Below are positions 1-50,069 of a DNA stretch of 50,069 bases, piece by piece; within the stretch, counting starts at the first letter, position 1, and the number at the start of each line of letters is the position of its first letter. The notes beneath the pieces were generated by a model. That model did not search any database and was not told the origin of the DNA. It saw only the letters and a program-made list of their open reading frames with translations. The position numbers were made by a program, and so were the translations under genes. This stretch comes from Phycisphaerales bacterium (GTDB lineage Bacteria; Planctomycetota; Phycisphaerae; Phycisphaerales; UBA1924). The stretch covers positions 1 through 50,069 of the forward strand of contig RECZ01000096.1 of the NCBI GenBank assembly GCA_007693765.1, given 5' to 3'.

Positions 1-593
1 GCGTGTCGGGCGTTCCGGGGGCGGGGGACGTGGGGCGGGTTGAGCGGTTGGCGCGGGCGCACGCCGCGGCGTGTGACGGGTTCGTCTTCGCCGGGGGCGA
101 CGACCCGCGCACCGAGCGGTACGGCGAGCCCACGCACCCGCGGGCCAACCCGGTTCACCCGGACAGGCAGGCGTACGAGGAGGCGCTGCTGCGCGTGCTC
201 GACGAGCCGGCCTTTGCGCACAAGCCCGTGCTGGGCGTGTGCCTCGGCATGCAGATGATGGCCCTGCACCGGGGCGGGTCGCTGGTGCAGCACATGCCCG
301 ACGAGATCCCCACGCACGCGGATCACATGGACGACCGCGTGCACGAGATCGAGCCGTGCGAAACCCACGCGGCCGTGCGCGGCGGGGCGATCACCAGTTG
401 GCACCGCCAGTGCGTGCGCAGCGCGGGCTCGATGCGCATCGTCGCCCGCGCGCCCGACGGGGTGATCGAGGCCATCGACGACCCGGCGCGGGCGTTCTAT
501 GTGGGCGTGCAGTGGCACCCGGAGCGCACCAGGGACGCGGCGTTGGGCGACGACGTGTTCAGGGCGCTGGTGGGGGCGGTGCGCGGGGCGTGA
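1..593 (+). CDS. Class I glutamine amidotransferase-like hydrolase (PuuD family), 5' partial
   Basis: The frame is open from the first base, so the N-terminus lies outside the window. The visible part carries the class I amidotransferase nucleophile elbow GVCLGMQM (Cys near visible residue 80) and, near the C-terminus, the VQWHPER motif that supplies the catalytic His and Glu. A block reading ERYGEPTHP precedes the nucleophile and resembles the gamma-glutamyl-GABA hydrolase (PuuD) subgroup rather than a biosynthetic synthetase domain. The family hydrolyses gamma-glutamyl amides in the cytoplasm; the substrate here is inferred only from family resemblance. It ends 66 bp before rpe on the same strand. 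A free-standing amidotransferase with another partner is possible, because the missing start hides any fusion. Confidence 0.8.
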   Translation, partial: VSGVPGAGDVGRVERLARAHAAACDGFVFAGGDDPRTERYGEPTHPRANPVHPDRQAYEEALLRVLDEPAFAHKPVLGVCLGMQMMALHRGGSLVQHMPDEIPTHADHMDDRVHEIEPCETHAAVRGGAITSWHRQCVRSAGSMRIVARAPDGVIEAIDDPARAFYVGVQWHPERTRDAALGDDVFRALVGAVRGA

Positions 594-659
594 GCGCGTG
601 CCGGCCCCGCTTGTCGTCGCGGCGTACACAGCGTTGGAGGGGGGCGTAGACTGGGCGAC

Positions 660-1346
<687 letters not shown>

Positions 1347-1431
1347 AGATCCGATAACAAGTTGTATGACGACGCCGGATTGGGGGCCGTACAAAATCCG
1401 AACATCACGCAGGAAATCGCTGAAAATCCGC

Positions 1432-1460
1432 TTGGTTGTTCGCGAGAGCGGTGCTACGCT
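1432..1460 (+). promoter_or_regulatory. Candidate sigma70-type promoter upstream of the PGM-fold gene
   Basis: TTGGTT at 1432-1437 and TACGCT at 1455-1460 are separated by 17 bp. The site lies in a locally AT-richer 200-bp gap after rpe, which is a rare break in base composition here. A start a few bases downstream would give a short leader to either the ATG at 1504 or that at 1549. This rests on visual consensus matching only. Confidence 0.35.
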
Positions 1461-1548
1461 TCCCGGCTTTGCAGGTGTCCGCGCCCGGCCCGGGGCGACT
1501 TGGATGCAGAAACAGGACTACTCCGCGGGCCCAAGGCCTACGCGTTCC

Positions 1549-2178
1549 ATGGCGAAACAAGACCAAATCGGCGTGCTCTTCGTGCGCAGCGGCTCGACCG
1601 AGTGGGACGACGCCGGTCGCCTGCAGGGCGAGACCGACCTGCCCCTGAGCGAATCGGGGCGCGGCGTCTTCGCGGCGGGGCTCGACGCCGTGCTCGAACA
1701 ATCCGACCCCTTCCCGATCGGCGTGGCCCTGCACGCCCCCGACGAGGCCAGCGCCGAGTCGGCCGCGATGCTGGCGATGCGCGCCGGCGTGCGTGCGAAG
1801 CGTATCGACGGCCTCGCCGAGATCGACCTCGGGCTGTGGGAGGGACTGCGCTGCGAGGAACTCGAGGAGCGCTACCCCACGGCGTACGGGCAGTGGGTCG
1901 AGGACCCGACCTCCGTCACCCCGCCCGACGGGCCGACGCTCGTCGAGGTCGAGGCGCGTCTGCTCGCGACGCTCATCAAGGCGCTGGACCGCCCGGGCCG
2001 GCAGGGCGTGGCGGTGGTGTTGCGGCCCTTGTCGTACGCCCTCATGCTGTGCTGGTTGGACGGCGAGGCGCCCAGGCATCTGGCGCAGATGTCCGAGGAA
2101 TCGCCCGCGTGCGTGTGGGCGACCGTGTCGCGCGAGCGGCTGCGGGCGGCGCTCGAAGCGCTCCGCGCCAACGCGTAA
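1549..2178 (+). CDS. Histidine phosphatase (phosphoglycerate mutase) fold protein lacking catalytic residues
   Basis: The 209-residue protein has the layout of the histidine phosphatase superfamily: an N-terminal strand with RxGxTEWD, a GRLQGETDLPLSESG segment, the central acid motif EIDLGLWEGL followed by EERYP, and a late strand where the second catalytic His should be. The phosphorylated His of the RHG motif is Ser (R13-S14-G15), and the late HG pair is R159-P160. The second substrate Arg region reads HAPDEASAE without the usual Arg. Catalysis by the normal mechanism therefore looks impossible. The start is taken at the ATG before AKQDQIGVLF; an in-frame ATG at 1504 would add 15 residues. 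It sits 45 bp before accD. A regulatory or ligand-binding role is inference. Confidence 0.75.
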   Translation: MAKQDQIGVLFVRSGSTEWDDAGRLQGETDLPLSESGRGVFAAGLDAVLEQSDPFPIGVALHAPDEASAESAAMLAMRAGVRAKRIDGLAEIDLGLWEGLRCEELEERYPTAYGQWVEDPTSVTPPDGPTLVEVEARLLATLIKALDRPGRQGVAVVLRPLSYALMLCWLDGEAPRHLAQMSEESPACVWATVSRERLRAALEALRANA

Positions 2179-2223
2179 GCCCCCCGGAAGCCGACCCCCG
2201 AACGCCGAGCGAGGAACGTGACC

Positions 2224-3093
2224 ATGGCGACGAGCAAGGAGCAGGTCCAGACGACGCAGGCCGCGGGGCGCACGTGGATGGACGTCAAGAGCGGCGGCTC
2301 CAACGCCATCCCCGAGGGTCTCTGGCTGCGCTGCCCGCAGTGCGGGCAGATGATCTACCGCAAGCAGATGGAGGCCAACCTCCATGTCTGCCCGGAGTGT
2401 GAGCACCATTTCCGCATCAGCGCTTCGGAGCGCGTGCGCCAGCTCACCGATCCCGAATCGTTCGAGCCGATGTTCACCGAGTTGCGCTGCGCCGACCCGC
2501 TCTCGTTCGTGGACCGCAAGCCCTACGCCGCGCGGCTGGTCGACGAGCAGCGGCGCACGGGCGAGCACGAGGCCATCAAGGCGGGGCGGGCGTTCATCAA
2601 GGGGCGTGCGGCGATGCTGTGCTGCATGGACCTCACGTTCATGATGGGCTCGATGGGCAGCGTGGTGGGGGAGACGATCACCCGGTCGATCGAGGCGGCG
2701 ATCGACCAGAACCTGCCGCTGATCATCGTGAGTTGCTCCGGCGGGGCGCGGATGCAGGAGTCGGGGCTTTCGCTCATGCAGATGGCCAAGACGAGCGCCG
2801 CGCTGGCGCGGCTCGACGACGCGGGCGGGCTGTTCATCTCCGTGCTCACCGACCCGACAACGGGCGGGGTGACGGCGTCGTTCGCGATGCTGGGCGATGT
2901 GATCCTCGCCGAGCCCAAAGCGCTGATCGGCTTCGCCGGGCCACGGGTCATTAAGCAGACGATCCGTCAGGACCTGCCCGAGGGCTTCCAGCGCTCGGAG
3001 TTCCTGCAGGACGCGGGCCTGGTGGACCGGGTGGTGCACCGGCGCGACATGCGGAGCGAGGTCAGCCGGGTGATCGACTACGCGGGCAAGTGA
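2224..3093 (+). CDS. accD: Acetyl-CoA carboxylase carboxyltransferase subunit beta
   Basis: The 289-residue protein is the beta half of the carboxyltransferase, which moves CO2 from carboxybiotin to acetyl-CoA as the first committed step of fatty acid synthesis. A four-cysteine zinc ribbon (C37, C40, C56, C59) has the spacing of the E. coli protein. The crotonase-fold core follows, with SFMFMMGSMGSV-like and CSGGARMQE motifs and the later TDPTTGGVTASFA and GFAGPRVI segments. The ATG at 2224 is preceded by a GAGGAA Shine-Dalgarno sequence; a GTG at 2218 lies two codons upstream in frame. The alpha subunit gene is not in the window. Length and motifs are fully typical. Confidence 0.97.
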   Translation: MATSKEQVQTTQAAGRTWMDVKSGGSNAIPEGLWLRCPQCGQMIYRKQMEANLHVCPECEHHFRISASERVRQLTDPESFEPMFTELRCADPLSFVDRKPYAARLVDEQRRTGEHEAIKAGRAFIKGRAAMLCCMDLTFMMGSMGSVVGETITRSIEAAIDQNLPLIIVSCSGGARMQESGLSLMQMAKTSAALARLDDAGGLFISVLTDPTTGGVTASFAMLGDVILAEPKALIGFAGPRVIKQTIRQDLPEGFQRSEFLQDAGLVDRVVHRRDMRSEVSRVIDYAGK

Positions 3094-3114
3094 CTGGGGC
3101 GTAGACTGCGCGCC

Positions 3115-4881
3115 ATGGCCGGAGCGCAGCAGGAAGCACACACGAACGGGCTCGGTTGGTGGGCGGCGCTGCTCGCGGGGCTGGCGTACGCGTGGCTTAT
3201 GCTGCTGGCGACGCCGTGGGTGGGGCTGTGGTGGGCGGTGGTGATCGCGCCGGCGCCGCTGATGTGGCTGGCGGCGCGGAGCGTGCGGGCGCGTCGCGAC
3301 GCGGCGTGGGCGTGCGTGGGGGCGGCGCCCTTGTGGGCGGTGACGCACTGGTGGATATCGCAGATCTCGGCGATGGGGTGGCCGCCGCTGGTGGCGTACC
3401 TGTCGCTGTACGCGGGGCTGTTCGTATGGATCGGATCGGCGCTGCGTCGTCGGCTCTCGCCGGCGGCGTTCTGGTGCGCGGCGCCCGTGGTGTGGGTGGG
3501 GCTCGAAGCGCTCCGCGGCGAGGTCGTGTTCGACGGCTACGCGTGGTACTTCGCGGGGCACCCGCTGATCGAGGCGCCGGGCCTGGCGCGGGTGGCGTCG
3601 TTCGTGGGCGTGTACGGCGTGAGCCTGCTGGTGGCGGCCTTCGCGGCGTGCGCGGCGTACGCGGTGACGGGCGGCGGAGCGCCCCGGGGTCGCATCGTCC
3701 CCGCGGTGTGCGCGCTGGTTGTGCTGGGCGCACTGGAGGCGGGGCTGCGTCTCCTGCCCGACCCGCCCGCGGGTGACCCGCTGCGCGTGGCCGTGGTGCA
3801 AACGAACGTGCCCCAGAGCGTGCGGATGCAGTCGTCGCACGAACGGAAGATCGATGACTTCGTGCGCATGCTGGAGTTGACGGTGATCGCCCGCGACGCC
3901 CCCCCGGAAGGCCCCCCGGACGGAGCCCAGGGCGTGGGCCTGTACGTGTGGCCGGAGACGATGTTCACCGGCATCGCGCTGGGCAACGAGAGCGCCCGCG
4001 TCGAGGAGGAGGCCGCGCTGGCGTTCCCCGACGGCATGCCGAGCACCGCGCTGCGCGACGCGACGCTGGAGCTCAGCGGCACGCTGGGCGGTGCGCCGTT
4101 GCTGGTGGGCGCGATCGGGTACGACGGGCTGCGGCTCCGGTTCGACGACGATGGCTTCCTGCAGCGCGACGCCGACGGGCGCTTCAACAGCGCCTTTGTG
4201 GTGCGCGACGGGGTCGTCGAGGATCAGCGGTACGACAAGGTGCACCTGACGCCCTTCGGCGAGGTGATGCCGTACATCTCGCGCAGCAAGTGGCTGGAGT
4301 CGCGCCTGCTGGCGCTGGGCGCGCAGGGCATGGCGTTCGATCTCTCGCCCGGGCGCGAGGCGCTGGCGCTGCGACTGGAGCGCGAGGGCATCGGCGTCGC
4401 GACGCCCATCTGCTTCGAGGCGAGCGCGGCGGGCGTGGTGCGCCGACAGGTCTTCTCGGGGGGCGAGCGCCGGGCGCACCTGATCGTGAACCTCACCAAC
4501 GACGGCTGGTTCGGCGGATCGGGGGCGGGGCGGATGGCGCACCTGCAGGCCTCGCGCTGGCGCGCGGTCGAGACGGGCACGCCCGCGGTGCGGGCGGCGA
4601 ACACGGGCGTGTCGTGCGTGATCGACGCCCGCGGGCGGGTGCTGGCGCTGGGGCCGGACGGTTCGAGCCGCACGTGGGGGGTCGACGGCGTGCTGGTGCG
4701 CGATGTGCCCACGGCCGCGCCCGATGCGCGGACGCTCTACATGCGGACTGGCGATGCGCTGGGCTGGATGTGTCTGGCGTTGACGGCGCTGGCGTGCGCG
4801 GCGATGCTCGTGCCTTCGCTCGTCCAGACCATCGAACGCCGCCGTCGCGCGCGGCGTACCGGAGAACGGCATGACGCGTAG
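3115..4881 (+). CDS. lnt: Apolipoprotein N-acyltransferase
   Basis: The 588-residue inner-membrane enzyme adds the third acyl chain to the N-terminal cysteine of lipoproteins. The N-terminal 225 residues are strongly hydrophobic, with several membrane spans. The periplasmic nitrilase-like domain starts at about VVQTNVPQS. The catalytic triad is visible: Glu281 in WPETM, Lys375 in YDKVHLTPFGE and Cys433 in TPICFEAS. NLTNDGWFG and the AANTGVS segment are also conserved, and one C-terminal span closes the protein. It is somewhat longer than the E. coli enzyme. It overlaps the next gene, a lipoprotein, by 11 bp, which fits shared expression. Its presence supports an outer membrane and lipoprotein sorting in this organism. 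Confidence 0.95.
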   Translation: MAGAQQEAHTNGLGWWAALLAGLAYAWLMLLATPWVGLWWAVVIAPAPLMWLAARSVRARRDAAWACVGAAPLWAVTHWWISQISAMGWPPLVAYLSLYAGLFVWIGSALRRRLSPAAFWCAAPVVWVGLEALRGEVVFDGYAWYFAGHPLIEAPGLARVASFVGVYGVSLLVAAFAACAAYAVTGGGAPRGRIVPAVCALVVLGALEAGLRLLPDPPAGDPLRVAVVQTNVPQSVRMQSSHERKIDDFVRMLELTVIARDAPPEGPPDGAQGVGLYVWPETMFTGIALGNESARVEEEAALAFPDGMPSTALRDATLELSGTLGGAPLLVGAIGYDGLRLRFDDDGFLQRDADGRFNSAFVVRDGVVEDQRYDKVHLTPFGEVMPYISRSKWLESRLLALGAQGMAFDLSPGREALALRLEREGIGVATPICFEASAAGVVRRQVFSGGERRAHLIVNLTNDGWFGGSGAGRMAHLQASRWRAVETGTPAVRAANTGVSCVIDARGRVLALGPDGSSRTWGVDGVLVRDVPTAAPDARTLYMRTGDALGWMCLALTALACAAMLVPSLVQTIERRRRARRTGERHDA

Positions 4882-5959
4882 CCCCCGCCATCGACGAATC
4901 GTCCCCACGCCGTGGCGTGCGGCTCGCTGGGCCCTCATCGGCCTCACCGCGGCGGGCGCCGCGCTGGGCGCGGGGTGCGCGGGTGGTGCGGGCGGCGCCG
5001 ATAGGCTGGCCTACGCCGATCCCGTGGCGCGTTCGGCCATGCGGGAGCGGGCGATCGCGATGCTCGTCGACGCCACGGCCTCGCCGGACGCGATGGCCCG
5101 CGCCAACGCGATCGAGGGCCTGCAGCCCGCGCCGGGGCGCGTCGTGCCGCTGGCGATCGCGGCGCTGAACGACCCGAACCTCGGCGTGCGGTTCGTCGCG
5201 GCGATGACGCTGGGCGAACTGCGGGCGCAGGAGGCGACCGAGGCCCTTCGCCCGCTGTTGCGCGACGCCTCGCCCATGGTGCAGGCCGCGGCGATCTTCG
5301 CCATGACCCGCGTCGGCGCGAGCGTCGACCCCACGCCCCTGGGGACGATGCTGCGATCGAGCGACCCTCGGGTGCGCTCGAACGCGGCGTTCGTGCTGGG
5401 CAAGATCGGCAACGCCTCGGCCGTGCCAATGCTGCGCGCCGTCGCCGACGAGCCGGCGCCGCTGGGCGTGCGCGCCGAGGACAAGCTCTTCCGTTTGCAG
5501 GTCGCCGAGGCGCTGGTGCGTCTGGGCCGCACGGACGCGATCCACGCGGTGCGGGCGGCGCTCTACCCGTCGGAGCAGGACGGCGTGGAGGCGGCGGTGC
5601 TGGCGGCGCAGATCATCGGTCAGCTCGAGGACCGGCGCTCCGTCGCCGTGCTGGTGACGCGGATCAACGACCGCGTCTCGGCCGGGCGCGAGTACCTGAT
5701 GCCGGCGGAGATGCGGCTGGCCGCGTCGCTGGCGCTGGCGCGCATGGGCTACCGCGACGGGGCGTACGTCGCCGACGAGCACGCCGAGAGCCCGGACCCG
5801 GTGCTGCGGTCGCAGGCGGCGTTCGTCTACGGCGAGACGGTTCGCGTGAACGAGCTGTGGAAACTGGAGCGGATGCTCTCCGACCCCGAAGAGATGGTGC
5901 GCGTCAGCGCCGCGGCCTCGGCGCTGCGGGCGATGGAGCGCCTCGACACGGGCAACTGA
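4871..5959 (+). CDS. HEAT-repeat lipoprotein
   Basis: The 362-residue protein begins with a basic N-terminus, a hydrophobic stretch and a lipobox ending at Cys36 (ALGAGC), so it should be an acylated lipoprotein; its gene overlaps lnt. The mature part is a chain of HEAT or PBS-lyase-like helical repeats: units such as LGVRFVAAMTLGELR, DPRVRSNAAFVLGKIG and PVLRSQAAFVYGE recur about every 30-35 residues. Such solenoids act as protein-binding scaffolds. No enzymatic motif is visible and the partner is unknown. It is translationally coupled to lnt, and nothing follows it for more than 400 bp on this strand. Confidence 0.8.
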   Translation: MTRSPRHRRIVPTPWRAARWALIGLTAAGAALGAGCAGGAGGADRLAYADPVARSAMRERAIAMLVDATASPDAMARANAIEGLQPAPGRVVPLAIAALNDPNLGVRFVAAMTLGELRAQEATEALRPLLRDASPMVQAAAIFAMTRVGASVDPTPLGTMLRSSDPRVRSNAAFVLGKIGNASAVPMLRAVADEPAPLGVRAEDKLFRLQVAEALVRLGRTDAIHAVRAALYPSEQDGVEAAVLAAQIIGQLEDRRSVAVLVTRINDRVSAGREYLMPAEMRLAASLALARMGYRDGAYVADEHAESPDPVLRSQAAFVYGETVRVNELWKLERMLSDPEEMVRVSAAASALRAMERLDTGN

Positions 5960-6377
5960 GCCCGAGTGGGACTGGGGGGCCGAGCAAAACTTGGTCATCA
6001 CGCGCGGGCGTGCGGCGTGCCGCGTGCGGGATTCTGGCCCGGGAAGGGGGGCGACGTGGGTGCGCATCGGGGGGAACCCGGGCCCGGCGGGTGCGCCCCG
6101 GCTTGACGGACACGCCGGGGGTGGGGTATCACCACGCGGCAAGGGCGGAACGGTGGGACGTTTGGTCCGCTGGGTCGGCGCTGCGGCGCGGGTCCGACGG
6201 CGGCCCCATCCGGCGTCGCCGGCTCCTCTCTTGCGATGACCGAGAGCAACCGGAGCAGCCTCCCCCCGTACAGACCCGCACCCGACGCGACTTCACGCCC
6301 CGGACGACGCACGCCCGGCGCATCCCTCCCCGAGGTCGCCTCGGATTTCACGCCCCGTAGAGACGGAGAGCCCGCCT
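5960..6377 (+). other. 418-bp intergenic region with a candidate promoter
   Basis: No convincing coding frame is visible between the HEAT lipoprotein and the coiled-coil gene. A candidate promoter has TTGACG at 6103-6108 and TATCAC at 6127-6132 with an 18-bp spacer. It points toward the coiled-coil protein and would give a leader of about 240 nt. That is long enough to hold regulatory structure, but no known riboswitch was recognised. Confidence 0.4.
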
Positions 6378-7226
6378 GTGCATCCTGTGACGAAGGTTCT
6401 GGTCGTGTTGGCCGCCCTGCTGAGCATCGCCCTGGCGGCGCTCACGATCGCGTTCACGGCGAACGCGGAGCGGCTGCGAGGCGATTTCGTGAACGAGCGC
6501 GAAGCGGCGCAGGCCGCGCGTGACGCGGCGAGCCGCGACATGTCCGCGCACAGCGAGGAGCGGAACCGGCTCCGCTCCGAGATCGACTCCCTGCACAACC
6601 AGGTGTCGGAGATGACCTCGCGCCTCGACGGCATGCAGCGGGAGAACTCCCGCCTGCTGGCCGAACTGCGCACGGCGGAGTCGGCTTCGCTGGCGGTGCA
6701 GGCGCAGCTCGATCAGCTCAGCGCCACCAACGAAACGCTCTCGAACCTGATCGCCCGGTACCGCGACGAGGTGACGAGCCTGCGTGAGAGCGGCCTCCGC
6801 TTCGCGCAGCGCGAGATCGGCCTCTCCGACCGGGTGAGCGACCTCTCCGGGCAGTTGGAGGTGGCGCTCGAAAACAACCGCGCCCTGCAGGAGCAGTTGG
6901 TGGAGGTCCGCGACCAGTTGGCCGCGGCCGCGACGGGCGAGACCGTTGACCGCGACGCGGTGGCGCGCCCCTCGATGCCCATCCGGGCCCGCATCACCGA
7001 CGTGCGTCGTGGGCCGGCGGGCGATCTGCTGGTGCAGATCGACGCGGGTCAGAACGACATGCTGCGGGCGATGATGGAGCTGAGCATCGTTCGCGGCGAC
7101 CGCTTCCTCGGGAAGGTCGTGCTGCAGACGGTGGACATCGCCGCGTCCGTGGGCAAGGTGGACTTCCTGGGCCTGCCGGCCACGGAGATCCGCAGCGGCG
7201 ATTACGTGATCAGCGTCATCCAGTGA
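6378..7226 (+). CDS. Membrane-anchored coiled-coil protein
   Basis: The 282-residue protein starts at GTG behind a GGAGAG ribosome-binding site. Residues 5-28 form one hydrophobic segment, then about 150 residues rich in Glu, Arg, Leu and Ala form a long coiled coil (for example SEERNRLRSEIDSLHNQVSE). A compact C-terminal region from about residue 195 contains IRARITDVRRGPAG and ends ATEIRSGDYVISVIQ; it looks beta-rich. The arrangement is one span, a coiled coil and a terminal beta domain, which recalls MreC in architecture, and the gene stands just upstream of mreBCD. A link to the cell envelope is inferred from that context. No family could be named. Confidence 0.75.
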   Translation: MHPVTKVLVVLAALLSIALAALTIAFTANAERLRGDFVNEREAAQAARDAASRDMSAHSEERNRLRSEIDSLHNQVSEMTSRLDGMQRENSRLLAELRTAESASLAVQAQLDQLSATNETLSNLIARYRDEVTSLRESGLRFAQREIGLSDRVSDLSGQLEVALENNRALQEQLVEVRDQLAAAATGETVDRDAVARPSMPIRARITDVRRGPAGDLLVQIDAGQNDMLRAMMELSIVRGDRFLGKVVLQTVDIAASVGKVDFLGLPATEIRSGDYVISVIQ

Positions 7227-7308
7227 CGCCTTGTTCGCCGCACGCAGGGCTCGGGCCCGTGTGCGGCGAGACCCCCTCGAAGCAGGCGATAGACCGGAGC
7301 CACGACGG

Positions 7309-7521
7309 ATGACCCAGCTCGGCATGCAACTCCCGGGGAGCCACGGCCGGCGCATGAGCGCCTCGATGAACGTCTACACGGCGCTCATGTTCGTCGCGTG
7401 CCTGTGCCTGCTGGCGGCGGTGGTGGTGGTGTACCGGGCGGGCTCGGGGATCGCCCCCGAGGGCCAGCCGTGGAAGACGCACCCGGCCCAGCAGCCCGTG
7501 CGACTGCCCGGCGCGAACTGA
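7309..7521 (+). CDS. Small single-span membrane protein upstream of mreB
   Basis: This is a 70-residue open frame with ATG at 7309. After about 20 polar residues (ending RRMSASMN) it has one hydrophobic segment, YTALMFVACLCLLAAVVVVY, then a short proline-rich tail. It lies 82 bp after the coiled-coil gene and about 200 bp before mreB, all on the same strand, so it may belong with envelope or shape functions. Longer in-frame starts upstream exist but would cover untidy arginine-rich sequence. The product is not a recognised family. Confidence 0.6.
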   Translation: MTQLGMQLPGSHGRRMSASMNVYTALMFVACLCLLAAVVVVYRAGSGIAPEGQPWKTHPAQQPVRLPGAN

Positions 7522-7723
7522 TGCCCGCGGCCCGGGGGATTCTTCCGGGGCGAGTTCCGGGGAGTGTTCCGGGGGGCGTGTTGCGGGGGAGCAGGGCGGG
7601 CGATCCAAGCGGGGCGGCTCCGAATCCGATAATCTCTACCCTGTCGCCAAACGGCGCCGATGTTGCCCGGAGGCAGATGGTCGCGGCGCGCCACGGGATC
7701 GGCGGCCCCACGAAGCAGGACGC

Positions 7724-8791
7724 ATGGACTTCAAGGACTTGGTGAATTTCGATCGCCTCCTCGGCTGGTTCAGCGTCGATATGGGCATCGACCTCGGCAC
7801 GTGCAACACGCTGGTGTGTGTGCGCGGCGAGGGGATCGTGCTCAACGAGCCCAGCGTGGTGGCGGTGCGCAAGGGCACCAACAAGGTGCTCAACAACGGC
7901 AACGCCGTGGGCTGGATGGCCAAGGAGATGCTGGGCAAGACCCCGGGCTCCATCACGGCGGTCCGCCCGCTCAAGGACGGCGTGATCTCCGATTTCGAGA
8001 TCACCGAGGCGATGCTGTCGTACTTCATCCGCAAGGTGAACGGTCGCACGCGGTTCTACGGGCCGCGGGTGGTCATCTCGGTGCCCTCTGGAATCACCGC
8101 GGTCGAGAAGCGGGCGGTGTTCGATTCGGCGGAGCGCGCCGGCGCCCGCAAGACGTTCCTGATCGAAGAGCCCATCGCCGCCGCCATCGGCGCCGGGCTG
8201 CCCTTCGTGGAGCCGACGGCCTCGATGATCGTCGACATCGGCGGCGGCACGACGGAGGTCGCGATCATGTCGCTGGCGGACATCGCGACGTGCGAATCGG
8301 TGCGCGTGGCCGGCGACGACATGGACGAGGCGATCATCAATCACATGAAGAAGACCTACAACATGATGATTGGTGAGCAGACGGCGGAGCGGATCAAGAT
8401 CGAGATCGGATCGGCGGCGCAGGTGGGCGACGAGACAACGCTCGACGTGCGCGGGCGCGACATGATCTCCGGCCTGCCCCGCAAGACCACGGTGACGTCG
8501 GAAGAGGTGCGCGAGGCGCTGCAGGAGCCGGTCTCGAGCATCATCGACGCGGTCACCCGCACGCTGGAGCGCGCCGAGCCCGAACTCGCGGCCGACCTCG
8601 TGGACAACGGCATCGTGCTCGCCGGCGGCGGGGCGCTGCTGCGGGGCATCGACAAGGTGCTGCACCAGGCGACGGGCTTGGACGTCCGCATCGCCGACGA
8701 CCCGCTGACCTGCGTCGCGCGGGGCACGGCGATCTACCTCGAGCACATCGAGGAATGGCAGCCGACCCTCGAGAGCGACATGGACGTTTGA
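7724..8791 (+). CDS. mreB: Rod shape-determining protein MreB (bacterial actin)
   Basis: The 355-residue actin homologue forms membrane-associated filaments that direct lateral peptidoglycan synthesis. Motifs seen in order are the phosphate-1 loop DMGIDLGTCNTLV, the VAVRKG segment, RPLKDGVISDFE, VVISVPSGIT, the phosphate-2 loop MIVDIGGGTTEVA and the adenosine motif GIVLAGGGALLRGID. About 15 residues precede the first strand (FKDLVNFDRLLGWFS), which may form a membrane-binding helix. It leads the mreB-mreC-mreD cluster, with mreC starting 56 bp later. Length and motifs are typical. MreB is known in only some planctomycete lineages, including Phycisphaerae. Confidence 0.97.
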   Translation: MDFKDLVNFDRLLGWFSVDMGIDLGTCNTLVCVRGEGIVLNEPSVVAVRKGTNKVLNNGNAVGWMAKEMLGKTPGSITAVRPLKDGVISDFEITEAMLSYFIRKVNGRTRFYGPRVVISVPSGITAVEKRAVFDSAERAGARKTFLIEEPIAAAIGAGLPFVEPTASMIVDIGGGTTEVAIMSLADIATCESVRVAGDDMDEAIINHMKKTYNMMIGEQTAERIKIEIGSAAQVGDETTLDVRGRDMISGLPRKTTVTSEEVREALQEPVSSIIDAVTRTLERAEPELAADLVDNGIVLAGGGALLRGIDKVLHQATGLDVRIADDPLTCVARGTAIYLEHIEEWQPTLESDMDV

Positions 8792-8847
8792 CCACTCAAC
8801 GCCGGCGCGCGGGGCGGCGGCGACGGATCCAACGCAAACGCCACACG

Positions 8848-9714
8848 ATGCGAAGACGATCACTCAGCCCGCGACGTGTGCTCGGTGGGTTGGCCCTTGC
8901 GCTCTTCGTCGCGGCGCTGCTGCCGGCGCGCCACACGGGGTTCGCCTCGTTCCTGCGCGAGCCCGTCCGGGCGATCCTCACGCCCGCCGCGGCGCCCATG
9001 CGGGCCGTCGGCCTGTGGATACGCCCTCCCCAGCGCACCGGCGTGAGCGATGACCCCGCCGTCGCCGCGATCGAGGAGGAGCGCGACCGCTTCTACGCCC
9101 TGTGGCGGCGCAGCGAGCAGACCGCCGAGGAGCTCGCGGCGCTGGTCGTGGAGCTGCAGCGGGGGCGTGCGCTCAACCCCGAGATCGAGTTCGCGCAGAT
9201 CGTCGCGCCGGTGGTGGGCTCCACCACGGAGCGCGCCGGGGCGGTGCTGCAGGTGCGCGCGGGGCGCGACCGGGGCGTGACGACCAACAGCGTGGCGGTG
9301 TACCAGAGCGTGCACATCGTGGGGCGGGCGGTGGAGGTCGGGGCGCGGGTGTCGGATGTGGTGCTGGTGACCAACCGGCGCACCGGGTGGCTCCGGGCCG
9401 CGGTCGACCCCGGCGAGGGGCGGGCGCTGCTGGGGTGCCAGTTGCAGCCCGTGGAGGGCGAAGAACTGCTCCGCGGCGAGCTCGATTCCGACGTTCAGGG
9501 CGTCGAGGTCGGGATGCTGGTGCGCCTGACGGACGAGTCGTGGCCGCGCAGCGCGCGGATGCTGGTGCTGGGGCGCGTGGTGCGCGTGGAGCCGAAAGAG
9601 ACGCAGCCGCTGCGGATGGTGGTGACGGTGCGCCCCGAGGCGGACCTGCGCCGCCTGAGCCAGGTGATCCTGCACACGCCCACGGAGGGCGACGGGCCAG
9701 GGGTGTCGCGATGA
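8848..9714 (+). CDS. mreC: Rod shape-determining protein MreC
   Basis: The 288-residue protein has a basic N-terminus (RRRSLSPRR), one membrane segment ([17 protein letters not shown]), a short coiled coil at about residues 70-105 and a beta-rich periplasmic domain. That domain includes [20 protein letters not shown] and a late segment with [17 protein letters not shown], matching MreC architecture. MreC links MreB filaments to cell-wall synthases. The start is set at ATG 8848, which gives the expected short cytoplasmic N-terminus. Its TGA stop overlaps the mreD start as ATGA, so the two are translationally coupled. Sequence identity within MreC is usually low; position and architecture carry the call. 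Confidence 0.9.
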
Positions 9715-10271
9715 ACTGGGTGGCCTTCGCGATCGCGTCGTGGCTGTTCCTCGGGGCCGAACTGGGCCTGCGCGATGCGCTCGAACTGGGCGCGACGGGC
9801 GTGGCGCCGAGCTTCGTCATCGTGCTGATCGTCTTCGTGGCGATGTCGACGACGACCACCACCGCGCTGTGGGCGGCGCTCATCCTCGGCGTGCTGCTCG
9901 ACCTCACGCACCCGGTGCCGCTCGACGGCGTGCCCGACGCGGCGACGGTGCTCGGCCCCTACGCGCTGGGGGCGATGGCGGGGGCGTACCTCGTGGTGCT
10001 CAAGCGGGCGATGATGATCCGTTCCAACCCGCTGACGATCCCCGTGCTGGCCTTCATGGCGGCGCTGCTGATGCACGTGGTGGTGGTGGTGTTTTTCACG
10101 ATACGGGCGTACTACGACCCGGTCGCCTTCGCGCCGGGGCGCGAGTTGTGGACGCGGTTCCTGTGCGCGGTGGTGACGGCGCTGGGGGCGATCGTGCTGG
10201 GGCCGCTGCTGCGGCTCTCGGCGCCGCTCTTCGCCTTCCCGATCGGCGCGGGCGTGCGCCGGCGGTTCTGA
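9711..10271 (+). CDS. mreD: Rod shape-determining protein MreD
   Basis: The 186-residue integral membrane protein has five or six hydrophobic segments and ends with a basic tail (GAGVRRRF). Its start ATG overlaps the mreC stop. MreD bridges the MreC complex in the inner membrane. The segment [27 protein letters not shown] matches the polar loop between spans typical of the family. The call rests on gene order (mreB-mreC-mreD), size and topology rather than on strong motifs. No PBP2 or RodA gene follows; the next feature is a palindromic repeat and then purE. Confidence 0.85.
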
Positions 10272-10294
10272 CTCCGCGCCGTGACGTGCCACCT

Positions 10295-10454
10295 CGTGCC
10301 ACCGACTTCGCCTCGAAGTCGGTGACTTCCGTGACACTAAAGTCCGTCTCCACCGAGACGAAGAGCACCGACTTGCTCCGCAAGTCGGTGGCACGGGGGT
10401 GTGTGCGGTTGGGAGGAAGATCGTGGTCAGGCCTGCGGCCAGACCACGGCACAC
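10295..10454 (+). repeat. 160-bp palindromic dispersed repeat, copy 1 (left of purE)
   Basis: This is one of two direct copies of a 160-bp element. It opens GTGCCACCGACTT and carries the inverse, AAGTCGGTGGCAC, about 95 bp later. Inside are three hairpins: ACCGACTTCG with its complement around a 3-nt loop (10301-10323), CACCGACTTG with a 5-nt loop (10366-10390), and GTGGTC/GACCAC with an extra GGCC/GGCC stem (10423-10447). It fills most of the mreD-purE gap. No coding frame is evident in it. Confidence 0.85.
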
Positions 10455-10537
10455 CCCCGCCCAACGGTCGGGCCGCACCGAATCCCCCCGGTGGCGGTGG
10501 GTCGCCAAGCCGCCGCTCCGCACGCTATCTTGCGTGC

Positions 10538-11035
10538 ATGAACAACACCTCCAATACACCGCTGGTTGGGATCTTGATGGGCAGCCAGTCCGACTGGCCG
10601 GTCATGCAGAAGGCCTCGCAGACGCTCGCCGAACTGGGCGTGGCGCACGAGGCGCGGGTGCTCTCGGCGCACCGCACGCCGAAAGAGACGTGCGCCTATG
10701 TCGAGGGGGCGAAGGGCCGGGGGATGATGGTGATCATCGCCGCGGCCGGGGCGGCGGCGCACCTCGCGGGCGTGTGTTCCGCCCACACGCTGCTGCCGGT
10801 GCTGGGTGTGCCGATGTCGTCGAAGCTCGACGGGCTGGACTCGCTGCTCTCGACGGTGCAGATGCCCGGCGGCATCCCCGTGGGCACGCTGGCCATCGGC
10901 GAGGCGGGCGCGGTGAACGCGGCGCTGCTGGCGGCGCAGATCATCGCCCTGCAGGACGAATCCCTGCACGGCAAGCTGCGCGAACGCCGCGAGGCGGCCG
11001 CGAAGAAGATCCTCGCGACAACACTCGACGCCTGA
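10538..11035 (+). CDS. purE: N5-carboxyaminoimidazole ribonucleotide mutase (PurE class I)
   Basis: The 165-residue protein interconverts N5-CAIR and CAIR in purine synthesis. Family motifs are clear: [14 protein letters not shown] at the N-terminus with the conserved Ser-Asp, [13 protein letters not shown] carrying the catalytic His, [14 protein letters not shown] for the phosphate-binding loop, and [15 protein letters not shown]. The segment [14 protein letters not shown] completes the octamer-forming core. The ATG at 10538 starts directly at the conserved N-terminus. purK is not next to it. The gene is flanked on both sides by copies of the same 160-bp repeat, so it lacks the usual purEK context and may be moveable as a unit. 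Confidence 0.96.
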
Positions 11036-11058
11036 GCCACGACGGATCAGTTGTGATC

Positions 11059-11218
11059 CGTGCCACCGACTTCGAGACGAAGTCGGTGTCTTTCGTTGAA
11101 GTGATAAGTGGGCCGCAGGGTCTTCAGAGCACCGACTTGCTCGGCAAGTCGGTGGCACGAGGGTGTGTGCGGTTGGGAGGAAGATCGTGGTCAGGCCTGC
11201 GGCCAGACCACGGCACAC
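11059..11218 (+). repeat. 160-bp palindromic dispersed repeat, copy 2 (right of purE)
   Basis: This second direct copy has the same length as the one left of purE. The first 30 bp and the last roughly 93 bp match closely: two differences are seen in the latter, one in a hairpin loop. About 40 bp between the first two hairpins has diverged. Hairpins lie at 11065-11087 (3-nt loop AGA replacing CCT) and 11130-11154, and the third ends near 11211. Conserved stems with changed loops and spacer suggest that the structure, DNA or RNA, is what is kept. Confidence 0.85.
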
Positions 11219-11264
11219 GGTGGCAGGCCACCGCGTACGGCGTAAGCTCCGTGGACGGCGCAAA

Positions 11265-11294
11265 GAACCGTCTCTTCCCTTTGGAGGACGGTTC
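11265..11294 (+). promoter_or_regulatory. Inverted repeat over the phhA -35 region (candidate operator)
   Basis: GAACCGTC at 11265-11272 and its exact complement GACGGTTC at 11287-11294 are separated by 14 bp. The right arm starts just after the -35 hexamer of the phhA promoter, so a bound dimer would block polymerase. The regulator is unknown. A stem-loop function is unlikely if transcription starts downstream of it. Confidence 0.4.
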
Positions 11295-11310
11295 CCACGC
11301 CCGGTATAAT
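11281..11310 (+). promoter_or_regulatory. Promoter of phhA
   Basis: A perfect TATAAT at 11305-11310 lies 18 bp downstream of TTGGAG at 11281-11286. It is one of the few consensus -10 boxes in this GC-rich window. The expected start near 11317 leaves a leader of about 60 nt before the phhA ATG, which has a GGGGAGG ribosome-binding site. Confidence 0.65.
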
Positions 11311-11377
11311 GGCACGTCTACAGGCGTTTCTTCACCCTTTTCGCGGCGGGCCACGGCGCCCGTCGGGGAGGCGCAGC

Positions 11378-12223
11378 ATGAGCAGCATCCAGCACCCGGT
11401 GATCGACTCAGAAGAGGCCAAGCGGGCGCAGGCGGCGGCCGACGCCGCGGCGAACGTGAGCGCCGACCAGATCGACATCGAGTCGATGATCATCACCCAG
11501 CACTACGACAAGTACACCGCCGATGACCACGAGGTGTGGGCCATCCTCTACAAGAAGCGGATGGCGCAGCTCGACACCGCGGCGTCCAACGTCTTCCTGC
11601 GGGGCATGAAGGCCATCAACCTCCGCCCCGACCGCGTGCCCGACGTCTCCGAGGTCAACGACAACCTGCGCAACATGACCGGCTGGCAGTCGCGCCCCGT
11701 GCCCGGCTACCTGCCGGCCAAGGCGTTCTTCGCCTTCCTCGCCCAGCGCCAGTTCCCGACGACGATCACCGTGCGCCCCAAGTCCAGCATGGACTACCTG
11801 CCCGAGCCGGACATCATCCACGACGTCTTCGGGCACGTGCCCCTGCACGCCGACGAGGTCTTCGCGGACTTCCTGCAGACCTACGGCCAGGCGGCCCTGC
11901 ACACCAACGACCAGAACCACACCGAGCGCTTGGCGCGACTCTTCTGGTTCACCGTCGAGTTCGGCCTCATCCGCGAGGACGGGCGCCTCAAGCTCTACGG
12001 CTCGGGGCTCATTTCGAGCGAGGGCGAGGGTCACCATTCGCTGGAGTCGCCCGACGTCGACCGGCGCCCCTTCGAGCTCGAACGCGTGTGCGACACGTCC
12101 TTTGAGATCGATCACTACCAGCCGATCCTGTACGTGCTCGAATCGTTCGAGCAGTTGCGCGACGCGATGAACACGTACGCCGAGCGCATCCTCAACGAGC
12201 CGGCGGGCGCGGCGAAGTCCTGA
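11378..12223 (+). CDS. phhA: Phenylalanine 4-hydroxylase (aromatic amino acid hydroxylase)
   Basis: The 281-residue, non-haem iron monooxygenase converts phenylalanine to tyrosine with a tetrahydropterin cofactor. The iron-binding 2-His-1-Glu triad is visible: His148 and His153 in PDIIHDVFGHVPLH and Glu194 in FWFTVEFGL. Other family segments are RPVPGYLPAKAFF and YGSGLISSEGE. The length matches single-domain bacterial enzymes with no N-terminal ACT domain. The start at ATG 11378 is supported by GGGGAGG upstream. It has its own promoter and inverted repeat. The pterin-dependent hydroxylase could act on tryptophan instead, but the motif context best fits the phenylalanine enzyme. Confidence 0.92.
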   Translation: MSSIQHPVIDSEEAKRAQAAADAAANVSADQIDIESMIITQHYDKYTADDHEVWAILYKKRMAQLDTAASNVFLRGMKAINLRPDRVPDVSEVNDNLRNMTGWQSRPVPGYLPAKAFFAFLAQRQFPTTITVRPKSSMDYLPEPDIIHDVFGHVPLHADEVFADFLQTYGQAALHTNDQNHTERLARLFWFTVEFGLIREDGRLKLYGSGLISSEGEGHHSLESPDVDRRPFELERVCDTSFEIDHYQPILYVLESFEQLRDAMNTYAERILNEPAGAAKS

Positions 12224-12274
12224 ACGCTTGCTCTCGGGCGTTCCGGGTGTTTCCGTGTGTTTCCGGGGGTTGCG

Positions 12275-13144
12275 TCAGCGGCGGGCGGGCTGATTGGTGG
12301 TGATGTCGCGCCCGCGCAGGTGTCGCGTCATGTCGCGCATGAAGCGCGCGGTGCGGGCGCGATCGTTGGGCGAGGCGTACTGGTTCACATCGCTCTGCAT
12401 CTGCTGCATGAAGGCGGTGGCGCCCTCGTTGGTGAGCTGCCCCCGCGCGGCCCTGGCGCGGCGGGTGTCGCGTTCGGACTGCGCCTTGGCGCGTTCGAGG
12501 CGCTCCTCGTCGGTGAGGTCGCGTTCGATGCCGGCGAGTTGCTCGCCGAGCTTCATCCATTCGAGCATCGCGCTCTCGATGAACGTGGCCCGTTCCTGCT
12601 CGGGCACATCCGCGTACTGCTTGGCGTAGGACGTCATGAAGTCGATGCCGAGGCGCCGGACGTTCTCCTCCAGTTGGCGACGGGCCTCGCCGCGGATGCC
12701 CGCGGCGAACGCCGCGACCAGCGCCGAATCGCCCGCGTTCATCGCCCGCATGCGCTCGGCGAGGCCGAGCACGAGGCGCATGCGCTCCTCGAGGGGCAGA
12801 CGGTTGAAGTTGGCGTCGAGCAGGGCGAAGCCGAGCGTGTCGGGCACGGGGGCGCGGGCGACGTCCGGCACGCGGATCGGCCGGAAGGAACGCCACGCGA
12901 TGAGCGAGCCCGCCAGCACGCCCGCTAAGGCCATCGTCAGACCGGCGGCCATCGAGAGTCGCCGGCGCTGGGCGTCGCTGAGCACGGGCGCCCGCGCCGC
13001 ACGCGGCGACTTCGCCTTGCCGCGGGCTCCGGGGGCGCCGCGGTCTCCGGGTTTTCCGGGGGCGGGGGCGCCGTCGGCGGTCATGCCGATCTCTTCGAGC
13101 AGCGGGCGGAGCTTGGTCGGGTTGGGTTCGTCGTTGATGGGCAA
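12275..13144 (-). CDS. Hypothetical membrane-anchored protein
   Basis: The 289-residue frame starts at TTG; an ATG at 13084, behind AAGAGA, would shorten it by 20 residues and is a good alternative. A Gly/Pro/Lys-rich stretch (KPGDRGAPGARGKAKS) precedes one membrane span (MAAGLTMALAGVLAGSLIAW). A charged, helical soluble region follows, with LPLEERMRLVLGLAERMRAM and a 70-residue Arg/Glu-rich helix near the end. It follows the pseudopilin gene by 37 bp on the same strand and probably shares its transcript. No known domain was recognised. Its topology would place the helical domain outside the cytoplasm. Confidence 0.7.
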   Translation of the reverse strand: MPINDEPNPTKLRPLLEEIGMTADGAPAPGKPGDRGAPGARGKAKSPRAARAPVLSDAQRRRLSMAAGLTMALAGVLAGSLIAWRSFRPIRVPDVARAPVPDTLGFALLDANFNRLPLEERMRLVLGLAERMRAMNAGDSALVAAFAAGIRGEARRQLEENVRRLGIDFMTSYAKQYADVPEQERATFIESAMLEWMKLGEQLAGIERDLTDEERLERAKAQSERDTRRARAARGQLTNEGATAFMQQMQSDVNQYASPNDRARTARFMRDMTRHLRGRDITTNQPARR

Positions 13145-13181
13145 GGGGTGTGCCTGCGTGGGGGGTTCGTGCGGGGCGCGG

Positions 13182-13835
13182 TCAGGGGCCGACGGATTGC
13201 GAGGGGTCGATCAGCAACCAATCGGCGCGCCAGTCGCCGAAGTACACGGCGTTCTGATCGTATTCCGGGCCGCCGCGGTGGCGTTCGTCGGAGTCGGCGA
13301 AGACGGGGAAGTTCTGGTTGCCCTCGTAGAAGCGTGTGACGGTGACCTGCGGGCGCAGGTCGTCCTGAAAGACCTCGCGCGACACCATGAGCACGCCGGC
13401 CCAGTACTCGTAGCTGGAGTGACGCCCGGCGGGGCCGTACTCGTCGAACAGCACATCGGGGATGCCGCGGTCGGCGGGGCAGAGGAAGACCTCGAGCGTG
13501 TCGACGTGGGCGCTGAAGACGTCGAGCACGCCCTCGGGGTTGGTCACGGAGGGTGGGGCGAGGGGGTCTGACCAGTCGGAGCTGTCGTCGAGAGGGAGGG
13601 CGTAGGGGAGGATGTTGTCGTTGTTGTTCATCGCCACTTCGGTCACGAGGCCGATGCTGCGGAGGTTGCTCAGGCACTGCACGCGCTGCGCGTTGCGACG
13701 CACCAGCCCCAACGCCGGCAGCGTGATCGAGACGAGCACCCCGATGACGGCGACCACCACGAGCAGTTCAACCAGCGTGAAGCCGGCGCGCCGCCGCGGC
13801 GTTCGACCCGATGCAACCAACCTCGCACGAAGCAT
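13182..13835 (-). CDS. Type II secretion / type IV pilin-like pseudopilin
   Basis: The 217-residue protein has a classical prepilin peptidase site: basic leader RTPRRRAG then FTLVELLVVVAVIGVL, with the Gly-Phe cleavage point and Glu at +5. The remainder has NAQRVQCLSNLRSIG, a segment widely seen in planctomycete prepilin-type proteins (DUF1559-like group), and ends in a region with several Asp/Tyr residues. The start is taken at the ATG that leaves a short leader; an in-frame start at 13877 adds 14 residues. These paralogues are numerous in Planctomycetota and their individual roles are mostly unknown. A single-span membrane protein gene follows. Confidence 0.85.
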   Translation of the reverse strand: MLRARLVASGRTPRRRAGFTLVELLVVVAVIGVLVSITLPALGLVRRNAQRVQCLSNLRSIGLVTEVAMNNNDNILPYALPLDDSSDWSDPLAPPSVTNPEGVLDVFSAHVDTLEVFLCPADRGIPDVLFDEYGPAGRHSSYEYWAGVLMVSREVFQDDLRPQVTVTRFYEGNQNFPVFADSDERHRGGPEYDQNAVYFGDWRADWLLIDPSQSVGP

Positions 13836-14018
13836 GCTCACGGTGAAGTGTACCCGCGGGTGGTTCGCCGGATTCACCGCCGTGGATGCCCCGGGGCATC
13901 GGAGGGTCGCTCTGCGCCCACCGGTCGCGCCCCGTCACCGGATGCGGGCCGGGCCGGCGCGATGGACGGGGGGCGTTCTGAAGGCCGTGGGGGGACTGTG
14001 TAGGGGACCGCGTGGGGG

Positions 14019-14999
14019 TCAGGGCTCTTGGCCGCCCTGCCCCGGGCCGCGGGCCGCGCGGTTGGTGCGGAGCACGAGTTCGGGCTGGCGGGCGCGGACG
14101 ATGTGGCCGGGCGGCGCCGACTGGGTGAGGAACACCGCGCCGCTGATGACGCAGTCGTCGCCGATGACGGTGTCGCCCCCGAGGATGACGGCGTGCGCAT
14201 AGATGGTGACGCGGTCGCCGATGGTGGGGTGGCGCTGCACGCCGCGGATGAACCGCCCGCGCTCGTCGCGCGGGAACGACTTGGCCCCGATGGTCACCCC
14301 CTGATAGACCTTCACGTTCTCGCCGATGACCGCCGTCTCGCCGATCACCACGCCGGTGCCGTGGTCGATAAAGAACGCCCGGCCGATGGTGGCGCCGGGG
14401 TGGATGTCGATGCCGGTGCGGCTGTGCGCCTGCTCGGAGATGATCCGCGGCAGCAGGGGCACGCCGAGTCGGTGCATGGCGTGCGCGACGCGGTGCGCGA
14501 AGACGGCGTCCACGCCGGGGTAGCAGAGGATGGTCTCGTCGGTGTGGCGTGCGGCCGGGTCGCCCTCGTACGCGGCCCGCACGTCGTGGGCGAGGGCCTC
14601 GCGCAGGGGCGCCATCGCGTCGAGGAAGGCGCGGGCCGCGTCGCGGGCGCTGCGCTCGATGCGTTGCCGGCCCGCGGCGTCGATGGCCTGGCGGTCGGTC
14701 TCGGCGGCGTACCGCAGGGCGGCGCGGATCTCGCCCTCGGCGAGCGTGGCGATCCGCGCCAGCAGGGCCGCGAGATGGTCGGGAAGGTCGTGATCGGCGA
14801 CGGGCTCGCGCTCGAAGTGGCCCACGAAGATCACGCGCCGGACGCACTCGACCAGTTCGCGCACGGCGCCGACGCTCGGCGGGGGGGCGCAATCGAGGTG
14901 GCGGAGCAGGGACTCATCGCGGACGGAGTCGAGCAGCCGGGGCAACGCCGCGGCGATGGCGTCGGCGTGCGTCCTGCTCGCGTCGTCGGGGGGCTGCAT
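14019..14999 (-). CDS. cysE: Serine O-acetyltransferase
   Basis: The 326-residue cytosolic enzyme makes O-acetylserine for cysteine synthesis. After a 150-residue helical N-terminal domain comes the left-handed beta-helix of hexapeptide repeats: HSRTGIDIHPGATIGRAFFIDHGTGVVIGETAVIGENVKVYQ in short units, with the catalytic His in DIHPGA and the Asp-His of FIDHGTG. Later repeats include GDRVTIYAHAVILGGDTVIG. The long N-terminal domain matches the EpsC-type group. It lies downstream of an Rrf2-family regulator gene on the same strand, 303 bp away. CymR, an Rrf2 protein, controls cysteine metabolism in Bacillus, so a regulatory link is possible but unproved. Confidence 0.93.
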   Translation of the reverse strand: MQPPDDASRTHADAIAAALPRLLDSVRDESLLRHLDCAPPPSVGAVRELVECVRRVIFVGHFEREPVADHDLPDHLAALLARIATLAEGEIRAALRYAAETDRQAIDAAGRQRIERSARDAARAFLDAMAPLREALAHDVRAAYEGDPAARHTDETILCYPGVDAVFAHRVAHAMHRLGVPLLPRIISEQAHSRTGIDIHPGATIGRAFFIDHGTGVVIGETAVIGENVKVYQGVTIGAKSFPRDERGRFIRGVQRHPTIGDRVTIYAHAVILGGDTVIGDDCVISGAVFLTQSAPPGHIVRARQPELVLRTNRAARGPGQGGQEP

Positions 15000-15043
15000 G
15001 GGGTGATGGTACCCCCGATCCGACGCGGAACCCCACCGATGAA

Positions 15044-15072
15044 CGCGCCGCGCCCGAACCGGGCGCGGCGCG
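15044..15072. other. GC-only 13-bp perfect hairpin between the Rrf2 gene and cysE
   Basis: CGCGCCGCGCCCG at 15044-15056 pairs perfectly with 15060-15072 around a 3-nt loop. It sits 45 bp upstream of the cysE start in a 303-bp gap that otherwise shows no gene. There is no T-run on either strand, so it is not a standard intrinsic terminator. It could act as a cysE leader structure or a factor-assisted terminator for the Rrf2 gene. Confidence 0.6.
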
Positions 15073-15302
15073 GCCACGCCCCCGGACTCGGCCCGCGTTG
15101 CGCCCGGGCGCGGAGGGTCGGACCACGGGGTGACGAGCCGCGCCGAGCACGCACGGGCACGACGTTCACGGATGCGTGGGGCGGCCCGGCGATCCCGCGG
15201 CGATGAAATCTGGATGACGGAGCGCCGTGAGTGTGCGCCAGCGGGACTTGAGCAGCGGGGGAACCAAGGCGGCCGCGAACTCGACGGCCACGCCGGGGTC
15301 GA

Positions 15303-15833
15303 TCATCCGCGGTTTCGTTGCGCGACGCGCGCCCTTTGCGGCGCTTTACGATTGGGCTTTGAGCTTCCATTGGGCTTGGACGCGGCGAGCCCGCCGCTGA
15401 TGGTCAGTTCGCTGGTGGCTGCGCGGCGGGGGCGCTTGGGCGGATCGGCGGTCACCTCGGCGATGGTCGTTTCCTTGAACGCGCGTTCCACGAGCGCGAG
15501 CGCATCGTCGAGGCGCTTGTGGAGCGGGCAGAGGTGCAGCCGGTGCGATTTGAGCTTGAGCGGGCACTCGTGGATCCGCATGGGCGGATCGATGACCGCG
15601 ATCACGTCGTAGAGCGAGAGTTCTTCGGGGTCGTGCAGCAGGGTGTGCCCGCCGTTGGGGCCCCGCTGCGCGCTGACGATGCCGGCGCGGCCCAGTTCCT
15701 TGAGCACCTTCGAGAGGTACCCGATGGGGACGAGCGTCGCTTCGGCGATCTCCTGTGTGGTCCGCGGCTCGCCCGCGTTGAAGGTGAGATCGACGACCGC
15801 ACGGAGCGCGTACTCGGCTGTTTGTGAAATCAA
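15303..15833 (-). CDS. Rrf2-family transcriptional regulator with altered Fe-S ligand motif
   Basis: The 176-residue regulator begins with the Rrf2 winged-helix: MISQTAEYALRAVV, the recognition helix around IGYLSKVLKELGRAG and the wing QRGPNGGH. The cluster-binding loop of IscR-like members has Cys at +0, +6 and +12 and His at +15. Here the same spacing reads C90, S96, C102, H105, so the middle cysteine is Ser. Adjacent H97 could substitute. The C-terminal 50 residues are basic, proline-rich and unusual for the family. It is next to cysE on one side and the nap operon on the other. NsrR-like (NO), IscR-like and CymR-like roles all fit the neighbourhood; the target is not determined by sequence. 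Confidence 0.88.
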   Translation of the reverse strand: MISQTAEYALRAVVDLTFNAGEPRTTQEIAEATLVPIGYLSKVLKELGRAGIVSAQRGPNGGHTLLHDPEELSLYDVIAVIDPPMRIHECPLKLKSHRLHLCPLHKRLDDALALVERAFKETTIAEVTADPPKRPRRAATSELTISGGLAASKPNGSSKPNRKAPQRARVAQRNRG

Positions 15834-15914
15834 TCGTGGTCGTCCGAGGGGTGATGTGGGCGAATGATGGGGTGGGATCGTAGCCCCTGCCGGGATGGGC
15901 GCGGCCGTCGTCGC

Positions 15915-16226
15915 TCAGAGGTCGTGACGGATGCGCACCAGGCGCACGCCGCCGGGGGCGGGCATGAGGGTGTCCCACCAGCACGCGCCCTCGTGCCGGT
16001 ACCGGATCTGCACCCCGCGGACGGCGCGGTCGCGGAGCAATTGTTCGGCGTCTGCGAGCGTCGCGGCGGGGGCGTGCTCGGCGCGCCCGGGGGACGCCTT
16101 GACGACGATCTCGTCGATCGCGGTCGCCGCACGGAGGTCGCGGAAGAGATCGGCGAGGGTCTCGTCGTCGAGGAGCGCGTCGCTCATGGGCGGCGGTTCG
16201 AAGTTGTCGTCAGCGGGGTTCTGCAT
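15915..16226 (-). CDS. Small hypothetical protein at the end of the nap operon
   Basis: The 103-residue frame starts inside the end of napF (17-bp overlap); an ATG at 16187 would give a 90-residue product starting MSDALLDDETLAD. It has an acidic helical N-terminus, a middle segment with IDEIVVKASPG and a C-terminal beta-rich part containing VQIRYRHEGACWWDTL and GGVRLVRIRHDL. No signal peptide or metal motif is visible. It appears to be the last gene of the napDABF transcript, so a role in nitrate reductase maturation or control is inferred. I do not recognise the family. Confidence 0.65.
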   Translation of the reverse strand: MQNPADDNFEPPPMSDALLDDETLADLFRDLRAATAIDEIVVKASPGRAEHAPAATLADAEQLLRDRAVRGVQIRYRHEGACWWDTLMPAPGGVRLVRIRHDL

Positions 16227-16908
16227 GCGGCGGGTCCGAGCGGTCGTTCTCGTTGTCGGGGTGTGATGCGGGCGGCGCGGGGCGATGGGCGAGGGGCATG
16301 AGCAGGATCGCGTTCTCCGGGGCGGGGCAGACGTGCTGGCACACGCCGCAGCCGGTGCAGGTCGCTTCGACGATACGGGGGCGGCCGTTGACGATCTCGA
16401 TCGCGCCTTCGACGGGGCAGTGCTCGGAGCAGACCGTGCAGAAGCTGTTCTGGTGGGCGAGGCAGGTGACGGGGCTGATGCGGGCGACGCCCATCACGAC
16501 CGGCAGGTCTTTGCGGAGGACGCCCGGTTCGCACGCGGTCACGCAGGGCGTGTCCTCGCACATGCGGCAGGGCTGGCGCACGGGGTCGATCATCGGTGTG
16601 CCCGCCGCGACGCGGAACCGGTCCGGCGCATTGATGATGGCGTCGTGGGGGCAGGCCTCGATGCACGCGGCGCATCGGGTGCAGCCGTCGAGGAACGTGG
16701 TTTCTTCGATGGCGCCGGGGGGGCGCAGCACGGGGAAGGGTTTGTTGTAGCGGTCCGATCGCGCCGGCGGGGCCTTTGGTGTGAGGCCCGCGGCGTCGGA
16801 TGCGGCGTTGATCCGGTCCGCGATGGAGTCGCCAACGCGCCCCACGACGTCGCCCAGCACGCGGGCGCGCAGGAAGCTGCGGCGGCTCATGCGCGGGTCG
16901 TCGGTCAT
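16210..16908 (-). CDS. napF: Ferredoxin-type nitrate reductase accessory protein NapF/NapG
   Basis: The 232-residue protein carries four iron-sulfur motifs with Cys at 76/79/82/86, 114/117/122/126, 149/157/160/164 and 184/187/190/194. FLDGCTRCAACIEAC and the CLAHQ segment resemble NapF, while the second motif CRMCEDTPCVTAC resembles NapG. The N-terminus reads SRRSFLR, like a twin-arginine motif, but no hydrophobic core follows. That favours a cytoplasmic NapF-like protein, which in E. coli binds NapA before export. It overlaps the napB stop as ATGA. NapH, the usual membrane partner of NapG, is absent from the window, which also favours the NapF role. Confidence 0.85.
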   Translation of the reverse strand: MTDDPRMSRRSFLRARVLGDVVGRVGDSIADRINAASDAAGLTPKAPPARSDRYNKPFPVLRPPGAIEETTFLDGCTRCAACIEACPHDAIINAPDRFRVAAGTPMIDPVRQPCRMCEDTPCVTACEPGVLRKDLPVVMGVARISPVTCLAHQNSFCTVCSEHCPVEGAIEIVNGRPRIVEATCTGCGVCQHVCPAPENAILLMPLAHRPAPPASHPDNENDRSDPPHAEPR

Positions 16909-17693
16909 CGGGGCACGACTCGGAGCGGCGGGAGCAGCGGGGGCGCCGTGTCGAAAACGCCCTGATCGAGCACCGCGGAGGGGGCGTGGCACTGGAGGCA
17001 GTTGACCTGCCACGGGTGCGATGTGCGGATCGGGTCCGGGCCACTGGGGCCGTGGCAGGCCATGCAGTTGTCGCGCATGAAGGTTGGGTGGGGGATCGTG
17101 GGCGGCGCGCCGGGCCAGGCGCGCTCGCCCTGCGCGGGCGCATCGAGTGGGCGGAAGATGTTCGCCGCCACCGCGATCTGGGGCATGTGCACGGACCACT
17201 GTTCGACGTGGCATTGCGTGCAGTTGTGCATGAAGTCGTGGGACATCGCCGGCGCGCGGAGCTCGCCGATGCGCAGCCCCGTTGTGTGGCAGGCGACGCA
17301 CGAACTCGTCGTCAGCTGATCGATGGGGTGGGGGACGACGGGCGGGGCGCCGTCGTAGGCCCTTCGCGAAGCGCGCTGCGCCTGGAGCGAGCGTCGGGAT
17401 TCTTCGTCCCAGTGCACGGGCTCTTCGGGGTCGTACGCGGGCTGTTCGAGGTCGGCGAGCGAGCTGCGCCACGCGCTGTTGGGGCCGTGGGTGCGTCGGT
17501 CGAAGTCCCGGTAGGCGACGGCGGCGACGGTGTTGGGCGCGGCGGGCGTGTCCGGCGGTGCGAACTCGGGCGGTTCATAGGAGGGGACGCCCTGGCGAAC
17601 GCCGACGACGAAGCCGATGAACGCGCAGGCGATCACCGCCACAAGAAAGACCTGCGTCGCGCGTCGGGTCACGTCTGGAGGGCGTTGGGTCAC
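16905..17693 (-). CDS. napB: Periplasmic nitrate reductase cytochrome subunit NapB, tandem-duplicated four-haem form
   Basis: The 262-residue protein has an N-terminal membrane segment (residues 12-31) and four CxxCH haem sites at Cys132, 158, 210 and 232. Normal NapB has two. The sites fall into two like units. Unit 1 reads RRAYDGAPPVVPHP, haem, SH (H152), haem; unit 2 reads PGAPPTIPHP, haem, SH (H226), haem. Each unit has the PH and SH histidines expected as distal ligands of a bis-His NapB haem. NapB passes electrons to NapA. It starts at GTG only 3 bp after napA stops. The segment before residue 115 is unrelated to haem binding. Duplication rather than fusion with another cytochrome is inferred from the repeated layout. 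Confidence 0.85.
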   Translation of the reverse strand: MTQRPPDVTRRATQVFLVAVIACAFIGFVVGVRQGVPSYEPPEFAPPDTPAAPNTVAAVAYRDFDRRTHGPNSAWRSSLADLEQPAYDPEEPVHWDEESRRSLQAQRASRRAYDGAPPVVPHPIDQLTTSSCVACHTTGLRIGELRAPAMSHDFMHNCTQCHVEQWSVHMPQIAVAANIFRPLDAPAQGERAWPGAPPTIPHPTFMRDNCMACHGPSGPDPIRTSHPWQVNCLQCHAPSAVLDQGVFDTAPPLLPPLRVVPR

Positions 17694-17696
17694 GGG

Positions 17697-20144
17697 TCAC
17701 CTCGTTCCGGCGGCGCCGTTGGACGCTGGTGCGCGGCTCACGCGCACCGCGCACTTCTTGTAGTCGGGCTGGCGGGAGAAGGGGTCGTGCGCGTCGAGCG
17801 TGACCTCGTTGATGAGCTTGGTCTCGTCGAAGAAGGGCACGAAGACCTGCCCGCGCGGGGGCTTGCCGCGGCCGTTGATCCAGACGGGGAGGTCGATGGC
17901 GCCGCGCCGGGACTCGACGCGGACCATGTCGCCGCGGTGGATGCCGAGTTCGCGGGCGTCCTCGGGGTGCATCTCGACGTAGGCGCGGGGGACGGCGCGG
18001 CGGAGCTCGGGCACGCGCCCCGTCATGGTGCCGGAGTGCCAGTGCTCGATGACGCGACCGGTGTTGAGCCAGAAGGGGTACTCGTCGTCGGGGATCTCGG
18101 GGGGCGGCTCGTAGGGACGGAACCAGACGAGCGCGCGGTCGTCCTTGGTGACGGAGTGGTAGAACTGGAACTCGCTGCCAGGCTTGACGTAGGGGTCGTC
18201 GAACTCGGAGAAGCGGAAGCGCGTCTCGCGCCAGGAGCCGTCGGGCTGCTCGACGACGGGCCAGCGCAGGCCCCGGGCCTTGACGTACACCTCGTAGGGC
18301 GCGAGGTCTTTCTGCTTGATGCGGGAGAAGGGGCGGTACTCCTCGAAGAGGCGCTCGTCGACGTTGACGTCGTAGTAGTGGTCCCATTCCCAGATGGGGA
18401 CTTCGCGTCCGTTCGCGTCGCGCGTCTCGAAGAGGAACTTGCCGTCCTTGTCGCGCATGCCGGGGTGGCCGAGTTCGAGCAGGCGGCGGGCGACGGCGAT
18501 GGTCTGCCAGCAGTCGTCGCGGGCCTGGCCCGGGGGGGAGACCATCCGGAACCAGTGCTGTGTGCGGCGTTCGGAGTTGCCGTACATGCCGTTCTTCTCG
18601 ACCCACATCGCGGAGGGGAGGATGAGGTCGGCGAGGCGCGTGGTCGCGGTGGGGTAGACGTCGGAGACGATGAGGAACTTGTCTTCGAGGTCCTTCTTGC
18701 GGTTGAAGAGCTTGTGGAGGTTGGGCAGCGTCTGGCCGGGGTTGGTGACCTGCACCCAGAGGGTGTCGATATCGCCGCCGTCTTCTTTTGGTGTGCAGAA
18801 GTGCTCGAAGAGCGCGACGGTGTGGTGCCCGGGCGTGGGCTTGATGCGACCTTCGGGCACGTTCCAGAGCGTCTCCGCCTTTCGCCGGTCGTTCTCGTTG
18901 GCGACGAGCATGCCCCCGGGGAGGAGGTGGCAGAGCGTGCCGACCTCGCGGACCGTGCCGCACGCGGAGGGCTGGCCGGTGAGGCTGGTGGGGGCGTCGC
19001 CGGGGCGCCCGAAGTGTCCGCTGAGCAGGTGGATCCCGTGGACGAGGCAGTTGATCGCGGTGCCTCGTGTGTGCTGGTTCATGCCCATGCACCAGAGGCT
19101 GGTGATGCGGATGTCGCGCCGTCCGAAGAGGTCGCCCAGCATGCGGATCTTGTCGGCGGGGACGCCGGAGATCTCTTCAACGCGCTCGGGGGTGTACTCC
19201 GCGACGGCCGCGGCGAATTCCTCGAAGGACATGGGCTTGCCGTACATGTTGTTGGGCGCGTCCGGGTCCATCTGGCGGAAGTTGCAGTGCTTCTCGACGA
19301 AGGCGCGGTCGTAGGTCCCGTTCTTGACGAGGAGGTGCGCGATCCCGTTGGCGATGGCGAGGTCGCTGTGGGGATTGAACTCGAGGTATTCCTGGCAGAG
19401 GTCCGTGGTGCGGGTGCGGCGGGTGCCGATGTCGATGAGCAGGACGTCCTCGCCCTTGGCGCGCCGGTCGACGACGCGCGAGAAGAGCACGGGGTGCATC
19501 TCGGCGGGGTTGTTGCCCCACATGATCAGGACGTCGCACTCGTCGAGGTCGTCGTAGCAGCCGGCGGGCTCGTCGACGCCGTACGTGGAGAGGAAGCCGG
19601 TCACCGCGGAGGACATGCAGAGGCGCGGGTTGCCGTCGATGTGGTTGTTGCCGATGCCCGCCTTCATGAGCTTGTTGGCGGCGAACCCTTCGCCGATGGT
19701 CCACTGGCCGCTGCCGTAGAAGCCGAAGCGCTCGGGGGCGGCGTGGATTTTTTTGGCGATGATGTCGACGGCCTCGTCCCATGAAATGGGGACGTACGAG
19801 TCGCCGCGTCGGAGCAGGGGGGTGGTGAGGCGGTCCTCGCCGTAGAGGATCTTGCCGACGTGGTAGCCCTTGACGCAGAGCAGGCCGCGGTTGACGTCCG
19901 CCTTGAGATCACCGGCGATGGCGACGACGCGGTCGTCCTTGACGCCGACGCGCACGTGGCAGCCGGTGCCGCAGAAGCGGCAGACGCCCTTGTTCCAGGC
20001 CACGCCGTTGTCGGGGCTTTCGTCCCCTTCGAGGACGGGGAGCGAGAGGGCGTTGGTGCGCACGCCCCCGCTGGCGACGGCGGTCGCCGCGGCCATGGCC
20101 GAGGCGTGCAGAAACGCGCGGCGATCGACTCCGACGTCGTTCAT
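17697..20144 (-). CDS. napA: Periplasmic nitrate reductase catalytic subunit
   Basis: The 815-residue molybdoenzyme reduces nitrate to nitrite outside the inner membrane. Its N-terminus has a Tat signal ([17 protein letters not shown]). The [4Fe-4S] ligands are Cys55, 58, 62 and 90, and Lys92 of CVKGYHVG is the electron-relay lysine typical of NapA. The Mo ligand is Cys176 in [13 protein letters not shown], which separates it from NarG (Asp). Bis-MGD binding segments and the C-terminal domain with [10 protein letters not shown] and [10 protein letters not shown] are present. The ATG has an AAGGAG ribosome-binding site six bases upstream and overlaps the napD stop. The full mob/moa pathway nearby supplies its cofactor. 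Confidence 0.97.
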
Positions 20145-20407
20145 GACGTTCTCCTTGCGGCGCCCGCGGGCGCATCCTCGCTGGCGTCTGCGCAGACGAG
20201 ATCGACGAAGAGCACGCCCGGCAGCGTGTGGAGCCATTCCCACACGGCGCGGTCGTCCTCGCTGCAGGGCGTATCGACGACGATCGGGAGGCGGTGGCCC
20301 TGCGGCTCGCCGATCGAGACGCCCTCGCGCCGGTCCAGCGCCGTGAGCGCCGCGGCGCGATCAGCGTCGTTGCGACTGAGAGTCAGGACCAGTCCGCTGA
20401 CGGGCAT
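20141..20407 (-). CDS. napD: Nap assembly chaperone NapD
   Basis: The 88-residue protein opens [13 protein letters not shown] and contains [15 protein letters not shown] then [18 protein letters not shown], the ferredoxin-like betaalphabeta pattern of NapD. NapD binds the Tat signal of NapA and delays export until the cofactor is loaded. It is the first gene of the minus-strand nap operon, preceded by an AAAGGA ribosome-binding site, and its stop overlaps the napA start as ATGA. Size and position are diagnostic even though NapD sequences are divergent. Confidence 0.88.
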
Positions 20408-20458
20408 CCGCGTCGTCCTTTCGTCGGGACGCCCCGCGACGAGCGGGGTTGCCCGAAC

Positions 20459-20495
20459 GGAATACAGGATATCGAGGTATGGTATACTCCGGCAA
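20459..20495. promoter_or_regulatory. Overlapping divergent nap promoters with an imperfect palindrome
   Basis: On the plus strand an extended -10 element, TGGTATACT, lies at 20480-20488. On the minus strand TTGCCG (20490-20495) and TATCCT (20466-20471) are spaced 18 bp. The two promoters overlap across 20459-20490, where 10 of 16 base pairs are palindromic (GGA.TA.A with T.TA.TCC). One regulator bound here could control napDABF and the cytochrome-NrfD operon together. This is visual inference. Confidence 0.45.
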
Positions 20496-20564
20496 GTCCG
20501 GCGGCGCCACGATCGTGCACCCGTGTGTGCAGCGCGACGCCGCAACGAACGCGAGGAAGGGCCC

Positions 20565-21227
20565 ATGCCGCGCGTCAAACCCTGGATCTTCCTTTCGTTG
20601 GCTGTCGCCCTCGGCGCGGGCGCCGCGATCGGGCGCGTGCACTTGTCCAACAGCGTCGGAACGCCCGTGGCAGACGCGGGGCGCGCCGAATCCGCCGCGG
20701 CGGGCGCCGTCGCGCCGGCGGGCGGCGCGTACGGCGTGTTCGTGAGCCTGCCCGACGGCCCTCCGCGGGTCCACACGGGCGAGCACGACGCGATGGGCCG
20801 GCCCGTCACCGTCTCCTGCGTGAGCTGCCACACGAGCATGGAGCCGAACCTCGCGCGACGGACCGCCGCCGATCCGCCGATGCAGTTCCACCAGGGGTTG
20901 ACGTACGCGCACGGCCAGCTCTCGTGCGTGTCGTGCCACAACCCGCACGACTACAACACGCTCCGCCTCGCCGACGGCGCCGCCGTGCCGTACCCCGAGG
21001 TCATGACCATGTGCTCGCAGTGCCACGCGCCGCAGGCGCGTGACTGGACGTACGGCGCGCACGGGGGAATGACCGGCTACTGGGACCTTTCCCGCGGCGC
21101 CCGGCACCGCAAGTCGTGCATCGACTGCCACGACCCGCACGCCCCCGCGTTCCCCTCGATGACGCCGACGTTCAAGCCCGTCGATCGGTTCCTTACGCCG
21201 CACCGGACCGGAGGCGCCCATGAGTGA
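20565..21227 (+). CDS. Membrane-anchored tetraheme c-type cytochrome
   Basis: The 220-residue protein has an N-terminal hydrophobic anchor or signal (residues 6-22) and four CxxCH sites at Cys85, 121, 150 and 185. Several extra His residues (FHQ at 109, AHG at 116 and 166, PH at 128 and 192) could be distal ligands. It resembles cytochrome c3/NrfB-type electron carriers more than NapC, because it lacks the NapC/NirT N-terminal signature and haem spacing. It is the first gene of a plus-strand operon with an Fe-S protein and an NrfD protein, and faces napD across a shared promoter. The likely role is shuttling electrons from the quinol dehydrogenase to NapB. A GAGGAAGG ribosome-binding site supports the start. 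Confidence 0.85.
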   Translation: MPRVKPWIFLSLAVALGAGAAIGRVHLSNSVGTPVADAGRAESAAAGAVAPAGGAYGVFVSLPDGPPRVHTGEHDAMGRPVTVSCVSCHTSMEPNLARRTAADPPMQFHQGLTYAHGQLSCVSCHNPHDYNTLRLADGAAVPYPEVMTMCSQCHAPQARDWTYGAHGGMTGYWDLSRGARHRKSCIDCHDPHAPAFPSMTPTFKPVDRFLTPHRTGGAHE

Positions 21228-22152
21228 CGAACGGACCATCTCGCTGCCGGTGCTGGGGCAGATCGATCGGCGCACGGCCGTGAAGGGGATCGGCGCGACG
21301 CTGGGCCTCGGCGCGTTCGGCGTGGCGATCTCGCCCCTGGCGCGGATGCGCGAGCAGCTCAGCGCCGAGGAGCTGATGCAGAAGCACTACAAGGAGCTCA
21401 CGCCCGAGGACAAGGAGGCCGTGTTCGCGCGCCTCGAACGCGAGGCGAAGGACCAGTACGGCGCCGACGTGAGCATCCACGACCCGCAGCCCATCCCCGG
21501 GGTGCGCTTCGGGTACGCGATCAACCTCAGCGTGTGCAACGGCAACGGCAAGTGCGTCGAGGCCTGCCACAAAGAGAACAACCACGACCGCGACACGAAC
21601 CAGTCCTACATCCGCGTCTTCGAGATGCCCAAGGGAACGACGGACTTCGAGCACGGCAACACCACGTACACGCACGACGTGCCGCGCGAGGGGCACTACT
21701 ACCTGCCGGTGCAGTGCTTCCAGTGCGAGAACCCGCCCTGCGTGGACGTCTGCCCGGTCGAGGCGACGTGGCAGGAGGACGACGGCATCGTGGTGGTGGA
21801 TTACAACTGGTGCATCGGGTGCCGCTACTGCCAGGCGGCGTGCCCCTATCACGCGCGCCGGTTCAACTGGAAGAAGCCGACGATCCCCGCGGAGGAGGTC
21901 AACCCCGATCAGGGCTACCTCTCCAACCGGGTGCGCCCGCAGGGGGTGGTGGAGAAGTGCCACTTCTGCCTGCACCGCACGCGGGAGGGGCGGATGCCGG
22001 CGTGCCTCGAGGCGTGCCCGACCGGGGCGCGCATCTTCGGCAACATGCTCGACCCCGATTCCGAGATCCGCTGGGTGCTCAAGAACAAGCGCGTGTTCGT
22101 CCTGAAGGAGGAGCTCGGCGCCCGGCCGACCCTGTTCTACTTCTTCGATTGA
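21220..22152 (+). CDS. NrfC/PsrB-type four-cluster iron-sulfur protein with one Cys replaced by Asn
   Basis: The 310-residue protein has a twin-arginine-like signal (DRRTAVKGIGATLGLGAFG), so it should work on the outer face of the inner membrane. Four cluster motifs are seen: C106/N109/C112/C116, C166/C169/C174/C178, C198/C201/C204/C208 and C247/C250/C262/C266. In the first, CNGNGKCVEAC, Asn109 takes the place of the second Cys. The family passes electrons between an NrfD quinol site and a periplasmic redox protein. It overlaps the tetraheme gene by 8 bp and precedes the NrfD gene. NrfC, PsrB, TtrB and DsrO are the closest functional types; context favours a Nap-linked NrfC role. Confidence 0.92.
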   Translation: MSDERTISLPVLGQIDRRTAVKGIGATLGLGAFGVAISPLARMREQLSAEELMQKHYKELTPEDKEAVFARLEREAKDQYGADVSIHDPQPIPGVRFGYAINLSVCNGNGKCVEACHKENNHDRDTNQSYIRVFEMPKGTTDFEHGNTTYTHDVPREGHYYLPVQCFQCENPPCVDVCPVEATWQEDDGIVVVDYNWCIGCRYCQAACPYHARRFNWKKPTIPAEEVNPDQGYLSNRVRPQGVVEKCHFCLHRTREGRMPACLEACPTGARIFGNMLDPDSEIRWVLKNKRVFVLKEELGARPTLFYFFD

Positions 22153-22207
22153 CGCCTCACGAGCGCGTCGCGGACCCTCCGCGACGGCGCCAGGAGCCGA
22201 CCGAATC

Positions 22208-23491
22208 ATGAGTCATCACCAACCCAGCGCCGCGCCCGGCGCGCCCGCGGACAAGGGCAGCCACTGGGCGAACTACCCGCGGTTTCTGTGGCGTTCGCTC
22301 GTCATGGCGACCGACGGCGGTCTCCCGTTCTACGCGTGGATGACCTTCCTGACCGCGGTGGCGCTCGTCGGCGCCAACGCGTGGGCGTTGCAGGTCGTGG
22401 ACGGGATGATCCACACCAACATGACGGACCACGTCAGTTGGGGGATCTACATCGCCAACTTCACGTTCATGGTGGGCGTCGCGGCGGGCGGGGTGATGAT
22501 GGTCATCCCGGGCTACCTGTACCGCGACAAGGACATGCACGACGTGGTGATCCTGGGCGAGCTGCTCGCGATCGCGGCGATCGTGATGTGCCTGCTCTTC
22601 GTGACGGTGGACCTCGGGCGCCCCGACCGCTTCTGGCACCTGATCCCGGGCCTGGGGCGTTTCAACTTCCCGATCTCCATGCTGACGTGGGACGTGATCG
22701 TCCTCAACGGCTACCTGCTGCTGAACCTGCACATCTGCGGGTATCTGCTCTACATCCGGTACCTCGGGCGCACGCCCAACCCGCGCTGGTACGTGCCGTT
22801 CGTGATGATCTCGATCGTGTGGGCGATCTCGATCCACACGGTGACGGCGTTCCTGTACAGCGGCCTGGGCGGGCGTCCCTTCTGGAACACGGCGCTGCTG
22901 GCGCCGCGGTTTTTGGCGTCGGCGTTCGTGGCGGGGCCGGCGTTCCTGATCGTCACGATGTTCGTGCTGCGTCGGCTGGCGCGGGTGGACATCCCCGATC
23001 GTCCGATCCAGTTGCTGGTGCAGATCGTCCGCGTGACGGTGCTGATCAACCTGCTGATGCTCGGTTCGGAGCTCTTCACGGAGTTCTACACCGGCGGGTC
23101 GCACACCACGCACGCGACGTATCTCTTCTTCGGCCTGCACGGGCACAACGCGCTCGTGCCGTGGATGTGGACGGCGGTCGCGCTCAATGTCGTCTCCGCG
23201 GCGCTGTTCCTGCTGCCCGCGGCGATGCGCAACATGTGGCTGCTCTGCGCGGCGTGCGTGCTGGCCTTTGTGGGCATCTGGATCGAGAAGGGCATGGGGC
23301 TGATCATCCCCGGGTTCGTCCCCAGCACGCTGCACGAGCTTGTCGAGTATCTGCCCAGCAGCATCGAGTGGCGCGTCAGCGCCGGCATCTGGGCGTTCGG
23401 GCTCATGATCTACACGGTGTCGCTCAAGATCGCCATCCCCATCATGCGCGGCGACGTCGTCCTCGGGCGCGACGGGTCACGAAAGAAGTGA
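22208..23491 (+). CDS. NrfD/PsrC-family membrane quinol dehydrogenase subunit
   Basis: The 427-residue polytopic protein shows about ten hydrophobic segments, as in the longer NrfD (HmcC/DsrP-like) branch. Recognisable parts are VSWGIYIANFTFMVGVAAGG, the VDLGRPDRFWHL loop after the third or fourth span, and MLTWDVIVLNGYL. These proteins oxidise or reduce membrane quinones and pair with an external four-cluster Fe-S protein, which is the preceding gene. There is no NapC or NapH in the window, so this subunit is the best candidate for quinol oxidation feeding nitrate reductase. The C-terminus is basic (GRDGSRKK). Proton-pumping ability cannot be judged from sequence alone. Confidence 0.93.
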   Translation: MSHHQPSAAPGAPADKGSHWANYPRFLWRSLVMATDGGLPFYAWMTFLTAVALVGANAWALQVVDGMIHTNMTDHVSWGIYIANFTFMVGVAAGGVMMVIPGYLYRDKDMHDVVILGELLAIAAIVMCLLFVTVDLGRPDRFWHLIPGLGRFNFPISMLTWDVIVLNGYLLLNLHICGYLLYIRYLGRTPNPRWYVPFVMISIVWAISIHTVTAFLYSGLGGRPFWNTALLAPRFLASAFVAGPAFLIVTMFVLRRLARVDIPDRPIQLLVQIVRVTVLINLLMLGSELFTEFYTGGSHTTHATYLFFGLHGHNALVPWMWTAVALNVVSAALFLLPAAMRNMWLLCAACVLAFVGIWIEKGMGLIIPGFVPSTLHELVEYLPSSIEWRVSAGIWAFGLMIYTVSLKIAIPIMRGDVVLGRDGSRKK

Positions 23492-23499
23492 GGGCTCTC

Positions 23500-24996
23500 A
23501 TGCTCGCTGTAACGTCATGCGTTCTGAACCGTTCGGCGTTGCGCGGGTTCTGGTGCGCGATCGTGGGGGCGTCGGCGACGCTCGCTCCGGGCGCGCTCGC
23601 GCAGACGCCGGAAGTCGCGGGGGCCCAGACGCCCGAGGCCGTCGAGGACGCCGTCGAGCGGCCCGCGCCCCCGGCCCCGGCCCCCCGGCCAGCGCTGCAG
23701 ATGCTCCGGTTCTCGGAGGACTGGTCGGTCCTGCGCGGGCAGGAACTGCGAGGGCTCGACCGCCTGAAGTTCATCCCGCTCGACGAGGAGGAGCGTGTCT
23801 TTCTCTCGGTCGGCGGGCAGCAGCGTCTGCGCTTCGAGCGGTTTGAGAACTTCGGCTTCAACCCCGCCAACGACGACACGTACCTGCTGAGCCGCACGCG
23901 CCTGCACATGGATCTGCAGGCCGGGGAGCACCTGCGGGCCTTCGTCGAGGTGATCAGCGCGAACACGACCGGGCGCGATCTCCCCGGCGGCAAGCGCCCG
24001 CTGGATGTGGACACGTTCGACCTGCTCAACGCGTTCGGGGACGTCCGGTTCAGTCTTGACGACGATGCGCGCCTGACGCTGCGGCTGGGGCGTCACGAGC
24101 TGCTCTTCGGTCGTCAGCGGCTCGTCAGCCCGCTGGACTGGGTCAACTCCCGGCGCACGTTCGAGGGCGTGAGCGCGATCCTCGACTGGGCCGACTGGCG
24201 CATCAGCGGGTTCTGGACGCGCCCGGTCACGGTGCGGAAGTACGACTGGAACAAGGCGGAGTCGGGCGGGCAGTTCTTCGGCGTCTACGCGGCGACCAAG
24301 CCGGGGCCGGTGGGGTTCGATCTGTACTGGCTCGGCGTCGATCGCGACCGCACGACCATCGCCTCCTCGACCGGCTCGGAGCACCGGCACACGCTCGGCG
24401 CGCGGTCGCACGGCCTCATCGCGGAGACGGGGCTCGATTTCGACGTCGAGGCGGCGCTCCAGTTCGGGCGGCACGACGGGCGCGACGTGTTCGCATCGAT
24501 GTTCAGCGCGGAGGTCGGGTATCGCTTCACCGGGGCGCCGTGGCGGCCGCGGCTCTCGGCGGGGTTCGACTACGCCTCCGGCGACCGCAACGCGGGCAAC
24601 GGCGAGGCGGGCACGTTCAACCAGTTGTTCCCGCTCGGGCACGCGTTCTTCGGCGCGGTGGACCTGGTGGGGCGGCAGAACATCGTCGCGGCGCGCGTGG
24701 GGCTCTCGGTCTCGCCGCACGAGACGCTGACGCTCAGCGCCGACGGCCACTTTTTCTGGCGAGCGGAGACCGGCGATGCGCTCTACAACGCCGGCGGCGG
24801 CGTCGTCCGCGGCCCTGCGCCGGGGGCGTCGCGCGAAGTGGGGCAGGAGCTCGAGCTCGCCGCCCGCTACAACCCGGGGCGGGGCTGGTCGCTCATGGCG
24901 GGGTACAGCCGCTTCTTCGCCGGGAAGTTCATCGAGGACACCGGCCCGAGCGAGGACGTCGATTTCCTGTTCACGAGCGTGCAGTTCACGTTCTGA
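23500..24996 (+). CDS. Outer-membrane beta-barrel porin (alginate_export family)
   Basis: The 498-residue protein has a signal peptide ending near ALAQTP, an Ala/Pro linker, and then a barrel with repeated amphipathic strands and a C-terminal Phe (SVQFTF). Segments such as RTRLHMDLQAGEHLRAFVE, LRLGRHELLFGRQRLVSP and DWVNSRRTFEGV match the alginate_export (AlgE-like) porin family. It begins 8 bp after the NrfD gene and clearly belongs to that operon. The family includes anion-selective channels, so nitrate uptake or nitrite release across the outer membrane is a reasonable inference. The sequence gives no direct evidence of selectivity. Confidence 0.85.
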   Translation: MLAVTSCVLNRSALRGFWCAIVGASATLAPGALAQTPEVAGAQTPEAVEDAVERPAPPAPAPRPALQMLRFSEDWSVLRGQELRGLDRLKFIPLDEEERVFLSVGGQQRLRFERFENFGFNPANDDTYLLSRTRLHMDLQAGEHLRAFVEVISANTTGRDLPGGKRPLDVDTFDLLNAFGDVRFSLDDDARLTLRLGRHELLFGRQRLVSPLDWVNSRRTFEGVSAILDWADWRISGFWTRPVTVRKYDWNKAESGGQFFGVYAATKPGPVGFDLYWLGVDRDRTTIASSTGSEHRHTLGARSHGLIAETGLDFDVEAALQFGRHDGRDVFASMFSAEVGYRFTGAPWRPRLSAGFDYASGDRNAGNGEAGTFNQLFPLGHAFFGAVDLVGRQNIVAARVGLSVSPHETLTLSADGHFFWRAETGDALYNAGGGVVRGPAPGASREVGQELELAARYNPGRGWSLMAGYSRFFAGKFIEDTGPSEDVDFLFTSVQFTF

Positions 24997-25045
24997 CCCA
25001 GCGCCGGCGCACGGACCGAACACCACGCGATCACGGGAGCAGAAG

Positions 25046-25399
25046 ATGAGCCACGACAGCGGAGCCGAAGGGAAAAACACGAAGCGACTCCCGGCGACGT
25101 ACAAGGCCTTCGTCGCGAAGCACCCCGAGCTCGGGCGCGCCCACGAATCGGTGGCCGCAGCGGTCGAGGTCGCGGGCCCGCTCGACGCCAAAACGCTCGC
25201 GTTCATCAAGATCGGCCTGTGTGTCGGGGCCGGGCTCGAGTCCGCCCTGCGCAGCCATGTGCGGCGGGCCATGCAGCACGGCGCGACGGAGCAGGAGATC
25301 GAGCAGGCGATCCTGCTGGGGATGAACACCGTGGGCTTCCCGCGCACCGTGGCGGCCTGGAGCTGGGCACAAGAGCAGTTCAACCGCGGAACAGAGTGA
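25046..25399 (+). CDS. Carboxymuconolactone decarboxylase (AhpD-like) family protein
   Basis: The 117-residue all-helical protein contains LDAKTLAFIKIGLCVGAG followed by SALRSHVRRAMQHGATEQEIEQAILLG, the CMD/AhpD core with its conserved His. AhpD-type reductases use a CxxC pair just before that His. Here only one Cys (in GLCVGAG) is seen, so thiol-disulfide peroxidase activity is doubtful. It lies 49 bp after the porin and its stop overlaps the moaA start, so it is co-expressed with nitrate reductase and cofactor genes. The function is unknown; nitrosative-stress handling is only a guess from context. Confidence 0.8.
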   Translation: MSHDSGAEGKNTKRLPATYKAFVAKHPELGRAHESVAAAVEVAGPLDAKTLAFIKIGLCVGAGLESALRSHVRRAMQHGATEQEIEQAILLGMNTVGFPRTVAAWSWAQEQFNRGTE

Positions 25400-26562
25400 T
25401 GATGAAAGCGTCACGGATGAACACACCGACGCCGCCGGGGCGGAACGCGTCGCGGGCCGACACCGCGACCAACGCCGGGCGTCCCGCGCCTGCGCGGGTC
25501 TCGCTGCCGCAGTATGCGCCGGCGGCGGTGCGCGAGGCGCCGGCGCCCTCCCCGGCGCACATCCGCGGGCAGCGTCGCATGATCGATTCGCACGGTCGTG
25601 TGATCCGCGATCTCCGCATCAGCCTCACGGACCGGTGCAACTTCCGTTGCGTCTACTGCATGGAGCCGGATGTCCGTTTCGCGCCGAGCGATGCGCTGCT
25701 GACCGGCGCCGAGGTTGTTCGCCTGGTGCGCGTCGCCGCGTCGCTGGGCGTGCGCAAGGTCCGCCTGACCGGCGGCGAGCCGACGCTGCGCCCCGACTTG
25801 CTCGAGATCATCCGCGGCGTCCGGGCCGAGACCACGGTCGAGCTGGCCATGATCACCAACGCGTCCCGGCTATCGCGCGAGGACGCCCGCGCCTGGCGCG
25901 AGGCCGGGCTCGACCGCGTCACGATCAGCATCGACTCGCTCCGCGACGACCGCTTTGCGCGGATCACGCGGTCCACGACGACGCCCGACGACGTGCTGCG
26001 GGGCATCGAGGCGTGCATCGCGGAGAGGTTGACGCCCGTCAAGGTCAACGCGGTGCTCATCCGCGGGCTCAACGACGACGAGGCCGCCGATCTGGCGGGG
26101 CTGGCGCGGCGATACGGCGTCGAGATGCGGTTCATCGAGTACATGCCGCTCGATTCCGGGCACGCGTGGGACGCCTCGAAGTGGGTCTCCGCCGCCGAGA
26201 CGCGCGACGCGATCGAGCGCCGCCACTCGCTTGTGCGTCGCGTCGACGATGCGCGATCCAGCACGGCGCAGAACTACGACTTTGCCGACGGCGCGCCCGG
26301 GCGCATCGGCTTCATCGCCCCGGTGAGCAGCCCGTTCTGCGGGGCCTGCAACCGTTTGCGGATCACCGCCGACGGGAAGGTCCGCCCGTGCCTGTTCAGC
26401 GCCACCGAGTGGGACATCCGCACACCGCTGCGGGACGGCGCGGACGACGCGCGCATCGCCGAGTTGCTCATCGACGCGACGTGGACGAAGCAGGCCGGCC
26501 ACGGCATCGCCTCGCCGGGGTTCGAGCAGCCATTGAGGCCGATGTCGGCCATCGGCGGCTGA
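25399..26562 (+). CDS. moaA: GTP 3',8-cyclase (molybdenum cofactor biosynthesis protein A)
   Basis: The 387-residue radical SAM enzyme starts molybdopterin synthesis from GTP. The SAM cluster is C80, C84, C87 in DRCNFRCVYCMEP. The substrate-side cluster is in FCGACNRLRIT and the later KVRPCLFS. The C-terminus ends IGG, as needed for radical catalysis. An N-terminal extension of about 60 residues, rich in Ala and Pro, comes before the conserved HGRVIRDLRISLT. The true start may be one of the later Met codons (25402, 25417). It overlaps the preceding stop and belongs to the nap-linked cofactor cluster. Confidence 0.96.
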   Translation: MMKASRMNTPTPPGRNASRADTATNAGRPAPARVSLPQYAPAAVREAPAPSPAHIRGQRRMIDSHGRVIRDLRISLTDRCNFRCVYCMEPDVRFAPSDALLTGAEVVRLVRVAASLGVRKVRLTGGEPTLRPDLLEIIRGVRAETTVELAMITNASRLSREDARAWREAGLDRVTISIDSLRDDRFARITRSTTTPDDVLRGIEACIAERLTPVKVNAVLIRGLNDDEAADLAGLARRYGVEMRFIEYMPLDSGHAWDASKWVSAAETRDAIERRHSLVRRVDDARSSTAQNYDFADGAPGRIGFIAPVSSPFCGACNRLRITADGKVRPCLFSATEWDIRTPLRDGADDARIAELLIDATWTKQAGHGIASPGFEQPLRPMSAIGG

Positions 26563-27331
26563 TGCTCGCGAGCGCACCATTCATGCCCGACGGACTCGTG
26601 CTCGTCATCGCGCTGCTCTTCATGCTGGTCGGCGCGTTGTACGCCTCTGTCGGGCACGCCGGGGCGTCGGGCTACCTCGCTTTGATGGCGATCATGGGCG
26701 TCGATGCGCTCGTGATGCGTCCGACGGCGCTCACGCTCAACGTTCTCGTCGGCACGATCGCCTTCGTGCAGTTTGCGCGCGCGGGCCATTTCCGGTGGCG
26801 GCTGTTCTGGCCGTTCGCGGTCGCGTCGGTCCCCATGGCGTATGTCGGCGGGGCGGCGCACGTGCCGGCGGGCGCGCTCAAGGTCGCGATCGGCGTCGTG
26901 CTGCTGCTGACCGCGTGCCGCATGGTGTGGACGAACCTGAGGCCCAGACCCGAGACCGAGGCGCCGCTGCGAGCGATGCCGCTGCCCGCGGCCCTCGTGT
27001 GCGCGGCGTGATCGGGCTGGTCGCGGGGCTGACCGGCACGGGCGGCGGCATCTTCCTCAGCCCGTTGATCCTGCTTTTTCGATGGGCGGACCCGAAGCAG
27101 ACGGCCGCGGCGGCGGCGCTGTTCGTCCTGATCAACTCGGTCTCTGGCCTGAGCGGCATGGCGGCATCGGGCTGGACGCCGCACCCCTCGCTCGCGCTGC
27201 TCGCGGTCGCGGCGGGGATCGGCGGGCTGGCGGGGTCGTACATCGGCAGCCGGCGGGCCACGCCGCGCGGCATGTGCCTCGCCCTCGCCGCGGTGCTGCT
27301 GCTCGCGGGCGGCAAACTCGTGCTGCAATGA
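26562..27331 (+). pseudogene. TauE/SafE-family membrane permease interrupted by a frameshift
   Basis: Two frames together make one protein. The first (26562-27011) has LVGALYASVGHAGASGYLAL and LNVLVGTIAFVQF, the N-terminal TauE/SafE repeat. It stops at TGA 27009-27011, just after LPAALVC. The second repeat continues in another frame from about 27002: GVIGLVAGLTGTGGGIFLSP, then several spans ending GGKLVLQ at 27331. One missing base near 27000-27006, in the run GCGCGGCG, explains the break. The family exports small anions, including sulfite and sulfonates. The first ATG overlaps the moaA stop. It may be a real mutation, a sequencing error or recoding; the downstream coding is otherwise undamaged. 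Confidence 0.8.
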
Positions 27332-27345
27332 CCGCTCGGCGCGGC

Positions 27346-27789
27346 TCACGCCCAGACGGGGGACTTCCAGATCGGCACGTCCCGCTTCATGGCGTCGATG
27401 AACGAGGCGGTCGCGGCGAGCGTCTCGGCGCGGTGGGCGGCGCTGATCTCGAGCACGAACGACACCTCGCCGACGCCCACGCGCCCGCGGCTATGCCACA
27501 CGACGATCGAGGCCAGCCCGTGCCGCTCGGCGACGGCGCGGGCGAGCGACTCCAGCCCGCGCTGCGCCATCGGGTCGTACGTCTGATACTCGAGCCCGAG
27601 CAGCGCGCGCGGCTCGCCGCGCTGCTCGGGGTGGGGTTCGTCGCGACGTACGATCCCCTCGAAACGCAGGGTCGCCCCGACGGCGCCGTCGCTCCGGGTC
27701 GATCGGGGGTCGAGGCCGGACGCGGCGAGCGCACGGGCTTGCGATTCCGGTGTGAGCGCCCCTTCCACGATGATCGCGACGACGATCAT
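27346..27789 (-). CDS. moaE: Molybdopterin synthase catalytic subunit
   Basis: The 147-residue large subunit inserts sulfur into precursor Z. Signature segments are GATLRFEGIVRR, LGLEYQTYDPMA and VWHSRGRVGVGEVSF, plus the active-site Lys in FIDAMKRDVPIWKSPVW. It is transcribed opposite to the rest of the cofactor cluster with moaD: the moaD stop overlaps its ATG as ATGA. Its start reads MIVVAIIVEG. Its 3' end faces the 3' end of the TauE/SafE gene only 14 bp away, with no clear terminator between. Confidence 0.95.
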   Translation of the reverse strand: MIVVAIIVEGALTPESQARALAASGLDPRSTRSDGAVGATLRFEGIVRRDEPHPEQRGEPRALLGLEYQTYDPMAQRGLESLARAVAERHGLASIVVWHSRGRVGVGEVSFVLEISAAHRAETLAATASFIDAMKRDVPIWKSPVWA

Positions 27790-28031
27790 CCGCCACCCAG
27801 CAGGGAGATCAGGGCGAGTTCGTCCCCGGGTTGCACGGGTGTGTCGGGCGACGCGAGCGACTGGTTCACGGCGAGCCGCGCGCCATCGAGCGCGAACGCC
27901 AGCCCGGGGTGCTGGGCGGCGATCGCCGTGAGGACGTCCCGAACGGTGGCGGGCTCGCGCACGGAAACGGGCGCCCGGTCGGTGTTCGCCGCCGCGGCGG
28001 CGGGGCCGAAGATCAGCACGTCCACCGTCAT
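27786..28031 (-). CDS. moaD: Molybdopterin synthase sulfur carrier subunit
   Basis: The 81-residue ubiquitin-like protein ends in a double glycine (ISLLGGG), the tail that is thiocarboxylated to carry sulfur to MoaE. Other family parts are VDVLIFGP at the start and VQPGDELALI before the tail. It has an extra Gly before the usual terminal pair. It overlaps moaE by 4 bp. The start ATG is 34 bp from the moeA start on the other strand, so both promoters must be very compact or transcription starts within the coding sequence. Confidence 0.93.
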   Translation of the reverse strand: MTVDVLIFGPAAAAANTDRAPVSVREPATVRDVLTAIAAQHPGLAFALDGARLAVNQSLASPDTPVQPGDELALISLLGGG

Positions 28032-28065
28032 GCCGGGAGTGTATCGTGCGTACGGAGAAAACGGC

Positions 28066-29373
28066 ATGGGTTTCCGTGGTCAGCCATTCGCGTTTGATTC
28101 CCCCGCCGCGGCGGTTGCGGGGATGGTCGCGCGTCTGCGCATCGACGGCACGGCCCGCGGCGCCGAGCGGCGTCCGCTCGGAGAGGTCCGGGGACGGGTC
28201 CTCGCGGAGGCGATCCTCGCGGACCGCGACAGCCCGGCGTTCGACTACGCGGCCATGGACGGCTACGCGGTGCGCACGGCGGATCTGCATCGCGCTGCGC
28301 GGAGCGGGGGCTCGATCACGCTCCGCGTTTTCGGGGAGGCCCGCGTCGGGGCGGAGCCGCCGGGATTGCCCGATGCGGACGGCGCCCCGGCGGCGCTGCG
28401 CATCGCGACCGGTGCGCCCGTGCCGCGCGGCGCCGACGCCGTGGTTCGACGCGAAGACGTCGATGAGCACGCGTCCGCCGGTTCACCCGGCGGCGTCGCG
28501 TCGATCACGATCACCGGATCCGCCGCGGCGGATGTGCGCGAGGGCGACAACATCCGGCGTCGCGGGGAGAACGCGCGGGCGGGCGAGGCGGTGCTCGACG
28601 CGGGCGCCGTGCTCTCCGCCGCGGCGATCGGCACGCTGGCTGCGGTCGGCTGCGCGGCGCCGCTCGTCGCGCCGCGGCTCCGCGTGGCGGTGGTCACCAC
28701 CGGGGACGAGCTTGTGCCGCCCGAGGAGACTCCCGCGGCGTTCGAGATCCGCAACAGCAACGCGCCGGCGGTGAGCGCCGTGCTCGGCGCGCACGCGTGG
28801 ATCGGTGTCGACCGGACCGTGCACGTGCCCGACGAGGGCGGGCGGCTCGTCGGGACGCTGCGCGAGGTTCTGGGGAGCGTCGACGCGGTTGTGATCACCG
28901 GGGGGGTGTCGATGGGCCACCGCGACCCGGTGCGCGGCGCGGTCGAAGCGGTGGGCGCGGACGTCGTCTTTCACGGCCTCCCCCAACGACCGGGCAAGCC
29001 CATGCTCGGCGCGGTTGTCGCGGGTCAGGACGGGCGACAGGTCCCGGTCTTCGGCCTGCCGGGCAACCCCGTCTCCGCGATGGTCACGTGCACGCGGATC
29101 GTGATCCCCGTGCTCGGCGCGATCGCCGGCGCGACGATCCCGGCGCCGGTGCGCATCCCGCTGGCGAACCCCGACCGCAGGCCGCTCGGCCTGTGGTGGC
29201 ATCGTCTGGTGCGCATCAACCACCGGGGCGATGCCGAGCTGCTCGACGCGCGTGGCTCGGGGGACATCATCGCCGCGGGTCGTTCGGACGGCTTCATCGA
29301 GGCGCCGCCGAACGCCTTTGCCGAGGATATTGCGCCGGGCGCGTTGTTCCCGTACTCCGCATGGCCCACCTGA
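28066..29373 (+). CDS. moeA: Molybdopterin molybdenumtransferase MoeA
   Basis: The 435-residue enzyme inserts molybdate into adenylated molybdopterin. Domain features in order are a helical N-terminus with SPAFDYAAMDGYAVR, the GDNIRRRGEN motif, the MogA-like core LRVAVVTTGDELVPP with ITGGVSMGHRD, and LPQRPGKPMLGAV with FGLPGNPVSAM. The C-terminal domain ends GALFPYSAWP. The ATG at 28066 has GGAGAAAA upstream. It starts the plus-strand run moeA-moaC-mog-mobA. The overall length is near normal for MoeA. Confidence 0.96.
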   Translation: MGFRGQPFAFDSPAAAVAGMVARLRIDGTARGAERRPLGEVRGRVLAEAILADRDSPAFDYAAMDGYAVRTADLHRAARSGGSITLRVFGEARVGAEPPGLPDADGAPAALRIATGAPVPRGADAVVRREDVDEHASAGSPGGVASITITGSAAADVREGDNIRRRGENARAGEAVLDAGAVLSAAAIGTLAAVGCAAPLVAPRLRVAVVTTGDELVPPEETPAAFEIRNSNAPAVSAVLGAHAWIGVDRTVHVPDEGGRLVGTLREVLGSVDAVVITGGVSMGHRDPVRGAVEAVGADVVFHGLPQRPGKPMLGAVVAGQDGRQVPVFGLPGNPVSAMVTCTRIVIPVLGAIAGATIPAPVRIPLANPDRRPLGLWWHRLVRINHRGDAELLDARGSGDIIAAGRSDGFIEAPPNAFAEDIAPGALFPYSAWPT

Positions 29374-29417
29374 ACGTCGCCGCGCGGCGAGCGGCGAAGA
29401 ATGCATCGAGCGAACCC

Positions 29418-29945
29418 ATGAACACGCACCGCAGCACCGACGACGCCGGACCGAACGCCCTCTCGCACGTGTCGCCCGAAGGCGACGCGCGCATGGTTGA
29501 TGTCGGCGAAAAGCCCGTCACCGAGCGATGGGCGACGGCGGAAGGGTTTGTCCGCGTCTCGGCGGCGCTCGAGGCGCGCATCCGGGAGAACGCCCTGGCC
29601 AAGGGCCCCGTGCTGGATGTGGCGCGCCTCGCGGGGATTCTCGCCGCCAAGCGCACCGACGAGCTCATCCCCTTGTGTCACACGCTCCCCCTCGACGCGG
29701 TGGACATCGGCATGGAGGTGCAGCCGGGGCGCGTGCGCGTGACCGCCACGGTGCGCACCCGGGCGCGCACCGGCGTCGAGATGGAGGCGCTGGCCGCGGT
29801 TTCGGTCGCGTGCCTCACCATCGTCGACATGGGCAAGGCGGTGGACAAATCGATGGTGATCGAGGGTGTGCGTGTGCTCGAGAAGCACGGCGGGCGCAGC
29901 GGGTCGTACGTGGCATCGCGGGATGCGCAGGGGCCCGGCGCATGA
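29418..29945 (+). CDS. moaC: Cyclic pyranopterin monophosphate synthase
   Basis: The 175-residue enzyme acts after MoaA. Typical motifs are ARMVDVGEKPVTER, LAAKRTDELIPLCHTLPL and the active-site stretch TGVEMEALAAVSVACL with TIVDMGKAVDKSM. The start is set at ATG 29418, which gives a 25-residue lead before the conserved domain; an ATG at 29361 overlaps the end of moeA and would add 19 residues. It overlaps mog as ATGA, showing coupling. Confidence 0.96.
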   Translation: MNTHRSTDDAGPNALSHVSPEGDARMVDVGEKPVTERWATAEGFVRVSAALEARIRENALAKGPVLDVARLAGILAAKRTDELIPLCHTLPLDAVDIGMEVQPGRVRVTATVRTRARTGVEMEALAAVSVACLTIVDMGKAVDKSMVIEGVRVLEKHGGRSGSYVASRDAQGPGA

Positions 29946-30517
29946 GCGAACGCGCCGGCCACGATGCGATCGAGCGCCCCATCCGCGCCGCTGTGCTGAC
30001 GGTCAGCGACCGTTGCTCCCGCGGGCTGGCCGAGGACACGTCCGGCCCCGCGCTGGCGACGATGCTGCGCACGCGGCTGCGCGCCGAGGTCGTCGCCACG
30101 CGGTGTCTGCCTGACGAAATCGATCAACTCGCGGCGTGCTTTGTCGAGTGGTCGCGCCCCGGGGCGGGGATCGACCTCGTGCTCAGCGCCGGCGGCACCG
30201 GCCTCGCCCCGCGCGACGTCACGCCCGAGGCGGCGCGGAGCGTCTTCGAGCGGGAGCACAGCGGCCTGATGGAGCTGGCCCGCCTCCGGTGCATGGCCGC
30301 GACGCCCCGCGCTTTTCTTTCCCGCGGCGTCGCGGGGACGATCGGTCGCACGCTGATCCTCACGCTCCCCGGCTCGCTGCGCGGCGCCACGGAGAACCTC
30401 GAAGCGCTGCTCGACATCCTGCCGCACGCCATCGAGACGCTTCGCGGCGAGGTGCAGGACGACGGCCGCCCCGATGCGCAGGCGACGAGCGGCAAGGTCG
30501 TGCGCCATGACGATTGA
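29942..30517 (+). CDS. mog: Molybdopterin adenylyltransferase (MoaB/Mog family)
   Basis: The 191-residue protein adenylates molybdopterin before MoeA acts. It has AVLTVSDRCSRGLAEDTSGP near the start, then LVLSAGGTGLAPRDVTPEA, the molybdopterin-binding signature, and LTLPGSLRGATENLEALLDILPHA. MoaB and Mog share these motifs, so the exact name is uncertain, but only one such protein is in this cluster and it must serve the adenylation step. It overlaps moaC by 4 bp and mobA by 11 bp. Confidence 0.93.
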   Translation: MSERAGHDAIERPIRAAVLTVSDRCSRGLAEDTSGPALATMLRTRLRAEVVATRCLPDEIDQLAACFVEWSRPGAGIDLVLSAGGTGLAPRDVTPEAARSVFEREHSGLMELARLRCMAATPRAFLSRGVAGTIGRTLILTLPGSLRGATENLEALLDILPHAIETLRGEVQDDGRPDAQATSGKVVRHDD

Positions 30518-31115
30518 CGGCCCTTCGCCGGACTTCATCCGGGCGGTGCAGCCGATCGTGCTGGTGGGGGGGAAGAGCCGGCGCTTCGGGCGGGACAAGC
30601 TCCTCGAACCGTGGGGCGGGGACGCCGGGCCTCTCGTCGGGCGCCCGATCGAAACGCTCCGCGCCGTTTTCGGTCGGCGCGTGAAGGTGGTCGGTGACTG
30701 CGACCCGCGCGTGCTCCGGCTCGCCGACGGGGTGATCGCGGATGTTTACCCCGGCGTGGGCCCGATCGGCGGCGTGGTGTCGGCGCTCGTCGCTCACGAC
30801 GGCCCCGTCTTCGTCCTCGCCGGCGACATGCCCACGTGCACGCCGGAGACGGTGGAGCGGGTCCTCACCGCCGCCGAGCGATCGCCCGGCGCCGCGGCGG
30901 TGGTCGCCGATTCAGAGGGTTTGCACCCGTGTGTTGCGCTGTACAGGCCGGGGATTCGCGGCGTGCTGCTCGAAGGCATCGGATGCGGGCGGCACGCGCT
31001 GATGGCGGCGCTGGGGTCGGTTTCGTGCGTCGCTGTCGCCTGCGACGCCGCGTCGCTGCGCAACGTGAACACGGCGGCGGACGCCCGGGACGCAGCCGGT
31101 ACGTCCGGCTCGTGA
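30507..31115 (+). CDS. mobA: Molybdenum cofactor guanylyltransferase
   Basis: The 202-residue nucleotidyltransferase attaches GMP to the cofactor, giving the bis-MGD form used by NapA. The N-terminal loop reads VLVGGKSRRFGRDKLLEPWGG, a variant of the usual LAGGxSxRMGxDKAL. It also has YPGVGPIGGVVSAL and VLAGDMPTCTPET with the metal-binding Asp. The C-terminus ends with LRNVNTAAD, as is common in MobA. Its presence at the end of the cluster completes the NapA cofactor route, since NapA needs the dinucleotide form. Confidence 0.92.
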   Translation: MTIDGPSPDFIRAVQPIVLVGGKSRRFGRDKLLEPWGGDAGPLVGRPIETLRAVFGRRVKVVGDCDPRVLRLADGVIADVYPGVGPIGGVVSALVAHDGPVFVLAGDMPTCTPETVERVLTAAERSPGAAAVVADSEGLHPCVALYRPGIRGVLLEGIGCGRHALMAALGSVSCVAVACDAASLRNVNTAADARDAAGTSGS

Positions 31116-31268
31116 CGGCGCGTTGCGCTGCGATGTGCATCGCCGAGCCGCTGCGGCGCACTCACGCGCGCGATCAGCCGCGTGGTGTTCTTCCCTTGGC
31201 GCAGCAGAGACGCATTTGCATCGTGCCTGAGAGGATCGTTTCGTGTGTCGTGCGGTCGTGGTGGTGCT

Positions 31269-31955
31269 TTACGCGCTGAGATGGACGGCCCGCCACGTGG
31301 GCGTTTCGTCGTCGGAGAGGCGCGTCCAGCGCACGCGGTCGTGCAGGCGGCCTTCGCGCGCGGACCAGAGCTCGACGGACTCGATGTGGACGCGGAAGCC
31401 GCCCCAGTGCGCCGGGCGCGGGATGTCGCCCTCGAGCATGGCGGTGCGTGCGCGGCGCATCGCCGCGGCGACGAGCGCCTGGCTCGATTCGAGGGGCTCG
31501 CTCTGTCGGCTGACGCAGGCGCCGATGCGGGAGAGGAGCGGGCGCGTGCGGAAATAGGCGTCGCTTTCGGCGTCGGAGACGCGACGGACGGCGCCCTCGA
31601 CGCGGGCCTGACGCTTGGCGTGCGGCCAGTGGAAGAGCGCTGCGGCGCGGGGGTTGGCGTCGAGTTCTCGTCCCTTGCGGCTTTCGTAGTTGGTGTAGAA
31701 CACGAGCGCGGGGGGTGTGGTCTCGATCGCCTTGCAGAGCACGATGCGCGCCGAGGGGAAGCCGTCGGGCGTGGCGGTGGCGAGCGTCATGGCGTTGAAG
31801 TCGGCGTAACCGCCGCGGGCGCGTGCGTCCTCCCACCATTCGAGCAGGAGCGGCATGGGATCACGGGGCGGCTCCGCGGGGAGGTCGTGGGCGCCGAGGA
31901 GTTCGGTGAGCATCCGCGCGACAGGGCCGGGGTTGTTGACCTGGGTCGTAGTCAT
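31269..31955 (-). CDS. pdxH: Pyridoxamine 5'-phosphate oxidase
   Basis: The 228-residue FMN enzyme makes pyridoxal 5'-phosphate. Family motifs are AMTLATATPDGFPSARIVL, FYTNYESRKGRELDANP, ALFHWPHAKRQARVEG and QSEPLESSQAL. The C-terminus RVRWTRLSDDETPTWRAVHLSA is a slightly altered form of the usual W...RLsP ending, with Leu-Ser-Ala last where Pro is common. It is second in an operon behind a hemerythrin gene, overlapping its stop as ATGA. Coupling of PLP synthesis with a hemerythrin is unusual. Confidence 0.93.
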   Translation of the reverse strand: MTTTQVNNPGPVARMLTELLGAHDLPAEPPRDPMPLLLEWWEDARARGGYADFNAMTLATATPDGFPSARIVLCKAIETTPPALVFYTNYESRKGRELDANPRAAALFHWPHAKRQARVEGAVRRVSDAESDAYFRTRPLLSRIGACVSRQSEPLESSQALVAAAMRRARTAMLEGDIPRPAHWGGFRVHIESVELWSAREGRLHDRVRWTRLSDDETPTWRAVHLSA

Positions 31956-32509
31956 GGCTCTGCGCGATCCTGTGAGGAGGCGGGGAGGTCCCAGCGCGTG
32001 CCGCACGGCTCGTCGAGGGTGCGGCGCTCGGCGGCGGTGCGTGCGCCGACGCGCGTCTGGCTGAATTGCGCGGTTTCGCGTCCCAGCGACGCGGCCGCCT
32101 CCGGCGTGAGCGCATGTTCGATGGCGGGGAAGAGCACGCGCTCCTCCCAGCGGATGTGGTCGTGAAGTGCGTCGCCCAACGCGCGAATGAGCGCATCGTC
32201 GGGCGCGGTGTTCCTGGCGCGGGCCTCGCGGGCTTCCGTAGTGAGCGCGGCGATGTGCGTGTGCTCGTTCGTGAGGCGTTTGAGGAGGGCCGGGTCATCG
32301 ATGATCGGCGTGAGGAGGCGCTCCTCGTCGTGGAAGTGGCCCTGGAGCTCGTCGCCCCAGAGACGCAGCAGCCTGTCGACGGCCTCGTGGGACGCCTCTC
32401 GTCCGGCCTCGGGCGCTTGGCGCAGGTCGCGTGCGACAGAGAGGCCGAGGAGGTGCTCTCGGGAGAAGGGCTGGAGCGCTTCGTGCCGTTTTATGGGGGG
32501 GTTGGTCAT
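31952..32509 (-). CDS. Hemerythrin HHE domain protein
   Basis: The 185-residue protein has the di-iron four-helix-bundle pattern: SREHLLGL (His19), GHFHDEERLL (His60 and Glu63), NEHTHI (His83 or 85) and HDHIRWEERVLFP (His118, Glu122). It lies in an operon with pdxH and diverges from ric across a palindromic AT-rich promoter. HHE proteins bind O2 or NO, or help iron delivery. The C-terminal tail after about residue 145 is polar and seems disordered. The start ATG is followed by TNPPIKRHEA; upstream in-frame sequence runs into the AT-rich operator and is not coding. Confidence 0.88.
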   Translation of the reverse strand: MTNPPIKRHEALQPFSREHLLGLSVARDLRQAPEAGREASHEAVDRLLRLWGDELQGHFHDEERLLTPIIDDPALLKRLTNEHTHIAALTTEAREARARNTAPDDALIRALGDALHDHIRWEERVLFPAIEHALTPEAAASLGRETAQFSQTRVGARTAAERRTLDEPCGTRWDLPASSQDRAEP

Positions 32510-32544
32510 GGCGGTGCTCTTGGGGCGGGCGCCGGGCGGTCGGC

Positions 32545-32588
32545 GGGGATATACTATATATATGTACCTACTTATATAGAATATCCCC
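32545..32588. promoter_or_regulatory. 44-bp AT-rich near-perfect palindrome in a divergent promoter
   Basis: The left arm GGGGATATACTATATA (32545-32560) is complementary to 32573-32588 at 15 of 16 positions, with a 12-bp centre. It is by far the most AT-rich spot nearby and contains TATACT, TATATA and similar -10-like hexamers in both directions. It lies between the divergent hemerythrin-pdxH and ric-hemerythrin-panE operons, so it is probably a shared operator or promoter. The regulator is not known. Confidence 0.75.
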
Positions 32589-32654
32589 CAGCCGAGCCCG
32601 GGGCAAGCCGCGCGTGCGGACGCATCGGGCCGGCGCAACCCGGAGAACCGAGCC

Positions 32655-33395
32655 ATGCAAGCGATCGATCACCGTCGGAGCGTGGGTGACTTCGTCACGG
32701 AGCGCCCGTCGTGCGCCCGGGTGCTGGAGCGTCACGGCGTGGACTACTGCTGCGGCGGTCGCGCGACGCTCGAGGAGGCGTGCCGTCGCGCCGGGGCGGA
32801 CCTCTCGGCGGTCGCCGCCGAACTCGCCGACGCGCTGCACGAGGACCCGCACGCGGTGAACTGGGCGCGCGCGCCCCTGCGCGCGCTCGTGGTGCACATC
32901 ATCGCGAGGCACCACGACGCGGTCAGCGCCGAACTGCCCCGTGGCGCAGCGCTGGTGGCGAAGGTGGCGAGCGCGCACGGCGATCGGGACGCGCGACTGC
33001 GGGAACTGGAAACGGTGTACGGGGCGTTCGCGTTGGGCATGGCGCGCCACATGGCGGAGGAGGAGGAGCGCGTCTTCCCGGCCGCCTGTGCGCTCGAGGA
33101 CGATGATTCGACCCCCGAGGCCAGGTCGCGGGCCGCGGCGGAGTTCCTCGACGCGTGGCGGGGCATGCACGAGGATCACGACGAGGCCGGCGCGGCGCTG
33201 CGCATCATGCGCGACCTCACCGGCGGCTTCAGCCCCGGGCCGGACGCCTGCAACACCTGGCGCGTCATGCTCGACTGCCTCTCGTGGTTCGAGCGGGACA
33301 CCCACCGGCACGTGCACCTCGAGAACAATATCCTCTTCCCCCGTGCTCGCGACCTCGCCGAGCGCGTCGGGCCTCGCGTCGGGAGCGGAGCATGA
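32655..33395 (+). CDS. ric: Iron-sulfur cluster repair di-iron protein (RIC, YtfE/ScdA)
   Basis: The 246-residue protein starts with the ScdA N-terminal domain, VGDFVTERPSCARVLERHG then DYCCGG, followed by a hemerythrin-like bundle. The latter has HIIARHHDAV, MARHMAEEEERVFP, MHEDHDEAG and HVHLENNILFPRA, giving the His and Glu di-iron ligands. RIC proteins repair Fe-S clusters damaged by NO and peroxide and are typically induced by nitrosative stress. That fits its place beside a nitrate-respiration island that has many Fe-S clusters. It diverges from the hemerythrin-pdxH operon at a palindrome and overlaps the next hemerythrin gene as ATGA. Confidence 0.95.
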   Translation: MQAIDHRRSVGDFVTERPSCARVLERHGVDYCCGGRATLEEACRRAGADLSAVAAELADALHEDPHAVNWARAPLRALVVHIIARHHDAVSAELPRGAALVAKVASAHGDRDARLRELETVYGAFALGMARHMAEEEERVFPAACALEDDDSTPEARSRAAAEFLDAWRGMHEDHDEAGAALRIMRDLTGGFSPGPDACNTWRVMLDCLSWFERDTHRHVHLENNILFPRARDLAERVGPRVGSGA

Positions 33396-33961
33396 CCATG
33401 CACGTGCAGATCGGACACACGCCCGACCGAGGATTCGACGACCCCCTCGGGCTGATGAGCGATTGCCACAGGCGGATCGAGTCCTTCCTCGCGGCGCTGC
33501 AGCGCGTGGCGGAGACGCCCGACGGGCGTCTGGACGACGAGCGGCGTCGCGCCTTGTCGGCGGCCCTCGCGTACTTCCGCGACGCCGCGCCGAAGCACAC
33601 CGCGGACGAGGAGGAGTCGCTCATTCCCCGGCTGCGCGCGCTGGGGGACGAGCGCGTGCGTCCGCTGCTCGCGGCCGCGGAGCATCTCGAACGTGATCAC
33701 GCGCTGGCCGAAGCGCTGCACGCGCGTGTGGAGCGGATCGGCGAGGTGTGGTTGCGGAAGGGGTCGCTGCCCGAGGAGGCCCTCGTCGCGGTTCGGCGCG
33801 ACCTCGCCGCGCTGCACGGCCTGTACACTGCCCACATCGCCCTGGAGGACGATCGGCTCTTCCCCGGCGCCCGCGCGGCGCTGAGCGAGGCGGACCTCGC
33901 GGCGATCGGGCGGGAGATGGCGCAGCGGCGCGGGATCGACGCGCAAGGCGGATCGGTGTGA
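33392..33961 (+). CDS. Hemerythrin domain-containing protein
   Basis: The 189-residue protein has HHE-type motifs: LMSDCHRRIESFL, APKHTADEEESLIPRL, HLERDHALAEA and YTAHIALEDDRLFPGA. All five usual His and two acidic ligand positions appear filled. It is translationally coupled to ric (ATGA overlap) and to panE (GTGA overlap). It belongs with ric in NO or oxygen sensing, binding or iron supply. Two Met codons lie at the start, at 33392 and 33398. Confidence 0.88.
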   Translation: MTMHVQIGHTPDRGFDDPLGLMSDCHRRIESFLAALQRVAETPDGRLDDERRRALSAALAYFRDAAPKHTADEEESLIPRLRALGDERVRPLLAAAEHLERDHALAEALHARVERIGEVWLRKGSLPEEALVAVRRDLAALHGLYTAHIALEDDRLFPGARAALSEADLAAIGREMAQRRGIDAQGGSV

Positions 33962-34950
33962 GCGAGCAGGAACGGGCGCAGGCATGGACGGCGCGGCGGG
34001 TGGGCGTGATCGGCGCAGGCGCGATGGGCACGACCCTCGCGAGCGTGCTCGGCCGGCTCGTGCCCGTGGTGATCGTTTGCCGCAACCCAGCCCGGGCGGA
34101 GACGCTCTTCCGCATCGGCGCGCGGGTGCACGGCGCGGTGGAGTGCGCATCGCGCCCGATCGTGGTGAGCCGCGTCGAGGACCTGGCGCGGATCGGCGGG
34201 GTGAGCGCGGTCTTCGTGGCGACGAAGACGACGGCGATCGACGAGGTCGCCGCGGAGATGGCGCCGTTGATGTCCGAGCTCGGCGACCAGCCGGACGCGC
34301 CGTACACGATCAGTTTTCAGAACGGCATCGAGCCGGGCAAGCGGCTGATGGAGCGGCTGGGCGATCCGCGCGTGCTGCGGATGGTGCTCAACTTCGGGGC
34401 CAGACTCGACAAGGACGGCGCGGCCGAGACGACGCTGTACACGCCCCCGCATCTGATCGGCCGGCAGGACCGGACGTACGCGGCGGTGAGCGATTCGCTC
34501 GCCTCGACGCTTACGGCGTGCGGCTTCGAGACGCGCGCGGTGGACGATGTGGAGCCGTTCGTGTGGATGAAGGGGATCGTGAACGCCGCGATGAACCCGG
34601 TGGCCGCGCTGACGGACGCGTCCGTGGGCGAGACGCTGGACGCCCCGGCGCGAGTGATCGTGGAGCGTCTGCTGGCGGAGGGCGTGATGGTTGCGAAGGC
34701 GGAGGGGATCGATCTCGGCGATGACCCGGTGTCGAAGATGATGGCGGTGTTCGAATCCGCGAGGCTGCACACGCCCAGCATGGTCGAGGACATCCGGGCC
34801 GGACGCGAGAGCGAAGTGGGCCAACTGAACCGCCAGATCCTCGAGCACGCGCGGCGCGTCGGTGTCGAGACGCCCACGCACGAGCTCATCACCGCATTGA
34901 TCGACGCGTTCGACTGGCGGGTCTTCCACCGGGGCGAAGAGCGGGCCTGA
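33958..34950 (+). CDS. panE: 2-dehydropantoate 2-reductase (ketopantoate reductase)
   Basis: The 330-residue NADPH enzyme makes pantoate for coenzyme A. The Rossmann loop is VGVIGAGAMGTTLASVLG. The middle carries SFQNGIEPGKRL, close to the family QNG motif, and the C-terminal helical domain has WMKGIVNAAMNPVAALTDASVGE with the catalytic Lys, plus PSMVEDIRAGRESEVGQLN with the conserved Glu. It starts at GTG overlapping the hemerythrin stop; this start gives the usual N-terminus. Its place at the end of a stress operon is unusual. Related ketopantoate reductase-like proteins can act on other ketoacids. Confidence 0.9.
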   Translation: MSEQERAQAWTARRVGVIGAGAMGTTLASVLGRLVPVVIVCRNPARAETLFRIGARVHGAVECASRPIVVSRVEDLARIGGVSAVFVATKTTAIDEVAAEMAPLMSELGDQPDAPYTISFQNGIEPGKRLMERLGDPRVLRMVLNFGARLDKDGAAETTLYTPPHLIGRQDRTYAAVSDSLASTLTACGFETRAVDDVEPFVWMKGIVNAAMNPVAALTDASVGETLDAPARVIVERLLAEGVMVAKAEGIDLGDDPVSKMMAVFESARLHTPSMVEDIRAGRESEVGQLNRQILEHARRVGVETPTHELITALIDAFDWRVFHRGEERA

Positions 34951-35142
34951 ACGCGGCGCGTGCGCGCCGCCGCCGCCGGTTTCGCGCAAGCGTACAGTCA
35001 GTATCGCGCAGCCCTGGAGCGCACGAAAAGGGACGTATAGCGTGAGAAGGATGCCTGCACCGCAGGCGCGGGGACGTCGCGCATCGCGCAATCGTTCCGC
35101 GAGTTGCGGGATATTTCCGCGTGCGCTCGCGGCGCAGAAAAG

Positions 35143-35495
35143 TGGAGCCGGGGGGGATCGAACCCCCGTCCCGAGACCGTCCACGCATCGCCTCTACGCG
35201 TGTAGTCGGTGATTTAATCTCAGCCTCGCGTCGGGCGCCGACACCCTGCGCTTCGGCCCAGCCCCGAGTGGTTTCTCACCGATGCACCCCAAGGCAGTGT
35301 GCAGCGGCCAGCCCGATGTCTGTCGAGCGTCGTCCTATCGGGCGTGGGACGACGCTCGCGCGCCTGAATCTCAGGCAGCGAGAGCGAACTGCTTGTTGGC
35401 AGTTATCAAGTGTTGCACGCTTGTTGACGCGGCCAGCGTGCGCCGCGACGCGCCACGATGCGCAGCGCGTGTCCGGTCGAATCCAATTCGGCCCC
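35143..35495 (-). ncRNA. ssrA: tmRNA (ssrA), tag ANKQFALAA
   Basis: On the minus strand the 5' end reads GGGGCCGAATTGGATTCGAC, the conserved tmRNA start. The 3' end has a T-arm (GGGGG TTCGATC CCCCC) and the acceptor strand CGGCTCC, which pairs with the 5' GGGGCCG. The length is about 353 nt. CCA is not encoded. The tag frame lies at 35371-35400 (minus): GCC AAC AAG CAG TTC GCT CTC GCT GCC TGA, giving ANKQFALAA after the tRNA-borne Ala. The ALAA end is the usual ClpXP degron. It rescues stalled ribosomes. Confidence 0.96.
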
Positions 35496-35777
35496 ATGGT
35501 TGTCAAAGAGGGGGCGGCTCGGTGGGCCGCGCAGGCACACAGGGGTCTGTGGTGAGCGGCGCACCGCTCCGCCACGCGCCCCTGTGCATCGGATTATACG
35601 CACGAGGGGGTGAGAGGTTCGCGGGGGGGTGTTTGGGCTTTGGGAGTTGGAAGAGAGAAGGAGATGGGGGAGGAGACGGGCGGGGCGGCTGTCCTTCATG
35701 AGAAGAGATGAAAAGAGGTAGTTGGGGTAGGTGACGGGCGGGACGCCCGTCCCACTAGGTGGGGTAGGGGGGAGCGG
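35496..35777. other. Intergenic low-complexity region with a palindrome
   Basis: Between ssrA and the azoreductase-like gene the DNA is G- and purine-rich (GAGAAGGAGATGGGGGAGGAG type) with no coding frame of substance. A perfect hairpin, GACGGGCG / CGCCCGTC with a 3-nt loop, lies at 35733-35751; a degraded copy of the same motif is near 35673-35690. It is not followed by a T-run, so it is not a clear terminator. Confidence 0.5.
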
Positions 35778-36398
35778 TCAGAAGGTTTTGCCGAGTTCGC
35801 GCGCTTTGGCCTCGCATTCGCGCAGGTAGGCCTCGGCCTGGTCCTTCTTGGCGTCCACGGCGTCGGCGAAGCAGGTGCGGACGTCTTTGATGCCGATCCA
35901 CTTCATGACGTGCGTGAGGTAGGGGACGAGGAAGTCGCCGCTCTCGCGCGGGTCCTTGTCGTCGGGGTAGGCGCCGCCGCGGGAGCCGACGAGGGCGCCC
36001 TTGGCGTTGAGCAGGCCCTTGGGGCCGTTGGGTGTGTACTCGAAGGTGATGCGCGCCTGCACGACGGTGTCGATCCACTGCTTGAGCTTCCACGTGGGGC
36101 CGAAGTTCCACATGGGGGTGGTGATGAGCAGGCGGTCGCACGCGAGCAGCGGGTCGATGAAGGTGCAGAAGCGGTCGAGGCGTTTCTGCTCGGCGGGGTT
36201 GAGGTCGCCGCGGGCCTGGTGCAGGCGGGTGTTGGCGTCCTTGGCGTCGGTCATGGGCAGGTCTACGGCGTAGAGGTCGATCTCGCGGATCTCGGCGCCG
36301 GGGTTGGCCTCGCTGAAGCCTTCGAGGAAGGCGCGGGCGATGCGCTTGGAGCGGGATTCGTCGTCGCCGCGGGGGTTGGCGATCACGTGAAGCAGCAT
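35778..36398 (-). CDS. azoR: FMN-dependent NADH-azoreductase / quinone reductase-like flavoprotein
   Basis: The 206-residue flavodoxin-fold protein has the AzoR pattern: VIANPRGDDESRSKRIARAF at the FMN phosphate loop, LLITTPMWNFGPTWKLKQWID with the conserved PMWNF, ITFEYTPNGPKGLL and VGSRGGAYP. It closely matches the length of AzoR proteins. These reduce quinones and azo compounds with NADH and protect against thiol and electrophile stress. It stands alone, facing ssrA, with ispD on the other strand 77 bp upstream. Confidence 0.9.
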   Translation of the reverse strand: MLLHVIANPRGDDESRSKRIARAFLEGFSEANPGAEIREIDLYAVDLPMTDAKDANTRLHQARGDLNPAEQKRLDRFCTFIDPLLACDRLLITTPMWNFGPTWKLKQWIDTVVQARITFEYTPNGPKGLLNAKGALVGSRGGAYPDDKDPRESGDFLVPYLTHVMKWIGIKDVRTCFADAVDAKKDQAEAYLRECEAKARELGKTF

Positions 36399-36475
36399 GG
36401 AGGGTCTCCGCTGGGGGTGAGTGTCTCGACGAGGGGCCCGTTCGCGCCGCGGGCGCGTCGGGGTAGGATGCGGGC

Positions 36476-37264
36476 ATGAAACTCGGTGTGATTATTCCCG
36501 CGGCGGGGGCGTCGCGTCGGTTCGGCGGACGCAGCAAGGTCGCGGAGGACCTCGGCGGGCGCCCCGTGCTCCAGCGCACGGTGGAGCTTTTCGTCAACCG
36601 CGACGAGGCGACGTGCATCGTCGTCGCGGCCCCCGTCGTGCCCGACGGCGCGCTCAACGAGTTCAAGGCCCGTTTCGCCGACAAGTTCGCGCTGCTGGGC
36701 GTGCGCATCTGCGAGGGCGGGCGCGAGCACCGCTGGCAGAGCGTGCGCAACGCCCTGGCCGAGATCCCCGACGACTGCACCCACATCGCCGTGCACGACG
36801 GCGCCCGCCCCTGCGCCTCCACGGCCCTCATCGACCGCGTGCTCGAGGCTGCACGCAAGCACCCCGCCGTCATCCCCGCGCTGGACGTGCCCGACACCCT
36901 CAAGCGCGTCTCCGCCGAGGCCGTCCGCGACACCGACGTGGACCCGCTCGACGCCATCCTCGGCGACGCCGGGAAATCCAACGTGACCGTGCGCCGCGTG
37001 GAGGAGACCGTCTCGCGCGCGCACATGGTGCTGGTGCAGACGCCGCAGGTCTTCGACGCGGCCCTGCTGCGTCGCGCCTACGGACAGGCCGACCTCGACA
37101 GCACCGACGACGCCCAACTCATCGAGCGCCTCGGCGAGAGCGTGACCGTGGTCGAGGGCGACGCCTGGAACGTGAAGATCACCCGCCCGTCGGACATCGA
37201 CCTGGCCCGGCGCATCCTCGGGGCCAAGGGGCCGAGCGAGCGGCCTTCGCACCTCAAGTTCTGA
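36476..37264 (+). CDS. ispD: 2-C-methyl-D-erythritol 4-phosphate cytidylyltransferase
   Basis: The 262-residue enzyme of the non-mevalonate isoprenoid pathway transfers CMP to MEP. The N-terminal nucleotide loop is GVIIPAAGASRRFGG. It has GGREHRWQSVRNAL, HIAVHDGARPCAS for the catalytic Asp, ALDVPDTLKR, and VQTPQVFDAALLRRAY. The ITRPSDIDLARRIL segment closes the domain. A roughly 20-residue insert after DTLKR (DVDPLDAILGDAGKSNVTV) is longer than in E. coli. ispF is not adjacent. Confidence 0.95.
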   Translation: MKLGVIIPAAGASRRFGGRSKVAEDLGGRPVLQRTVELFVNRDEATCIVVAAPVVPDGALNEFKARFADKFALLGVRICEGGREHRWQSVRNALAEIPDDCTHIAVHDGARPCASTALIDRVLEAARKHPAVIPALDVPDTLKRVSAEAVRDTDVDPLDAILGDAGKSNVTVRRVEETVSRAHMVLVQTPQVFDAALLRRAYGQADLDSTDDAQLIERLGESVTVVEGDAWNVKITRPSDIDLARRILGAKGPSERPSHLKF

Positions 37265-37270
37265 ACGCGC

Positions 37271-37771
37271 TCACCGCACCCACGCCAGCTCTTCGAACCG
37301 TTCCACCAACAGCCTCGCGTTGGCGTCGGTCGTCATCGAGGGCGTGTACACGGCCGATGCGCCCTGCGCGCGCACCCAGATCACCACACCCGCGCCCCGG
37401 TCCAGCGCTGCGCGTTCACTCCCGGGGGCCGCTGCGCGTGATCCGGGGGATCCGGGGGCGCCGCTCGGCACGCCCGCGGCCAGCGCCAGGCGCCACACGC
37501 CGGCGCGTTCGTCTTCGCCGAGTCGGCGGGTGAAGTTGGGCAGCAGGTCCGATCCGGCGCCGGGGCCGATCGCGGCTCTGAGGCTGCCGTCCGGGTCCAG
37601 CACGTAGCGGGCCGGCGTCAGGCCGTGGGCGTCGTCTCGCACCGTGATGGAGAGGGCGAAGTCCGGCGCGGGGGACGCCGCGTCCAGGGGTGCGCGCCGA
37701 TCCGGCGCAGCGCACGCGCCCAGCGCCGCAAGCGCCGTGATGAGCAGCAGTCGTCCGAGGGTCCCCTGCAT
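37271..37771 (-). CDS. Putative lipoprotein of unknown function
   Basis: The 166-residue protein begins with a hydrophobic signal and a lipobox ending at Cys20 (ALAALGAC). The rest is Ala/Pro/Asp rich, with FALSITVRDDAHGLTPARY and LLPNFTRRLGEDERAGVWRLAL segments, and a beta-strand near GAGVVIWVRAQGASAVYT. No domain was identified. It is convergent with ispD (6 bp apart) and divergent from pheT (78 bp). Confidence 0.7.
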   Translation of the reverse strand: MQGTLGRLLLITALAALGACAAPDRRAPLDAASPAPDFALSITVRDDAHGLTPARYVLDPDGSLRAAIGPGAGSDLLPNFTRRLGEDERAGVWRLALAAGVPSGAPGSPGSRAAAPGSERAALDRGAGVVIWVRAQGASAVYTPSMTTDANARLLVERFEELAWVR

Positions 37772-37849
37772 ACCCCCAATCTAGCCGCGCCGACGCGCCC
37801 CGTCCCGGGCGGATCGAGCCCCATCACGCTCGTGTATGCTCTGCGCCCC

Positions 37850-39922
37850 ATGCTCGCCAGTGTTCGTTGGCTCAACACGCTCCTCGCCTCCGGCTCCCCC
37901 GGTTCCTCAGGACCGGCCGGCGCCGTCACGCCCGATGAGGCCGAGCACGTGCTCACCTTCGCCGGCTTCCCCATCGAATCGCGCGAGGACCTTCCCGGCG
38001 GCGACGTCCGCCTCGACGTCGAGGTCACCAGCAACCGCGGCGACTGCCTCAGCCACCTCGGCCTCGCCCGCGAGATCGCCGCGGCCACCGGGCGGCAGTT
38101 GATCGTTCCGACCCCCGATCCCGAGCCCGACGGCGAGCCGGTGGGCTCGTTCGCCTCGCTGCAGAACACCACGCCGGACGTCTGCCCCCGGTTCACCGCC
38201 CGCGTCATCCGCGGCGTGAAGGTGGGGCCCAGCCCCAAGTGGCTCGTCGAGGCGCTCGAGGCCGTCGGGCAGCGATCCATCAACAACGTGGTGGATGTCT
38301 CCAACTACGTGCTGCTCGAACTGGGCAACCCCTCGCACACGTTCGACCTCAACACCCTTGCCGGCCGCACCGCCGTCATCCGCTGGGCGAAGAAGGGCGA
38401 GCGCTTCGAAGCGCTCGACGGGCGCACGCACACCCTGCGCGAAGATGAGTTGGTCGTCGCCGACGCCGAGCGCGCCGTCTCGCTCGCCGGCGTCATCGGC
38501 GGCGAGTCGTCCTCCGTCACCGAGCGCACCACCGATGTGCTCCTCGAGGTCGCCACGTGGGACCCGGCGACGATCCGGCGCGCCGCCCGCAGGCTGAACA
38601 TCCGCACCGACGCCGGCCACCGCTTCGAGCGCATCGTCGACGCCCGCACCATCGACGCCGCGGCGGACCGTCTGGCCGCGCTCATCCTCGAACTCGCGGG
38701 CGGATCGCTCGCCGAGGGCGTGCTCGACGCCGGCGCCCCGGCCGTTGCGCTGCGCATCGTCGAGATGCGCGCCCAGCGCTGCCGCGACCTGCTGGGCGTC
38801 GACACGCCCACCACCGAGATGGCCCGCCTCCTCACCGCGCTCGACGTCGATGCGCACCTCGACGAGCCGAGCGACACCCTCCGCTGCGAGATCCCGCCGC
38901 ACCGCCCCGACCTGACGCGCGAGGTCGATCTCATCGAAGAGGTCGCCCGCACGCACGGGTACGACCGCATCCCCATGCACGAAACCGTGCAGGTGCGCGT
39001 CGCCCCGCCGCAGGCCGACGAGCGCGCCATGCGCGAGATCGCCGACACCCTCACCGGGTGCGGCTTCTTCGAGACCGTGACGTTCTCGTTCATCACCCCC
39101 GAAGAGGCCGCGCTCTTCCTGCCCGCGGGCATGCGCGTGCTGCGCGTCGACGAGGAGCGCCGCAAGGGCGAGCCCGCGCTGCGCCCCAGCGTGCTGCCCA
39201 GCCTGCTCCGCTGCCGCAGGATCAACCAGGACGCCGGCCTCCGCGCCGAGGGCGGCGTGCGTCTCTTCGAGTTCGGCGGCGGCTACGCCGAGGACGACGA
39301 AGGGCAGACCGTCGAGTCGCGCAATCTCGCCCTGCTCATCGATGCGCCCGACGAGCAGCAGGGCCTCCGCGCCATGCGCGGCGTGCTCGACGCCATCGGC
39401 GCGCGCGTCGGCGGAATGGCGCCCGTCTACGAGGCCCACGAGGGCAGCCGCCCCGCCGACCGCCCCGACGCGACCATCGGCGTGAGCATGGGCGGCGTGA
39501 CGATCGGCGCCGTGCGGCTCTTCTCGAACGACATCCTCAAGCGGTACGGCATCGAGGGCGTCGTCGTCGGCGCCGAGGTCGATCTGCCGGCGCTCATCAG
39601 CGTCTACCCGCCCCGCCCCGTGGTGCGGGCGCTGGCCGCCTTCCCCGCGATCGAGCGCGACCTGAGCGTCATCGTCGACGAGGCCACCACCTGGGCGTCC
39701 ATCGAGGGCGTGGTCAAGGCCACGGGCCCGGCGCTGCTCGAGCACGCCTCGTTCGTCGGCGTCTATCGCGGCAAGCAGGTGGGCGCGGGCAAGAAGTCCG
39801 TGACGCTCCGGCTCCGCTTCCGCGACCCCGCCCGCACCCTCCGCCACGAGGAGGTCGACCCGCAGGTCGCCGCCGTGGTCGCGGCGATGCAGCGCGATGT
39901 GGACGCTGCGTTGCGGGCCTGA
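37850..39922 (+). CDS. pheT: Phenylalanyl-tRNA synthetase beta subunit, short form without tRNA-binding domain
   Basis: The 690-residue beta subunit has the core domains: DVEVTSNRGDCLSHLGLAREIA, the B3/B4 editing region with VDVSNYVLLELGNPSHTFDLNTL, RRAARRLNIRTDAGHRFER, the B5 region with HRPDLTREVDLIEEVARTHGYD, and the C-terminal ferredoxin-like anticodon domain (FPAIERDLSVIVDE). The first conserved core motif starts at about residue 55. In E. coli the EMAP-type tRNA-binding domain sits between the first strand and this motif; here there is no room for it. The partner pheS is not in the window. Confidence 0.94.
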   Translation: MLASVRWLNTLLASGSPGSSGPAGAVTPDEAEHVLTFAGFPIESREDLPGGDVRLDVEVTSNRGDCLSHLGLAREIAAATGRQLIVPTPDPEPDGEPVGSFASLQNTTPDVCPRFTARVIRGVKVGPSPKWLVEALEAVGQRSINNVVDVSNYVLLELGNPSHTFDLNTLAGRTAVIRWAKKGERFEALDGRTHTLREDELVVADAERAVSLAGVIGGESSSVTERTTDVLLEVATWDPATIRRAARRLNIRTDAGHRFERIVDARTIDAAADRLAALILELAGGSLAEGVLDAGAPAVALRIVEMRAQRCRDLLGVDTPTTEMARLLTALDVDAHLDEPSDTLRCEIPPHRPDLTREVDLIEEVARTHGYDRIPMHETVQVRVAPPQADERAMREIADTLTGCGFFETVTFSFITPEEAALFLPAGMRVLRVDEERRKGEPALRPSVLPSLLRCRRINQDAGLRAEGGVRLFEFGGGYAEDDEGQTVESRNLALLIDAPDEQQGLRAMRGVLDAIGARVGGMAPVYEAHEGSRPADRPDATIGVSMGGVTIGAVRLFSNDILKRYGIEGVVVGAEVDLPALISVYPPRPVVRALAAFPAIERDLSVIVDEATTWASIEGVVKATGPALLEHASFVGVYRGKQVGAGKKSVTLRLRFRDPARTLRHEEVDPQVAAVVAAMQRDVDAALRA

Positions 39923-40081
39923 GCCGCAGGTGAACCCCGCCACCAAACCGCCCCCCACGCCGCTCCTATCGCGGTAATTGCGACCAGAACGGGGGTCGGG
40001 GTGCACCGGCGGCTGTGCGGGTATCATGGGGGGCAGACGTTGCGAGGGGGATGACAGGAACCAAACAGAGGAGACGCCGCG

Positions 40082-41017
40082 ATGACGAGCGCCCCTGCCA
40101 CGAGGAATTCGCCCATGTCCGAAACGCGCCCGGCCACGGAGGATCGGCCCCTCATCTGGATCGACGGCACGCTCTATCCCAAGAGCGAGGCCAAGATCAG
40201 CGTGTACGACCACGGGCTGCTCTACGGCGACGGCTGCTTCGAGGGCATCCGCTTCTACAACAAGCGCATCTTCAAGGCCCGCGCGCACCTCGACCGCATC
40301 TACCGCAACTGCGAGCGCATCCGCCTGCCCATCCCCTACACCAAGGACGAGATGCTGGCCATGATGCGCGAGTGCATCGACGCCAACGGCCTCACCGACG
40401 GCTACATCCGCCTCATCGTCACCCGCGGCGTGGGCACGCTCGGCCTCAACCCCTTCAAGTGCGAGCGCGCGGGCGTGATCAGCATCGCCGACACCATCGC
40501 CCTCTACCCGCCCGAGATGTACGAGAACGGGATGAAGGTCATCGTGGCCAAACGCCCCCGCACGCCCACCGCGTGTTTGGACCCCAGCCTCAAGAGCCTC
40601 AACTACCTCAACAACATCCTCGCCAAGGTCGAGGCCATCGACGCGGGCGTGCTCGAGTGCATCATGCTCTCGACCGAGGGCTGGGTCGGCGAGTGCTCCG
40701 GCGACAACATCTTCGTCGTCAAGGACGGGCGCCTCCTCACGCCGCCGCTCGAGGCCGGCATGCTCGACGGCATCACCCGCGCCTTCGTCAAGGACGAACT
40801 GGCGCCCAGTCTGGGCGTCGAGGTCGAAGAGAAGTGGATGCGCATCGAGGACGTGCTGCAGGCCGACGAGATCTTCCTCACCGGCACCGCCGCCGAGATC
40901 ATCGCCGTGACGCAGATCGAAGACACCGTCATCGGCTCCGGCAAGGAAGGCCCCGTGACCAAGCGCCTGCGCGACGGCTTCCGCAAGGTCGTCAGCAAGG
41001 ACGCCCCGGAAGACTGA
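40082..41017 (+). CDS. ilvE: Branched-chain amino acid aminotransferase
   Basis: The 311-residue PLP class IV transaminase carries out the last step of Leu, Ile and Val synthesis. It has WIDGTLYPKSEAKISVYDHGLLYGDG, FEGIRFYNKRIFKARAHLDR, the PLP lysine in SLKSLNYLNNILAK, and AEIIAVTQIEDTVIGSG. GWVGECSGDNIF carries the Glu that pairs with the pyridine nitrogen. D-amino acid transaminases share the fold, but the motif spacing favours the branched-chain enzyme. The ATG at 40082 has GGAGACGCCGCG before it; an ATG at 40115 is an alternative. Confidence 0.93.
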   Translation: MTSAPATRNSPMSETRPATEDRPLIWIDGTLYPKSEAKISVYDHGLLYGDGCFEGIRFYNKRIFKARAHLDRIYRNCERIRLPIPYTKDEMLAMMRECIDANGLTDGYIRLIVTRGVGTLGLNPFKCERAGVISIADTIALYPPEMYENGMKVIVAKRPRTPTACLDPSLKSLNYLNNILAKVEAIDAGVLECIMLSTEGWVGECSGDNIFVVKDGRLLTPPLEAGMLDGITRAFVKDELAPSLGVEVEEKWMRIEDVLQADEIFLTGTAAEIIAVTQIEDTVIGSGKEGPVTKRLRDGFRKVVSKDAPED

Positions 41018-41027
41018 ACACGTCGCG

Positions 41028-41255
41028 ATGGATCAGACCCGCGCCCTTCTCGAGATGTACGCCGACCGCGGCCCCGCGTGGCGCGCCGCCATCGAGGCGG
41101 GGCACGACATGTCGCTGGTGGAGCAGGCGATGCACCGGACCTTCGAGCAGCGCATTGAGGACCTGCAGCGGGCGATCGATTCGCTCGCCGCTCTGCGTGA
41201 GGCGGTGATCGAGCGTGCCGCAGCGGAACGACGAACTCCTGACGCGACTCATTGA
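41028..41255 (+). CDS. Small helical protein upstream of a nucleotidyltransferase-like gene
   Basis: The 75-residue protein is predicted to be nearly all helix, with acidic and basic residues alternating (RTFEQRIEDLQRAIDSLAAL). It starts 10 bp after ilvE and overlaps the next gene by 41 bp. The pairing of a small helical protein with a nucleotidyltransferase-fold protein resembles toxin-antitoxin-like modules, but neither partner matches a known family with certainty. I could not recognise a domain. Confidence 0.6.
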   Translation: MDQTRALLEMYADRGPAWRAAIEAGHDMSLVEQAMHRTFEQRIEDLQRAIDSLAALREAVIERAAAERRTPDATH

Positions 41256-41721
41256 CGCCGGCGTCGACTTTGTGATCGTCGTCGGCGCCGCAGCGTTCGC
41301 CTACGGCGCCACGTACCCGACGGTCGATCTCGACGCCGCGTTCCGCTTCACCCGTGAAAACGCTGAGCGGCTGCTGCGTGCGTTCGACGGCGTGCCGATC
41401 CGGCACGCCATCACGCCCGGCAAGCGGCCCGTCACCGAGGACGCGTCGGCGCTGGCGTCGCTGCGCAACCTGTACCTGGAGAGCGACCTCGGGCGGCTCG
41501 ATTTGCTGGGCGAGCTCCCGCCCGTCGGCGGCTACGAGGACGCCCTGCGCCGGTCGCACAGCGTGACGCTGCACGGCCGCGAGGTCCGGCTGATCGACAT
41601 CGACGCGCTGATCGAATGCAAGGAGGCGCTGGGCCGCCCCAAGGACGTCCTCGTCGCGCAGCAGCTCCGCGCGATCCGCGAGCGCACATCACACCCCGGA
41701 GTACCCCCGCGCGGCGTGTAG
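41215..41721 (+). CDS. Nucleotidyltransferase-fold protein
   Basis: The 168-residue protein starts at GTG and opens NDELLTRLIDAGVDFVIVVGAAA, then TYPTVDLDAAF. This resembles the nucleotidyltransferase / AbiEii-like pattern (VIVGG.A...G..R.T.DID), but the Gly-Gly is Gly-Ala and the Arg before the Asp motif is replaced. The Asp pair DLD remains. A later segment reads RLIDIDALIECKEALGRPKD, matching the late part of the fold. Catalysis is uncertain. It overlaps the small upstream gene. Confidence 0.7.
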   Translation: MPQRNDELLTRLIDAGVDFVIVVGAAAFAYGATYPTVDLDAAFRFTRENAERLLRAFDGVPIRHAITPGKRPVTEDASALASLRNLYLESDLGRLDLLGELPPVGGYEDALRRSHSVTLHGREVRLIDIDALIECKEALGRPKDVLVAQQLRAIRERTSHPGVPPRGV

Positions 41722-41761
41722 ACTCGTGCGCGCCGTCCACCCCGCCACGGAAGACACCGCC

Positions 41762-42196
41762 ATGCCCAAGATCGTCTGGATGATCGGCCTGCTCGTGCTC
41801 TCCAACGTCTTCATGACGTTCGCGTGGTATTTCCACCTCAAGCACAAGGCGTGGCCGCTGGTCATGGCCATCGGCGTCTCGTGGCTGATCGCGCTGCCCG
41901 AGTACATCCTGCACGTGCCCGCAAACCGCTTAGGGCACACGGCCTTCGGCGGCCCGTTCACGGCGCCGCAACTCAAGGTCATACAGGAGGCCATCACCCT
42001 CCTCGTCTTCGCGGCCTTCAGCGTGCTCATCCTCAAGGAGAAGCCGCGCATCAACGAGTACATCGCCATGTGCATGATCTTCGGCGCCGTGGTCGTCGCC
42101 ATGTGGGGACGCACCTCGCCCACCGTCGGCGTCCACCCGCAGGCGCCCGTCGTCGAGCCCGCGGTCGATCCCGAATCGCTCGCCCGCCACGAATAA
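41762..42196 (+). CDS. DMT-family (DUF486) small membrane protein
   Basis: The 144-residue protein has four membrane spans: [60 protein letters not shown] and [15 protein letters not shown]. The segments FAWYFHLKH and [14 protein letters not shown] are typical of the DUF486 (DMT-related) family, whose function is not known. A short polar C-terminal tail follows. It begins at ATG 41762 and ends 40 bp before the Hsp70 gene. Confidence 0.88.
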
Positions 42197-42236
42197 CGCC
42201 CCAGCGCCGCGACGCGGGCGCGCATACCCTTGCGCA

Positions 42237-44132
<1,896 letters not shown>

Positions 44133-44163
44133 GCGGCCGAAACCCGCGTTGGCGCGATGATCG

Positions 44164-45009
44164 TCACGCGTCCGTCGTGCATCGCCTCCGGCGCGCAAAC
44201 GGCAGCGCGAGGCACGCGCCCAGCCACACGGCGCTCGGCGCGGGGATGATCGGCGCCGCCTTGCTCCAGTCGATCGAGCCGTCGACGGTCTCATCGGCGG
44301 CGAGGTCCGAGATGCCGAGCCAGTGGATGCTGCCGGGGAAGGCCGCCTGCGCGATGCCCTGAGCGCTCCCGCCATCGGAGGAGATCACCGCAAAGAGGCC
44401 CATCGACCCGGAGACCGTGAACGGCGTCCCGTAGACGAAATCGAACTCCAGCTCGACCACGTCGATGGGGAATTCGCTGTACGCCTTCTGCAGCGTCCAG
44501 TCCCCTCCGTAGGACACCGAGGCGTTCGAGACCTGCACGGTGACGCTCGCGAACGCGGAGACGTTCGAGCCTCCGTCGTCGAACCCGCTCACACCCGATT
44601 GCGTGACGAACGACAGGAGCGCCGTGCGCGTCCCCATCTGTCCCTGCATGCCGGGCGCGTTGATCACGACCGTGTCGGTGAACGTGCCGCCGGCGCTCGA
44701 CGTGACGCTGCCCTGAACGTTCGCGTACCCCTGCACGCGCGCGACCCCGCCGAAGTACCCGAAGCCGACCGCCGCGCGTGCGGTGGTCACGCCGCCGACG
44801 TTCGGCGGCGCCACGGAGAACCACGTCCCCGCGACGAGCCCGTCGGACGATGCGCCCGTGCGGTTGTCGACGTCGAGGCGGAAGAAGTCGTCCAATAGGT
44901 CGAACATCTGCGACTGGGCGTTGGCCGTCAGCATCTGCCCGGAGGCGCCCGCCACGAACACGCCGAGGGCCAGACCGACGGAAACAAAAACAGACTGATA
45001 GCGATGCAT
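44164..45009 (-). CDS. Secreted PEP-CTERM-like sorting protein
   Basis: The 281-residue protein has a signal peptide ending near AGASGQ, then a Gly/Ser/Thr/Val-rich beta domain, and ends IPAPSAVWLGACLALPFARRRR. This resembles a PEP-CTERM tail: a P-A-P-S motif in place of PEP, one membrane span and basic residues. Such proteins are processed by exosortase and placed on the surface or in extracellular polymers. The ATG at 45009 has AGGGAGAA before it. The gene is divergent from the class I aminotransferase. Confidence 0.8.
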   Translation of the reverse strand: MHRYQSVFVSVGLALGVFVAGASGQMLTANAQSQMFDLLDDFFRLDVDNRTGASSDGLVAGTWFSVAPPNVGGVTTARAAVGFGYFGGVARVQGYANVQGSVTSSAGGTFTDTVVINAPGMQGQMGTRTALLSFVTQSGVSGFDDGGSNVSAFASVTVQVSNASVSYGGDWTLQKAYSEFPIDVVELEFDFVYGTPFTVSGSMGLFAVISSDGGSAQGIAQAAFPGSIHWLGISDLAADETVDGSIDWSKAAPIIPAPSAVWLGACLALPFARRRRCTTDA

Positions 45010-45218
45010 GGATTCTCCCTTGTAGATCACTACTGCTCCGTTGCGGCTGTGCGTCCGCCGCGATGCGCCCTGTGCCGGCGCGTTTGACTGGGTCGCAACG
45101 TACTCGAACGACGGACCTCGCCCAAGCGTGAATCCCGAACTTTCTGTGAAAATTATCAGGGCCGCGCTCCGCACCGCCGGGCCCCGGCCAGACGCGTCCC
45201 CGTGCTACCCTCCTCGCT

Positions 45219-46421
45219 ATGCCCGCCCAGACCAGTACAGTCTCCGAACGCCTCGCGCCCTTCGGCACGACCATCTTCGCGGAGATGACGGCCCTCGCCA
45301 TCGAGCACGGCGCCGTCAACCTCTCGCAGGGCTTCCCCGACTTCGACGGCCCCGCCTTCATCCGCGAGGCCGCGGCCCGCGCCATGCAGGAGGGCCACAA
45401 CCAGTACGCGCCCCTGCCCGGCGTCCCCGTGCTGCGCGAGGCCATCGCCGGCTGGCGCGAGCGAACCACAGGCGACCGCCCCGACGCCGGCGCCGAGATC
45501 ACCGTCACCAGCGGCTGCACCGAGGCGCTCGCCGCGTCGATGCTCGGCCTCGTCAACCCCGGCGACGAAGTCGTGCTCTTCGAGCCCTTCTACGACTCCT
45601 ACCTCGCCTGCGTGCGCATGGCCGGCGCCACGCCCCGCGTCGTCACGCTGCGCCCGCCCGCCCCCGATGCGCCGCATGACGCGCCGTTCACGTTCGATCC
45701 CGAAGAACTGCGCGCGGCCTTCGGCCCGCGCACGAAGGCGGTACTGGTGAACACGCCGCACAACCCCACCGGCAAGGTCTTCACGCGCGATGAACTCGCG
45801 CAGATCGCCGCCCTGTGCGCGCAGCACGACGCCATCGCCATCAGCGACGAGGTGTACGAGCGTCTCGTCTACGACGGCGCCGAGCACGTCTCCATCGCCA
45901 CGTTCCCCGGCATGCGCGAGCGCACCGTCGTCTGCTCCAGCGTCGGCAAGACGTTCAGCTACACCGGGTGGAAGGTCGGCTGGGCGATCGCCCCCGAGCG
46001 GCTGACCGCCGGCGTGCGCGCTGCGCACCAGTTCCTCACCTTCGCCGTGCCCACGCCCCTCCAGCACGGCGTCGCGGCCGCCCTGCGCGAAGACGAGGGC
46101 GAGGCCTCCGTGCGCGACCTCGTCGAGCACTACACCAACGCCCGCGATTTCCTGCTCGGCGTGCTGCGCGAGGCCGGCCTGCGCGCGTTCACGCCGCAGG
46201 GCTCGTACTTCATCCTCGCCGATCACGCCCCCCTGAATTTGGGTGACGACGTGCAGTTCTGTCGCACGCTCACCGCCGAGCAGCGAGTCGCGGCGATCCC
46301 GCCCAGCGCGTTCTACGCGAACAAGGAGCACGGGCGGAGCCTCGCTCGGTTCGCGTTCTGTAAGCGGATGGAGACGCTCCACGAGGCCGCGCGACGCCTC
46401 GCGGCCCTGCATTCGCGGTGA
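45219..46421 (+). CDS. Class I/II aminotransferase (methionine/kynurenine aminotransferase-like)
   Basis: The 400-residue PLP enzyme has NLSQGFPDFDGP, HNQYAPLPGVPVLREAIAGW, VTSGCTEALAASMLGLVNPGD, NTPHNPTGKVFT and the PLP lysine in SSVGKTFSYTGWKVGWAI. The order QGFPDFD and NQYAPLPGVPxLREA matches the YbdL/kynurenine aminotransferase group, which uses methionine, glutamine or aromatic substrates. The exact substrate is not determined from sequence. It faces the PEP-CTERM-like gene, with the minus-strand leader between. Confidence 0.9.
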   Translation: MPAQTSTVSERLAPFGTTIFAEMTALAIEHGAVNLSQGFPDFDGPAFIREAAARAMQEGHNQYAPLPGVPVLREAIAGWRERTTGDRPDAGAEITVTSGCTEALAASMLGLVNPGDEVVLFEPFYDSYLACVRMAGATPRVVTLRPPAPDAPHDAPFTFDPEELRAAFGPRTKAVLVNTPHNPTGKVFTRDELAQIAALCAQHDAIAISDEVYERLVYDGAEHVSIATFPGMRERTVVCSSVGKTFSYTGWKVGWAIAPERLTAGVRAAHQFLTFAVPTPLQHGVAAALREDEGEASVRDLVEHYTNARDFLLGVLREAGLRAFTPQGSYFILADHAPLNLGDDVQFCRTLTAEQRVAAIPPSAFYANKEHGRSLARFAFCKRMETLHEAARRLAALHSR

Positions 46422-46492
46422 TCGGACGTGAAATCTGCGTATTCTGGCCGATCAATGCTCGCGTTTTGCCCATTCCAAGCCATACTTCACCC

Positions 46493-46521
46493 TTGAGGCG
46501 CCCCCTCGCGCCCGATACTGT
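46493..46521 (+). promoter_or_regulatory. Candidate promoter of the deiminase gene
   Basis: TTGAGG at 46493-46498 and TACTGT at 46516-46521 are separated by 17 bp. The start would fall near 46528, about 50 nt before the deiminase ATG, with CCGGAGAGA as ribosome-binding site. Upstream the DNA is relatively AT-rich (46440-46490). Confidence 0.5.
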
Positions 46522-46576
46522 TCGTGTGCGCGTCCGCGCCCTCACCCCACGTATGCCCACGCAATCACCGGAGAGA

Positions 46577-48259
46577 ATGATGCGTCCTATGTTCAGCGCT
46601 CCCAAGACCGCGATGGGGGTCGCGGCGATCGCGATGTCCTTCTGCGCCGCCCTCGCCCACGCCGATGAAACCCGCCCCGGACAGCCGGTGTGGACGCCCG
46701 ACGGCCTCGTCTTCCCCGACGGCGTCGCCATCCCGCGCAGCCTGACCGACGTCGAGCGCGACTACCTCCGCGAGAACCCCCTCGAAGCGCTCCGCGGCGC
46801 CACGCCTCCCCCGGCCACCACCGTGCGCAGCGTCGCCGAGTACGAGCCGATGGACGCGATCATCTTCTCGTGGAGCACGGTCGGCTCATGGAACAGCATC
46901 ATCGCCCAGATGGCCGGCCACATCACCACCACGGGGAACGCCGACGTCATCGTCTACGCGCGCAGCACGGCGAACGCCAACTCTGCGCTCAGCGCCATCG
47001 CCGCGCAGGGCGCTGACATGTCGCGCGTCGACGTCCGCGTCCGCTTCCTCGACACCATCTGGCTGCGCGACTACGGCCCGCGCTACGTCTACCAGGGCGA
47101 CGTCCGCGCCGTGATCGATCACACCTACAACCGCCCCCGCCCCAACGACAACGCGCTCAACACCCACCACGCCGCCCTGCAGGGCCACGCGTTCTACGAG
47201 ATGCCCCTCATCCACGGCGGCGGCAACTACCACCTCAACGCCCTGAACTCCGGGCACGCCACGAACCTCGTCGTCAACGAGAACCCCGGCATGACCCAGT
47301 CGCAGGTGTACGACATCTGGAACGAGTACCAGAACATCGACACCACGTTCTACACGCCCTTCCCCACCAGCGTCGACTCCACGCAGCACATCGACATGTG
47401 GATGCAGATCATCGGCGACAACAAGATCGTCATCAGCGAGTGGCCGGCGCAGCAGGGGTCGACCCAGTCCAACATCAGCAACGCCGCCGCGGCGGCGTTG
47501 GCCGCCAACGGCTGGACCGTCTACCGCACGCCCGCCGTGCGCCTCACCAGCAGCCCCGCCGCGCACTACACCTACACCAACGTCGTTGTCGTCAACGACC
47601 TCGTGCTCATCCCCACCTACACCCACTCGTTCATCACCGGCAACAACTACAACGAGACCGCGCTGAGCGTCTGGCAGCAGGCCATGCCGGGCAAGACGAT
47701 CGTGCAGATCAACTGCCAGAGCCTGGTCACCGCCGCGGGCGTCATGCACTGCATCGTCATGCACATGCCCGCGCACCTCGGCGGCGACAACCCCACCGCC
47801 CACGTCGTCACCCCCAACGACGCCGCGACCTTCGATCCCGGCGACAACGTGCAGATCACCTGGCTCACCGACGACCGCGAGGGCGTGAGCAACGTCGACC
47901 TGCTCCTGAGCACCGACGGCGGCGCCAACTTCTCCACCATCGCCGCGGCCATCCCCGACACCGGCTCGTACAACTGGACGGTCCCCAGCGTCTTCACGAC
48001 GCAGGGCGTCATCCGCGTCGTCGCCCGCAACGCGAACAACCTCACCGGCCACGACGACTCCGACCAGTTCTTCACCATCGGCGGCCCCTGCCCCGGCGAC
48101 GCCAACGGCGACGGCGTGGTCGATTTCGCCGACCTCTCCACGGTGCTCGGCAACTTCGGCCAGTCCGGCGCCGGCGTCCCGGGCGACGTCAACGGCGACG
48201 GCGAGGTCGATTTCGCCGACCTGAGCGAGGTGCTGAGCAATTTCGGCACGGAGTGCTGA
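46577..48259 (+). CDS. Secreted peptidylarginine/agmatine deiminase-family enzyme with GC-type dockerin
   Basis: The 560-residue protein has a signal peptide ending near ALAHA. The catalytic domain matches the bacterial peptidylarginine/agmatine deiminase family (PF04371): YEPMDAIIFSW, WLRDYGPRYVYQ (Asp165), LIHGGGNYHLN (His213), HIDMWMQIIGDNKIVIS and GVMHCIVMHMP (Cys392). A beta-sandwich-like region (about 405-510) follows, then paired calcium-loop repeats NGDGVVDFADLS and NGDGEVDFADLS, ending Cys. This is the GC-type dockerin pattern common in planctomycetes. The family hydrolyses guanidino groups; an exported enzyme could citrullinate proteins or act on agmatine-like compounds. A clear terminator follows. 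Confidence 0.9.
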   Translation: MMRPMFSAPKTAMGVAAIAMSFCAALAHADETRPGQPVWTPDGLVFPDGVAIPRSLTDVERDYLRENPLEALRGATPPPATTVRSVAEYEPMDAIIFSWSTVGSWNSIIAQMAGHITTTGNADVIVYARSTANANSALSAIAAQGADMSRVDVRVRFLDTIWLRDYGPRYVYQGDVRAVIDHTYNRPRPNDNALNTHHAALQGHAFYEMPLIHGGGNYHLNALNSGHATNLVVNENPGMTQSQVYDIWNEYQNIDTTFYTPFPTSVDSTQHIDMWMQIIGDNKIVISEWPAQQGSTQSNISNAAAAALAANGWTVYRTPAVRLTSSPAAHYTYTNVVVVNDLVLIPTYTHSFITGNNYNETALSVWQQAMPGKTIVQINCQSLVTAAGVMHCIVMHMPAHLGGDNPTAHVVTPNDAATFDPGDNVQITWLTDDREGVSNVDLLLSTDGGANFSTIAAAIPDTGSYNWTVPSVFTTQGVIRVVARNANNLTGHDDSDQFFTIGGPCPGDANGDGVVDFADLSTVLGNFGQSGAGVPGDVNGDGEVDFADLSEVLSNFGTEC

Positions 48260-48298
48260 TCGCACACAACCGACGAGCAAACACGCGTACATCACGCG

Positions 48299-48328
48299 AG
48301 AGCGGGCACGGCTGCCCGCTCTTTTTTT
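48299..48328 (+). terminator. Strong intrinsic terminator
   Basis: AGAGCGGGCA at 48299-48308 pairs with TGCCCGCTCT at 48313-48322 around a CGGC loop. A run of seven T follows (48322-48328). It lies 40 bp after the deiminase stop and ends that transcript before the glycine-rich surface protein gene. Confidence 0.93.
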
Positions 48329-48429
48329 ATGCATAGTGCGGATATTCGGGGTGCGGAATCATGTCGCGGCTCTGTACCATGGCCGAGGATCGACAACACT
48401 CGCCTCGTCGTGAACGGGAGAAACAACAC

Positions 48430-50069
48430 ATGCATCGTGCCTTGCCCCATCGCCTCCTTGCGCTGCTGTGCGCCGCCGGTCTGCCCGTCGGCCTCGCGAG
48501 CGCCCAGTGCGACATGCTCAACCCGCCCGATCAGTCGCTCGACATCCCCGATCCCGACTTCATCGACGCCAACGGCGACGGCATCGACGGCATGGCCTGC
48601 GGCCCGGTCTTCGTCTCCCTCACGGGCGTCGACACCAACCTCGGCACGATCGACGCGCCCATGCGCACGATCCAGGCCGCCGTGCTCGCCGCGGCGTCGT
48701 ACGTCCCGCCGCGCGATGTCTACGTCTCCGCGGGCGTCTACGCCGAAACAGTCGTCTTGCGCGGCGGCGTGAACATCTACGGCGGATACGACGCGGCCGA
48801 CGGCTGGTCGCGCGACGCCGGCAACGCCGCGACCATCGCCGGCGGCGTCATCACGATCTACGCCCAACAGCTCCACGAGCCCTCGTCGCTGGTCCTGCTC
48901 AACATCGTCAGCGCCACGCCGACGGCGCCCAGCGCGGACTCCATCGCCGTGCTGGCGCGACAAAGCACCTCGCCGCTCACACTCGAAAACGTCTCCGTCG
49001 TGCCGGGGCACGGGCAGGACGGCGCGTCGGGCGCGCCCGGTTCGCCCGGCACGCTCGGCGGGCAAGGCGGGAACGGCGGTCCCGGCGCGTGCGACGACCA
49101 GAACGCGCCGGGGTTCGGCGGCTTTTCCGGCTCCGGCGCCTTCTCCGGCGGGCAGGGCGGCAACGGCGGCTTCGCCGGGAGCAATTACTTCGGCGCCCCG
49201 GGCGCGAACGGTGGGAACAGCGGCGGCGCGGGCGGCAGCGGCGGCGCGGGCGGGTCTACGGGCTCACCGGGCAACCAAGGTCAGCCCGGCGCCTCTGGCG
49301 TCGCCGGGCAGCATGGCTCGGGCGGGGACGGGTTCTTCAGCAGCGGCTCCTCCGGTGCGCCCGGGCAGGCCGGGCGCGGCGGCGGGGGCGGCGGCGGAGG
49401 TGGTGGACAGTCCGGCATCTTCGTGATCAACGGCTCCGGCAACGGTGGCGGCGGCGGTGGGGGAGCCGGCGGACCCGGGTCGCCGGGAACAGGCGGCGGC
49501 TATGGCGGCTCATCGATCGGCGTCGTCGCGATCGATGTCGACCTGATCGTCTCGGAGAGCGGCTTCGACATCGGCTCCGGTGGGGACGGCGGCGATGGCG
49601 GATCGGGCGGCCAAGGAGGCACAGGCGGCCCCGGCGGTGTCGGCGGCACAGTCTGCCTGCAGGAAGTCGGCAGGGGCGGAAACGGCGGAGCGGGCGGCGC
49701 CGGCGGCGATGGCGGCGATGGCGGTGGCGGCGTGGGCGGGAGCTCGATCGGCGTTTTCAGCGTCAGCTCCGAACGCTCCACCATCTCGATCTCCGATACG
49801 TCGTTCACGTTCGCCGGCGCGGGTCAGGGTGGCGTGGGCGGGGGCGGAGGAGGGGGCCAGGGCGCCGCGGGCGTCGTCGAAGAAGTTGTTTTCGCGGGCG
49901 TTGTGCCGCCGCTGCCCACGGGCCTCGCGCCCACCGGCGTCCACGCGCGGCTCGTGACCACGGTCGGCCTGACCACGCCGCCGACGCCCGTCTTCGTCGC
50001 CGACCCCGACCCCCTCGACACGCACATCATCAGCATCGTCACCCAGCCCCTGAGTGGGACAGCCACCAC
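48430..50069 (+). CDS. Glycine-rich collagen-like/PGRS-like secreted surface protein, 3' partial
   Basis: The frame stays open from ATG 48430 to the last base, at least 546 residues. It has a signal peptide ending ASAQ, a calcium-loop-like DANGDGIDG (residues 47-54), and a region with APMRTIQAAVLAAA and ETVVLRGGVNIYGGYDA that matches the right-handed beta-helix (DUF1565-like) start. From about residue 194 to 475 it is very rich in Gly with Ser, Ala, Pro and Asn, in repeats such as GGQGGNGG and GAPGSPG, broken by short hydrophobic strands (SIGVVAIDVDLIVS, SIGVFSV). The last visible part, DPLDTHIISIVTQPLSG, may start another beta domain. The product is probably surface or matrix associated. The missing C-terminus hides its anchoring signal. 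Confidence 0.85.
   Translation, partial: MHRALPHRLLALLCAAGLPVGLASAQCDMLNPPDQSLDIPDPDFIDANGDGIDGMACGPVFVSLTGVDTNLGTIDAPMRTIQAAVLAAASYVPPRDVYVSAGVYAETVVLRGGVNIYGGYDAADGWSRDAGNAATIAGGVITIYAQQLHEPSSLVLLNIVSATPTAPSADSIAVLARQSTSPLTLENVSVVPGHGQDGASGAPGSPGTLGGQGGNGGPGACDDQNAPGFGGFSGSGAFSGGQGGNGGFAGSNYFGAPGANGGNSGGAGGSGGAGGSTGSPGNQGQPGASGVAGQHGSGGDGFFSSGSSGAPGQAGRGGGGGGGGGGQSGIFVINGSGNGGGGGGGAGGPGSPGTGGGYGGSSIGVVAIDVDLIVSESGFDIGSGGDGGDGGSGGQGGTGGPGGVGGTVCLQEVGRGGNGGAGGAGGDGGDGGGGVGGSSIGVFSVSSERSTISISDTSFTFAGAGQGGVGGGGGGGQGAAGVVEEVVFAGVVPPLPTGLAPTGVHARLVTTVGLTTPPTPVFVADPDPLDTHIISIVTQPLSGTAT

Follow-up and report, generated by a model that had tools for sequence, protein, structure and literature searches.

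Cytochrome, iron-sulfur and NrfD-family proteins as the probable quinol dehydrogenase of a periplasmic nitrate reductase in a Phycisphaerales bacterium

Which proteins deliver electrons to the periplasmic nitrate reductase NapAB where a nap cluster is accompanied by neither NapC nor NapH? The question is raised by a 50,069-nucleotide stretch of DNA from a Phycisphaerales bacterium, analysed as a whole and called the window here. Two divergent units lie within it, nap genes on the minus strand and genes for a tetrahaem cytochrome, an iron-sulfur (FeS) protein, an NrfD-family membrane subunit and a porin on the plus strand; this gene order, described in a first-pass annotation, was confirmed. 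In its accessible text, a 2026 review (PMC13223375) distinguishes four types of Nap operon (napEDABC, napDAGHB, napCMADGH and napAGHBFLD), none of them with NrfD. The window shares napA, napB, a NapF/G-like gene and a probable napD with the operon types given there; it differs in that the donor would be the cytochrome–FeS–NrfD trio, that NapC and NapH were not found, and that NapB has four haem motifs. We propose, with a probability of roughly 80% on the sequence evidence, that the trio is a quinol dehydrogenase feeding NapAB in place of NapC or NapGH. The features are as follows.

15303-15833, minus strand: Rrf2-family regulator, adjoining the cluster (PF02082, 97.5 bits)
15915-16226, minus strand: uncharacterised 103-residue protein, linked to nap loci by tblastn
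16210-16908, minus strand: NapF/NapG-like ferredoxin (NapG model 97.5 bits, NapF 56, both below cut-off)
16905-17693, minus strand: napB, four CxxCH motifs and a hydrophobic N-terminal stretch (PF03892, 40.5 bits, cut-off 25.1)
17697-20144, minus strand: napA, catalytic subunit, Tat-type N-terminus (NF010055, 905.2 bits, cut-off 904)
20141-20407, minus strand: probable napD, NapA chaperone (PF03927, 19.8 bits, below the cut-off of 28)
20408-20564: intergenic gap of 157 bases, separating the two divergent units and common to both
20565-21227, plus strand: tetrahaem cytochrome c, four CxxCH motifs, N-terminal anchor or signal
21220-22152, plus strand: DsrO/QrcC-like FeS protein, twin-arginine motif, 15 cysteines (Fer4_11; DsrO nearest)
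22208-23491, plus strand: DsrP-group membrane subunit of the NrfD family, ten transmembrane-like stretches (PF03916, 135.5 bits)
about 23500-24996, plus strand: outer-membrane porin of the Alginate_exp family (PF13372, 290 bits)

On the Nap side, NapA scores 875.5 bits against TIGR01706, below the cut-off of 930.55. Its Cys176 is the presumed molybdenum ligand, and all 98 NapA sequences aligned at this position (several of them the same genome twice) have cysteine there, so that a selenocysteine NapA, raised by a '1 TGA' inside several NapA matches, was rejected; in L078, the sole locus compared, the open frame stops before the end of the NapA match, and the TGA was therefore taken as the terminal stop. 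In NapB the PF03892 match covers a single dihaem unit, and a repeat of this unit accounts for the four haem motifs; aligned pairwise, the two halves are 39% identical (E 1e-12), an internal duplication, and four motifs are present in 76 of 78 untruncated relatives. No paper was found under 'Tetraheme NapB' and variants of the term in a literature set that lacks preprints and most subscription papers. The gene annotated at first as napF does encode a ferredoxin, but one that scores higher with NapG than with NapF; a hydrophobic N-terminal stretch was sought in the protein and was absent, and it is probably cytoplasmic. Position 15915, from which the nap genes had been counted, is the edge of the 103-residue protein, which has no Pfam or NCBIfam match, though it is nap-linked; a fold search with its structural model (pLDDT 87) returned no PDB match at E<=0.001.

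The trio had been described as NrfBCD-like, a label that its components do not bear out. The membrane subunit passes the DsrP model NF045798 (435.4 bits, cut-off 350), a model that also matches octahaem-linked and other NrfD relatives, and fails the NrfD equivalog TIGR03148 (22.3 bits, cut-off 347.6). It keeps 18 of the 20 quinone and ion-path residues tabulated for DsrP1 in a published table, and 16 of the tabulated residues are invariant in all 16 aligned sequences. The FeS protein is DsrO-like, falling just below the cut-off of model NF045797 (196.7 bits against 200), which the FeS protein of a nap-linked locus, L156, passes with 203 bits; its scores against QrcC (158.7 bits, cut-off 400) and NrfC (TIGR03149, 118.9 bits, cut-off 377.6) are lower. 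Four clusters are expected in it, as first annotated, but with 15 cysteines one of them would have three cysteine ligands, and the cysteine count behind this cluster differs among relatives. An NrfD-family subunit of eight to ten transmembrane stretches adjoining a multi-cluster FeS protein is the hallmark of an NrfCD-type quinone redox module, and this pairing is present in the window. There are four haem motifs in the cytochrome, where NrfB has five; all four are found in each of 89 untruncated relatives, and four further histidines are invariant across 57 aligned sequences, which fits four bis-histidine electron-transfer haems. A fold search with its model (pLDDT 81) gave no PDB match at E<=0.001, and a PDB sequence search gave three weak matches.

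The trio can be compared with several known systems. It resembles NrfBCD, which feeds NrfA, in having an FeS and NrfD module whose multihaem cytochrome would pass electrons to a periplasmic N-oxide reductase, but it scores far below the NrfC and NrfD cut-offs, its cytochrome has four haem motifs against five in NrfB, and a separate NrfA was not found. With DsrJOP of the DsrMKJOP complex of sulfate and sulfite reducers it shares the passed DsrP model, the nearness of the FeS protein to DsrO, the ten transmembrane-like stretches and, as seen in the DsrKJOP locus L132, the order cytochrome–FeS–NrfD. DsrJ, however, has three haem motifs and the window cytochrome four, with no match to the DsrJ model, which the DsrJ of L132 passes (136 bits, cut-off 100); moreover, the partner here is NapA, and DsrM-family proteins and siroheme sulfite reductase were not found in the genome. 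A Dsr remnant was rejected because the latter two were not found and because the L132 cluster differs both in its cytochrome and in its position in the tree. QrcABCD and alternative complex III, as described in the accessible text of two papers (PMC6303296, PMC13059093), likewise combine a ten-helix NrfD-family subunit with an FeS subunit and a multihaem cytochrome, but contain a cofactor-less homologue of molybdenum proteins, QrcB, or a fused ActB, in contrast to the Mo-bisPGD enzyme NapA.

Searches of the bacterium's own genome, an assembly of 176 contigs and 96% completeness in which a gene could accordingly be missed, agree with the claim that NapC, NapH and NrfA are absent: no match to the NapC/NrfH family (PF03264) exceeded the cut-off, the best NapH match had 17 bits (cut-off 213), and the NrfA family (PF02335) exceeded its cut-off solely on the tetrahaem cytochrome itself. 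A NapC or NapGH elsewhere, which the first-pass annotation had named as evidence against its reading, was thus not found in this genome. The same genome yielded no match to the NarI/DsrM family (PF02665, E<=0.1) or the siroheme reductase family (PF01077, E<=0.01), and neither Cu-type nor siroheme nitrite reductase was found. Nitrite is therefore left without a sink among those searched, which lends something to the idea that the tetrahaem cytochrome, FeS protein and NrfD subunit form a nitrite reductase acting after NapAB. The NrfA family does touch the cytochrome, weakly (26.4 bits, cut-off 24.1), and Suarez et al. 2023 (PMC10732223) proposed, in the accessible text, that a larger NrfD cluster, related to this one and located next to Nar-type genes, encodes a nitrite reductase resembling NrfAH. 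We regard such an enzyme as very improbable, as the sequence contains no CxxCK motif among its four haem motifs, and four CxxCH with four spare invariant histidines leave no obviously open haem; moreover, for two MAGs with Nap the accessible text of the same paper gives a role in respiratory electron transfer only.

Those two MAGs are OFTM8 and OFTM33. Suarez et al. (PMC10732223) report, in the text at hand, an NrfD-type cluster near Nap in both, and the loci from records titled with these names (L138 and L137) have the window's gene arrangement, so that they are very probably the cluster drawn there. The relevant section suggests respiratory electron transfer and does not name the cluster as a Nap donor; in it, unlike here, the Nap-side cluster is grouped with larger clusters resembling alternative complex III that include actD. 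A second NrfD-family gene is present in the window's own genome on another contig, C50; its poor DsrP match (39.5 bits) suggests that it is possibly ActC-like. It gives some room to another route, in which soluble cytochromes, for example from alternative complex III, would feed Nap and the trio would be unrelated to it, a reading we consider the least probable of all, since the trio stays linked to napDAB through three arrangements and, by genome title, in several phyla.

This linkage was followed in two samples. Among 294 genomes of the phylum, 57 have any NapA match and 23 a close one (>=63% identity). For 21 of 25 close NapA genes, NrfD is encoded on the other strand at a distance of 1.9-2.6 kb; the remaining four sit at contig ends. 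The divergent arrangement with NrfD was seen for none of the phylum's 34 further NapA matches, and at least five of these have a NapH no more than 1.5 kb away (among the NapH matches listed, E<=1e-15). The second sample comprises named loci, the best 80 of 577 matches and not a random sample, six of which are the same DNA as loci of the phylum set. Their titles name Planctomycetota, Verrucomicrobiota, Myxococcota, Deltaproteobacteria and others. Adhaeretor mobilis and Rhodopirellula are examples of carriers that can be cultured. Within these best 80, 67 carry napA (>55% identity) in three gene orders; in the remaining 13 the contig ends at most 3.4 kb upstream of NrfD, one of them (L213) having an octahaem gene downstream. 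Matches to the accompanying genes vary among the 67 napA-carrying loci: napD in 54, the 103-residue protein in 46, the NapF/NapG-like ferredoxin in 33, the Rrf2 regulator in 24 and the porin, whose association with the cluster is variable, in 12. The word 'uncommon', applied earlier to this route, does not fit a close NapA in 23 of 294 phylum genomes, or in 23 of the 57 that have a NapA match at all, and a spread over several phyla among the named loci.

In the NrfD tree, napA is in the locus for 85 of the 100 tips of the window's clade and the contigs of the other 15 end at most 3.4 kb upstream, with at least eight changes of arrangement by parsimony. Over 78 loci, with kinship uncontrolled, distances correlate between NapA and NrfD (rho 0.46), NrfD and the FeS protein (0.43) and NapA and the FeS protein (0.33), against permuted maxima of 0.19, 0.17 and 0.13, respectively. 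The recurrence of the trio beside nap in many genomes thus points to more than chance. A motif common to the two promoters was sought in 71 such intergenic regions and rejected: a word search found none shared by most of them, and the best word, ATTCAAGA, occurs in 19 and is missing from the window's own region (in three shuffles of the 71 regions, any such word had at most nine occurrences).

The trio could instead be a general quinol:periplasmic cytochrome oxidoreductase for several acceptors, its place beside nap reflecting co-regulation and not a dedicated partnership. The sister NrfD clade adjoins an octahaem cytochrome gene, so that modules of this type might supply electrons more generally, and NapA is on the same contig in nine phylum genomes; more distant NrfD relatives adjoin other multihaem proteins, and clusters of NrfD-like, FeS and multihaem proteins in Methanoperedenaceae are described, in the accessible text of PMC7327174, as menaquinone:cytochrome c oxidoreductases. 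Linkage to another terminal reductase, which the first-pass annotation had also named as evidence against its reading, holds only for the octahaem-linked sister clade and not for the window's clade, in which napA persists through the changes of arrangement; an octahaem protein, besides, had no match at E<=0.001 in the window's own genome (in a search without a positive control). We hold a general donor to be unlikely. A dedicated donor need not be the sole one, for a NapC/NrfH-family protein is encoded elsewhere in 16 of the 23 genomes with a close NapA (in G048 megabases from it, otherwise on a separate contig), and another Nap donor is therefore possible there. The stricter idea that the trio never occurs together with NapH was also given up: in G279 a NapH-NapG fusion directly follows napB, besides the trio, and part of such a fusion lies at a contig end in G271, so that within this one genus replacement of the donor is not absolute.

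Gene linkage alone is not proof of electron flow. Gene content, cofactor motifs, the usual donors missing from the genome searches and conserved linkage were computed here; quinol oxidation, periplasmic location and the order and direction of electron transfer we infer from knowledge of the families. With no NapC, NapH or separate NrfA found and the trio tightly and recurrently linked to napDAB, the trio very probably feeds Nap, as the first-pass annotation had suggested for its NrfD module. In the proposed chain, the NrfD-family membrane subunit would oxidise quinol and pass electrons to the periplasmic FeS protein and on to the tetrahaem cytochrome, from which they would travel through NapB (four haem motifs) to the [4Fe-4S] and molybdenum centres of NapA, where nitrate would be reduced to nitrite. 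It is a more doubtful proposal, though a conceivable one, that the trio joins NapAB in a single stable quinol:nitrate oxidoreductase with a proton-translocating DsrP-type subunit, such that nitrate reduction conserves energy. If true, periplasmic nitrate reduction would itself conserve energy, unlike the NapC route, and the complex would pair a ten-helix NrfD with a genuine Mo-bisPGD enzyme.

Since the same partnership recurs in several bacterial phyla, a route of nitrate respiration has probably been overlooked, and it would add to the four Nap operon types in the accessible text of the 2026 review (PMC13223375). It would also supply some of the DsrO- and DsrP-like proteins with a likely partner; a 2023 Dsr study (PMC10504309), in the text available, calls the function of two clades of DsrO homologues 'not clear'. 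According to the accessible text of Duarte et al. 2018, ten-helix members of the NrfD family are found with partners that are not standard Mo-bisPGD enzymes, a rule to which linkage with NapA would be an exception. Proteins of this kind pass the DsrP and DsrO cut-offs or nearly do so, and nrfC and nrfD were taken as markers of ammonification in the accessible text of a lake metagenome study; in phyla with the trio, counts of sulfur or ammonium potential may therefore run too high and those of nitrate respiration too low.

The window carries two divergent units separated by 157 bases, with genes found on both strands, and this confirms the layout described in the first-pass annotation (nap genes facing a cytochrome-FeS-NrfD trio and a porin):

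minus strand: napD, napA, napB, a NapF/NapG-like ferredoxin and a 103-aa protein (15915-16226)
20565-21227, plus strand: tetrahaem cytochrome
21220-22152, plus strand: FeS protein
22208-23491, plus strand: NrfD-family membrane protein
plus strand, with the trio: Alginate_exp porin
25219-30517, adjoining nap: moaA, moaE, moeA and a second MoCF_biosynth gene

The genome (2.9 Mb in 176 contigs, completeness 96.3%) has its closest named relative, among the matches listed, at locus L136, with 83-85% identity in NapA, the FeS protein and NrfD. The moa, moe and MoCF_biosynth genes fit a molybdenum cofactor (Mo-enzyme) island. A TauE/SafE permease (26562-27331) is split into two reading frames at about 27000 (profile positions 2-131 and 132-237), which is a frameshift or an assembly error, and a Porphyromonas-type peptidyl-arginine deiminase family protein lies at 46418-48259 (PF04371, 107 bits). 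The 103-aa protein is conserved and nap-linked, with a predicted alpha/beta fold and invariant Y76, W83, D85 and R98 in 52 sequences. Among 71 napD-cytochrome intergenic regions, 19 contain ATTCAAGA/TCTTGAAT (at most 9 for any word of the same kind in three shuffles), a possible regulator site that is absent from the window's own region.

The trio had been described as NrfBCD-like, a label that the NCBIfam models do not uphold: the NrfD-family protein scores 435.4 bits with DsrP (cut-off 350) versus 22.3 with NrfD (cut-off 347.6), and the FeS protein scores best with DsrO (196.7, cut-off 200), followed by QrcC (158.7) and NrfC (118.9). With ten TM-like stretches, the membrane protein matches the number predicted for DsrP in a review (PMC8076601) that also tabulates, for D. 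vulgaris DsrP1, 20 residues of the quinone site and ion path. These were mapped via the DsrP of L132, by its profile scores a genuine Dsr locus (DsrK 741, DsrJ 136, DsrO 290 and DsrP 457 bits, each above cut-off); letters agree at the table numbers, two of them after a shift by one. The window protein keeps 18 of the 20, all but R152 and K162, and 16 of the 20 are invariant across all 16 aligned sequences, the window's among them. Beyond its four haem motifs, a count shared by 89 of 89 untruncated cases, the cytochrome has four more His that are invariant across the 57 sequences aligned, consistent with four haems that would each be bis-His ligated.

Searches of the window's own genome agree with the earlier statement that NapC, NapH and NrfA are missing. 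PF03264 (NapC/NrfH/TorC) gave four matches, all below cut-off and three of them within the tetrahaem cytochrome; NapH reached 17 bits at best versus a cut-off of 213; and PF02335 (NrfA) exceeded its cut-off only on the cytochrome itself (26.4 bits). The NarI/DsrM family, siroheme reductase and Cu nitrite reductase were not found in this genome, nor was an octahaem homologue in a search run without a positive control.

When the same 294 phylum genomes were searched with NrfD (E<=1e-20) and NapA (E<=1e-100), matches were found in 60 and 57 genomes, respectively. There were 59 NapA matches, of which 25, from 23 genomes, had at least 63% identity. As the first-pass annotation had suggested checking, the trio stays beside napA in other planctomycetes: 21 of these 25 have NrfD on the same contig and opposite strand, 1.9-2.6 kb away, and the other four (G236, G254, G164 and G179) sit at contig ends, with the FeS gene still adjoining napA in G236 and G254. 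Ten of the other 34 NapA matches have a same-strand NrfD inside 10 kb, nine with an octahaem cytochrome adjoining the trio and one (G025) without; NapH lies inside 1.5 kb of five of the 34, including two of these ten (G229 and G128).

A scan of named genomes gave at least 577 relatives, of which the best 80 were kept, a sample biased toward the best matches. By record title these 80 include Planctomycetota, Verrucomicrobiota, Myxococcota, Deltaproteobacteria, Sumerlaeia, Hydrogenedentota and others, and, with close NapA in 23 of 294 phylum genomes, this does not support the earlier suggestion that the route may be uncommon. napA is present in 67 of these best 80 loci (51 divergent, 12 with the trio before nap, four with nap before the trio), and the remaining 13 lie on contigs that break off no more than 3.4 kb upstream of NrfD; napD is still visible upstream in one (L172), and an octahaem gene lies downstream in another (L213, titled Hydrogenedentota). 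Four haem motifs are also the rule for NapB (76 of 78 untruncated cases), the exceptions being L185 (five) and the relict L130 (one).

In a FastTree phylogeny built from 133 NrfD proteins, 100 tips make up the window's clade, which shows at least eight changes of gene arrangement and is sister to 10 octahaem-linked tips (support 0.87 and 0.94; joint node 0.99). L111, which also has a NapA next to it, is the branch adjoining the joint clade, and the Dsr pair L132/L133 forms a separate group with 18 among the more distant relatives. Linkage of the trio to another terminal reductase, named beforehand as evidence against the pairing, was seen only in the sister clade, with the octahaem cytochrome; in the window's clade napA is in the locus for 85 of 100 tips, the other 15 contigs being cut upstream. 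The sister clade (L107 at 8259-9707, and loci L100-L110, L134 and L213) has NapA on the same contig in nine phylum genomes, and its octahaem protein is labelled HAO-like because it has eight CxxCH and matches hydrazine dehydrogenase weakly (56.5 bits, cut-off 900). The octahaem-trio-NapA set is a candidate nitrate-to-ammonium cluster, and the clade implies that the trio module can be re-partnered. At L104 (9792-10655) a different four-haem protein, with similar halves (59% identity) and no match in NCBIfam, takes NapB's place adjoining the octahaem-linked NapA.

Most likely, the trio acts as a quinol-oxidising donor to NapB/NapA: the NrfD subunit would oxidise quinol, with the FeS protein and then the tetrahaem cytochrome relaying electrons to NapB and from there to NapA. 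Gene content and linkage are observed directly, the partnership with Nap being read from linkage, and the other steps are suggested by the NrfCD and Nap families. Against a dedicated donor stand the re-partnering seen in the octahaem clade and the NapC/NrfH-family protein (PF03264) that most genomes with close NapA have elsewhere (16 of 23, versus 99 of 271 other genomes); the seven without one include G077 and G152, both 99% complete. The trio does not always replace the usual donors: G279 has a NapH-NapG fusion directly after napB besides the trio (L096, 11686-13299: NapH-like and NapG-like domains in one 537-aa open frame between napB and napF); G271 has part of such a fusion at a contig end, also besides the trio.

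In MAGs OFTM8 and OFTM33, Suarez et al. 2023 (PMC10732223) described a cluster of the multihaem-4Fe4S-NrfD type lying downstream of Nap and Nxr genes and suggested a respiratory electron-transfer role for it; a nitrite reductase was their proposal for a larger related cluster. L138 and L137, from records titled OFTM8 and OFTM33, have the window's gene arrangement. A 2026 Nap review (PMC13223375) names four Nap operon structures, and 'NrfD' is absent from the main text consulted. Since no paper naming the trio as a Nap donor was found in the literature searched, whose coverage is incomplete, we call the partnership new: a known module, here in a new and widespread partnership with Nap. The window's family also has a relict of the nap-trio locus (L130 of G172, 5466-6841). 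The surviving pieces cover residues 714-813 of NapA, 4-38 of NapB and 355-416 of NrfD, plus most of the ferredoxin; those of NapA and NrfD show 82% identity, and an apparent transposase remnant, judged by eye, lies between the pieces. The system was once present in this family and has been lost in G172.
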